Shown: positions 1-39,355 of the stretch, piece after piece
How the letters are laid out: every line of letters begins with the position of its first letter
Numbering within the stretch: the stretch's first letter is position 1
Assembly (NCBI GenBank): GCA_017554335.1
Contig: JAFZIO010000064.1
Coordinates: 1 to 39,355 of the forward strand
Length of the DNA stretch: 39,355 nucleotides
Direction of reading: 5' to 3'
DNA from: Bacteroidales bacterium
GTDB taxonomy: Bacteria; Bacteroidota; Bacteroidia; Bacteroidales; UBA932
The notes under the pieces: model-generated
Database searches by the model: none
What the model was told of the DNA's origin: nothing
Seen by the model: the letters and a program-made list of their open reading frames with translations, nothing else
Made by a program: the position numbers and the translations under genes

Positions 1-124
1 CCCCTGCTGGAACCCCTCGAGCCAGCATCTCAGTCTCCTCAACGCCGATTGTGCGGTCTCGCCCCCTGCTGGAACCCCTCGAGCCAGCATCTCAGTCTCT
101 CCAATGCCGATTGTGCGGTCTCGC
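1..124. repeat. 62-bp tandem repeat, two copies at window edge
   Basis: Two nearly identical 62-bp units (about 1-62 and 63-124) follow one another with only a few substitutions. Each contains a small dyad, GCTGG...CCAGC, around a CTCGAG core. The array may continue to the left of the window. The open frame across it on the plus strand is low-complexity and has no recognisable product, so I do not call a gene. Confidence 0.85.
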
Positions 125-129
125 CCTCC

Positions 130-164
130 GCTGCTGGCGGCCTTTTTATCAGGCCGACGGCAGC
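130..164. other. Strong GC-rich hairpin
   Basis: A 13-bp stem (130-142 with 152-164) has one mismatch and one wobble pair and closes a 9-nt loop, TTTTTATCA. No T-run follows on either strand, so a simple intrinsic terminator is not obvious. From here to about 316 I see GC-rich, non-coding-looking sequence and nothing else assignable. Confidence 0.55.
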
Positions 165-316
165 CAAGCCCGGATATGGCCATACCCCATTCTTGAAAAG
201 ACCTCACTGTTAGGTAGCCCCGGCGGCGGCCGGCTGGGGAGGAGAGCCCTCATGGGTGTTGCTCGCCGCAACCCGGCCGAGCCGCAGCCGCCGCCACGGC
301 CCAAAAGCCCTCTCCT

Positions 317-430
317 GCGGGCCAGAATAGCAGGGAAACATGGCAATCGGGCCCGAAAGCACCCTCCAGCGGGCCAGAATAGCAGGGAAACATGGCAATC
401 GGGCCCAAAAGCGCCCTCCAGCGGGCCAGA
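317..430. repeat. 52-bp tandem repeat, two copies plus a partial third
   Basis: The unit starting GCGGGCCAGAATAGCAGGGA begins at 317 and 369, and again partially at 421, giving a period of 52. The copies are almost identical until the third diverges after about 10 bases. It lies in the non-coding 3' flank of the first lipoprotein gene. Confidence 0.85.
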
Positions 431-435
431 TATTC

Positions 436-467
436 GCTCAAGGGTACATAGCCGAGCACCCTTGAGC
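436..467. repeat. Hairpin repeat A1 (10-bp stem, 12-nt loop)
   Basis: GCTCAAGGGT and ACCCTTGAGC pair perfectly around a 12-nt loop. This is the same geometry as the elements at 488, 3496, 3548 and 6499. It lies downstream of a minus-strand lipoprotein gene. Confidence 0.8.
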
Positions 468-487
468 ACGAAAAGGGCCAAAAATGT

Positions 488-519
488 GCCCAAGGGTCCA
501 TCAGCAGGCACCCTTGGGC
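488..519 (-). terminator. Hairpin repeat A2, likely terminator of the first lipoprotein unit
   Basis: A perfect 10-bp stem, GCCCAAGGGT with ACCCTTGGGC, has a 12-nt loop. Read on the minus strand it lies about 30 nt after the stop codon at 550 and is followed by ACATTTTTGG, a short T-run. About 63 bp around A1-A2 recur almost unchanged at 3518-3580. Confidence 0.65.
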
Positions 520-549
520 AAAACATTCAGTCCGAATGATAATCTACGA

Positions 550-3051
550 TTAGTTCGCGTCCTTCACCAGGCGGACGAAGGCACCCAAGTGTGTTGGAGC
601 TGTCCCGAATGCAGATAGTTGATTAACGTCGCGTTCCTTATCTTCTATAAGCGTCAAGCAGTAAGCGCTCCTTTCATACGGATTATACGTCGATGACCAA
701 TAATTGCTGAGAGTTCCATTTATGCCACATATAGTACCTTCATTGCGATAGAAGGAAACCGGAAGGAACACCGCGCCATGCGCTTCAAGCGAGCTTGTCC
801 AAGCAGATGAAGAGATTTCATTGGCTGAGTAATAGACCTCGTAGTATTCGTTGTAATTATTAATGTCATAGTAACTCTTGCTCCAGTCATCGGGGAAAAT
901 AATAAGTCCTTCGACGCTGTTGACAGTGGCTTTCGCATATCTAACATTGGAATCGGTGTCTCTATCTTTTAGTAAATATTCCCATTCATTACTAGTCAGT
1001 GTGCGCCAGCCAGAGTTTGCGGTATTACCACCGTTGCTGATAGCGTTGACGCCCCAGTCGTACTCAGTGTCGGCAATGCTTTCACTGTAATAATCATTAT
1101 CATTGGGGTTCGTCATATAAGGCTCATAATCGTGTCCACTGGTTCCGTAACCAAAGAGGTCGAAGGTTCCGTCTTCATCATACTGCGCCGGTACATCACC
1201 TGTGGAGGTAAAGCACATGTCGTACTGGTTGGTATGGAAACTCCAGGTGCCGTCGCTATACATCAGGTTGCCCTGCGAGAAATACACCTTGTCGCCACTG
1301 TCGTTGATGGTGAACTTGCCGTCGATTGCTCCAGTAGGAACCGTAGGAGCAGGCGCATAAACCAGCGGACTGGTGGATAGATAGGTGTCACCATCGTTCT
1401 GGTAGGCTGAACCGTCGTAATATTCCGTGCCGCCGATGGTCACCGTGCCGCAATCTCCATACTCATAACCTTTGCCGATGCTATTGTAAGCATACTCGCC
1501 CTTTGTAGCAGTAACACTGGTCACGGTGTTCTTAATGGTGATAGCACTGCAAGGGGAATACTCGCCGCCACCGATGCCAGCAGCATTTCGACCGCCAGTG
1601 GCCTCGACCGTTCCACCGCTGATTGTGATAGCGCCGCAAGAGGAACTATAACCACCACTGCCGATGCCCGCACCACTTTCGCCTCCCGTGGCCCTAACCG
1701 TTCCGCCGCTGATGATGATGTCGCCGCAAGAGGAGCCATTGAAACCACTGCCGATGCCCGCACCATAACTACCACCCGTGGCAGTGACTGTTCCACCGTT
1801 GATGGTAATGTCGCCGCAAGAAGATTCATCACCGCTACCAATACCCGCGCTATGATAACTTCCACATGTAGCCGTAATCGTGCCGCTGTTGATGATGATG
1901 TTGCCGCAGGGGATGCCACTGCCACCTCCGATGCCGGCGGCATAGCTAGAATCGTTACTGCTGGCGTTGAGCGTTCCCGTTCCTTGTATAGTCAGCGTGT
2001 GACTACTTGGGATGAAAACACCCGGATAACTGGTAGAGAATCCCTTTACTATGTTCGTGGTTCCATTCTTCAGGATGATGGTGGCATCGCCTAAGCAGGT
2101 GAGGCCAGCGTAATTGCCAGACGGCCATCCGCTACTGTTAATGTCCACTCCATCCAGCGTCACCGTGGCACCGTCGGCAATGGAAATCTTTCGGGGTTGG
2201 TAGTATTCCTGGAAGGTGCCAGTCACAACGTCGCCATTCAGCAAGACAGTATCCCCAGTCACTTGGCTTAGGTATACAGTCCCACGGACCATCTTCACCG
2301 TAATTTCGTAGTACTTACTGGCGAGTAAACCTGCACTGGTCTTTTCATAGGAATATCCGATACCGCCGATAGTGGTGCTAAGATTAACGGTACTGGTGGC
2401 GGGAATGGCCACGAAGAGCTCATTAGTTGCCGAAGCGGGCGTTACAGTGTAGTTATTGGTACCATCGCTGACAGTCAATGCTGTTGCCGCTGGGATTTCA
2501 AGGTTTGAATTGTCCGCTTTCTTCTTAAGTGTAAACTTCACGATGGCCTGCTGGTTGGTGAAGGAGGCGTCCGTCGTGGTGATGCTAGGCGTGGAGGCAT
2601 CGGATACGGTGACGGTCGCCTCGGCGTAGTCGCAATTGGCGGCGATGTACTCCAGGGTACCGTTCTGGGAGGCGTACGACGGGCTGAGGAACTTCAGAGT
2701 CAGGACGTGCCCGTTGCTGATGCCTTTCGTACTCGTGAGGGAGCCCTTCAGCGTCGTGCTGGTTCCGGCCTCTTGTGCCACCAGCGAACCGCCAAGCAAT
2801 TCGTCGGTAGTCTTGTTATAAACCGTCACGGACTCCCCTTCTGCCCAGGTAGCGTTGAGCGTCTTGCCGACCAGCGTAAGAGCCTTTGACGCATCGTCGC
2901 CGCCCTTTGTGGCCTCAACGGTCAAGGTATAAGTCTGAACGGTTTCCGGCTCCTCAATAACCTCCGGCTCCTCAACAACCTCAGGCTGCTCGATTTGCAC
3001 ACAGGCAGCCAGAGCGGCGGCCATCATGATAATTGCATAAATCTTCTTCAT
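550..3051 (-). CDS. Surface lipoprotein: fimbrillin-like, glycine-rich beta-helix repeats, FISUMP-like C-terminus
   Basis: 833 residues from the ATG at 3051, which has AAGGAGG upstream. The open frame extends further, but that part overlaps the small gene at 3065-3211. The signal peptide ends in lipobox LAAC (Cys17). A Glu/Pro-rich linker follows, then a fimbrillin/Mfa-like beta domain (about 40-275). About 370-535 holds five repeats of the type CGDITINGGTVTATGG...AGIGSG, as in right-handed beta-helix surface proteins. The last ~260 residues resemble the FISUMP/DUF1566 module (VYFSQGN, DLFGYGTSG, WGVNAISNGG, GWRTLTSNEWEYL, NYWSST), which is probably a C-type-lectin-like fold. Expected to be anchored in the outer membrane and surface exposed. 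Its ligand is unknown. The family-level call is good; adhesion is inference. Confidence 0.85.
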   Translation of the reverse strand: MKKIYAIIMMAAALAACVQIEQPEVVEEPEVIEEPETVQTYTLTVEATKGGDDASKALTLVGKTLNATWAEGESVTVYNKTTDELLGGSLVAQEAGTSTTLKGSLTSTKGISNGHVLTLKFLSPSYASQNGTLEYIAANCDYAEATVTVSDASTPSITTTDASFTNQQAIVKFTLKKKADNSNLEIPAATALTVSDGTNNYTVTPASATNELFVAIPATSTVNLSTTIGGIGYSYEKTSAGLLASKYYEITVKMVRGTVYLSQVTGDTVLLNGDVVTGTFQEYYQPRKISIADGATVTLDGVDINSSGWPSGNYAGLTCLGDATIILKNGTTNIVKGFSTSYPGVFIPSSHTLTIQGTGTLNASSNDSSYAAGIGGGSGIPCGNIIINSGTITATCGSYHSAGIGSGDESSCGDITINGGTVTATGGSYGAGIGSGFNGSSCGDIIISGGTVRATGGESGAGIGSGGYSSSCGAITISGGTVEATGGRNAAGIGGGEYSPCSAITIKNTVTSVTATKGEYAYNSIGKGYEYGDCGTVTIGGTEYYDGSAYQNDGDTYLSTSPLVYAPAPTVPTGAIDGKFTINDSGDKVYFSQGNLMYSDGTWSFHTNQYDMCFTSTGDVPAQYDEDGTFDLFGYGTSGHDYEPYMTNPNDNDYYSESIADTEYDWGVNAISNGGNTANSGWRTLTSNEWEYLLKDRDTDSNVRYAKATVNSVEGLIIFPDDWSKSYYDINNYNEYYEVYYSANEISSSAWTSSLEAHGAVFLPVSFYRNEGTICGINGTLSNYWSSTYNPYERSAYCLTLIEDKERDVNQLSAFGTAPTHLGAFVRLVKDAN

Positions 3052-3064
3052 AATACCTGCCTCC

Positions 3065-3211
3065 TTAGTCCCATTCTTGCTCTGTACCATCAATGGAGTT
3101 GGCGGTACCATAACTGCTGCGGCTCGAGCGCACTCCGCTTTGGCAGATAATGCGCTCACTATTCACCTTAAGCACCATTGCCGAAGGTGCCTCATATACC
3201 TGTTTGTTCAT
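3065..3211 (-). CDS. Small Bacteroidales leader-type protein, 48 aa
   Basis: This open frame of 48 codons starts MNKQVYEAPSAMVL and ends GTEQEWD. Its stop lies 13 nt before the lipoprotein start at 3051, and a TACCTTTG promoter box sits at 3232-3239, so it is the first gene of the unit. It shares the spacing Y-x-x-P...(I/V)(I/L)C-x-S with the small genes at 6103-6249 and 10118-10240. RSSYGTA and GTEQ-x-WD near the C-terminus are common to this one and the 6103 copy. Similar short Y-x-x-P proteins occur widely in Bacteroidales and usually have no assigned function. There is no signal peptide or membrane segment. Confidence 0.75.
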   Translation of the reverse strand: MNKQVYEAPSAMVLKVNSERIICQSGVRSSRSSYGTANSIDGTEQEWD

Positions 3212-3231
3212 ATCTGATTTTTAGTAGCTCG

Positions 3232-3239
3232 CAAAGGTA
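3232..3239 (-). promoter_or_regulatory. Bacteroidetes-type -7 box
   Basis: TACCTTTG on the minus strand matches TAnnTTTG and lies 20 bp before the ATG of the small gene at 3211. It supports starting transcription upstream of the small gene rather than at the lipoprotein. Confidence 0.65.
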
Positions 3240-3495
3240 TTGATTTTCAGCGAAATCACAAAATGTAGCCAGAGGATAACGGTCATAATACGGCTATATC
3301 CGAGCTGATGAGAACAAATCCTCAAAAAAGTTTTGTCGAAGTTAAATTTTTTCATAGTTTTGCAATGCAGTCCCGGTAGTTCCTCTCCCAGACCTATGTG
3401 CTGGTGATGAATCCGGGTTTTTCTTTTTATAGGCTTCCTCTCTGACATGCCGCCAAAAGTGTGGACTCCTCGAGTGAAAAAATAATCAAAGCCTT
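3240..3495. other. Intergenic stretch with no gene seen
   Basis: An AT-richer intergenic region between the first promoter and the hairpin pair B. I see no convincing reading frame on either strand. Confidence 0.5.
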
Positions 3496-3527
3496 GCCCA
3501 AGGGTCCATTCCGAAGCACCCTTGAGC
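3496..3527. repeat. Hairpin repeat B1
   Basis: GCCCAAGGGT / ACCCTTGAGC with a 12-nt loop and one mismatch in the stem. The loop CCATTCCGAAGC is identical to that of the element at 6499-6530. On the minus strand a T-rich tract lies downstream of it. Confidence 0.75.
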
Positions 3528-3547
3528 ACGAAAAGGGCCAAAATTTT

Positions 3548-3579
3548 GCCCAAGGGTCCATCAGCAGGCACCCTTGGGC
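3548..3579 (-). terminator. Hairpin repeat B2, likely terminator of the second lipoprotein unit
   Basis: A perfect 10-bp stem, GCCCAAGGGT / ACCCTTGGGC, with loop CCATCAGCAGGC identical to element A2. It lies about 35 nt after the minus-strand stop at 3615 and is followed there by AAAATTTTGG. Confidence 0.6.
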
Positions 3580-3614
3580 AACAATCGTCGGGCTAATAAT
3601 CCAGTCATGATGGA

Positions 3615-6089
3615 TCAAAACACGAGGCCGGCTCGGACTTTATAGGTATTACTCTTAGGTTGGTAAGAGGTCCAATGGCCGGAGAAGCTAACAATATATG
3701 CTTGGTTGGAACTTTGCTCCAGACCAGTCCAGTAAGTACCCGTCTGTAAGCTATGATTGCTAATAATAGTACCGTAGTCCCCTATTTTAAACCACTGTTC
3801 TATGCTGGGCATCAGCCATAGTGCGCCGGTAACTGTCGGTGTCTTGCCGGAGCAAGTGGAAACTGCCGTAGACCAGTTCATTTCACCCTCATCTGCCAGA
3901 GCTATTGCCAGTCCATGGTTGTAAGTACTGCTATAAGAGCTCGAGCCATCAAGGCCATTCTCACTGCCCACATAGGCAATCTTAGCCACAGCGGTCTTCC
4001 CATCAGGCACAATACCGGCAGATTCATACGCATAGCCGTCACTGCAAACAATCCAGCCCCTGTGAGAGGAAGTGACATTTGATAACAATACTTGACGCAC
4101 ATAAGTGTAGGGGCTTTCGCTGATGGCGCCCGTCACACCACCGATGGTCACTGTGCCACAATTACTTCGACCAGAATAACTGATGCCGATGCTGTGTACG
4201 GCATTTTCGCCCTTCGTAGCTGTAACACGAGTCACGGTGTTCTCAATGGTAATATCACCGCAGTGGTAGTCAGAACCATAGCCAGCGCCAATGCCTGTCC
4301 TCCCAGATCCGCCCGTAGCAGTAACCGTGCCACCGCTGATGAGAATGTTGCCGCCATCAGCGCAATAGCCACTACCGATGCCCACACCCTTGTAACCACC
4401 ATTGGCCGTAACCGTGCCTCCGCTGATGGTGATGTCGCCGCAGGCGGAATTATAGCCACCGCCGATGCCTGCAGCCCCTTCTTGATTACCACTACCGCCC
4501 GTAGCCCTAACCGTACCGCCGCTGATGATGATAGCACCGCAATTACCACGATAGTAGCCACCGCCGATGCCTGCACTACCATTACCACCTGTGGCCGTAA
4601 CCGAGCCTCCGCTGATGGTGATGTCGCCGCAGGAACCATTACTGTGACCGTTACCGATGCCGGCACCTCCCTGATTACCACTTCCGCCTGTAGCTGTAAC
4701 TTCGCCTCCGTTGATGGTGATATCGCCGCAGGAGGGACTACCTCCAGTGTAGTAGGCACCGTTACCAATGCCCGCAGCATTCGAACCTCCATACGCCGCG
4801 ACCGTACCACCATTGATGGTGATGTCGCCGCAGGTGGGGCTGCCGGAGTTATTGACGCCACCAGCACCGATTCCCGCAGCACGAGTTCCGCCATTGGCCG
4901 TTATTTCGCCGCCGTTGATGATAATATTGCCGCAAGAGATATTGAAGCCGCCGCCGATACCGGCAGCATAGCCGTTGCTGCTGGCATTGAGCGTTCCCGT
5001 GCCCTGTATGGTGAGCGTATATTCCTCGCCCTCGCCAGAGCGTTTTGCAGCCTGAATGCCAGGGTAATTTTGATTGAATCCCTTAACGGTGTTCGTCGTT
5101 CCATCTGCCAAAACTATAGTAGCGTCGCCTAAGCAATTGATACCAGCATAATTGCCAGAATTCCAGGTGCCACTACCATTAATATTCGCCTCGCTCAGTG
5201 TAACCGTGGCACCGTCCGCGATAGAAATCTTGCGGTTGCTGCCAAGCGTGCCAGTCACAACGTCGTCATCAAACAACGTGATGTCCCTGTTAATGTTTGC
5301 CAGATTAACCAAGTCACGCTTCATCTTCACTGTAATCTCGTAGTACTTACCAGCGACAAGGTTTGCACCCGTCTTATTATAAGAATAAGTGATGCCTCCG
5401 ATAGTAGTGCTAAGGTTCACGGTGCTAGTGGCGGGGAGGGCTACGAAGAGCACATTAGTAGCAGAAGCCGGAGTGACGGTGTAGTCGTTGGCCGCGTCGT
5501 TCACGATCAGCTCCGTTGTCGCAGGGAGCTCAACGTCGGAACCGTCGACCTTCTGCTTCAGCGTGAACTTCACGATGGCCTGCTGGTTGGTGAAGGTAGC
5601 GTCGGAAGCGGTAATTCTGTTACCAGATACCGCAGTGACTGTAATCTCATCGGATTCGGCATAGTCGCAGTTGGCTGCGATGTATTCCAGAGTGCCGTTC
5701 TGATTGGCATAATCGGGGCTCAAGAACTTGAGAACCAGTTTGTCATTAGGTTCAACAGTTCCTGTGAGGTCGCCTTTCAGCGTGGTGGATTCGCCACTGC
5801 TCTGAGCTGCCAGATATCCTTCCAGGTCAGTCCCCTTTGTAACATTATGAACAGTTACTCTCTCCCCTTCTGCCCAGGTGGCATAAAGGGTTTTGTTGTT
5901 CACACCGCCAAGCGAGAGAGCCTTGGACGCCTCATCTCCGCCCTTGGTGGCCTCAACGGTCAGGGTATAAGTCTGGACGGTTTCCGGCTCCTCAATAACC
6001 TCCGGTTCCTCAACAATCTCCGGCTGCTCGATTTGCACACAGGCAGCCAAAGCGGCGGCCATCATGATAATTGCATAAAACTTCTTCAT
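3615..6089 (-). CDS. Surface lipoprotein: fimbrillin-like with eight glycine-rich beta-helix repeats
   Basis: 824 residues from the ATG at 6089, which has AGGAGG upstream. The longer frame overlaps the small gene at 6103-6249. The signal peptide, lipobox LAAC (Cys17) and Glu/Pro linker are nearly identical to the neighbour at 550-3051, and the fimbrillin-like domain is a clear paralogue. About 370-645 holds eight copies of (D/N/A)I(T/I)I(N/S)GG(T/E/S)V-TA-x-GG...AGIG-x-G, against five in its neighbour. The C-terminal ~165 residues (GLAIALADEG, ALWLMPSIEQW, TYWTGLEQ) form a different DUF1566-like module. Paralogue pairs sharing an N-terminus but differing in repeat number and tip fit a diversifying surface adhesin family; the ligand is unknown. 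Confidence 0.85.
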   Translation of the reverse strand: MKKFYAIIMMAAALAACVQIEQPEIVEEPEVIEEPETVQTYTLTVEATKGGDEASKALSLGGVNNKTLYATWAEGERVTVHNVTKGTDLEGYLAAQSSGESTTLKGDLTGTVEPNDKLVLKFLSPDYANQNGTLEYIAANCDYAESDEITVTAVSGNRITASDATFTNQQAIVKFTLKQKVDGSDVELPATTELIVNDAANDYTVTPASATNVLFVALPATSTVNLSTTIGGITYSYNKTGANLVAGKYYEITVKMKRDLVNLANINRDITLFDDDVVTGTLGSNRKISIADGATVTLSEANINGSGTWNSGNYAGINCLGDATIVLADGTTNTVKGFNQNYPGIQAAKRSGEGEEYTLTIQGTGTLNASSNGYAAGIGGGFNISCGNIIINGGEITANGGTRAAGIGAGGVNNSGSPTCGDITINGGTVAAYGGSNAAGIGNGAYYTGGSPSCGDITINGGEVTATGGSGNQGGAGIGNGHSNGSCGDITISGGSVTATGGNGSAGIGGGYYRGNCGAIIISGGTVRATGGSGNQEGAAGIGGGYNSACGDITISGGTVTANGGYKGVGIGSGYCADGGNILISGGTVTATGGSGRTGIGAGYGSDYHCGDITIENTVTRVTATKGENAVHSIGISYSGRSNCGTVTIGGVTGAISESPYTYVRQVLLSNVTSSHRGWIVCSDGYAYESAGIVPDGKTAVAKIAYVGSENGLDGSSSYSSTYNHGLAIALADEGEMNWSTAVSTCSGKTPTVTGALWLMPSIEQWFKIGDYGTIISNHSLQTGTYWTGLEQSSNQAYIVSFSGHWTSYQPKSNTYKVRAGLVF

Positions 6090-6102
6090 AACGCCGTCCT
6101 CC

Positions 6103-6249
6103 TTAGTCCCATACCTGCTCTGTGCCTTCAAGCTCGCTGGCTGTACCATAGCTGCTGCGGAATCCTCTTGTACCGGAATCACAGAGAACACCTTTTGTAT
6201 TGACCTCAACGACAATAATCGTCGGGGCCTCATATAAGTCACGATTCAT
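6103..6249 (-). CDS. Small Bacteroidales leader-type protein, 48 aa
   Basis: 48 codons starting MNRDLYEAPTIIVVEVN and ending GTEQVWD. It is a close paralogue of the small gene at 3065-3211: YEAP, the Cys in VLCDSG at the same spacing, RSSYGTAS, and an acidic/Trp tail. Its stop is 13 nt before the lipoprotein start at 6089, the same arrangement as in the paralogous unit. A TATATTTG promoter box lies upstream. Function unknown. Confidence 0.75.
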   Translation of the reverse strand: MNRDLYEAPTIIVVEVNTKGVLCDSGTRGFRSSYGTASELEGTEQVWD

Positions 6250-6280
6250 ATAAGATTAGATTAACCTGTTAATTCGGCCG

Positions 6281-6288
6281 CAAATATA
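6281..6288 (-). promoter_or_regulatory. Bacteroidetes-type -7 box
   Basis: TATATTTG on the minus strand, 31 bp before the small gene start at 6249. It matches TAnnTTTG exactly. Confidence 0.65.
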
Positions 6289-6306
6289 AGAAAAATAATT
6301 AGATAG

Positions 6307-6396
6307 AACACGCCCGTCGATGATCCTCGCCTCCAGGAGCTGGACTTACTTACCGCCTTGGTTGAGGAGTACGAGAAGGAACACTACCCTATTTAG
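6307..6396 (+). pseudogene. Fragment of a HigA-like (XRE) antitoxin gene
   Basis: 29 codons read NTPVDDPRLQELDLL...LVEEYEKEHYPI and then a stop. This matches the typical region just before the HTH in HigA-type antitoxins (ELD-L--LVE-YE--HYPI). The upstream part, the HTH region and any partner toxin are absent. I infer a decayed or transplanted toxin-antitoxin remnant. Confidence 0.6.
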
Positions 6397-6498
6397 CCCC
6401 CAATCTTTCGAACAGGCGCCTGTTATGTCGTTGACATTAATTCCAGCCTGCTCTGCGATAAGGTGTATTTTTTTCGGTATTAAATTGAGGACCAGCTT

Positions 6499-6530
6499 GC
6501 TCAAGGGTCCATTCCGAAGCACCCTTGAGC
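6499..6530 (-). terminator. Hairpin repeat C downstream of the third lipoprotein gene
   Basis: A perfect 10-bp stem, GCTCAAGGGT / ACCCTTGAGC, with loop CCATTCCGAAGC. It sits just beyond the stop at 6544. No clear T-run follows, so calling it a terminator rests on its position and its likeness to A2 and B2. Confidence 0.5.
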
Positions 6531-6543
6531 AGGGGTAGCGAGG

Positions 6544-8529
6544 TTAATTATGGTTGTAGCCGGAAGAAGGGTTGCCGGAGTAACTCCCACCGCTGCTGGT
6601 CCTAACGCTGCTATCTACAGTGACCCCATCGCGGTCATCAGTGAACTCGCCATCTTTTCCGAGGCCGATGTCATTAACTCCATTGGAGCCCTTGTTGGCC
6701 GTGACAGTACCGCTTTGCACATTGATACTGCCGCAATAACCCTTTTCTCCCGTTCCTATACCAGCTGCATTGGTACCGCCAGTGGCCGTAACAGTACCGC
6801 TTTGCACATTGATACTGCCGCAACCAGCATTTTCGCCGGTACCGATACCGGCTGCATTAGTACAGCCAGTAGCCGTAACGGTACCGCCAGAGATAGTGAT
6901 GTCCCAACAACGCGAGTCCATACCGCTGCCGATGCCAGCGCCATAATTGGACGAGGCGTTTACGATACCGCCTTCAATGATGATGTTGCCGCTAGAACTA
7001 CCATAACCGGTACCGATGCCCGCGCCGCTGCAAGGGGCGATGGCGAAAAGTTCGCCTGTACCAAGGTATCCGCCCCGGATGGTCAGCGTATAAGAATTAC
7101 TATAATATTCATATGCAGTCTCTATGCCGGCTGTTTTGATACCGAATCCCTGCACAGTGTTCGTCGTTCCGTCAATCAGATTGATGGTGGCGTCGCCCAA
7201 ACAAGTGATGCCTGCATGGTCAGTGTTAGTCCATGCGCCATCGGCATTTATGCTTACGCCGCCCAGCCATACAACTGCACCATCGACAATGCTGATCTTC
7301 ACCTCGTTGGCCAGCGTGCCGTAAAGGCAGTCATAAGTATGAGCCGAATAATTAGAGGTCATATTGGCCAGGTTGACATGCGTCAGCATCGTGTAGCTAG
7401 ACCCATATTGCATAGAGACAAAGATGCCGTCGGAGGCGGCAGAAGCCAGGAGCCCGGCGTTCTTACCATAATAATCACCGTTTTTGTCCTTAAACAAATA
7501 GAGCGTTCCGTCGGCTGCTTCAGTGACTGTGCTGCCATCCACATTAGCCCTTACCAATGTGTATGGGGCGTATCTATTTTCCAACGTTTCATTAACGTCA
7601 CCATTAATCAGGAAATATGATCCACTCAAGTCAAGTTGATCGCCCACATTGAGGTGGGTTCCTACCGGCAGCGTACTGTAGGTTTTAAACGACTCTGTCA
7701 TCCTCATGCCAAGCGGATAGAGATTGTTGGCGGCGTAGGTCTTGCCGGTCAGGGACTTGGTGTAGTGCTGTCCGTCCTCATCGGTGGCGGTCAGTTCGAT
7801 GCTGGCATCGGCTACGGGAATCATGGCCACGTAGATGGGGGCGTTTACTCCAGATGAGCGGTTGATAGTATACGTGTTGCTTCCGTCGCTGACGGTAAAT
7901 TCGGTGATGGTAGAGCTGATATCCTTCGAGCCGTCGTCATTCTTGATGGTGAAGGCGCAGACGGCCAGCTTGTTGGCTAGCGTGATATCGTCAGGCAACT
8001 GGTCGCCATTCATCGTACCGTCAAAGACTGCAAGGTCGAATTCTTTGCCCAACCTGCCCAGGAAACCGTCCTGCCCGTTTCTCAGGTAGTAATAGTCGAT
8101 AGTTTGTTCATCGTCGTCAATCGTTGCATCGTTTGCGATGTAATACTGAGCCATATTGGAGGGATAAATCAGTCGCAGCCGACCATTCTCGGCAGGGCTA
8201 TCCATCGTCACTCTAATAGAGGCCGACTTGCCATCGTCGCTGATGTCGCTGCCGGCGAGTTGAATGTCTACCGCCTTTGTCTGGCCACTTGTGTTCTTAT
8301 AGACAAAGGTTATCTGGTCGTCCTCGGCGAATGTCTTCACTCCCCCGGCAGTCAGCGCACGGGTTCCGACACCGCCTTCCAGACTGATGGTAGTCGTCAG
8401 CGTCACAGTCTTCGTTGCCTCTTCCGGCTGCGGTTCGTCCGGAATCTCTTCATTCAGGCAGCCGGTCATCATGGCGGCCATAACTGCGATGGCGGCCATG
8501 CTCAGGAATCTCATACTACTCTTCTTCAT
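6544..8529 (-). CDS. Surface lipoprotein: fimbrillin-like with four glycine-rich repeats and a short tail
   Basis: 661 residues from the ATG at 8529; an ATG two codons upstream at 8535 is equally possible. The signal peptide ends MMTGC and is followed by an acidic stretch (NEEIPDEPQPEE), as in exported surface lipoproteins. An N-terminal fimbrillin/Mfa-like domain follows, then a region containing TYDCLYGTLAN and GVSINADGAW that parallels its neighbours. Four repeats lie at about 500-630 (NIIIEGG, DITISGG, and SINVQSGTVTA twice). The protein ends in a Ser/Gly/Asn-rich tail with no FISUMP-like module, unlike the other two. It overlaps the upstream small gene and probably shares a transcript with the gene at 8704. 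Confidence 0.8.
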   Translation of the reverse strand: MKKSSMRFLSMAAIAVMAAMMTGCLNEEIPDEPQPEEATKTVTLTTTISLEGGVGTRALTAGGVKTFAEDDQITFVYKNTSGQTKAVDIQLAGSDISDDGKSASIRVTMDSPAENGRLRLIYPSNMAQYYIANDATIDDDEQTIDYYYLRNGQDGFLGRLGKEFDLAVFDGTMNGDQLPDDITLANKLAVCAFTIKNDDGSKDISSTITEFTVSDGSNTYTINRSSGVNAPIYVAMIPVADASIELTATDEDGQHYTKSLTGKTYAANNLYPLGMRMTESFKTYSTLPVGTHLNVGDQLDLSGSYFLINGDVNETLENRYAPYTLVRANVDGSTVTEAADGTLYLFKDKNGDYYGKNAGLLASAASDGIFVSMQYGSSYTMLTHVNLANMTSNYSAHTYDCLYGTLANEVKISIVDGAVVWLGGVSINADGAWTNTDHAGITCLGDATINLIDGTTNTVQGFGIKTAGIETAYEYYSNSYTLTIRGGYLGTGELFAIAPCSGAGIGTGYGSSSGNIIIEGGIVNASSNYGAGIGSGMDSRCWDITISGGTVTATGCTNAAGIGTGENAGCGSINVQSGTVTATGGTNAAGIGTGEKGYCGSINVQSGTVTANKGSNGVNDIGLGKDGEFTDDRDGVTVDSSVRTSSGGSYSGNPSSGYNHN

Positions 8530-8659
8530 AGTCATGTACCGTATAATCCTGCACGCCAGCCCTTCTGCTTGCCTGCATTAATTGTGATTGTTGCAGCAAC
8601 TTAACGACCTCCATCCGGGGGCGTTCGTACTCTTTCTTCGCTGTCATCTTTCTATTCAT
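8516..8659 (-). CDS. Small Bacteroidales leader-type protein, 47 aa
   Basis: 47 codons from the ATG at 8659, overlapping the start of the next lipoprotein gene by 14 nt. An in-frame ATG at 8695 would add 12 residues. It contains YERPRMEVVKLLQQSQLMQA and ends VQDYTVHDYEEE, the usual Y-x-x-P...LLQ-S...acidic-tail layout of these Bacteroidales small proteins. It lacks the Cys of its three relatives here. It lies close behind the lipoprotein stop at 8704 with no clear promoter box between, so I infer co-transcription. Confidence 0.7.
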   Translation of the reverse strand: MNRKMTAKKEYERPRMEVVKLLQQSQLMQASRRAGVQDYTVHDYEEE

Positions 8660-8703
8660 TGTCTCTGTTTTCTTACTTAGTTGCAGGAGTTTCATAAGGT
8701 GTG

Positions 8704-10116
8704 TTAGAATCCGAAACAGGCGAGATGGAAATAACCGGTAAGCGGTGTATTCATAGATACTGATCCGTCTCGGAAGGTATATTCTTTTGAGAAATAGATA
8801 TACTTTCGAGATGGATTCGAACCCGGGCCTTCTACATCAGATGTCCAATAATTACAAGGTCCACTAATAAGATGTTCATTTATAAATTGAGATTTAAACG
8901 TCACGCCCGTGGCGTTATATTTTACAGGAAAGTCAAACGAGCCGCCGCAACCCTCCACCATCTTCTGCCATTCATCCAGCGAAGGCGTATGCCATGAGCC
9001 GCCTGTAATTGCAGCTGGATAAGGATAAGGAGGTCTAAATATTTCCGTAGGGTTGCTGGTCAGCTCTATGGCCAGGCCGTGGCCCGTTCGGCTGACGTAG
9101 CATATCATGGCAGCCTTCGACACGCCGTCAGGCATCGTAGTGTCGGGCGAGTAGATGTTGCCATCGCTGCCAACGATACTGCCAACAGAAGCAGATGTGA
9201 CACCGCTCAGGGCTGAAGCCGTATAATCATAATCACCGACATTATAGACCTTTGCACCAAGTGTCTTATTACCTATGGGGCGTTCATGGATTGTGGGATT
9301 ACCATAAAGCGATGTCAATAATTGAATACTCCAATCACTGGAACCAGATTCGGTCGTGCAGGCGAAGTGGACATATCCATCGGCATCGGAGGTAACTTGC
9401 TGCGGCTTATACGTGGTACTCTCTGAATCCTTTACAACTCTAACGTAATAGGTGGTGTTGGCGGTGAGGCCGTTGATGGTGAAGTTGCAGTTGAAGACGG
9501 GATCTTCGCAGGCAAGCGGGAAACTCGCAGTCGTGGCATCGTACGTTCCACGGACATAAATGCCGGTTTCCATCAACTTGCTGGCATTATCGCTCTGGCC
9601 AGTGACAAGGCATTGTGTGTAGTTGAAATTGCACAATTGGTCCATACCAATACCGATTGCGTCCGATATGGCATCCCTGGGAACGAGGGTAGCGGTAACC
9701 TCGTTCGTGCCGTATTCCTTCATGGGATCATCTGTATTCTGGATATCATAGTCTTTGGCGACACTATAAGTAACAACGGTTTGACCTTGAATGGTCACGA
9801 CCTTTTTCTTCCACACTGTGAAATCTCCAGAGAACATGGCACTCGCAGTGCCCGCACCACTCACAAGGTCCAGATATCCGCCCATACGGTAGGTCTCGTC
9901 AATGTCGCCCACTACATACAGCCTGTCGCCCGCGGTGAACTTCAGGGTACGGGTGATGCCGTCCTTCGTCACCTGACTCCGGGTCAAAGGGGCCGCGTCG
10001 CCTATGCCGGCACCCACGGTCACGTGGATCGGCTGCCGGGGTTCGACAGTAATGCTTAATTCTTTGGAACAGGCCGAAAGGGCCAGAACGAGTAACGCAA
10101 ACAATAACTTCTTCAT
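8704..10116 (-). CDS. Fimbrillin-like lipoprotein with DUF1566/FISUMP-like C-terminus
   Basis: 470 residues from the ATG at 10116, preceded by AGGAGGAGG. The signal peptide ends in lipobox LSAC. The N-terminal half has the fimbrillin/Mfa-like pattern (LTRSQVTKDG, FTAGDRLYVVGD). From about residue 290 it carries a module with VYNVGDYDYT, GHGLAIEL, SWHTPSLDEWQKM and CNYWTSD, resembling the DUF1566/FISUMP family. There are no glycine-rich helix repeats. It begins 1 nt after the stop of its small upstream gene. It is the first lipoprotein of the leftward locus and probably an outer-membrane surface protein; its ligand is unknown. Confidence 0.8.
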   Translation of the reverse strand: MKKLLFALLVLALSACSKELSITVEPRQPIHVTVGAGIGDAAPLTRSQVTKDGITRTLKFTAGDRLYVVGDIDETYRMGGYLDLVSGAGTASAMFSGDFTVWKKKVVTIQGQTVVTYSVAKDYDIQNTDDPMKEYGTNEVTATLVPRDAISDAIGIGMDQLCNFNYTQCLVTGQSDNASKLMETGIYVRGTYDATTASFPLACEDPVFNCNFTINGLTANTTYYVRVVKDSESTTYKPQQVTSDADGYVHFACTTESGSSDWSIQLLTSLYGNPTIHERPIGNKTLGAKVYNVGDYDYTASALSGVTSASVGSIVGSDGNIYSPDTTMPDGVSKAAMICYVSRTGHGLAIELTSNPTEIFRPPYPYPAAITGGSWHTPSLDEWQKMVEGCGGSFDFPVKYNATGVTFKSQFINEHLISGPCNYWTSDVEGPGSNPSRKYIYFSKEYTFRDGSVSMNTPLTGYFHLACFGF

Positions 10117-10117
10117 A

Positions 10118-10240
10118 CTACAGATCCTCCTCCTCATAAACTACGTTCATGTTTGCCAACGGGGAATTGCAGATTATCCCCGACGTCTTGATTTCCAGCA
10201 CTAGAATTGCCGGAGACGCATAGAATAGTTTGTTGTTCAT
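10118..10240 (-). CDS. Small Bacteroidales leader-type protein, 40 aa
   Basis: 40 codons starting MNNKLFYASPAILVLEIK, with GIICNSP in the middle and an acidic end, VVYEEEDL. The Y-x-x-P motif and the Cys align without gaps with the small genes at 3065 and 6103. The codons for its last acidic residues also supply the purine-rich ribosome-binding sequence of the lipoprotein at 10116, which suggests translational coupling. A TAAATTCG box lies upstream. Confidence 0.7.
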   Translation of the reverse strand: MNNKLFYASPAILVLEIKTSGIICNSPLANMNVVYEEEDL

Positions 10241-10271
10241 AGTTCCAGGATACTACCACTAAATAACGGCA

Positions 10272-10279
10272 CGAATTTA
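10272..10279 (-). promoter_or_regulatory. Bacteroidetes-type -7 box, TTCG variant
   Basis: TAAATTCG on the minus strand, 31 bp before the small gene start at 10240. Confidence 0.55.
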
Positions 10280-10300
10280 CAAATCTTTCTTATACTTTAT

Positions 10301-10308
10301 TATCTTTG
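10301..10308 (+). promoter_or_regulatory. Bacteroidetes-type -7 box for the Ntn-hydrolase
   Basis: TATCTTTG lies 24 bp before the chosen ATG at 10333. An in-frame ATG at 10306 falls inside this box, which argues for the later start. Confidence 0.65.
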
Positions 10309-10332
10309 CCTGAGAAATATTCGAGAAAAAAA

Positions 10333-11466
10333 ATGAAGAAAGCATTGTTATGGGTCGTCGGCATCATTGCCGCGCTTTGTATTGCCGTCGCCTGCATCTG
10401 GGGCGGCGAGATTGCCACCATCCGTTCCGTCAAGTCCGTTGATGGAAACGAGTACCTGTACACCATGGAGTACAAGGCCGCGTACGACCTGGACGACGTG
10501 GTAGCCAACGACATAGACGAGAACTCGGAGCTCCTGGATTACGTAGTCGGGCGCATAGGCAAGGGGCTCCCTCTTAAGATCAAGAGCGCCCAGGTGGCCG
10601 ACGAGAACGGCGAAATGCAGACGATGAACTGCACCAGCTTCCAAGCCGCACAGGCCGGCGGCGACGGCTTCTGGTATGGCCGCAACTACGACTTCTTCAA
10701 GAATCCCACTATGGTGACCGTCTCCCGCCCCAAGAAGGGATACGCCTCCATCGCCGTCAGCGACATGTCCCACTTCGGCTATTCCCTTGAGAAGCTGCCC
10801 GTCAAACTGTTGTCCAGGCTCAGCTGCCTGGCCGCCATCTACGCCCCGGTAGACGGCATCAACGAGAAGGGCCTCTGCACCTCAATCATGGCCCTGCCCA
10901 AGCAGGCGTCGCAGCAGGATACGCCCAAGCACGACGTGGGCACCACCATCATCATGCGCCTGTGGCTGGACCGCTGCGCCACCGTACAGGAGGCGCTGGA
11001 GCTCCTGGAAACGGTTGACGTTCGGCACGACGCCGCAGTCGGCTCCGGCTATCATTATATGGTGGCCGATGCGTCTGGCGACTGTGCCGTGGTGGAGTTC
11101 GACAAGGAAGACGGATGGAAGACAATGATAGTGCGCAAGCCTGCCGACGCCAACTGCATGCTGGTTACCAACCACTTGCTTTCAGAGAAATACTACACCA
11201 CGCAGCCCGATCCGGCCGTGGGCAACCCGCACAGCAAGAGCTGGTGGCGCTACGAGACGGCCGGCGCCTACCTGAAGGAGCACGACGGAGTGCTGACCCT
11301 GGACGAGGCGCAGGAGTGCCTCTCACAGGTGCACTGGAAAGACCTGGTATGGGACAACGGTACGGTGGAGGACACGCAGTACAGCAACGTGTACGACCAG
11401 AAGAACATAGTGCTCTACCTCCGCAGCTGGAACGATTACGAGACCACGCAGCGCTTCGGGCTGTAA
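10333..11466 (+). CDS. Choloylglycine hydrolase / linear amide C-N hydrolase family (Ntn-type)
   Basis: 377 residues. A hydrophobic N-terminal segment (about 4-24) acts as anchor or signal peptide, putting the enzyme on the periplasmic or outer side. The catalytic set of the CBAH/penicillin V acylase group is visible: nucleophile Cys100 in MNCTSFQA, then GRNYDFF (Arg117, Asp120), DGINEKGL, and TNH near residue 280. About 99 residues precede the Cys, so activation would need removal of a propeptide, or the enzyme works with an internal Cys. It probably hydrolyses a linear amide (bile-salt, acyl-amino-acid or penicillin-like). The substrate cannot be read from sequence. Monocistronic; convergent with the gene at 11492. 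Confidence 0.8.
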   Translation: MKKALLWVVGIIAALCIAVACIWGGEIATIRSVKSVDGNEYLYTMEYKAAYDLDDVVANDIDENSELLDYVVGRIGKGLPLKIKSAQVADENGEMQTMNCTSFQAAQAGGDGFWYGRNYDFFKNPTMVTVSRPKKGYASIAVSDMSHFGYSLEKLPVKLLSRLSCLAAIYAPVDGINEKGLCTSIMALPKQASQQDTPKHDVGTTIIMRLWLDRCATVQEALELLETVDVRHDAAVGSGYHYMVADASGDCAVVEFDKEDGWKTMIVRKPADANCMLVTNHLLSEKYYTTQPDPAVGNPHSKSWWRYETAGAYLKEHDGVLTLDEAQECLSQVHWKDLVWDNGTVEDTQYSNVYDQKNIVLYLRSWNDYETTQRFGL

Positions 11467-11491
11467 GGCCGGCTACCTGTTAACAAGCCAA

Positions 11492-12664
11492 CTACCCAAC
11501 CACCAACTTCCCCACTTTGGGGATACGCTGCACCAGCACGCTGAAAACGGCGGAGCAGACGAAGGAGACCACCGCGATACACAGTATCTCAACGGGGGTA
11601 GTCCATATGCCGAGCCGGCCGTCGACGCCAAGGCCGAGCCAGCCGCGCACCCAGCCGGAAACGCTGCCCAGAACGAGCAGGTGGCACAGATACATGCCGT
11701 AACTCGCCTTAGAAACGGGCACGAGGACCTTGTGGGTAAACTTCCCGCCTCCCTCTATCTTATGGAACACCAGCGCCCAGGCTATGGTCATCAGGGCCAC
11801 GCCAAATGTGTCGTTCAGCCATGGGGCCTCCCAGATGGCCGCAAGGCCCACCGGACCTTCGACCGGGAAGCTGCCGTGCGAGTCGGCCCAGACGCCGGAG
11901 AGGAAGCCGCCGGCACAGATGGACACGCCCACCAGGAAAGAGGGCACGGCGATCGCCAGCGTGCGGCCCCAGGAGAGCCGTCCGACGAACTTGCGGAAGT
12001 AGAGTCCCAGCAGCAGGAAGCCCACGAAGCCGCTTAGGTAATAGAAGACGCCGTAGCTGTTCCAGCTGGCCTCGCCCCAGAGGGGGAACTTGGCCGCGTT
12101 GGGGATGCCGGACGGCCCGTAGATTACAGGCGCGGCCCCGCCGACCAGCAGGCGGATAAGCGGTATTATGGTCGTAAAGAGCCATATGCCCAGATAAATC
12201 TGCAGCTCCTTTTTGCCAACCTTTTCCGCCCAGGGCGACAGCAACGGCATTATAAGATACAGACCCACAAGCATATACACGAACCACATATGCCCGGCGG
12301 CGTAGTTGAAATTCAGCAGCAGGTCCTTGAAGTTCTGAACCGGGTCGCCCCACACCAGTGCGTACACCACCGACCACAAAACGAACGGCGGCAGTATGCG
12401 CAGGGCCCTCTTCTTGAAGAACTCCCCTGTGGAATAATGTAGCGGGAACTGCAAGTACGACGACGCAAACACGAAAAGTGCCACGCAGGCGCGCGGAATG
12501 GAGTTCAGAATAGCCACCCAGAAGGCGTCGGCACGGGTAAGTATGAGCGAGCCCTCCCCTCCCAGGTAGAACGGCTCGCAGCTGTGAGTGAACATGACCA
12601 GGAAGCAGGCGCTTACCCGCATCCAGTCCAGCCAGATTTCCCTTTTATTGACAGTCGTTTGCAT
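11492..12664 (-). CDS. Acyltransferase 3 family membrane protein
   Basis: 390 residues with about ten hydrophobic segments. The N-terminus KREIWLDWMRVSACFLVMFTH and the internal RALRILPPFVLWS are characteristic of the acyltransferase-3 (OafA/NolX-like) family, as is the closing VSKASYGMYLCHLLVL. Members transfer acyl groups, often acetyl, onto sugars or lipids at the inner membrane. The acceptor is unknown. It is divergent from the HAD phosphatase at 12721; a weak minus-strand TATATTAG box lies at 12670-12677. Confidence 0.85.
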   Translation of the reverse strand: MQTTVNKREIWLDWMRVSACFLVMFTHSCEPFYLGGEGSLILTRADAFWVAILNSIPRACVALFVFASSYLQFPLHYSTGEFFKKRALRILPPFVLWSVVYALVWGDPVQNFKDLLLNFNYAAGHMWFVYMLVGLYLIMPLLSPWAEKVGKKELQIYLGIWLFTTIIPLIRLLVGGAAPVIYGPSGIPNAAKFPLWGEASWNSYGVFYYLSGFVGFLLLGLYFRKFVGRLSWGRTLAIAVPSFLVGVSICAGGFLSGVWADSHGSFPVEGPVGLAAIWEAPWLNDTFGVALMTIAWALVFHKIEGGGKFTHKVLVPVSKASYGMYLCHLLVLGSVSGWVRGWLGLGVDGRLGIWTTPVEILCIAVVSFVCSAVFSVLVQRIPKVGKLVVG

Positions 12665-12699
12665 GGATGCTAATATACGTATTTTTCGAAAAATTTATT

Positions 12700-12707
12700 T
12701 ACCTTCG
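12700..12707 (+). promoter_or_regulatory. Bacteroidetes-type -7 box, TTCG variant
   Basis: TACCTTCG, 13 bp before the ATG at 12721. It supports that start over the in-frame ATG at 12667. Confidence 0.55.
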
Positions 12708-12720
12708 CGCTTGTTTCAGA

Positions 12721-13365
12721 ATGTCTAAACTCATAATACTCGATTTTGACGGAACCCTGGCCGACACCAGGGAAATAATAGTACGCACCAACCAGGAGGC
12801 GCAGCGCCGCATGGGCTACCCCGTTACCGACGAGGCCGGCATAGTGGCCACCGTCGGCCTGCCGCTGACGGAATGCATCCTGACCATGTATCCGGACCTG
12901 CCGCATGAGGCGCTTCCCGAATGGGTGAAGACCTACCGGGAGGTGTTCAACGTGCTGAAGGAGACCATAATACCGGAATTGTTCCCCCATGTGAAGGAGA
13001 CCATGGAGGAGTTGGTCGGGAAGGGGTGCAGGTTCACGGTGGCGTCGTCCCGCGGAACCGAGTCCCTGACAGACTTCCTGCGGGAAATGGGCATCGCCCC
13101 TTATATCTCTTACGTGCTGGGAGCCGACGACGTGAAGCTGGCCAAGCCGCACCCGGAGCCGGTGCTGATGACGCTTGCCGCCATGTCCGCCGACGCCTCC
13201 GACACCCTCGTGGTAGGCGACATGCCGGTGGACATACAGATGGGTCTGGGCGCGGGAGCGTGGACCTGCGGCGTCACCTACGGCAACTCCAACAGGGAGG
13301 CGCTGCTTGCCGCCGGAGCCCATCATGTAATAGACGACTTCGGCGAAATAGCATCACTTATCTAG
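12721..13365 (+). CDS. HAD-superfamily phosphatase (phosphoglycolate phosphatase / beta-phosphoglucomutase-like)
   Basis: 214 residues. Motif I is LDFDGTLADT (nucleophile Asp8, Asp10). The helical cap subdomain follows, with a Ser in VASSRG as motif II, Lys in KLAKPHPEP as motif III, and VVGDMPVDIQMGLGAG as motif IV. This is the layout of the PGP/GphA subgroup with a C1 cap. It probably dephosphorylates a small phosphorylated metabolite in the cytoplasm. It ends 15 nt from the convergent nitroreductase gene. Confidence 0.85.
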   Translation: MSKLIILDFDGTLADTREIIVRTNQEAQRRMGYPVTDEAGIVATVGLPLTECILTMYPDLPHEALPEWVKTYREVFNVLKETIIPELFPHVKETMEELVGKGCRFTVASSRGTESLTDFLREMGIAPYISYVLGADDVKLAKPHPEPVLMTLAAMSADASDTLVVGDMPVDIQMGLGAGAWTCGVTYGNSNREALLAAGAHHVIDDFGEIASLI

Positions 13366-13380
13366 AAGCGGCGCCGGCAC

Positions 13381-13890
13381 TCACCACTTTTCGTAGTGGA
13401 TGTTCTCCGGCTTCCATTTATCTTTCGGCTTTTCGTCCCTGGCCGGATGCCCGACGGGGATGATGCAGTAGGGCTTGACGTTGTCCGGCAGACCGAGCGC
13501 CTCGATGGCGGGGCCCATACGGTCGTCATAAGGATAGCACGCCGTCCACACGGCACCCAGGCCCAGCGATTCGGCCGCCAGCAGCAGGTTCTCGGTGGCG
13601 GCGGCACAGTCGGCCGTCCAGTTATGGTTGGCGATACCCAGGTTGTTGGTCAGCTTGCCGCAGACCACTATAGCCACGGGGGCCTTGGCTATCATCTTGT
13701 TGAATCCTACCGCCATCTTCGCTTTGGTGGCCTGCTCCGTCACCACCACGAAGCGCCAGGGCTGGATGTTCATTCCGGAAGGCGCCGCCATGGCGGCTTT
13801 CAACATAAATTCCACCTGCTCCGGCGTTACCGGCTCATCAGTATAAGAACGTACGCTTTTACGAGATAAAATGATATCAATGAGTTCCAT
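13381..13890 (-). CDS. Nitroreductase family protein
   Basis: 169 residues from the ATG at 13890. The start MELIDIILSRKSVRSYTDEPV, then AAMAAPSGMNIQPWRFVVV, and GLGAVWTACYPYDDR near the C-terminus match FMN-dependent nitroreductases, which form dimers and use NAD(P)H to reduce nitro compounds, quinones or flavins. The longer upstream frame runs through the divergent promoter region and into the next gene, so it is not the start. The physiological substrate is unknown. Confidence 0.88.
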   Translation of the reverse strand: MELIDIILSRKSVRSYTDEPVTPEQVEFMLKAAMAAPSGMNIQPWRFVVVTEQATKAKMAVGFNKMIAKAPVAIVVCGKLTNNLGIANHNWTADCAAATENLLLAAESLGLGAVWTACYPYDDRMGPAIEALGLPDNVKPYCIIPVGHPARDEKPKDKWKPENIHYEKW

Positions 13891-13901
13891 AATTCTACGG
13901 G

Positions 13902-13909
13902 CGAATATA
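13902..13909 (-). promoter_or_regulatory. -7 box for the nitroreductase
   Basis: TATATTCG on the minus strand, 11 bp before the ATG at 13890. It faces away from the plus-strand box at 13931. Confidence 0.55.
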
Positions 13910-13930
13910 ATCAAAATTGTCCATTTTTTG

Positions 13931-13938
13931 TAAATTTG
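13931..13938 (+). promoter_or_regulatory. -7 box for the plsX-like operon
   Basis: TAAATTTG followed by only seven bases before the ATG at 13946. The transcript would start at or next to the start codon. Confidence 0.6.
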
Positions 13939-13945
13939 TCGAATT

Positions 13946-14902
13946 ATGAATAATAAAGAAATCATTATTGACCTTCTGGGAAGCGACCAGGGTCCGGAAG
14001 AGATGCTGGAAGGCGCCAGGCTGGTGCTTGAAGCGTTCCCATCCATCAACGTCGTCCTGGCCGGACCGAAGGCCCTCATAGAGGCCGCCGGGCTGCCGGA
14101 TGGCCGCTACCGTATACTGGAGGCCGACAAGACAGTTACCAACCTCGACAACCCCATAGAGGCGTTCTACCGCAAGGAGCCCGTCTCCGTCTTCCTGGCG
14201 CTGGAAGAGGCCAGCCGGTGCGACGACGCACTGGGGGTGATAAGCGCCGGCAACACGGGAGCCCTGTTTGCCGGATCCATCCGCTATCTTCTGGCCGACA
14301 AGACCGCCCGGCCGTGTATAGCAGCCATCCTGCCCACCACCGAGGGAGGCTTCACCTGCCTTGTGGACACGGGCGCCTCAATCGACTGCGGTCCCCAGCA
14401 GCTGGTGGAATTCGCCCACCGCGGCAGCGATTTCATGCGCTCATTGTATAAGATCGACGCCCCCCGGGTGGGCCTTCTGTCCAACGGGGCCGAGCCCACA
14501 AAGGGCAACAAGCTGGTCAAAGAGGCACACGCTCTGCTCGCGCAGGACGAGAGTATCAACTTCGTGGGCAATATAGAGGGCAACAAGACCCTCAGCGGCC
14601 TGTGCGACGTGCTGGTGTGCGAAGGATTCGCCGGCAACCAGGTGCTCAAGAACTCCGAGGGCATGGCGGTGAACCTCATTACCGAGATAGTCAAATACGG
14701 CAAGATGCACAATGTACCCGCCGCCAAGGAAATAGTAGGATACCTTATGTCCCGCTTCGACTTCGCGTCCCTGGGGGCAGGCATCATGCTGGGTACCAGC
14801 AAACTGGTGCTTAAGAACCGCGGCTCCTGCCGTCGCGATGCGGTAAAGAACGCCGCACGTATACTCGTCAACCTTGCAGAAAACAAAACAGTTTATGAAT
14901 AA
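13946..14902 (+). CDS. plsX: PlsX-like phosphate acyltransferase
   Basis: 318 residues, close to the usual PlsX length. The N-terminal IIIDLLGSDQGPEEMLEGA corresponds to the canonical DAMGGDxGP. VISAGNTGALFAGS, NKLVKEAHALL and VCEGFAGNQVLKNSEGM are strong PlsX/Pta-fold signatures. PlsX makes acyl-phosphate from acyl-ACP for phospholipid synthesis on the inner face of the membrane. It overlaps by 8 nt an ACP gene and is followed by a PlsC-like gene, which fits that pathway. The unusual N-terminal motif and the dedicated ACP suggest a second, specialised copy rather than the housekeeping one; that is inference. Confidence 0.85.
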   Translation: MNNKEIIIDLLGSDQGPEEMLEGARLVLEAFPSINVVLAGPKALIEAAGLPDGRYRILEADKTVTNLDNPIEAFYRKEPVSVFLALEEASRCDDALGVISAGNTGALFAGSIRYLLADKTARPCIAAILPTTEGGFTCLVDTGASIDCGPQQLVEFAHRGSDFMRSLYKIDAPRVGLLSNGAEPTKGNKLVKEAHALLAQDESINFVGNIEGNKTLSGLCDVLVCEGFAGNQVLKNSEGMAVNLITEIVKYGKMHNVPAAKEIVGYLMSRFDFASLGAGIMLGTSKLVLKNRGSCRRDAVKNAARILVNLAENKTVYE

Positions 14903-15134
14903 TATGTACGACAGATTATTGAAGCTTATCAAGCAGTATCTTCCGGAAGACAAAGTATCCCAGGCCACCCCTTCTGCACGCCTGCTGGCCGACCTGGGCA
15001 TGGACTCCATCGGCATGCTCATGCTCTCCATGGCCATGGAAGAAGAATTCGGCGTCTCTTTCCGTGAGCCCGTGCACTTTGTCACCGTCCAGGACGTTGT
15101 GGATTTCCTGGAGAAGAATGCTACCAAGCGATGA
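14895..15134 (+). CDS. Acyl carrier protein
   Basis: 79 residues from the ATG at 14895, which lies inside the end of the plsX-like gene (ATGAATAA overlap). LLADLGMDSIGMLMLSMAMEEEFGV contains the phosphopantetheine attachment Ser38 in the DSI form of the DSL motif, and the fold length is right for a free ACP. It would carry the acyl group used by its neighbours. Its Ser would need a 4'-phosphopantetheinyl transferase; whether the Sfp-type enzyme at 20280 acts on it is not known. Confidence 0.88.
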   Translation: MNNMYDRLLKLIKQYLPEDKVSQATPSARLLADLGMDSIGMLMLSMAMEEEFGVSFREPVHFVTVQDVVDFLEKNATKR

Positions 15135-16462
15135 AAAAAGAAAAGGATTTACAGTACGAGCTGGCCACACGCAAGTACAGGAGGCCTAATCCGGTATTTT
15201 ACTTCATCTACTGGTTTGCGTGCCGCTTCATTATCACCAGGCCCTTCCATGCTGAAATAAAGGTCATAGACAAGATCTCCAAGGGGCCCGCTTTCATAAT
15301 CTGGAACCACCAGTCGAGGCGCGACCACGCAATGCTGGTCAGAGCTGCATGGCCCAGGCGCATCAACTTCCTGGCCGAGGAGGCATCTTTCTTCCGCAGC
15401 CACCTGGCGACGGTGTTCAAGCTTAACAGGATCATCCCCAAGAAGGTCCTGTCCAACGACTTGTCCAGCCTTCGTGCAATCCGTGACGTCATCAAGCAGA
15501 ACGGCGTTATAGCCTTTGCCCCTGAAGGTTTTGCTACGGTATTCGGTGACCATCAGCCCATCGTTCCCGGAACCGGCCGCTTCCTGCAGGTCTTCGGCAT
15601 ACCCGTTTATTTCGCATCGCTGCAGGGAGGCTACCTGAGCACCAGCAAATTCACCAAGGAAGACCGGCCCGGCAAGTTCTGCACCCAGCTGCAGCTGCTC
15701 TTCTCGCCGGAGGACCTCAGGAAGATGACTCCCCAGCAGATAGAGGAAAAGATAAACGGCATGCTCCACCACGACGACTTCAAGTGGAACAAGGAGCACC
15801 ATTACCGCTACATCTCCAAGGAGGGAATGTGCACCAACCTCTCCGATGCCCTCTACCGCTGCCCGCGCTGCGGCGCCGAATTCGAGATGCATGCAGAGAA
15901 GGACTACATCGAGTGCAAGCACTGCGGCAACAAGGCCACTATGGACGAGTACTACGAGTTCCATCCGGCATCTGAAGACTGCGTAATCCCCGAATCCCCC
16001 ACGGAATGGGTACATCTGGAGCGCCAGGCCGTCATCGACGAGATACGCAAGGATCCGGATTATTCTTTCTCCGTGAAGGTTAAGCTGGGATACATTCCCA
16101 AGGACCACCTGCTCAAAGACGAGCACACCACGGAAATCTGCGGCGAGGGCGTATATACAGTAGACCACAAAGGCGTCCACTACAAAGGAACCCGCCACGG
16201 AGAGCCCTGGAGCTTCGATCTGGACTACAATCAGATCTTCACGTATCCGTCATCCGTGATGCTGGATATTTTCTCCACCTACGTCAACGAGGAGTACTAC
16301 GACTTCTATCCGGAATACCGCTGCGCCGGCAAGGTGACGTTGCTCACCGAGGAGATGCACCGCTATCACATCAACAAATGGAAGAACTTCCCCTGGTTCG
16401 ACTATATGTACGAGGGTAAGGAGTGCGGGATTGATTTGCCATGCCGCACCTCGGAGAAATAA
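15131..16462 (+). CDS. PlsC-like lysophospholipid acyltransferase with C-terminal zinc ribbon region
   Basis: 443 residues, much longer than typical PlsC (~240). It starts with a 4-nt ATGA overlap on the ACP gene. The N-terminal ~220 residues carry the HX4D acyltransferase motif (NHQSRRD, His60/Asp65) and FAPEGFAT (motif III-like, 129-136), plus a hydrophobic segment near 22-36. Residues 244-265 form a CPRC...CKHC zinc ribbon, followed by ~175 residues I cannot assign. In context it probably acylates a glycerolipid or other lipid acceptor using acyl chains from the adjacent ACP/PlsX. The zinc-ribbon extension is the odd part. Confidence 0.8.
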   Translation: MKKEKDLQYELATRKYRRPNPVFYFIYWFACRFIITRPFHAEIKVIDKISKGPAFIIWNHQSRRDHAMLVRAAWPRRINFLAEEASFFRSHLATVFKLNRIIPKKVLSNDLSSLRAIRDVIKQNGVIAFAPEGFATVFGDHQPIVPGTGRFLQVFGIPVYFASLQGGYLSTSKFTKEDRPGKFCTQLQLLFSPEDLRKMTPQQIEEKINGMLHHDDFKWNKEHHYRYISKEGMCTNLSDALYRCPRCGAEFEMHAEKDYIECKHCGNKATMDEYYEFHPASEDCVIPESPTEWVHLERQAVIDEIRKDPDYSFSVKVKLGYIPKDHLLKDEHTTEICGEGVYTVDHKGVHYKGTRHGEPWSFDLDYNQIFTYPSSVMLDIFSTYVNEEYYDFYPEYRCAGKVTLLTEEMHRYHINKWKNFPWFDYMYEGKECGIDLPCRTSEK

Positions 16463-17376
16463 TCTCTCTGGTAGTCGCCATGTCCTGGACCGTGACGGCC
16501 TTGTTTGCAGACAAGGCCAGCCACCGGCTGGGGTCGATGAGCACTAACATCCTTCGCCTGGTGCTCGCCGCCGTTTTCCTGTCGCTCATTATGTGGGTCG
16601 GCGCAGGCCATCCGTATCCCGTATATGCCGACGGCAAGGCCTGGGCCTGGTTGGCGGCGTCTGCGCTGGTCGGCTATGTATTCGGCGACTGGTGCCTCTT
16701 CAACTGCTACCTGTCCATCGGGGCCCGCTTCGGCCAGCTCTTCATGACCTTGGCGCCTCCGATGGCCGCCATAGCCGGCTGGGCCATTCTCGGGGAGACG
16801 CTATCGTGGAAGTCCGGCCTGGCGATGGCCGTCACCCTTTGCGGTATCGCCATTTCCATCCTGAGCAGGGGCGAGGGCCATCAGGTCCGCCTGACCCTCC
16901 CTCTGAAGGGCGTACTTCTGGGGCTCGGCGCCGGTCTGGGGCAGGGCGTGGGACTGGTGCTAAGCAAAGTCGGCATGGAGCACTATGCCGAAGTCATACC
17001 GCCCGACGCGCCGGCAAGCATGGGGACCTTGCTCCCCTTCGCCTCTACGATGATACGCGCCATTATTGGAGGCGCCGGATTCCTGACGCTGATGGCTTTA
17101 CAGAAGAAGTCCGCCGAACTGAAGTCGGCCGTCCATGACCGCAAGGGCCTTGGCTACGTGCTTATCCTCACGCTGTTCGGCCCGGTTCTGGGGGTTTCGC
17201 TTTCGCTGATGGCAGTTCAATACACCTCGGCCGGCATTGCCTCCACCCTGATGGCTCTCACGCCGGTTTTCATACTCTTCCCCTACGCCTTCATCTACAA
17301 GCAGCGCATCAAGTTCCGCGAAATACTTGGCGTGGTCGTCAGCATGACCGGCGTCGCCCTGTTCTTCCTGCTGTAA
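16441..17376 (+). CDS. EamA/DMT-superfamily transporter
   Basis: 311 residues with about ten hydrophobic helices in two EamA repeats. The first ends around GWAILGETLSWKSGLAMAVTLCGIAISI, the second around GIASTLMALTPVFILFPYAFIYKQRI. It starts 22 nt inside the previous gene, so it is the fourth cistron of the plsX-like operon. DMT permeases export or import small metabolites; a lipid-related cargo is suggested only by the operon. Confidence 0.85.
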   Translation: MPHLGEIISLVVAMSWTVTALFADKASHRLGSMSTNILRLVLAAVFLSLIMWVGAGHPYPVYADGKAWAWLAASALVGYVFGDWCLFNCYLSIGARFGQLFMTLAPPMAAIAGWAILGETLSWKSGLAMAVTLCGIAISILSRGEGHQVRLTLPLKGVLLGLGAGLGQGVGLVLSKVGMEHYAEVIPPDAPASMGTLLPFASTMIRAIIGGAGFLTLMALQKKSAELKSAVHDRKGLGYVLILTLFGPVLGVSLSLMAVQYTSAGIASTLMALTPVFILFPYAFIYKQRIKFREILGVVVSMTGVALFFLL

Positions 17377-17425
17377 TCGTCCTGATCCATGCAAGGAAGC
17401 GGTTACCATGTTAGCAAAAATTAAT

Positions 17426-17433
17426 TAACTTTG
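17426..17433 (+). promoter_or_regulatory. -7 box for the amidohydrolase
   Basis: TAACTTTG, 28 bp before the ATG at 17462. Confidence 0.6.
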
Positions 17434-17461
17434 TAAAGCTGATTATTGACTTAATACCATC

Positions 17462-19063
17462 ATGCGAACCCTTCTGAAAAACGGCAAAATCTACAACGGC
17501 AGCGGAGAAGATGCCTTTATTGGCGACATACTGATCGACAACGAAAAGATAGCGGCAGTGGGACCGGATCTGGACGAAAAGGCAGACGAGGTTATCGACC
17601 TTAGCGGCCTCAGCGTGTCTTCCGGTTTCTTCGATGCTCATTCTCATAACGACTGGTTCTGTATCAAGAAAGAGCCGCTGAAATACATGGAGCCGTTCAT
17701 CAGGCAGGGCATAACGTCTTTTGTCACAGGAAACTGCGGTCTTTCTGCCGTCGGCTTCGAACCGGACACCCCCAACCTCAACAAGATAGGCGGCGGGCTT
17801 TTCGGCTACCGTGGAGACGACAAGACGGGAGTTTATCCTACGGTCAAGTCTTTCTTCGAGGCCATCGATAAGAAGAATCCCTGCAATATCGCCGTCCTGG
17901 TGGGTCACTGCTCGGCCCGTACGAGCGTAGCCGGATACGAGAACAGGGAGCTTACGCCGGAAGAGAAGGACCGTATGCTGGGAATCATGGAGCAGGGGCT
18001 CAAGGAAGGCGCCTGCGGCCTCTCGCTGGGCATGATGTACGAACCCGGCCGCTTCGCCGGTGTACCTGAGACGCGCGACGTGGCGCTGCTGGCGGAGAAA
18101 TACGACCGGCCGCTCACCGTCCACCCGCGTGCCGAATCGGCAGTTTCCCTCGATTATCCTCTCTTCGGCCGTGCACACATCCTGCGGGCGCTGGACGAGC
18201 TGGTGGAGATGTCGAAGGGCACCCACCTCAAGCTGGAGTACTCCCATGCCATATTCGTCGGCCGCAGCACCTTCAAATGCAAGGACGAATTACACCGTAT
18301 CCTGGACGACCTGCGCAAGGAAGGCGTGGATGCCGGCTTCGACATCTACAACGAGCTGCTCGGCGTCTCCGTCATGACCGTCTTCCTGCCCAACTGGTTC
18401 CAGGAGCTTTCGGCCGAGGAGCGCCGCAAGCCCTTCACCAAGCTGAAGTTCTCCATCCTTGCCACCGTGTCCATGAAGATGCTCGGCTTCGACTGGAGGG
18501 ACATCGTAATCGCATACCTCGGTCCCGGCATGGAGCAGTATGAGGGCAAGACCGTCCATCAGATAGCGAAGGAATGGGGCAAGGGCGACATAGACGCATA
18601 CCTCGACCTGTGCGAGATGTCCAACTTCAACGGGCGCGTAAACATGGGCCCGTACAGCACGCCGGAGATTATCGAGTGGCAGTCCAAGCGCGACAACGTG
18701 TTGTATATGACCGATGCCTGGGTCGAGGATTTCGGCGTGCAGAACCCGGCCATCTACGACTGCTTCCCCAAGTTCATCCGTTGCTCGCTACGCGGCGAAG
18801 GCGACACCATGCCCCGCACGATACGCAAGATGACCGGCGGCGTCGCTGACCGCTTCAGCATTCCGGAGAGAGGCTACGTCAAGCCTGGCTACTTCGCCGA
18901 CCTGACCGTGTTCGACGAGGCCGAGATGAAGGATGCCGTCCCCGACCAGGAGCGCGCATTCGGCATAAAGAGGGTATTTATCAACGGCCAACAGGTCCTT
19001 GCGGACGGGGTGCTTGATACGCAGGCACTTAAGACCTCCGGCCACGCCATGCCCGCCGCCTGA
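17462..19063 (+). CDS. D-aminoacylase / N-acyl-D-amino-acid deacylase-type amidohydrolase
   Basis: 533 residues of the amidohydrolase superfamily. GFFDAHSHND supplies the first metal ligands (His60, His62), and GITSFVTGNCG with Cys92 is the hallmark of D-aminoacylases and related imidazolonepropionase-like deacylases. LVGHCSART, HPRAES and KLEYSHA provide later metal-ligand candidates. The C-terminal beta-sandwich resumes at KPGYFADLTVFDE. It should hydrolyse N-acyl or N-carbamoyl groups from amino-acid derivatives in the cytoplasm, as no signal peptide is present. Single-gene unit with its own promoter. Confidence 0.85.
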   Translation: MRTLLKNGKIYNGSGEDAFIGDILIDNEKIAAVGPDLDEKADEVIDLSGLSVSSGFFDAHSHNDWFCIKKEPLKYMEPFIRQGITSFVTGNCGLSAVGFEPDTPNLNKIGGGLFGYRGDDKTGVYPTVKSFFEAIDKKNPCNIAVLVGHCSARTSVAGYENRELTPEEKDRMLGIMEQGLKEGACGLSLGMMYEPGRFAGVPETRDVALLAEKYDRPLTVHPRAESAVSLDYPLFGRAHILRALDELVEMSKGTHLKLEYSHAIFVGRSTFKCKDELHRILDDLRKEGVDAGFDIYNELLGVSVMTVFLPNWFQELSAEERRKPFTKLKFSILATVSMKMLGFDWRDIVIAYLGPGMEQYEGKTVHQIAKEWGKGDIDAYLDLCEMSNFNGRVNMGPYSTPEIIEWQSKRDNVLYMTDAWVEDFGVQNPAIYDCFPKFIRCSLRGEGDTMPRTIRKMTGGVADRFSIPERGYVKPGYFADLTVFDEAEMKDAVPDQERAFGIKRVFINGQQVLADGVLDTQALKTSGHAMPAA

Positions 19064-19138
19064 CGTAAACCTTACAGAGACAACATCGGTCACACGGCCC
19101 AATTCCTGTCGCAGCTGGGATTTTAGGTTTTTTGAAAA

Positions 19139-19152
19139 TATCGCTTGCGATA
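19139..19152. promoter_or_regulatory. Operator 1, TATCGC-TT-GCGATA palindrome
   Basis: A perfect 6-2-6 palindrome overlapping the expected -33 region of the promoter at 19167-19174. It probably binds the MarR/OhrR-type regulator encoded at 19746. Confidence 0.65.
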
Positions 19153-19166
19153 TAAAAATATTGTTG

Positions 19167-19174
19167 TATATTTG
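19167..19174 (+). promoter_or_regulatory. -7 box of the peroxidase-OhrR operon
   Basis: TATATTTG, 29 bp before the ATG at 19204, lying between two matching palindromes. Confidence 0.7.
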
Positions 19175-19188
19175 CATCGCGAACGATA
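19175..19188. promoter_or_regulatory. Operator 2, CATCGC-GA-ACGATA
   Basis: The same 6-2-6 geometry as operator 1, with one changed base in each arm and a different two-base centre. Its centre is 36 bp from the first. It covers the expected transcription start. Confidence 0.6.
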
Positions 19189-19203
19189 TAAACAGAAAAA
19201 GAT

Positions 19204-19746
19204 ATGGCAAAGATTTACGATTTCAAGGCCCAGAGCAACAAGGGCGCAGAGGTGGACTTCGCTCAGTACGAAGGCAAAGTCCTTATGATAGTCAACACCG
19301 CTTCCAAGTGCGGTTTTACCCCTCAGTACGACGGTCTGGAGGCACTTTATCAAAAGTATAAGGACCAGGGACTGGTCATAATCGGCTTCCCTTGCGACCA
19401 GTTTGCCCACCAGGAGCCGGGCAGCGACGCAGAGATTGCCGAGTTCTGCCGCCTCAACCACGGCGTCACGTTCCCGCTTATGGCAAAGAGTGATGTCAAC
19501 GGAGCCAATGCACATCCGGTTTTCGTGTACCTCAAAGAGAACGCACAAGCTGAGGAGAACAAGGGTCTCAAGGCAAAGGCTACCGCGCTTCTATTCAAGG
19601 CCATCAGCAAGAGCGTAGAGAAGGACAGCGACATCAAGTGGAACTTCACCAAGTTCCTCATTAACCGCGACGGCACCGTTATCAAGCGTTTCGAGCCCAC
19701 AACTACGCCCGAGGCCATTGAGAGCGACATCAAAGCGATGCTGTAA
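19204..19746 (+). CDS. Glutathione peroxidase family (thiol peroxidase)
   Basis: 180 residues. VNTASKCGFTPQY places the peroxidatic Cys at residue 36 (Cys rather than selenocysteine). The second conserved region, IGFPCDQFAHQEPG, contains a likely resolving Cys and the catalytic Gln, and WNFTKFLI supplies the Trp/Asn. Cys-type bacterial enzymes usually use thioredoxin rather than glutathione to reduce lipid and organic peroxides. Its stop overlaps the start of an OhrR-like regulator (TAATG), and two operator-like palindromes flank the promoter, so it is probably induced by organic peroxide. Confidence 0.92.
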   Translation: MAKIYDFKAQSNKGAEVDFAQYEGKVLMIVNTASKCGFTPQYDGLEALYQKYKDQGLVIIGFPCDQFAHQEPGSDAEIAEFCRLNHGVTFPLMAKSDVNGANAHPVFVYLKENAQAEENKGLKAKATALLFKAISKSVEKDSDIKWNFTKFLINRDGTVIKRFEPTTTPEAIESDIKAML

Positions 19747-20192
19747 TGGTCAAGGAAGAGTTCAAACTTGACAACCAGCTCTGCTTCAGGCTGTACACCG
19801 CTTCGCGCCTTCTCACGCAGGCCTACCATCCCCTGCTGTCCAAGTATGGGCTCACGTATCCGCAGTACCTGGTGCTGCTGGTCCTGTGGGAGAAGGACGC
19901 CCAGCCGGTGAATGACATCGCCAGGCGCCTTTTACTGGAGACCAACACAGTCACTCCCCTGCTCCAACGGATGGAAAAAGAAGGCATCCTAACGCGCGCC
20001 AAAGGGAAGAAGGACGGCCGGCAGATGATAGTTTCGCTGACCAAGGAAGGCAAAGCGCTTCAGAAAAAACTCGCCGACGTTCCTTTCACGGTAGGCAACG
20101 CTGTTGTTTGCGAGAGCGTCACGCCGAAGACTTTTCCGGATCTTTTCCGGATGCTGGACGATATTATCGGTCATTTGGGCGGAGACACATAA
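19746..20192 (+). CDS. ohrR: MarR-family regulator, OhrR type
   Basis: 148 residues, overlapping the peroxidase gene by 1 nt. LDNQLCFRLYTASR places a lone Cys at position 13 in the OhrR sensor context, followed by LTYPQYLVLLVLWE and the winged-helix region LLETNTVTPLLQRMEKEGIL with the basic wing KGKKDGRQMIVSLT. OhrR proteins are dimeric repressors released from DNA when this Cys is oxidised by organic hydroperoxides. The two palindromes at 19139-19152 and 19175-19188 are the natural binding candidates, giving autoregulation of the two-gene operon. Confidence 0.9.
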   Translation: MVKEEFKLDNQLCFRLYTASRLLTQAYHPLLSKYGLTYPQYLVLLVLWEKDAQPVNDIARRLLLETNTVTPLLQRMEKEGILTRAKGKKDGRQMIVSLTKEGKALQKKLADVPFTVGNAVVCESVTPKTFPDLFRMLDDIIGHLGGDT

Positions 20193-20234
20193 GCGGATCG
20201 TGCGCACCCCGGCAGCTTTATCTCATTTTTGCAT

Positions 20235-20272
20235 GGTGACGTGATTCTGGAGACCTCCACAATCACGTCACC
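20235..20272. repeat. 38-bp near-perfect palindrome, copy 1
   Basis: Two 18-nt arms (GGTGACGTGATTCTGGAG and its partner) flank a 2-nt centre, with one mismatch. It is followed by TGCTGTTTT and lies between the convergent regulator (+) and transferase (-) genes. The flank GGCAGCTTTATCTCATTTTT is shared with the copy at 39019. It may act as a terminator. Confidence 0.8.
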
Positions 20273-20279
20273 TGCTGTT

Positions 20280-20837
20280 TTACGGATGGCGGCAAATGGT
20301 ATATACATAGGCTCCGGACGGAGCGACAACAGTTTCTGAACAAACGCCCCTGACTATTGGAAAATGATCTGTGAGCCCCTCTCCTGTATATTTCAGAAAT
20401 GCTTCTTTCTGAGTCCACAGGCGAGCAAAGGAAAGGGTGGGAGAAGGAGACGCCAGAATAAAGTTCTGCTCTTCTTCGGAAAAAACATGACGGCATACAT
20501 CCAGGTCCAGGACAGAAGGAACGCCTTCCACATCGCATCCTACCGGAGCATCACCGACCACGCACAGAGCAACGCCGGGGCAATGGCTCAGGTTGAAATG
20601 GATTTGCGGATAATCTTTAAGGAATGGTTTGCCATGAGGGCCGAAGCCGAACGTCAGGTCTCCTGTGACACCATACTCTTTCTCCAGCGCCTCCTGAAGC
20701 AACAGATAAACGGCCAGGGACAACCGGCGGTCGCTGTCTTTGACATAGCGCAGGGCCAGCTCCCGCCGCTGCGGGCTCACCCGCTCCAGCGCCCGGCCAA
20801 TGCTAAGGTCCTCTGTATGGTCGTTCAGATAAATCAT
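20280..20837 (-). CDS. Sfp-type 4'-phosphopantetheinyl transferase
   Basis: 185 residues from the ATG at 20837. The open frame extends to 20876, but that overlaps the promoter box. GPHGKPFL, IHFNLSHC, VGCDVEG (Mg-binding Asp/Glu), FSEEE and LWTQKEAFLKYTGEGL are the ordered motifs of the Sfp/Gsp family. It transfers the phosphopantetheine arm from CoA to the Ser of carrier domains. It is divergent from the NRPS at 20926, whose two T domains are the obvious substrates. Confidence 0.92.
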   Translation of the reverse strand: MIYLNDHTEDLSIGRALERVSPQRRELALRYVKDSDRRLSLAVYLLLQEALEKEYGVTGDLTFGFGPHGKPFLKDYPQIHFNLSHCPGVALCVVGDAPVGCDVEGVPSVLDLDVCRHVFSEEEQNFILASPSPTLSFARLWTQKEAFLKYTGEGLTDHFPIVRGVCSETVVAPSGAYVYTICRHP

Positions 20838-20873
20838 TCCTCTCACAATTTCACATAATAATTGCCGCCCTTG

Positions 20874-20881
20874 CAAATATA
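20874..20881 (-). promoter_or_regulatory. -7 box for the phosphopantetheinyl transferase
   Basis: TATATTTG on the minus strand, 36 bp before the ATG at 20837 and 12 bp from the divergent NRPS box. Confidence 0.65.
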
Positions 20882-20893
20882 AGACATAATCAT

Positions 20894-20901
20894 TATATTT
20901 G
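20894..20901 (+). promoter_or_regulatory. -7 box for the NRPS operon
   Basis: TATATTTG, 24 bp before the ATG at 20926. The two divergent promoters overlap, so control may be joint. Confidence 0.65.
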
Positions 20902-20925
20902 AAGATATAACAACCGCATATCTCT

Positions 20926-23900
20926 ATGATAACACCGCTATCCCAGAGCCAATTGGGCGTGTATTATGCCTGTGTAACCAATAAGGACGAAAACACCAAT
21001 TACCAGAATCCTGTTCTGTTTGACCTTCCTCAAGATGTTGCGGTAGAAGCGGTGCGGAAGGCTGTCTACGACGCTTTATGCGCCCATCCTTATCTGGCAT
21101 CCCGTATTGTTCTGGACGACGAAGGTGTCCCCGCAGTGGAAAGCGGGACTTTCCCTGCCCTGGAAGAAGCAGTGCCGGTGATCCCTGTAAAATGCCTGGA
21201 TGACGTGAAGTCCGGATTCGGCAAAACCATGGATGTCCATGCGGAAAAACTGTACCGCTCAGAAATCTATCAAGCCCAGGACCGCGCCTGGCTGTACATC
21301 GACTTTCATCACGTCATCTCCGACGGTTTCTCCATGGTGCTCTTCCTGCGGGAGCTGGAGCGCGCCTTCAACGGAAAAAAGCCTGCGGGGGAAATGCTGG
21401 ACGGAGGCGCCATCGCCACGGAAGAAGAAGCCTTGAGGGCCGATGAAAACAAGATGGCCGAGGCTCGTGAGTGGTATTCCAAAACTTTCTGCGATGCCGC
21501 CGAAACCGATTCCCTGCCCCTGCCGCAATGTGATTTGGGAGACGTTCAAGCCGAGATTTGCTACAAGCATTATCCGCTCTCCGTCTCCAAGGAAGAGGTG
21601 AATGCTGCCATGCGCAAATGGGACGTAAAGGAAAGCACCCTCATGCAGGCTGCCTGGGGCCTGCTCCTCGCCGCCTACGGCGCCGAGGACAAAGCCTCCT
21701 GGTGCACCGCATTCTTCGGCCGAAGTGACCGCCGCAGCCTTTCCACCATCACCATGATGGTACATACGCTTCCCGTATTCCTGCAGGCCAAGGGTGAAGA
21801 AACGCTCGGCGAAGTTTTTTCCGCCCTTTCCGTACAGATGGACAAGGCACAGCAACTTCAATACTACGCCTATCAAGATGCCGTGAAGGACCTTGGGCTC
21901 ATGGACCAGGTCATGTTTGTGTATCAGGGCTCCGTCCTCGCCGGCAAACGCGGCCTGCGCTTCGGAGAAAACATGGTGCCTTACCACGACCTCCGGCAAC
22001 TCACTCCGGGGTGGAAACTGGTGGCCGAGCTCTTTGAAGACGGGGATGGCTATTCCCTCAAACTGGGCTACAGCACGGCCGATTACGCTGATTCATTCAT
22101 GCAGGAACTGGCGAAGAGCTACAGTGCCCTCATTGCATCCATGGTGCATGCAGAGACCGTAAAAGACCTGGAATACGCCATGCCGGAGCAGGTGAAGTTG
22201 CTGAACGCCCTGAATCCTGAAATCAAGCCGGCCAAACTTCCCTCCCTGGTGGAACGCTTCAAGCAGCACGTGGCAGAACGCCCCAACGATATCTTTGTGG
22301 TAGCCGGAGACAAACGCCTCACCTTTGCACAGGTAGACAAACTCACAGATACAATAGACCCGTCCTACACCGTCCGCTGCGGAGACCGGGTGGTGGGCTT
22401 TTCCGTTCCCCGCGACGAAAAAATGGTTCTGGCGCCCCTTGCCATTGCCAAGGCTGGCCTCACCCAGCTGCCGCTGGACGCCAGCTATCCGGAAGAAAGG
22501 CTGGAGTTCATGAAGAAAGACGCATCGGACTATAACGGGAAGGATGCCCTGGTGTTGCTGTACACGAGCGGTACCACCGGCACGCCCAAGGGTGTGATTC
22601 TCACAGAGGACAACTTCCGGCAGTTCGCCCATTTCCATACTGCCCATATCGGCCTGGGAAAGGGTTCCCGCTATGCTTCCTACGCCGGCTACGGTTTTGA
22701 TGCCTATCAGCACGACCTTTGGGCCTGCGTCTGGGCCGGCGCACAGATCCATATCATACAAGACGACATCCGCTTCGACCTGGAGGGAATCAACAGCTAT
22801 CTGCAAAAGGAGGGCATCACCCACATCTTCATGACCACCCAGATGGCCACGCAGATGGCGCTCAATTATCCCGACGTCCCCGGACTGCAATGGCTGGGGA
22901 CCGGCGGAGAGAAGCTCCTGAGCCTGGATCCGCCGGCATATAGGCTCCTTAATGCTTACGGTCCCACGGAATGCACGGTATATGTGTGCAGCCATTATGT
23001 AGATAAGAACGAGCCCAACATCCCCATCGGCAAACCAAACGACATAGCGGAGCTGTTTATTGTGAACCGCTTTGGCAAGCAGGTACCCTGGGGCTGCAAC
23101 GGGGAACTGATCATCGCCGGGCCGCAGGTTGGAGTGGGTTACCTCAACCTCCCGGAAAAGACGGCTGCAGCATTTGTAGAGTGGAACGGCAAGCGCGTGT
23201 ACCGCACCGGTGACGTGGTTCGCTACCGTGTGAACGGTGACATTGAATTTGTAGGCCGAAAGGACGGTCAGGTAAAGATCCGCGGTTTCCGTATCGAGCT
23301 CAAGGAAGTGGAAGGAGTTATACGCCAGTACCCCGGAATCAAGGACTGCACGGTTCAGGCCTTCGAATATCCCACCGGCGGCAAATACATCGCCGCCTAT
23401 GTGGTTGCCGATGAAAAAGTGGACGTCAAGGCTCTCAACGCCTTCATAATGGACCAGAAGCCGCCGTACATGGTACCGGCAGCCACCATGCAGCTGGACG
23501 CCATTCCGCTTAACCAGAACCAGAAGGTGAACAAGCGGGCCTTGCCGGAGCCGGTGATTGGCGCCGGCGTGGAAGAAGAGGATACCCAGGCCGCCCCGCT
23601 CAACATCCTGGAACAACAGCTCAAGGACATGGTGGCGGCAGTGGTGAATACGGACGCCTTCGGCCTTACCACAGATTTAAGGATGGCCGGCCTCACCTCG
23701 ATTCTGGCCATCAAACTTGCCACACAGGTTTTCAAACGCTACGGTGTGCAGCTGGATTCCCAGGTCCTCACCAATGGTGCAAGCATACAAAGTATTGAGA
23801 ATGAGATCCTTCGTCACTTCATGACCCAGGATGACAAAGGCGTGACTCAGGATGGTTGTCATTCTGAGCGCAGCGAAGAATCTTCTTCCGGGCCCGCTCC

Positions 23901-26900
23901 GCTGTCATACTCCCAAACGGGCGTGTACTTTGAGTGCATGAAGGACCCGGCATCCACCATCTACAATATTCCCATGCTCCTGACGCTCCCGGAAGGAACG
24001 GACGCAACAGCCCTGCAGGACGCTGTCAAAAAGGCAGCCCTCAACCATCCGGAACTCTTTGTGCAGTTCACCAATGACGAAAACGGCGTGGTTCAGGTAA
24101 TGGGCAAAAAGGCCGTTGAGGTGCCTGTAACCCATATGAGCGAAAAGGAGATGGAGGAGTTCCGCCATGGCTTCGTCCGGCCCTTCAACCTGAGCAAGGA
24201 CATACTGTTCCGCTTTGAGATTGTCCAGACGGAAAAAGCGCTTTACCTCTATTGCGACATCCACCACCTGGTCTGCGACGGCTATTCCTACGATGTCCTC
24301 ATCCACGAAATCTGCGACCTGATGGACGGAAAGGAAATAGAGCCGGAGATGTGCACCTACGCCCAGTTTGTGGCAGAGCAGCATGCGGCAGAATCCGGAG
24401 AAGAATTTGCCCGGGCCGCCGATTTCTTCAAGCAGCGTCTTGGAGAGGTGGAAAACGTCACGGAGATCGCCCCGGACCTGGTGAACCCCAAGCCTCAAGG
24501 AGAAAACGGCCGCACCTGTGCCCCCATCCATTGGGCCGACGCCGAGAGTTTGGCCAAGAGCCTGGGTGTGAACCCCTCCGCCGTACTGCTGAGTGCCGTA
24601 TTCTATGCCCTTTCCCGCTTCAGCGGAAGCGACGACGTTTGCATCACTACCATCTCCAATGGCCGAAGCAATCTGAAGGTGGCCGGCACCATGGGTATGT
24701 TTGTGAATACGCTGGCGCTTGCCTCCAAAATCGGCAGCCAGAGTGTGCAGGAGTTCATCCGTGAAAGCGCCGATACCTTTACACAGACGCTCTCTCACGA
24801 GAATTATCCCTTTGCCAAGATAGCCGCCGACTATGGACTGAAGGCCGATATCATGTTTGCCTACCAGGTGGGCGTTCTCAGCGATTACCGTATGGGAGGT
24901 AAGGAAGTGGTTGCCGACGGAACTTCCCTGGAACTGAACGTTCCCAAGTTTAAGATGGCCTTCTATATCATGGAGGTGGAGGGCGTACCCAGTGTGGCCC
25001 TCGAATACCACAACGGGCAGTACAGCCCGGCCCTGATGCAAAGCCTGGCGCATAGCGTGAGCAATGCCGTAAGCGCGTTTGCCAGGAATGCCGATGCTCC
25101 GCTGCGCAGCGTTTCCCTCATGGACGACGCCGGCATCGGAGTGCTGGACTCCTTCAACCAGACCGATGTGGCTTACGATGCCTCTGAGACCATCGTCTCC
25201 CTGTTCCGTAAGCAAGCCGCACAAACGCCTGACAATCTGGCCGTTGTATATCACGACGTCCGCCTTAGCTACAAAGAGGTGGACGAACGCACCGATGCCA
25301 TTGCGGCAAAGATTCAGTCTGTCATTCTGAGCGGCAGCGAAGAATCTGTGGTTTCCGTCCTCGTCGGCCGCTGCGAGTGGATGGTCCTTGCCTCCCTGGG
25401 TGTCCTCAAGGCCGGCTGCGCCTACCAGCCGCTGGATCCCAGCTATCCGTCCGAGCGCCTGAACTATATGATGGAAGATGCGTCGGCGGGCCTCCTTATC
25501 GCCCAGGAAGAGCTGCTGGAGAAAGTGGATTTCAAGGGCCCCGTACTGCTGACCAAGGAGCTGGGAGATGCCCGGTCGGTGCCGGGCATGACGTCATTGC
25601 CGGCCTTGACCGGCAATCTGCCAAAACCGGAGGATTTGTTCATCCTCCTGTACACTTCCGGCTCTACCGGCAAACCCAAGGGTTGCCAGCTGGAGCACCG
25701 CAACCTGGTGGCCTTCTGCAACTGGTACAGGCGCTATTATGACTTAAAGCCTGGCGACAAGGTGGCGGCATACGCCTCCTACGGCTTCGACGCCTGCATG
25801 ATGGATCTGTATCCGGCCCTCACCACGGGTGCGGCCGTATATATCATCGGCGATGACATCCGCCTTAATCTGCCGGACCTGAACGATTACTTCAACCAGG
25901 AAGGCATCACCCATTCGTTCATGACCACCCAGGTGGGCTGTCAGTTTGCCATCAACTGTGACAATCATTCCCTCAGGCATCTGAGCGTGGGCGGCGAGAA
26001 GGTGCTGCCCCTGGATCCGCCCAAAAACTACCGGATGCACAACGGTTACGGCCCCACGGAGTGCACCATCTTTACCACCACCTATCCCATGACGGAGTTC
26101 CAGCAGAACGCCCCTATCGGCAAACCCCTGGACAACCTCAAACTCTTCATTGTGGACAAGGACATGAACCGCCTGCCGATCGGCGCCGTGGGAGAGATGC
26201 TTGTAAGCGGCCCTCAGGTAAGCCGCGGCTACCTGAACCTCCCGGAGAAGACCGCCGAGACCTACATCCAGTGGAACGGACTCAGATGCTATCGCACCGG
26301 AGACGTGGTGCGTTACCTGGAAGACGGGAACGTTCAGTTTGTGGGCCGGCAGGACGGTCAGGTGAAGATTCGCGGCTTCCGCATAGAGCTTAAGGAAGTG
26401 GAAGCCGTGATCCGCGAGTATCCCGGAATCAAGGACGCCACCGTCCAGGCCTTCGACTATCCTAATGGCGGCAAGTTCATTGCTGCATACATCGTCAGCG
26501 ACTCCCAGGTGGACGTGCAGGCTTTGAACGCATTCATCAAAGAGCGGAAGCCTTCTTATATGGTCCCTGCCGCCACCATGCAGCTGGACGCCATTCCGCT
26601 GAACCAGAACCAGAAGGTGAACCGCAGAGCCCTTCCCGCCCCGCAGATTCAGGCCGAAAGCCGGGACTACGTAGCTCCCGCCAATGACCTGGAGAAGCTG
26701 TACGCCGATATCTTCGCCGGCATCCTGTCTATGGACAAGGTGGGCGCAACGGACAACTTCTTCGAGCTGGGCGGCACCTCCCTGATGGTGACCAAGGTGG
26801 TCATCGAGTCGGACAAGGCCGGTCACCACATTGCATACGGCGATGTCTTCGACCATCCTACGCCGCGCCTGCTTGCCCAGTTTGCCGGAGGATCTGCCCC

Positions 26901-28101
26901 GGTGGACAACACGGACACGGAGGTGGAAAACTTTGACTACTCCGGCATCAACGCCATCCTGCAGCACAACAACGTAGACATGTTCATGAAGGGCGAACGC
27001 CAATCTTTGGGCGACGTGCTGCTCACCGGCGCCACAGGCTATCTGGGCATTCACGTGCTGCGTGAGCTCATCGACTCCGACGCTGCTACCATCACCTGCC
27101 TGGTTCGCGGTAAGAATCTGCCCGCTGCCGAGCACAGGCTTAAGAATCTGCTGTTCTACTACTTTGAGACCTCGTTCGCACCGCTGTTCGGCACTCGAAT
27201 CTTCGTGGTTAACGGAGACGTCACATCGGATCTGGAGCCGGGACGCCATATAGACACCGTCTTCAATTGCGCCGCCAATGTGAAGCACTTCTCCAAAGGC
27301 ACCGACATTGAGGATGTCAATATAGGCGGAGCCCGCCGATGCATGGAGTTCTGCCTGCATACCGGCGCCCGTCTGGTACACATTTCCACCACATCGGTCG
27401 GCGAGGTATGGGTAGACCGCGGAGACGGCATGGAAGTGCCCAAGCTGGATGAGCGTAAGCTTTACTTCGGCCAGTACCTGAATAACCGTTACATGCATTC
27501 CAAGTTCCTGGCCGAGAGGCTTATCCTTGACGCCGTGGCGCATCACGGCCTCAGCGCCAAGATTATGCGCGTAGGCAATCTGGCGCCCCGTTACTCTGAC
27601 GGTGATTTCCAGGCCAACTTCAACTCCAACAGCTATATGGGCCGGCTCAAGGTATTCCATACGCTGGGCTGCTGCCCCTACGAAGGCTACGACGAGCTCA
27701 CGGAGATGTCCCCCATTGACGAAACCGCCAAAGCCGTTGTCTTGTTGGCTTCCACTCCCAAGGAATGCACAGTGTTCCAACCTTTCAACAATCACACCCA
27801 GCTGCTGGGAGACGTGCTTCTGCTCATGGAAAAGCTAGGCTCTCCCATGCGCTTCGTGGAGATGTCCGAATTCCAGCAGGCCATCGCCATAGCCAGCCAG
27901 GATCCCCATAAGGCAGGACTGCTGTCGGCTATGCTGGCATACGAAGACCTTGCCCACGGACAAAAGGCGCTGAACATTGAACGCGACAACCGCTATACCT
28001 GCTCTGTACTGCATAGGCTGGGTTTCCACTGGAGCGACACCTCCAGCGAGTATATCCTGCAGATGCTACGGCAGATTGCAGCATTCGGTTATTTTGAATA
28101 G
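20926..28101 (+). CDS. Dimodular nonribosomal peptide synthetase, C-A-T-C-A-T-R
   Basis: 2391 residues. C1 has HHVISDG near 128. A1 has LLYTSGTTGTPKG (~545), NAYGPTE (~676) and KIRGFRIELKE (~784). T1 has GLTSI (Ser925). C2 has HHLVCDG (~1113). A2 has LLYTSGSTGKPKG (~1576), NGYGPTE (~1706) and KIRGFRIELKE (~1814). T2 is FFELGGTSL (Ser1952). The terminal thioester reductase has TGATGYLG (~2034) and the Y2189-x3-K2193 catalytic pair. Reductase-ended two-module NRPSs release dipeptide aldehydes, which can cyclise to (dihydro)pyrazinones; the starter C domain suggests N-acylation of residue 1. By hand I read the specificity residues as D-A-H-F-L-T-A-V-Y-K (A1) and D-A-M-F-L-V-G-I-F-K (A2), which look mainly hydrophobic but match no code I know. 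A1 is short between motifs A2 and A3. Confidence 0.93.
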   Translation: MITPLSQSQLGVYYACVTNKDENTNYQNPVLFDLPQDVAVEAVRKAVYDALCAHPYLASRIVLDDEGVPAVESGTFPALEEAVPVIPVKCLDDVKSGFGKTMDVHAEKLYRSEIYQAQDRAWLYIDFHHVISDGFSMVLFLRELERAFNGKKPAGEMLDGGAIATEEEALRADENKMAEAREWYSKTFCDAAETDSLPLPQCDLGDVQAEICYKHYPLSVSKEEVNAAMRKWDVKESTLMQAAWGLLLAAYGAEDKASWCTAFFGRSDRRSLSTITMMVHTLPVFLQAKGEETLGEVFSALSVQMDKAQQLQYYAYQDAVKDLGLMDQVMFVYQGSVLAGKRGLRFGENMVPYHDLRQLTPGWKLVAELFEDGDGYSLKLGYSTADYADSFMQELAKSYSALIASMVHAETVKDLEYAMPEQVKLLNALNPEIKPAKLPSLVERFKQHVAERPNDIFVVAGDKRLTFAQVDKLTDTIDPSYTVRCGDRVVGFSVPRDEKMVLAPLAIAKAGLTQLPLDASYPEERLEFMKKDASDYNGKDALVLLYTSGTTGTPKGVILTEDNFRQFAHFHTAHIGLGKGSRYASYAGYGFDAYQHDLWACVWAGAQIHIIQDDIRFDLEGINSYLQKEGITHIFMTTQMATQMALNYPDVPGLQWLGTGGEKLLSLDPPAYRLLNAYGPTECTVYVCSHYVDKNEPNIPIGKPNDIAELFIVNRFGKQVPWGCNGELIIAGPQVGVGYLNLPEKTAAAFVEWNGKRVYRTGDVVRYRVNGDIEFVGRKDGQVKIRGFRIELKEVEGVIRQYPGIKDCTVQAFEYPTGGKYIAAYVVADEKVDVKALNAFIMDQKPPYMVPAATMQLDAIPLNQNQKVNKRALPEPVIGAGVEEEDTQAAPLNILEQQLKDMVAAVVNTDAFGLTTDLRMAGLTSILAIKLATQVFKRYGVQLDSQVLTNGASIQSIENEILRHFMTQDDKGVTQDGCHSERSEESSSGPAPLSYSQTGVYFECMKDPASTIYNIPMLLTLPEGTDATALQDAVKKAALNHPELFVQFTNDENGVVQVMGKKAVEVPVTHMSEKEMEEFRHGFVRPFNLSKDILFRFEIVQTEKALYLYCDIHHLVCDGYSYDVLIHEICDLMDGKEIEPEMCTYAQFVAEQHAAESGEEFARAADFFKQRLGEVENVTEIAPDLVNPKPQGENGRTCAPIHWADAESLAKSLGVNPSAVLLSAVFYALSRFSGSDDVCITTISNGRSNLKVAGTMGMFVNTLALASKIGSQSVQEFIRESADTFTQTLSHENYPFAKIAADYGLKADIMFAYQVGVLSDYRMGGKEVVADGTSLELNVPKFKMAFYIMEVEGVPSVALEYHNGQYSPALMQSLAHSVSNAVSAFARNADAPLRSVSLMDDAGIGVLDSFNQTDVAYDASETIVSLFRKQAAQTPDNLAVVYHDVRLSYKEVDERTDAIAAKIQSVILSGSEESVVSVLVGRCEWMVLASLGVLKAGCAYQPLDPSYPSERLNYMMEDASAGLLIAQEELLEKVDFKGPVLLTKELGDARSVPGMTSLPALTGNLPKPEDLFILLYTSGSTGKPKGCQLEHRNLVAFCNWYRRYYDLKPGDKVAAYASYGFDACMMDLYPALTTGAAVYIIGDDIRLNLPDLNDYFNQEGITHSFMTTQVGCQFAINCDNHSLRHLSVGGEKVLPLDPPKNYRMHNGYGPTECTIFTTTYPMTEFQQNAPIGKPLDNLKLFIVDKDMNRLPIGAVGEMLVSGPQVSRGYLNLPEKTAETYIQWNGLRCYRTGDVVRYLEDGNVQFVGRQDGQVKIRGFRIELKEVEAVIREYPGIKDATVQAFDYPNGGKFIAAYIVSDSQVDVQALNAFIKERKPSYMVPAATMQLDAIPLNQNQKVNRRALPAPQIQAESRDYVAPANDLEKLYADIFAGILSMDKVGATDNFFELGGTSLMVTKVVIESDKAGHHIAYGDVFDHPTPRLLAQFAGGSAPVDNTDTEVENFDYSGINAILQHNNVDMFMKGERQSLGDVLLTGATGYLGIHVLRELIDSDAATITCLVRGKNLPAAEHRLKNLLFYYFETSFAPLFGTRIFVVNGDVTSDLEPGRHIDTVFNCAANVKHFSKGTDIEDVNIGGARRCMEFCLHTGARLVHISTTSVGEVWVDRGDGMEVPKLDERKLYFGQYLNNRYMHSKFLAERLILDAVAHHGLSAKIMRVGNLAPRYSDGDFQANFNSNSYMGRLKVFHTLGCCPYEGYDELTEMSPIDETAKAVVLLASTPKECTVFQPFNNHTQLLGDVLLLMEKLGSPMRFVEMSEFQQAIAIASQDPHKAGLLSAMLAYEDLAHGQKALNIERDNRYTCSVLHRLGFHWSDTSSEYILQMLRQIAAFGYFE
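23857..23885. repeat. REP-like repeat inside the NRPS gene, copy 1
   Basis: TTGTCATTCTGAGCGCAGCG followed by AAGAATCTT matches a dispersed repeat found in many bacteria. Here it is translated as CHSERSEES, in the linker between T1 and C2 (residue ~978). The preceding 40 bases (coding MTQDDKGVTQDG) have the same repeat-derived look. Confidence 0.75.
25319..25347. repeat. REP-like repeat inside the NRPS gene, copy 2
   Basis: CTGTCATTCTGAGCGGCAGC followed by GAAGAATCT carries one G more than copy 1. It is translated as SVILSGSEES, in the N-terminal part of A2 (residue ~1467). The extra base puts SEES back in the NRPS frame. Confidence 0.75.
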
Positions 28102-28106
28102 GCAGT

Positions 28107-29129
28107 ATGAAAAGAAAGAGTTGGATGTCCCGCATGGGAATTGTGGTAATTGCCGCTATCATGGTGGAGGCTATTTCCATTGTGCAGTATGAGCGCATCA
28201 ACCGCATTATGGTTGAGGAGGGGCAGGTGGTACAGGAAAACGAAGCTAACGAGTTCCATGCCCGCATACAAACGGTACGCCGGCACCAGGTGGGCTTAGT
28301 CCTGCTGGGTCTGGCCGCTCTTGCCTTTATGATCCGGCGTTACGCCCTTAGCGAACAGAAGCTCAGGGAGGCCGATGAAGAAAACGCCCGGATCGGCGCA
28401 GAACTCAAGGTGGCCTACGACATCCAGCAGAGCATGCTGCCGCCCCGGCAATTTCAACAGGATGAGGTGGAGATTTTCGCTTCGCTGGTTCCTGCCCGGG
28501 AGGTGGGAGGAGACCTTTTCGACTACTATGTCCGCGACGGCAAGTTGTTTTTCTGTATCGGCGACGTGAGCGGCAAGGGCGTTCCTTCGGCCATGCTCAT
28601 GTCGGTGGCTCATTCCATCTTCCGGATGGTTTCCCAAAGAATAAACAGCCCGGCCGAAATCCTGCAGGTGATGAACGAAGAGCTGTGCCGGGGAAATGAG
28701 AACAACATGTTCCTCACCTTCTTCATAGGCTGCCTGGACCTGTATTCCGGTGAACTCACCTTTGCCAATGCCGGCCATAACAAACCGTTCCTGATTTCCG
28801 GGGAAGTAAGCCAATTGGACACCAAGGCAAACTTGCCGCTGGGCGTTTTTCCCGAAACCCGTTTTCAGCAGCAGACCTGCACCCTTTCGCAGGGAACTAC
28901 GCTTGTTCTTTATACCGACGGCCTTACCGAGGCCAAGAACAGTGACAGGAAACAGTTTGGGACAGGTCGGGTGAAAGAAGTCCTTGAAAACTGCCAGAGG
29001 GGCGACGACTTCTCTCCCGAAACGCTTGTAACCGCCCTCACGGAGGCGGTGCACGGTTTCGCTGGCAGTGAAGCCCAGAGTGACGATCTTACCCTCATGG
29101 TCATCAATTATGCTCCAAAATTAAATTAA
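28107..29129 (+). CDS. Membrane SpoIIE/RsbU-type PP2C phosphatase
   Basis: 340 residues, starting 5 nt after the NRPS stop. Two hydrophobic helices (about 8-26 and 62-80) enclose a short extracytoplasmic loop. A coiled-coil-like linker (LSEQKLREADEENARIGAELK) leads to the phosphatase: LVPAREVGGDLFDYY, IGDVSGKGVPSAMLM, FANAGHNKPFLI, LVLYTDGLTEA and SDDLTLMV, all expected for SpoIIE/RsbU Mn-dependent Ser phosphatases. These dephosphorylate STAS antagonists; one is encoded 14 nt downstream. The small extracytoplasmic loop might sense a signal. Confidence 0.9.
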   Translation: MKRKSWMSRMGIVVIAAIMVEAISIVQYERINRIMVEEGQVVQENEANEFHARIQTVRRHQVGLVLLGLAALAFMIRRYALSEQKLREADEENARIGAELKVAYDIQQSMLPPRQFQQDEVEIFASLVPAREVGGDLFDYYVRDGKLFFCIGDVSGKGVPSAMLMSVAHSIFRMVSQRINSPAEILQVMNEELCRGNENNMFLTFFIGCLDLYSGELTFANAGHNKPFLISGEVSQLDTKANLPLGVFPETRFQQQTCTLSQGTTLVLYTDGLTEAKNSDRKQFGTGRVKEVLENCQRGDDFSPETLVTALTEAVHGFAGSEAQSDDLTLMVINYAPKLN

Positions 29130-29143
29130 AAAGTTATAAAGCA

Positions 29144-29446
29144 ATGATTACAAAAATAAAAGAACTTGACGGCAAATACGTTGCCTCGCTGGAAGGAGAA
29201 ATGGATACCGCTGCCGCAGTGGAGGCCGAAGAAATTTTGAAGCCGCTATACAATGCAGGCGGTAAGGATGTCATCATTGACTGCAGCTCCCTGGAGTATA
29301 TCTCTTCCAGTGGCATGCGTATCCTGCTGAGCATCCTGAAGGGAGCAAAAGCAGCTGGAAGCAAGGTCGTGCTGCGCGGCGTCAACGAAGACATTAAGAG
29401 TATCTTCGCACTGACCGGTTTTATTGATATTTTCGAGTTCGAATAA
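29144..29446 (+). CDS. STAS-domain anti-sigma-factor antagonist (SpoIIAA-like)
   Basis: 100 residues. The fold pattern ITKIKELDGKYVASLEGEMD, then VIIDCSSLEYISSSGMRILL, then VVLRGVNEDIKSIFALTGF is that of single-domain STAS antagonists. The phosphorylatable Ser lies in ISSSGM; the usual Asp before the SSG is replaced by Ser. It forms a phosphatase/target pair with the preceding gene. No RsbW-type kinase or sigma factor is nearby, so the partner must be elsewhere. Its 3' end overlaps the convergent patatin gene by 26 nt. Confidence 0.88.
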   Translation: MITKIKELDGKYVASLEGEMDTAAAVEAEEILKPLYNAGGKDVIIDCSSLEYISSSGMRILLSILKGAKAAGSKVVLRGVNEDIKSIFALTGFIDIFEFE

Positions 29447-30317
29447 GGGCGATTCTATTCTTTACAGTATTTTTGAAGATAAGCTCATAATTTTCCACTT
29501 CCTCTGAAAGGCGTTTCTTCTTAGGGAAAACTATTTTTTCCTTGGGCAAGACTCGCGAATATCCATTCTCTTCCAGGACTTTCACAGCGCTCTCATACCC
29601 CCTGAAGAAAAGCTCCTCGATACGGGACATATCGTAAGCCGTACAGCCATAGGTGTCCAATTCTATGAACATATCTGCCTGCGCAGTATCGGACGAGACG
29701 TTCGAGACCATCATCATCAGGAACGAGCGGTAGGCCACTGAAATCAGGTTGTCTTTGTATTTGTCTTCCTCCAGATGATTAAGGCTTAAGGCAATCACTT
29801 TCTCGCACTTCTCCCGTATTGCAGACACCGGCAGATTCTGGAAAGCGCCGCCGTCAACATAGTGAACACCGTTTATGCTCATAGGCTGGAAGATGACGGG
29901 GATTGAGCAGGAAGCAACCACTCTGGGGGCAATCTCTCCTTTGGAAAAAACCTTTGGGACGCCGTGTTCCAAGTCTGATGCAACCAGATACGTCGGGATG
30001 GGAAGGGCCTCGAGGCGCGTGTAAGGCAGATTCTTCCTGATAATCTCTACGAGCGGCTTTGAATTGAAAAGTCCTCCTTTAGGAACGGACGGCATAACGA
30101 TATCCTTGAAGAAGTTCAACCCCTGGAACAGTTCAATCATCTGCTTAGGGGTGAAGCCGGCGGAATAAAGCGTCGCCACCAATGCCCCGGCGCTTGTTCC
30201 CGAGACCACGTCGGGCCGGATACCATACTCTTGCAGCGCCAGCAGGGCGCCGCAATGAGCTGCCGCTTTGGCACCGCCTCCGCTGAAGGCGATGCCCAAT
30301 TTATACTTCTTTGTCAT
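29421..30317 (-). CDS. Patatin-like phospholipase
   Basis: 298 residues. LGIAFSGGGAKAAAHCGAL is the oxyanion-hole loop, GTSAG carries the nucleophile Ser42, and YVDGGAFQNLP provides the dyad Asp. No signal peptide is visible, so it is an intracellular lipase-type hydrolase. It is the last of three overlapping minus-strand genes (17-nt overlap with the upstream gene), all plausibly membrane-lipid related. Confidence 0.9.
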   Translation of the reverse strand: MTKKYKLGIAFSGGGAKAAAHCGALLALQEYGIRPDVVSGTSAGALVATLYSAGFTPKQMIELFQGLNFFKDIVMPSVPKGGLFNSKPLVEIIRKNLPYTRLEALPIPTYLVASDLEHGVPKVFSKGEIAPRVVASCSIPVIFQPMSINGVHYVDGGAFQNLPVSAIREKCEKVIALSLNHLEEDKYKDNLISVAYRSFLMMMVSNVSSDTAQADMFIELDTYGCTAYDMSRIEELFFRGYESAVKVLEENGYSRVLPKEKIVFPKKKRLSEEVENYELIFKNTVKNRIALIRTRKYQ

Positions 30318-31428
30318 ACTCTCCGTATTCGCAACCTATACTCTCCGCATGTATTCGGTCTACCAGGTTTCCGTGGCGGTCGAACAGCTGGACAGTGCCG
30401 ACGCCGTTTCCGCCGTTCCACAGCCGCTTGTGACGCTTGGCGCCGTCCGGGGATTCATAATTCACCAGCAGCATGTCCTTCTTTTCGCAGGTCACATCGG
30501 TGACCATCCGGCCGTAGGTGCTTCGCTGCTCCACGTGCCATATAATCTGCGATTCGGTCTCTTTGCAGTCGAACTCCGTTCGCACACGCGTCCAGGCCTT
30601 GGAAAAGTTGAACTCGTAAGGCTTGCCCTCGTACCAGAAGGCAGACAGGAGCTTGCGCGGAAGAGCCAAGTGGCCTACCTTAGGTCTGCCGCCGCCGATA
30701 TCGAACACGCTGTCCGTGAGTTTCTTGCCGGTAATTTCGCTGGTGAGGTTGTTGGACGACAGCCACACCCAGGGGGAGGTGAAGTCGCGCCCCCAGTTCT
30801 TGTCGGCATATCCGTAGCAGTCTTCCGGACGGACGGTGTAACGGCGGCCGTTCCAGACCACTTCCCCTTCGTATTCGGTCTTCATCCCTTCAGCATGCCA
30901 GAACATCTCGAATGCCTCGGCGTGACGGAACACTTCGTCGGCTCCGAAGCCCACGTTGAACGCCGTTATCTTCTTGATTCTCAAATTCCACGACATTTGC
31001 CCGTCGGAGCACATCCATTCCGGATGCGCTGCGGCGTCTTCTACCTTCACGCTACCGTGTGTACGGTCTTCGGTGAGGAAGCAGTCGTCCGCCTCCACGC
31101 TGAACGGGACGCCCCAGTCAACCTTAATCTGTTTCCAGCCCCAGAATCGATGCAGCTGCGCAGCACCTTCGCCCCAGGCGCCAGCCTTCACCATCAGATA
31201 CGAAGGATTCGCCGGCTTCCCGGGAATCTGGCCGAATACCGGTTCCTCCCCTCCGAGAGCGGGATTACAGAGGAAGAACTCTATAAAGAAGGGCTTTTCC
31301 TCCCCCGTCTCAGCGTCATGTCCCGTGAAAGAATGCCACCACCAATCGTAGCCCTGATGCGCCTGCAGACCATATAACTGACACGCGTCGCGTGCAATAT
31401 CGTGTATATTGAAACCCGTCTTTGTCAT
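30301..31428 (-). CDS. Tocopherol cyclase-like family protein
   Basis: 375 residues with the beta-barrel-type motifs of the tocopherol cyclase/AttH-like group: GYDWWWHSFTGHD, FFIEFFLCNP, WNLRIKKITAFNVGFGA, MKTEYEGEVVWNGRRYTV and YADKNWGRDFTSPWVWLSSNN. Plant members cyclise prenyl quinols, but bacterial members are mostly uncharacterised and may only bind lipids or carotenoids. It overlaps a methyltransferase-like gene by 4 nt and the patatin gene by 17 nt, so the three are translated together. Confidence 0.8.
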   Translation of the reverse strand: MTKTGFNIHDIARDACQLYGLQAHQGYDWWWHSFTGHDAETGEEKPFFIEFFLCNPALGGEEPVFGQIPGKPANPSYLMVKAGAWGEGAAQLHRFWGWKQIKVDWGVPFSVEADDCFLTEDRTHGSVKVEDAAAHPEWMCSDGQMSWNLRIKKITAFNVGFGADEVFRHAEAFEMFWHAEGMKTEYEGEVVWNGRRYTVRPEDCYGYADKNWGRDFTSPWVWLSSNNLTSEITGKKLTDSVFDIGGGRPKVGHLALPRKLLSAFWYEGKPYEFNFSKAWTRVRTEFDCKETESQIIWHVEQRSTYGRMVTDVTCEKKDMLLVNYESPDGAKRHKRLWNGGNGVGTVQLFDRHGNLVDRIHAESIGCEYGEYDKEV

Positions 31429-31898
31429 AAAAAACGCCTTACTTTCTTTTTATAGTCCAGATACTCCTGCCCGAAATCCGTCTCCAGCCGTTTCTCTTCC
31501 GAACGGACCTGCAACATCATAACTGTTGCAATAGCAGCAAAAACAAGCAGTGCCCAAACGTTCCAGACAGCAATCAGCACACCGATATAATAAAGATACG
31601 TTCCGGTCAACATAGGATTCCTGCTCCATTTGTACGGACCGTCCGTCATCAAGTGCTTAGTCCGGGGAGCCACCTCATGTCCCATGGCGTCAAATGGATT
31701 GCCCTTCCCTACCCGCTTCATGTACACAATGCTCCAGACGCTAAGAGCCAGTCCGGCAAGCGCAATAATGATGGCCAGACATAAACGGGCAACGGGAATC
31801 TCCGCCAGTGATGGCATTCCCGCCACCAGCCACATCAACGCAGGAATTCCAGCGATAAAGATGATAAAACCTAGAAGGTAACCCAGAATCTGTTTCAT
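31425..31898 (-). CDS. Isoprenylcysteine carboxyl methyltransferase / PEMT-like membrane protein
   Basis: 157 residues with about four membrane helices. The C-terminal half has HLMTDGPYKWSRNPMLTGTYL...EEKRLETDFGQEYLDYKKKVRRF, the signature of the ICMT/NnrU-like methyltransferases that use S-adenosylmethionine on lipid-like substrates. It is the first gene of the overlapping three-gene unit; a weak TATCTTAG box lies at 31922-31929. The substrate is unknown. Confidence 0.85.
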   Translation of the reverse strand: MKQILGYLLGFIIFIAGIPALMWLVAGMPSLAEIPVARLCLAIIIALAGLALSVWSIVYMKRVGKGNPFDAMGHEVAPRTKHLMTDGPYKWSRNPMLTGTYLYYIGVLIAVWNVWALLVFAAIATVMMLQVRSEEKRLETDFGQEYLDYKKKVRRFL

Positions 31899-31950
31899 CT
31901 ATGCTTTATAATATGTTTCTGCTAAGATAGCTATTTTACGATGAAAACAG

Positions 31951-31958
31951 TATATTTG
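31951..31958 (+). promoter_or_regulatory. -7 box
   Basis: TATATTTG, 17 bp before the ATG at 31976. Confidence 0.6.
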
Positions 31959-31975
31959 TTCGTGTACTGCTAATT

Positions 31976-32398
31976 ATGTTAAGGATTCCCACAAAGCATC
32001 TCCTTCTTGTCAACGGCCTGCTCTGGACCGCCATCGGCACAAAGATAGCCATCACCGGAGTGCAGCACTACCTGCGTCTGGAAACCATTCCCTGGTGGTA
32101 TTACCTTTTATCCTGTGTGGTATTTGCAGCCTTTTACGTAATGTTTACCGGGGTGGTCCGGAAATACACAGAACGAATAATGGCAATGCAAGAGCCCAGG
32201 ACATCTGTATTTAAAACCTTCAGTCTCAAAGGCTATCTCATAATTGCCTTCATGGTATCCCTGGGCATCACCCTTAAGCGAATCCCGCAAGTGCCGGACT
32301 CCTTCATCGCCTGGTTTTACTGCGGTCTCGGCCCCGGACTCCTTTCTGCCGGAGTACGTTTCATCATCCGGTGGTGGAAATCCATCCACTCTGAATAA
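31976..32398 (+). CDS. Small integral membrane protein, unknown function
   Basis: 140 residues with four hydrophobic segments (about 7-27, 41-62, 78-98 and 108-130) and basic/aromatic loops such as VQHYLRLETIPWWYYLL and VRFIIRWWKS. I do not recognise a named family. It has its own promoter and is divergent from the methyltransferase-like gene. Confidence 0.75.
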   Translation: MLRIPTKHLLLVNGLLWTAIGTKIAITGVQHYLRLETIPWWYYLLSCVVFAAFYVMFTGVVRKYTERIMAMQEPRTSVFKTFSLKGYLIIAFMVSLGITLKRIPQVPDSFIAWFYCGLGPGLLSAGVRFIIRWWKSIHSE

Positions 32399-32461
32399 GT
32401 CGCTCCAGCCTGACGCAAAACAGCCGAATTTGAGTCAAAACAATCAGAAACTATCTCACAA

Positions 32462-32785
32462 CTAGGAGTCTTTCTTTCCGAATAGCTTCTCTGCCCCTTC
32501 CTTCACTTCTTCCGCAAGCTCCTTTGCCTTGTCGGACGCCTTCCCGGCAAACTCGGTAGCCTTGCGGTTCCACTCACTCTCCTTAGCTTTCTTCTCTTCA
32601 GGAGACAGGGCCTGATAGTTTTTTACTTTTCCAACCACCTTTTCAACCTCCTCCTTCACTGCATCAGCAGCTTTTCCGAAAGCCTCTTCAGCCTTTTCGG
32701 CAGCCGCTCTGATCTTCTCCTCAAACGATACTTCTCCGTCTTTGTTGTAATCTCTCGGATCGAAGTCCTGATTCTGCTCGTTCAT
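32462..32785 (-). CDS. EF-hand motif plus LEA-like amphipathic helix protein
   Basis: 107 residues from the ATG at 32785; the longer frame overlaps the upstream phosphatase gene. Residues 7-22 (DFDPRDYNKDGEVSFEEK) form one canonical EF-hand-like loop with D-x-N-x-D-G-x-V-x-F-x-E. The rest is Ala/Lys/Glu-rich amphipathic helix with 11-residue-like periodicity (KAEEAFGKAADAVKEEVEK, KASDKAKELAEEVKEGAEK), like late-embryogenesis-abundant or YtxH-type stress proteins. There is no signal peptide. A calcium-responsive or desiccation/osmotic role is inference. Confidence 0.75.
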   Translation of the reverse strand: MNEQNQDFDPRDYNKDGEVSFEEKIRAAAEKAEEAFGKAADAVKEEVEKVVGKVKNYQALSPEEKKAKESEWNRKATEFAGKASDKAKELAEEVKEGAEKLFGKKDS

Positions 32786-32796
32786 AATTATATTCT

Positions 32797-33240
32797 TTAT
32801 TGATTCAACATTGCCTCGCAGCCCTCCAGCAAGTCCTGGAAGGTGGTTTCGAAATCTCCGGTATACCACGGGTCCGCCACATCGCGGCTGATGCCGGCAT
32901 AGGACATCATCAAGTGGATTTTTCCCTCCGGATCTTCCGGAATGATACGTTTGATCAGCCGCAGGTTCGAGGCGTCCATACATATGATACGGTCGAAGCG
33001 GCCGTAGTCCGCGCGGGTGACCTGCCGCGCACGCTTGCCCGGGTCGAACCACACTCCGTGCTGGTTCAGGCAGCGCTTTGCCGGCGGATATATAGGATTT
33101 CCTGTCTCCTCCGCAGAAACCGCCGCAGACTCGATATAGTATTGGCGTTCAAGACCTTTGGCCTTTACCAGAGCCTTCAGGATGAACTCCGCCATAGCAC
33201 TTCGGCAGATATTACCGTGACAGACGAATAAGACTCTCAT
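32797..33240 (-). CDS. Low-molecular-weight protein-tyrosine phosphatase
   Basis: 147 residues. VCHGNICRSAMAE is the C-x5-R phosphate-binding loop (Cys7, Arg13), and DVADPWYTGDF carries the general-acid Asp. These are the defining residues of the LMW-PTP family. Bacterial members act on phosphotyrosine in polysaccharide kinases or on phosphoarginine; which applies is not determinable. It starts immediately after the YbjQ stop, so both are one unit. Confidence 0.92.
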   Translation of the reverse strand: MRVLFVCHGNICRSAMAEFILKALVKAKGLERQYYIESAAVSAEETGNPIYPPAKRCLNQHGVWFDPGKRARQVTRADYGRFDRIICMDASNLRLIKRIIPEDPEGKIHLMMSYAGISRDVADPWYTGDFETTFQDLLEGCEAMLNQ

Positions 33241-33561
33241 TTATGCAAGCTTGACTGCGGTACCGGAAGCAGTCACCATAAGCATACCGTTGTTCTCTCC
33301 GAGAACTTCATAGTCGATATCTATGCCGACGACGGCATCGGCGCCCAACTGTGCAGCACGATTTGACATCTCCTGCATCGCTTGTTCACGGGCGGCGATA
33401 AGTTCTTCTTCGTAAGACATACTGCGTCCTCCGACGATATTGCGAATGCTGGCTGCAAAGTCTCTTAGGAAATTGACGCCGGAAATCACCTCGCCGAAAA
33501 CTACGCCTTTGTACTCTTTAATTACGTGCCCTTCAACGGAAGGTGTTGTTGTAAGAATCAT
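33241..33561 (-). CDS. YbjQ/UPF0145 family protein
   Basis: 106 residues, the usual size. Start [25 protein letters not shown], middle [34 protein letters not shown], and a small-residue C-terminus match the UPF0145/heavy-metal-binding-like family, which forms ring oligomers. Function is unclear. It abuts the phosphatase gene with no spacer. Confidence 0.88.
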
Positions 33562-33603
33562 AATTGATATCTGTTTTTGTTTTGCGAATGCAATTTACGC
33601 ATT

Positions 33604-33697
33604 TTATTGGTTCTTTTCTTGCCCTTTCTTGATTCTACGAATTTCAGAATACAAATACGACCGCTAATACAATCGCAAGGATTAATAACAATTTATC
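33604..33697 (-). pseudogene. Remnant of a duplicate of the small membrane gene at 38716
   Basis: Minus-strand translation gives DKLLLILAIVLAVVFVF and a stop, then in another frame YLYSEIRRIKKGQEKNQ and a stop. Both pieces match the intact gene at 38716-38925 (LLLILAIVLAVVF and MYSEIRSIKKGQEKNQ), but the middle ~100 bp is missing and the frame is lost. It is a decayed, internally deleted copy. Confidence 0.8.
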
Positions 33698-34313
33698 TAA
33701 TAAAATGCATCGGCTCCCACGGCTCATCACCGCGACCGGGCGCTGGTTCACCGCCGGTAGCTTTCAGCAACCAGGCCATATTGTTCGCCAGCGTACGCAT
33801 TGTCTGCAGGCCCTCAGTATCAAGAGCCGCCTGCCCTGGCTCGCGGCCGTAAACTATATTCCAGTACTGCGAAGTCACCACCGGCATATTCATCATCTGG
33901 AAGGGCATGTTAAGAGTCTCGAAGGATGCAGTCGCTCCGCCTCTGCGGCATACTGCAATAGCAGCAGCCGGCTTCCCGGCTATATTGGCTCCGTTTGAAT
34001 AGAACGCCCGCTGGATTATGGAGAGTACGGCGCCGTTCGGTTGCCCCCAATACACCGGCGAACCCACTATCAAAGCATCACACTCTGCAAACTTGGCGCT
34101 TATGCTGTTGCAAACGTCATCATCGAAAACACAAGCTCCCGGATTCTGCTTGCACTTGTTGCACGCAATGCAGCCGCGAATCGGCTTGTTGCCTATCCAC
34201 ACCGTCTCGCTGTCAATTCCGTTCTTCTCCAGCTGCTTTGCCACTTCCGCCAAAGCGATGGATGTATTGCCCTTCGGACGGGGACTTCCGTTAATAAGTA
34301 AAACTTTCATCAT
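33693..34313 (-). CDS. Flavodoxin-fold NAD(P)H-dependent reductase (iron-sulfur flavoprotein-like)
   Basis: 206 residues from MMKVLLINGSPRPKGNT, the FMN phosphate-binding loop; a promoter box lies just upstream, so the longer frame is excluded. GCIACNKCKQNPGACVFDDD is the compact Cys cluster seen in the NADPH-dependent FMN reductase/iron-sulfur flavoprotein group, and VGSPVYWGQPNGAV is the second flavin loop. It probably reduces FMN, quinones or another small acceptor. Confidence 0.88.
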   Translation of the reverse strand: MMKVLLINGSPRPKGNTSIALAEVAKQLEKNGIDSETVWIGNKPIRGCIACNKCKQNPGACVFDDDVCNSISAKFAECDALIVGSPVYWGQPNGAVLSIIQRAFYSNGANIAGKPAAAIAVCRRGGATASFETLNMPFQMMNMPVVTSQYWNIVYGREPGQAALDTEGLQTMRTLANNMAWLLKATGGEPAPGRGDEPWEPMHFIR

Positions 34314-34320
34314 TACAGTA

Positions 34321-34328
34321 CAAAGGTA
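34321..34328 (-). promoter_or_regulatory. -7 box for the flavoprotein gene
   Basis: TACCTTTG on the minus strand, 7 bp before the ATG at 34313. Confidence 0.6.
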
Positions 34329-34497
34329 CTGCTTTTCTCCCAACCCGCAAATCGCTATTTCTTGGGATTGGCCAGCACTACTTTACACCCGATCCCGGAA
34401 TCGCCCCAAAAGAGCCCGATAAAATCAACGCCGCCACTGCAGCAATTATCCCGTATATTCTTATTTTGCAGTTACGCGAAATCAAACGACAAACAAT

Positions 34498-34947
34498 ATG
34501 ACACTCGAACAGCAAATCCAGGAAGCCATCAAGGAGGCAATGAAAGCCAAAGACCACGTGGCTATGAACGCAGTACGCGCCATCAAGGGCGAGATTCTCC
34601 TCTTCAAAACCGCAGAGGGCGGCAGCAAGGAGGTCACCGACGGAGACGTCCTCAAGATGATCCAGAAACTCGTCAAGCAGCGCAAGGAAGCCGCCGAGCA
34701 GTACGTGGCCGCCGGCCGCCAGGAGCTTGCCGACAACGAACTCGCCGAAGCCTCCGTCATGGAGAAATTCCTCCCCAAGCAGCTCTCCGTGGAGGAAGTC
34801 GAAGCCAAAGTCAAAGAGATAATCGCCCAGCTCGGCGCCACCTCCATCAAGGACATGGGTAAGGTAATGGGAGCCGCCAACAAAGCCCTCGCCGGCCTCT
34901 CCGACGGCCGCACCATCTCCACCATCGTCAAGAACCTCCTGGCATAG
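34498..34947 (+). CDS. GatB/YqeY domain protein
   Basis: 149 residues, typical YqeY length. Begins with the helical MTLEQQIQEAIKEAMKAKD and contains LKMIQKLVKQRKEAAEQYVAAGRQELADNELAE, then EKFLPKQLSVEEVEAKVKEII. It resembles the tRNA-binding tail domain of the amidotransferase subunit GatB, but stand-alone members have no firm function. It ends 15 nt from the convergent gene at 34963. Confidence 0.9.
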   Translation: MTLEQQIQEAIKEAMKAKDHVAMNAVRAIKGEILLFKTAEGGSKEVTDGDVLKMIQKLVKQRKEAAEQYVAAGRQELADNELAEASVMEKFLPKQLSVEEVEAKVKEIIAQLGATSIKDMGKVMGAANKALAGLSDGRTISTIVKNLLA

Positions 34948-34962
34948 CATGTGCGGCGTTTT

Positions 34963-35352
34963 TTATTCATCCCCGTTCATCTTTGCCTCAATCTTATTCA
35001 GCGTCTTGAAGAACCGTCCGGTCGCGACAGCCGGTCCCATAAACAGGACGCCGAATGTGTTCCATCCGAACATATGCCACCAGGATGTGTACGGACCCTC
35101 GATGTCAAGGTCAACGGCTTTGGCTTTCAGCTCCTCGGCGATGTTCGCCATCCAAACGAGCGTATAGATAAACAGCGTTGGGATTCCCAGCAGATACGCC
35201 ACCCAATACCGCTGAGTCCTTCGTCCCAAGATGTAGTCCAACTCCTCCTGCAGCCCGCTCAGCGGCATATAGAACAGGAAAAACAGCCCGGCCGTACAAA
35301 AATCAATCAAGCCGAACAAAAACCCCGGTCTGTTGGTATGCCTGAATCTCAT
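34963..35352 (-). CDS. Small membrane protein (DUF4234-like)
   Basis: 129 residues with hydrophobic segments at about 10-28, 49-68 and 95-110. The pattern YWVAYLLGIPTLFIYTLVWMANIAEELKAKA resembles the DUF4234 family. It overlaps the upstream gene by 4 nt (ATGA-type), so the two are coupled. Function unknown. Confidence 0.7.
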   Translation of the reverse strand: MRFRHTNRPGFLFGLIDFCTAGLFFLFYMPLSGLQEELDYILGRRTQRYWVAYLLGIPTLFIYTLVWMANIAEELKAKAVDLDIEGPYTSWWHMFGWNTFGVLFMGPAVATGRFFKTLNKIEAKMNGDE

Positions 35353-35750
35353 TTGGAACGCATGCAGATGACTGCTGCTACCGCTTCAATCAACCCAAAT
35401 ACGAAATATATGTTGCTGATGGGGTTGAAGCCCCACACCCACCATTCCAACACAATCCAGAGCATCAAGATTATGCCGCAGGCGAGTGTTGCCCAATATG
35501 CCAACGGATGCTTCTTAATCAGCATCAGCGCCGCCAGGAACTGTGTGAGTCCGTTAACTGCCAGCAATGCAAACCCCGAAGGTATGAAATCCTTGAAGAA
35601 GATATCCGGCCAAGGCATCTTCGCCCTCAGTAAATCCAACATCGGAGCTCCGCCCCAGCCGTTCCCGGAAGGATCTACCCACATCATAACAGCACCGCCT
35701 ACCGCACCGATGGCGATGAATAACGTCAAAACAATCAGAAACTTTCTCAT
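35349..35750 (-). CDS. Small integral membrane protein, unknown function
   Basis: 133 residues from MRKFLIVLTLFIAIGAVGG, with four hydrophobic segments and a Trp-rich stretch (WIVLEWWVWGFNPISNIYFVFG). The longer frame overlaps the small gene at 35759-35911. I recognise no named family beyond general small membrane proteins of Bacteroidetes. It is the middle gene of a three-gene coupled unit. Confidence 0.75.
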   Translation of the reverse strand: MRKFLIVLTLFIAIGAVGGAVMMWVDPSGNGWGGAPMLDLLRAKMPWPDIFFKDFIPSGFALLAVNGLTQFLAALMLIKKHPLAYWATLACGIILMLWIVLEWWVWGFNPISNIYFVFGLIEAVAAVICMRSK

Positions 35751-35758
35751 TATCTCAG

Positions 35759-35911
35759 TTACTTTGAAATGAACGTCCCTTCCGGGTGCTCCGTCTGCCA
35801 TTTCTTTTCAATTTCAGACCCCGGACGGGTATAGAGATAATCACAGCAGGCGTCACCGGTGGCCAATGACACAACGGCGTAAACCGCCAAATCCATAAAT
35901 CCGATTTTCAT
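35759..35911 (-). CDS. Small membrane-associated protein, 50 aa, unrecognised
   Basis: 50 codons starting MKIGFMDLAVYAVVSLATGD and ending GTFISK, with one hydrophobic stretch and a charged tail (EIEKKWQTEHPEG). Its stop lies 8 nt before the start at 35750. Reading-frame integrity and spacing are the only support; I do not recognise the family. Confidence 0.55.
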   Translation of the reverse strand: MKIGFMDLAVYAVVSLATGDACCDYLYTRPGSEIEKKWQTEHPEGTFISK

Positions 35912-35970
35912 AATAGAATTTTTGAACGCACAAAGATACTAAGAAAAAGCCTTAATCTCATTTTTGCCTT

Positions 35971-36006
35971 GTGACGTGATTCTGGAGGTCTCCACAGTCA
36001 CGTCAC
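35971..36006. repeat. Near-perfect palindrome, copy 2
   Basis: GTGACGTGATTCTGGAG and its partner flank a GT centre. It has one mismatch, and a G-T wobble where copy 1 has T-A. Confidence 0.8.
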
Positions 36007-36097
36007 CTGCTGTTTTCCGGCCAAATACCTCAAAATCGCTCAGCGACGTGACGAAATGGGGTGCGAGAGTCACTTCACGATAACAAGATCATCTCAC

Positions 36098-36122
36098 AAA
36101 AAAAGCCCGCCGAAAGGCGGGC
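36098..36122 (-). terminator. Intrinsic terminator
   Basis: On the minus strand GCCCGCC-TTTC-GGCGGGC is followed by seven T. It would end transcription coming from the gene at 36299-36796. Confidence 0.88.
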
Positions 36123-36150
36123 CTGCAAATCATAAGAAACCGAATAGTCT

Positions 36151-36306
36151 AATACTCTTCCTCGTTAAATAAATGGAGTAGGCACCACAATCAAGTTGTT
36201 ATCAAGTAGTTATACTTGTATTCAAAAACTCGGATAGCCACAGGGGAAGTCTGAGGCAGACCAACAACTTCTAACTGACATGACAGCTCCCATTTTTACT
36301 ATCCCA
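36151..36306. repeat. R2 repeat, copy 1: conserved 3' region
   Basis: About 155 bp resembling 36940-37089, including TCGGATAG-CACAGGGGAAGTC and ACTATCCCA. On the minus strand GGGATAG and CTATCC can close a stem of about 75 nt containing a GTCTG-CCT-CAGAC hairpin. Only short frames exist here, so I treat it as a structured 3' UTR or RNA candidate. Confidence 0.65.
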
Positions 36307-36796
36307 ACCGGTTACACTTTGTAACCACTTCACTTCTCTCTTTTGAAAGCCTGTTTAGGACTAGTATTATGAAATACAGTAGACTTCGGCCCCCGATATA
36401 AATGCTATCAAATATCACACACTCCCGGACACTTTGAATCTGATCCTCAATACTCCATAATGAAAAATGGCGGTCGCCATCACATATCAGATTAGGATAG
36501 TTTGCAATGATTATTATCACTAATGTAAAAGATGCAATATATAGCAGGGCCTGAATAATATAAGGGACAGACACTTTTGGATTAGCTACCTTTATTATCT
36601 GAGCGATACAATCGATGAAAACAAAGAGACAACATATAACAAGGCAGTTCCAATAGAGGTCAAATGCTGAGTTGTTTCCAATACCACCAAGATTATACTT
36701 TTCCAGCACCCCGAAACATATGGTGGTGTATATATAGAACAGAAGGCCTATCAGTCTGGTGACCAATAAGATTCTTTCTATTGTCTTCCATTTCAT
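36299..36796 (-). CDS. Membrane protein, unrecognised, AT-rich
   Basis: 165 residues from the ATG at 36796 (MKWKTIERILLVTRLIG); an ATG at 36820 lies upstream of the promoter box. Three or four hydrophobic segments: about 8-30, 48-68, 79-98 and 137-152. Base composition is clearly AT-richer than the neighbouring genes, and I recognise no family. It is followed by the R2 and R1 repeats carrying a terminator, a layout partly repeated after the gene at 37132. Confidence 0.65.
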   Translation of the reverse strand: MKWKTIERILLVTRLIGLLFYIYTTICFGVLEKYNLGGIGNNSAFDLYWNCLVICCLFVFIDCIAQIIKVANPKVSVPYIIQALLYIASFTLVIIIIANYPNLICDGDRHFSLWSIEDQIQSVRECVIFDSIYIGGRSLLYFIILVLNRLSKERSEVVTKCNRLG

Positions 36797-36800
36797 AATA

Positions 36801-36808
36801 CAAAGATA
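36801..36808 (-). promoter_or_regulatory. -7 box directly before a start codon
   Basis: TATCTTTG on the minus strand, with only four bases before the ATG at 36796. The transcript would be leaderless or nearly so. Confidence 0.6.
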
Positions 36809-36873
36809 GCAATATTTCAAATTGCTTACTATTCCTCTTTTTCCAAGGATAGTCCCGAAGTGGCTAAATTACC

Positions 36874-36902
36874 AAAAACCGCCAAGAGGCCAGCCTCGGC
36901 AG
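36874..36902 (-). terminator. Intrinsic terminator
   Basis: On the minus strand CTGCCGAGGC-TGG-CCTC-TT-GGCGG forms a bulged stem followed by five T. It lies between R2 copy 2 and the next promoter. Confidence 0.7.
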
Positions 36903-36939
36903 TTCTGTAATTAATTTATTTTCAATATGTTATAAAACC

Positions 36940-37089
36940 AATACTCCTCGTTAAAAAAGTGTAGCCTTTGTATGCTGATTATTATCAGCTAGTTATACCT
37001 TTGCTCAAATAATCGGATAGTCACAGGGGAAGTCTGAAGCAGGCTAAGAGCCTCTAATTGACATGGTAACTCCCTATTATACTATCCCA
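36940..37089. repeat. R2 repeat, copy 2
   Basis: Diverged second copy of the 36151-36306 region, about 40 nt after the stop at 37132. It keeps the GGATAG/CTATCC closing arms and CAGACTTCCCCTGTG on the minus strand. The rest of the 36797-37131 gap holds only the terminator and promoter listed separately. Confidence 0.65.
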
Positions 37090-37131
37090 TCTATTATACA
37101 AACCACTTTTGGAAGAATTGATTGGCAGATG

Positions 37132-38115
37132 TCAAAACTGCCATGAATAAGATATTCTTATTTTCGATGGTATGCAAATACCATTGACTTTTGCCGGAAC
37201 CCATCTAGGGCAGCTTTTCAACAGCATTGCTGCCAGGTATTCACCCAATAGAGGGTCATAAGAATTAATTACAGTTGCTTTAGAAACCCATCCGTTGGCA
37301 GAGATGATAAGCTCAATTTCAGATTCACCATCTTCAAATCCTTCCATTTTCGTGATATCCTGAATATTACTCTTGATCCATTGATTCAGATTGACTGAAT
37401 TATCCTCCAGATGAGCCCTTTCTTCAATGTCTTTGTCTGAAGCTATCTGGTAATCAGGAATGACCTCCCTTTGTGCCTTTTCCGGACTGTCCGACCACAA
37501 TTGATAGCTCAAACAATGGAAATAATAGGTGCTATATGGTCCGAATATGACAGTCCCTTTCTCTTTGACAAAATGATTTGATGAGATTTCCAACCTCATA
37601 GGAGTACAATACCGCTTCCAATAATGATGCTCCGGCGTCCAGTTCGGAGATTCCTTGATGATTGTTAATATGCTTTCATCCAAAGATGTCTGCTCTTTGT
37701 CCGAATGATAAGGATTCACTTGGACATCCTGAACTCTTCCATTACTGGATATCATGAATTCGACTGTAAGCCAAAAGCAATATTCTTTATTGTTCTCAAG
37801 CAGGTCTAATATCTTCTTTCCAAACCAATTGCAGAACTCGGTGGGCCCTCCACCCTGAAATGAAGGCTCTGCATGGGTTAACCGAAACGGGATGGGAACC
37901 TCACCAACCATATAGGAAGAGTCAGCATTATGAACGAACAAATAATCACTGTTATTCAAATTAAACTCACGATAATAGTCGTTCCTGGTTGAATCATCCG
38001 TATACGAAATGTCTGTCTGATGCAAATCAATCTTAAGGCAATTCTGATTGGGTATCTGAGCATGAATAGTCGTACAGATACAACAGAACATCAATATGGA
38101 ATACAATCTTTTCAT
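37132..38115 (-). CDS. Secreted protein with two TonB C-terminal-like domains
   Basis: 327 residues from MKRLYSILMFCCICTTIHAQ, a signal peptide cut after HAQ or nearby. Two stretches follow the TonB_C pattern: CFWLTVEFMISSNGRVQDVQV...ILTIIKESPNWTPEHHYWKRYCTPMRLEI, and IELIISANGWVSKATVINSY...LLKSCPRWVPAKVNGICIPSKIRISYSW. There is no membrane anchor of the usual TonB type, so it is more likely a periplasmic TonB-domain-like protein than an energy transducer. AT-rich compared with its neighbours. The reading frame continues upstream without a stop into a GC-rich gene fragment (38116-38328), so a fused product is possible. Confidence 0.7.
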   Translation of the reverse strand: MKRLYSILMFCCICTTIHAQIPNQNCLKIDLHQTDISYTDDSTRNDYYREFNLNNSDYLFVHNADSSYMVGEVPIPFRLTHAEPSFQGGGPTEFCNWFGKKILDLLENNKEYCFWLTVEFMISSNGRVQDVQVNPYHSDKEQTSLDESILTIIKESPNWTPEHHYWKRYCTPMRLEISSNHFVKEKGTVIFGPYSTYYFHCLSYQLWSDSPEKAQREVIPDYQIASDKDIEERAHLEDNSVNLNQWIKSNIQDITKMEGFEDGESEIELIISANGWVSKATVINSYDPLLGEYLAAMLLKSCPRWVPAKVNGICIPSKIRISYSWQF

Positions 38116-38328
38116 TCTTTCAAGGCCGACATCCTCGGCACTCCCGGACCAGTAGCTCTTCTGCCACGTCCCCTTCATCGCATCGTTGAACGCCGTCCGC
38201 GCCTCGTCGAACGCCTTCCGCGAAAAACGGCTCCGCCCGTCACCCCTATCATACGACGAGTCATGGTCATCCCAGAACAACAACAGCAGCACAAACGCCG
38301 CCACCGCACCAATTATCACGTAAATCAT
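38116..38328 (-). pseudogene. Truncated membrane-anchored small gene, fused in frame to the downstream gene
   Basis: 71 codons from MIYVIIGAVAAFVLLLLFWDD, then SRFSRKAFDEARTAFNDAMKGTWQKSYW. One N-terminal membrane helix is followed by a charged region, and no stop codon occurs before the signal peptide of the gene at 38115. It starts 4 nt after the thioesterase stop, so it was the next gene of that operon. GC content drops abruptly at its end. I infer that its original 3' end was replaced. Confidence 0.6.
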
Positions 38329-38332
38329 ATTA

Positions 38333-38716
38333 CTAAGATTTAGCTCCAACCTTCTCTCCGAACTTCTTCTCGTCAATTATAAACCGCTCGTGCGTACCCT
38401 GGCCGACGACAGTGTCACCATCATACACCGCCACCCGGAAAGTAATCTTCCTTCGGTCGATATCGACGACCTCCGATTCGCACCATACCTTATGGCCCAC
38501 CGGCACGGCGCTGTCATGACTGACGTTCACGTGCGTGCCAACTGTCTCCTGGCCTTCCTCCAGATACGGTTTCACCGACGTCCGGCAAGTCTTCTCCATC
38601 AGCGCAATCATCATCGGCGTCGCCAGCACCAGCACCGTACCGCTACCGATATGCTTCGCCGTCACCTCCTCGCTCACAACGAGTTCCAGCCGTCCCTTAA
38701 TTCCATCCTCTACCAT
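38333..38716 (-). CDS. Hotdog-fold thioesterase (fluoroacetyl-CoA thioesterase-like)
   Basis: 127 residues. VTAKHIGSGTVLVLATPMMIALMEKTC and VGTHVNVSHDSAVPVGHKVWCESEV match the FlK-like acyl-CoA thioesterase group, with the Glu of MEKTC and the His of VSHDS as probable catalytic residues. It likely hydrolyses a small acyl-CoA. It overlaps the upstream gene by 1 nt. Confidence 0.88.
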   Translation of the reverse strand: MVEDGIKGRLELVVSEEVTAKHIGSGTVLVLATPMMIALMEKTCRTSVKPYLEEGQETVGTHVNVSHDSAVPVGHKVWCESEVVDIDRRKITFRVAVYDGDTVVGQGTHERFIIDEKKFGEKVGAKS

Positions 38717-38925
38717 TATTGATTCTTTTCTTGCCCTTTCTTGATACTTCGGATTTCAGAATACATAGCAAAGGCTTGCAAAAGCTGCGATACAAACCCC
38801 GCCAGCAAGCCAAGACGGAGCCATTTATTGTCCCCTGTAGAAGGACTAAGCAGTAACGCAGCAAATACGACCGCTAATACAATCGCAAGAATTAATAACA
38901 ATCTACAAAACTTCAGCTTATCCAT
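38716..38925 (-). CDS. Small two-helix membrane protein, unknown function
   Basis: 69 residues from MDKLKFCRLLLILAIVLAVVF, an in-frame choice over upstream ATGs at 38976 and nearby. Two hydrophobic segments (about 7-26 and 36-50) and a basic tail (SIKKGQEKNQ). A broken, deleted duplicate lies at 33604-33697. The sequence ATGCGTAAATTGC upstream also occurs upstream of the YbjQ gene, suggesting a duplicated promoter region. Confidence 0.65.
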   Translation of the reverse strand: MDKLKFCRLLLILAIVLAVVFAALLLSPSTGDNKWLRLGLLAGFVSQLLQAFAMYSEIRSIKKGQEKNQ

Positions 38926-39018
38926 AACAATCCGTATTAACGAACGCAATTTACGCATTATCCGCGACATCATCAACCACCGTCGCTCCAGTCGGGCAGC
39001 TTTATCTCATTTTTGCTT

Positions 39019-39056
39019 GGTGACGTGATTCTGGAGGTCTCCACAGTCACGTCACC
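39019..39056. repeat. 38-bp near-perfect palindrome, copy 3
   Basis: Same arms as copies 1 and 2: one mismatch and one G-T wobble. Confidence 0.8.
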
Positions 39057-39146
39057 TGCTGTTTTCCGACCAAATACCTCAAAATCGCTCAGCGACGTGA
39101 CAAAATGGGGTGCGAGAGTCACTTCACGATAACAAGATCATCTCAC

Positions 39147-39172
39147 AAAAAAAGCCCGCCGGAAAGGCGGGC
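39147..39172 (-). terminator. Intrinsic terminator
   Basis: Minus strand GCCCGCC-TTTCC-GGCGGGC followed by seven T. It would serve a minus-strand gene lying beyond the right edge. Confidence 0.88.
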
Positions 39173-39265
39173 CTGCAAATCATAAGAAACCGAATAGACT
39201 AGTACTCCTCCTCGTTCCAGAGGGAATTTTAGATTGATTATCAATGACTTACAAGGCACTATACA

Positions 39266-39346
39266 AGTTTTTAGTAAGTTTATTTGTCCATACCTGGCCG
39301 GAAATGGTCATTCCTGTCAAAAACGGCGTTTTTTAGTAAGTCTATA
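39266..39346. repeat. Short direct repeat spaced 63 bp at the right edge
   Basis: GTTTTTAGTAAGTTTAT near 39266 recurs as GTTTTTTAGTAAGTCTAT near 39329. Between them is the dyad AAAAACGGCGTTTTT. The window ends before the unit can be followed further, and no gene is seen in 39217-39355. Confidence 0.6.
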
Positions 39347-39355
39347 TCTATGGAC

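What the first reader, a model, noticed from the sequence alone, without database searches (positions are those of the whole stretch)
20926..29446. NRPS operon ends with a SpoIIE/RsbU phosphatase and a STAS antagonist
The phosphatase starts 5 nt after the NRPS stop and the antagonist 14 nt later. Partner-switching modules usually control a sigma factor or a target enzyme, yet no kinase or sigma gene is present. Either the peptide product feeds into a stress regulatory switch, or the switch controls activity or export of the product. I know of no described NRPS system with this arrangement, although I could not search.
Basis: partly seen in the sequence, partly recalled or inferred. Interest (0 to 1): 0.75.

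Follow-up and report, generated by a model that had tools for sequence, protein, structure and literature searches.

The report
Signalling switch wired to peptide factory
In many gut and rumen Bacteroidales, genes for a small on/off protein switch (a phosphatase, a kinase and a switch protein) sit beside the gene for an enzyme that probably assembles a short peptide aldehyde, so the switch probably controls that pathway; the copy in this window has lost the sensor and the kinase.

Summary
In detail: a 2391-aa NRPS (C-A-T-C-A-T-R), a SpoIIE/PP2C phosphatase and a STAS protein follow each other with 5- and 14-nt spacers. The trio is not unique. Of 116 distinct loci selected only by the NRPS reductase domain, 79 have SpoIIE and STAS within 4.5 kb of the NRPS (61 of the 72 with at least 3.5 kb visible on both sides), in four gene orders with at least 5 order changes on the NRPS tree. 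Of 40 regions selected by SpoIIE, 8 of the 12 best and 0 of the 28 others adjoin an NRPS. The missing kinase is explained: in 67 of the 79 it is a HATPase domain fused to SpoIIE, mostly behind a sensor region. The window has a shortened form without sensor and kinase; the only RsbW-type domain found in its genome is on another contig. No SigB/F/G-type sigma factor passes the model cut-off in any of 21 genomes. Best reading: a SiaABC-like partner switch whose output is the NRPS pathway; direct action of STAS on the NRPS is untested. Literature searches found no such case; the nearest is TciR in Vogesella.

The parts
20926..28101 (+). NRPS, 2391 aa, C-A-T-C-A-T-R; the reductase domain suggests release as a dipeptide aldehyde (AusA-like)
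   Evidence: Pfam; best NCBIfam model aureusimine NRPS AusA, 966 bits, below its 2500 cut-off; R domain 80-83% identical to five orthologues
27022..27735 (+). Thioester-reductase (NAD_binding_4) domain core of the NRPS
   Evidence: residues 2033-2270; PDB matches 6vtj E 5e-72 and AusA reductase 4f6c E 8e-29
28107..29129 (+). SpoIIE/RsbU/SiaA-like PP2C phosphatase, 340 aa: predicted membrane hairpin, long helix, phosphatase; reduced form without the Cache sensor region and without the HATPase kinase
   Evidence: Pfam, alignment with 12 relatives, hydrophobic segments, AlphaFold2 mean pLDDT 84.7
28536..29108 (+). PP2C catalytic domain; the Asp motifs (GGD, GDVSGKG, YTDG, SDD) are all kept
   Evidence: coordinates; invariant columns (the role of the motifs is recalled)
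29144..29446 (+). STAS-domain protein (anti-sigma-factor-antagonist superfamily), 100 aa, with Ser55 in the phospho-acceptor position (position recalled from RsbV)
   Evidence: PF01740; TIGR00377 over cut-off; Ser55 in 124 of 124 aligned STAS rows, window included
20280..20876 (-). 4'-phosphopantetheinyl transferase, divergent from the NRPS, probably activates its T domains; the true start may be further in
   Evidence: PF01648; best NCBIfam model AusB, 63 bits, below its cut-off of 225; also divergent in L041, L049, L050, L080, L102

Best explanation
The trio is a reduced copy of a widespread locus in gut/rumen Bacteroidales in which a partner-switching cassette is dedicated to one peptide-aldehyde pathway. 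In the complete form one membrane protein carries a periplasmic Cache-type sensor, a PP2C phosphatase (RsbU/SiaA role) and a HATPase serine kinase (RsbW/SiaB role); these set the phosphorylation of a 100-aa STAS protein (RsbV/SiaC role) on Ser55. The free STAS protein then acts on the pathway of the neighbouring AusA-like NRPS, most likely on the enzyme itself or else on its expression, and not through a SigB-type sigma factor. In the window's genome the sensor and kinase parts were lost; either STAS is kept dephosphorylated and the pathway is always on, or the kinase of the cassette on contig C66 works in trans. Shown: gene structure, conserved association, domain losses, conserved catalytic and phospho-acceptor residues. 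Inferred: phosphorylation, direction of control, target, product.
For: SpoIIE and STAS within 4.5 kb of the NRPS in 79 of 116 distinct reductase-selected loci, and in 61 of 72 with both flanks visible. Four gene orders, with fewest 5 order changes on the reductase tree (all 5 forced by starred branches for the upstream order; 78 labelled rows) and 9 on the SpoIIE tree (81 linked rows), so adjacency outlived rearrangements. NRPS next door in 8 of the 12 best SpoIIE-selected regions and 0 of 28 lower ones. SpoIIE and reductase distances correlate (Mantel r 0.49, largest of 1000 permutations 0.12, n = 74; not corrected for species phylogeny). HATPase fused in 67, separate in 3, absent in 9 of 79; all 7 genomes tested that have a HATPase-less NRPS-linked SpoIIE (6 of those 9 loci and L051) have a HATPase_c_2 over cut-off elsewhere, three of them within a few kb on the NRPS contig. 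In G091 the SpoIIE cassette part (L048) is unlinked but the NRPS still has a STAS gene beside it; in L196 and L197 STAS directly precedes the NRPS while SpoIIE faces it from the other end. SigBFG: 0 of 21 genomes over cut-off. Best NCBIfam model for the phosphatase is SiaA, whose pathway regulates an enzyme, SiaD (PMC9239204, passages). Cassettes without NRPS often have other fixed neighbours, a RelA/SpoT-domain protein (13 of 33) and a Na/H exchanger (10 of 33), as expected of a plug-in with a local effector.
Against: Of 72 fully visible NRPS loci, 8 have no such gene nearby (in six of them under 4.5 kb upstream was seen) and 3 have part of it. G248 keeps SpoIIE at the NRPS, but its nearest STAS relative (61%) lies on another contig. 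SpoIIE cassettes of the related clade also occur without an NRPS in the region fetched (L044, L046, L047, and L048 without STAS). All 21 genomes do have SigBFG-model matches below the cut-off, so a sigma target is not excluded. The C66 SpoIIE groups with an NRPS-linked one (L195, SH-aLRT 97), so linked and unlinked cassettes are not cleanly separate families. No interaction, phosphorylation or expression was tested. Loss of sensor and kinase in the window could mean decay.
Confidence: 0.6

Rival explanations
1. The cassette is the receiver, not the controller: the Cache domain (with a neighbouring porin) senses the NRPS product or its precursor amino acids outside the cell, and STAS passes this to unrelated targets (autoinducer-like feedback).
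For: The two full-length forms scanned have a PDC/Cache match (PF22673 over cut-off, dCache_1 below it). A porin-like protein lies in 24 of 160 mapped regions, also beside related cassettes without an NRPS (L044, L046-L048); porin and NRPS co-occur: 51 of 76 genomes with the NRPS against 23 of 324 without. G289, G215 and G091 have cassette and NRPS on different contigs.
Against: The window's copy has no sensor yet keeps the trio. The porin family is wide, the co-occurrence is not corrected for phylogeny, and 17 of 20 regions fetched around porins show no SpoIIE. STAS stays beside the NRPS in G091, L196 and L197.
Confidence: 0.2
2. The cassette controls transcription of the NRPS operon through an unrecognised regulator or an ECF sigma factor (a special form of the best explanation, so the odds overlap).
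For: Classical partner switches act on sigma factors (PMC11418112, passages). Every one of 21 genomes has SigBFG-model matches below the cut-off: one near-full-length sigma factor in most, and ECF-sized proteins.
Against: No SigBFG over cut-off in 21 of 21 genomes. Among the neighbour families in at least 4 of 80 loci, none of those scanned is a regulator; a 1074-aa family and a 125-aa minus-strand family were not scanned and ORFs under 90 aa were not called.
Confidence: 0.25
3. General stress cassette that sits beside the NRPS by hitch-hiking, without a functional link.
For: SpoIIE genes of this kind are common in these genomes (144 of 299 family genomes have a match), and cassettes occur away from NRPS genes.
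Against: Adjacency in 61 of 72 visible loci through four orders; linked SpoIIEs are clustered on the tree (fewest changes 6 for the unlinked label against a shuffled mean of 29.7, though linked and unlinked rows come from different selections).
Confidence: 0.07
4. In the window only: the phosphatase-STAS pair is a decaying remnant after loss of sensor and kinase (can be true together with the best explanation for the relatives).
For: The window protein lacks about 220-230 residues of Cache region and about 135 of HATPase; its end branch is about twice the median (0.45 against 0.21).
Against: Reading frames, Asp motifs and Ser55 are intact, the deletions are in frame, and HATPase-less forms recur (9 of 79). 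Loss of the Cache as well was seen only here among the proteins aligned.
Confidence: 0.2

Closest known systems
SiaABCD of Pseudomonas aeruginosa
   Same: PP2C phosphatase (SiaA), kinase (SiaB) and STAS-type protein (SiaC) that regulate an enzyme (SiaD) and not a sigma factor (PMC9239204, passages); SiaA is the best NCBIfam model for the window phosphatase
   Different: 61.7 bits against the SiaA cut-off of 700; kinase fused to the phosphatase in relatives and absent here; the neighbouring enzyme is an NRPS, not a c-di-GMP enzyme
RsbU-RsbV-RsbW / SpoIIE-SpoIIAA-SpoIIAB of Bacillus
   Same: Phosphatase, STAS antagonist and (in relatives) HATPase kinase domains
   Different: No SigB/F/G-type sigma factor over cut-off; sensor on the phosphatase; linked NRPS
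Rv1364c-type proteins (best solved-structure match 3ke6, E 8.6e-13; architecture recalled)
   Same: Sensor, PP2C phosphatase and RsbW-like kinase in one polypeptide
   Different: There the STAS domain is also fused (recalled); no NRPS
SypE/SypA of Vibrio fischeri (passages of PMC12826045)
   Same: Kinase and PP2C phosphatase in one protein control a STAS protein without a known sigma target
   Different: SypE has a receiver domain; output is biofilm
TciK/TciR of Vogesella indigofera (abstract and passages of PMC12826045)
   Same: RsbW-like domain genetically linked to production of an NRPS compound, indigoidine
   Different: Receiver-RsbW protein, no RsbV homologue, not a SpoIIE-STAS cassette
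AusA/AusB aureusimine system and gut dipeptide-aldehyde synthetases (passages of PMC8210680)
   Same: Dimodular NRPS with terminal reductase, and a PPTase; AusA and AusB are the best NCBIfam models
   Different: Extra N-terminal condensation domain in the window's type; regulatory cassette; scores below both cut-offs

Membership tests
Partner-switching system (RsbU/V/W or SiaA/B/C type) | PP2C/SpoIIE phosphatase with metal-binding Asp motifs | tested here: met
   Pfam PF07228 E 1.5e-51; invariant columns
Partner-switching system (RsbU/V/W or SiaA/B/C type) | STAS protein with a phosphorylatable Ser | tested here: met
   TIGR00377 over cut-off; Ser55 in 124 of 124 rows; phosphorylation itself not tested
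Partner-switching system (RsbU/V/W or SiaA/B/C type) | HATPase serine kinase in the same locus | tested here: not met
   Absent in the window; the only HATPase_c_2 found in the genome is on C66. In relatives: fused in 67 and separate in 3 of 79. The window is therefore not filed as a complete partner switch
SigB/SigF-type sigma control | Cognate SigBFG sigma factor | tested here: not met
   0 of 21 genomes over cut-off, 21 of 21 with matches below it; of 14 control genomes 10 ring and 1 is over the cut-off
SiaA | NCBIfam NF038263 over its cut-off | tested here: not met
   61.7 bits against 700
AusA aureusimine synthetase | NCBIfam NF047350 over its cut-off | tested here: not met
   966 bits against 2500; extra N-terminal C domain
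Reductase-terminated dimodular NRPS | Two modules and a terminal thioester reductase | tested here: met
   the product is not testable here

The most novel reading that the evidence does not exclude
The STAS protein binds the NRPS directly and gates the assembly line: a phosphorylation-switched NRPS controlled by a membrane sensor through a plug-in cassette that in sister loci is attached to other effectors (RelA/SpoT-domain protein, Na/H exchanger).
Probability: 0.3. Interest if true: 0.88.

Novelty: new variant of a known kind. Interest (0 to 1): 0.72.

Why it matters
If right, a class of gut and rumen peptide-aldehyde synthetases comes with its own sensor and switch, so the condition that turns them on becomes a direct question (what binds the Cache domain), and post-translational on/off control of an NRPS by a STAS protein would be new to me. 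It also suggests that SpoIIE-HATPase-STAS cassettes in Bacteroidales are a plug-in whose effector can be read from the neighbouring gene.

Tried and rejected
A cognate kinase gene near the trio: none in the window; explained by loss of a domain that is fused in relatives. SigB-type sigma target: none over cut-off, though all 21 genomes have weaker matches. A porin-like neighbour as a fixed fourth part: it recurs (24 of 160 mapped regions) and co-occurs with the NRPS (51 of 76 against 23 of 324), but the family is wide, its copy in this genome (C49) has no NRPS or cassette match in the 16 kb fetched, and 17 of 20 porin regions show no SpoIIE, so I did not make it a part. SNF-family transporter, SDH_alpha-family and arginine-deiminase-family neighbours occur in some loci only. 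A-domain codes: the string DAM(T/F)SGGIF was the commonest, 93 of 247 extracted A stretches, window included, and is that of the last A domain in the window and its orthologues; so the aldehyde residue is probably constant there, but I could not assign the amino acid. Position 278 is uncertain and the 247 hold double matches and near-copies. Fold comparison of the AlphaFold2 model could not be run. Literature: six searches aimed at this link and four wider or other ones. None lists a SpoIIE-STAS cassette with an NRPS; one search listed one Paenibacillus review and one plant-microbiome review, both seen in the listing only. Most subscription papers are not held.

SpoIIE-selected loci (L040-L079) were not used in that count; the 12/28 split of those 40 follows their SpoIIE rank but was set after seeing the maps. 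In one search, 13 of 128 SpoIIE rows were dropped as near-copies. In some searches two loci (L149, L150) were dropped for a short reductase match; the Mantel test used the 74 rows with a full SpoIIE domain.

Full report
What is there. The window holds, on the + strand, an NRPS of 2391 aa (20926-28101; C-A-T-C-A-T-R), a SpoIIE phosphatase of 340 aa (28107-29129) and a STAS protein of 100 aa (29144-29446). The spacers are 5 and 14 nt. A phosphopantetheinyl transferase lies divergently upstream (20280-20876, -). The next gene, a patatin-like protein, is on the other strand and overlaps the end of STAS. The curated model that best fits the NRPS is the aureusimine synthetase AusA, that for the PPTase is AusB, that for the phosphatase is SiaA, and STAS passes the anti-sigma-factor-antagonist superfamily model; the first three are below their cut-offs. 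The reductase domain matches the solved structures 6vtj and AusA reductase. The best solved match of the phosphatase is 3ke6, Rv1364c.

The phosphatase is a shortened protein. Its eleven best relatives (49-61% identical) are about 700 aa: first membrane helix, a Cache/PDC-type region, second membrane helix, SpoIIE, then an RsbW-like HATPase_c_2 domain (Pfam on two of the full-length proteins, where PF22673 passes and dCache_1 stays below its cut-off). The window's protein keeps both hydrophobic helices and the phosphatase; some 220-230 residues of the Cache region and all of the HATPase (about 135 residues) are missing in frame. AlphaFold2 gives two N-terminal helices, the second running on as a long helix, and an alpha/beta domain where Pfam places SpoIIE (mean pLDDT 84.7); a fold search could not be run. 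The Asp motifs are kept. In the reductase tree the window groups with L080 and L082 (SH-aLRT 96); L080 has the complete 701-aa protein, L082 a 571-aa form without HATPase, so reduction is seen in more than one neighbour.

The trio is conserved. I selected loci by the reductase domain alone: the best 80 of 511 in a named genome collection and 40 of 85 matches from 400 genomes of the same genus (76 of 400 genomes have a match at E <= 1e-100). After removing 4 copies, 116 remain, the window not counted: 79 have SpoIIE and STAS within 4.5 kb of the NRPS. Of 72 with at least 3.5 kb visible on both sides, 61 have both, 3 have part and 8 none; of the 44 cut ones 18 have both, 5 part and 21 none. Orders among the 79: SpoIIE upstream on the same strand 50, divergent 14, downstream as in the window 12, facing the NRPS end with STAS upstream 2, cassettes on both sides 1. 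Without the loci that lack a cassette, the reductase tree needs at least 5 changes of order (78 rows), the SpoIIE tree at least 9 (81 rows); the 8 loci without a cassette are scattered over the reductase tree (8 changes), which looks like repeated loss. Where SpoIIE was used for selection, 8 of the 12 best regions have an NRPS next door and 0 of the 28 others. Record titles put the named loci in Bacteroidales or the wider Bacteroidia/Bacteroidetes, many with ruminant-gut sources, and name Prevotellaceae, Bacteroidaceae and Paludibacteraceae. The parts can also separate: in G091 the NRPS has a STAS gene at its end while the cassette's SpoIIE lies elsewhere, and G248 has SpoIIE at the NRPS and its nearest STAS relative on another contig.

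Where the kinase is. Among the 79, HATPase is fused to SpoIIE in 67, a separate ORF in 3, absent in 9, one of these with SpoIIE cut by the contig end; a sensor-region match is present in 62 of the 67 fused and 9 of the other 12. Seven genomes with a HATPase-less linked SpoIIE were searched (6 of the 9 loci, and L051); all seven have a HATPase_c_2 over cut-off elsewhere, as has the window's genome (C66). The C66 cassette (sensor-SpoIIE-HATPase plus STAS) shares an APH-like neighbour with other unlinked cassettes, but its SpoIIE domain groups with the NRPS-linked L195 (SH-aLRT 97), so I do not call it a separate family. Unlinked cassettes often have fixed neighbours of their own: among 33 loci, a RelA/SpoT-domain protein in 13, an HD-domain protein in 9, a Na/H exchanger in 10 and an APH-like kinase in 14 (Pfam run on one representative each).

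How it probably works. Sensor input sets the balance between phosphatase and kinase, which sets the phosphorylation of STAS Ser55 (present in 124 of 124 STAS rows); free STAS then acts on a partner. No SigB/F/G sigma factor passes the cut-off (0 of 21 genomes; all have weaker matches). The neighbour that stays through the rearrangements is the NRPS, and by comparison with SiaABCD, in which the switch regulates an enzyme (PMC9239204, passages; that they share an operon is recalled), the NRPS or its expression is the most likely output. This step is inference. The product is probably an aldehyde of two amino acids, as for AusA (PMC8210680, passages); the residue chosen by the last module seems constant in the window's group. 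In the window's genome, without kinase and sensor, the pathway may be permanently on or be reset by the C66 kinase.

What is new. The parts are known kinds. I found no printed account of a SpoIIE-STAS cassette as the standing companion of an NRPS. A survey of rumen clusters with 5,346 NRPS clusters, 934 of them in Bacteroidaceae, does not hold the word SpoIIE in its main text (PMC8241843, passages). The closest precedent is TciR, a receiver-RsbW protein that affects indigoidine production in Vogesella (PMC12826045, abstract and passages). I therefore rate it a new variant of a known kind.

Limits. Most loci are from metagenome-assembled genomes; contig and flank ends hide part of many loci. 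The two losses in the window rest on the assembly. The Mantel correlation and the porin co-occurrence are not corrected for species phylogeny. The trees are quick trees with SH-aLRT only and with long branches flagged. Genes were called as longest open frames, so small neighbours may be missed.

Noticed in passing
L053:9933-15572 and similar loci among L052-L079; L009 (own contig C66) for the APH-like kinase: SpoIIE-HATPase-STAS cassettes without NRPS often sit beside a RelA/SpoT-domain protein (13 of 33 loci), an HD-domain protein (9), a Na/H exchanger (10; it starts at the STAS stop in L053) and an APH-like kinase (14): possibly other effectors of the same kind of switch.
   Followed up: partly
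window 23858-23881 (inside the NRPS gene): A repeat of the type GTCATTCTGAGCGAAGCGAAGAAT lies in frame between NRPS domains and encodes part of the peptide CHSERSEES; 8 copies with up to 2 mismatches in this genome, 0 in the backward control. A similar-looking peptide (LSGSEES, near residue 1475) was not matched by the DNA pattern.
   Followed up: partly
window 26893-28098: The reductase domain is much closer to PDB 6vtj (E 5e-72; from a rumen methanogen, as I recall) than to AusA (E 8e-29), hinting at exchange of such NRPSs within the rumen community.
   Followed up: no
L084:2654-4003, L048:7772-9094, own genome C49:6344-7597: Porin-like protein family (Alginate_exp match below cut-off in L048) near NRPS-type cassettes; co-occurs with the NRPS in 51 of 76 against 23 of 324 genomes.
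   Followed up: partly
L083:447-1775, L089:543-1829, L128:11243-12556: Neighbours of the NRPS cassette in some loci: Na+:neurotransmitter-symporter-family transporter, SDH_alpha-family enzyme, arginine-deiminase-family enzyme; all fit amino-acid handling.
   Followed up: partly
L208, L226, L227: A three-module version (C-A-T-C-A-T-C-A-T-R, about 3470 aa) has an upstream SpoIIE-STAS pair from a distant SpoIIE clade without HATPase.
   Followed up: no
window 550-8535 (-): Three consecutive large proteins (869, 875 and 663 aa) with beta-helix repeats (the third below the Pfam cut-off), probably surface proteins.
   Followed up: no
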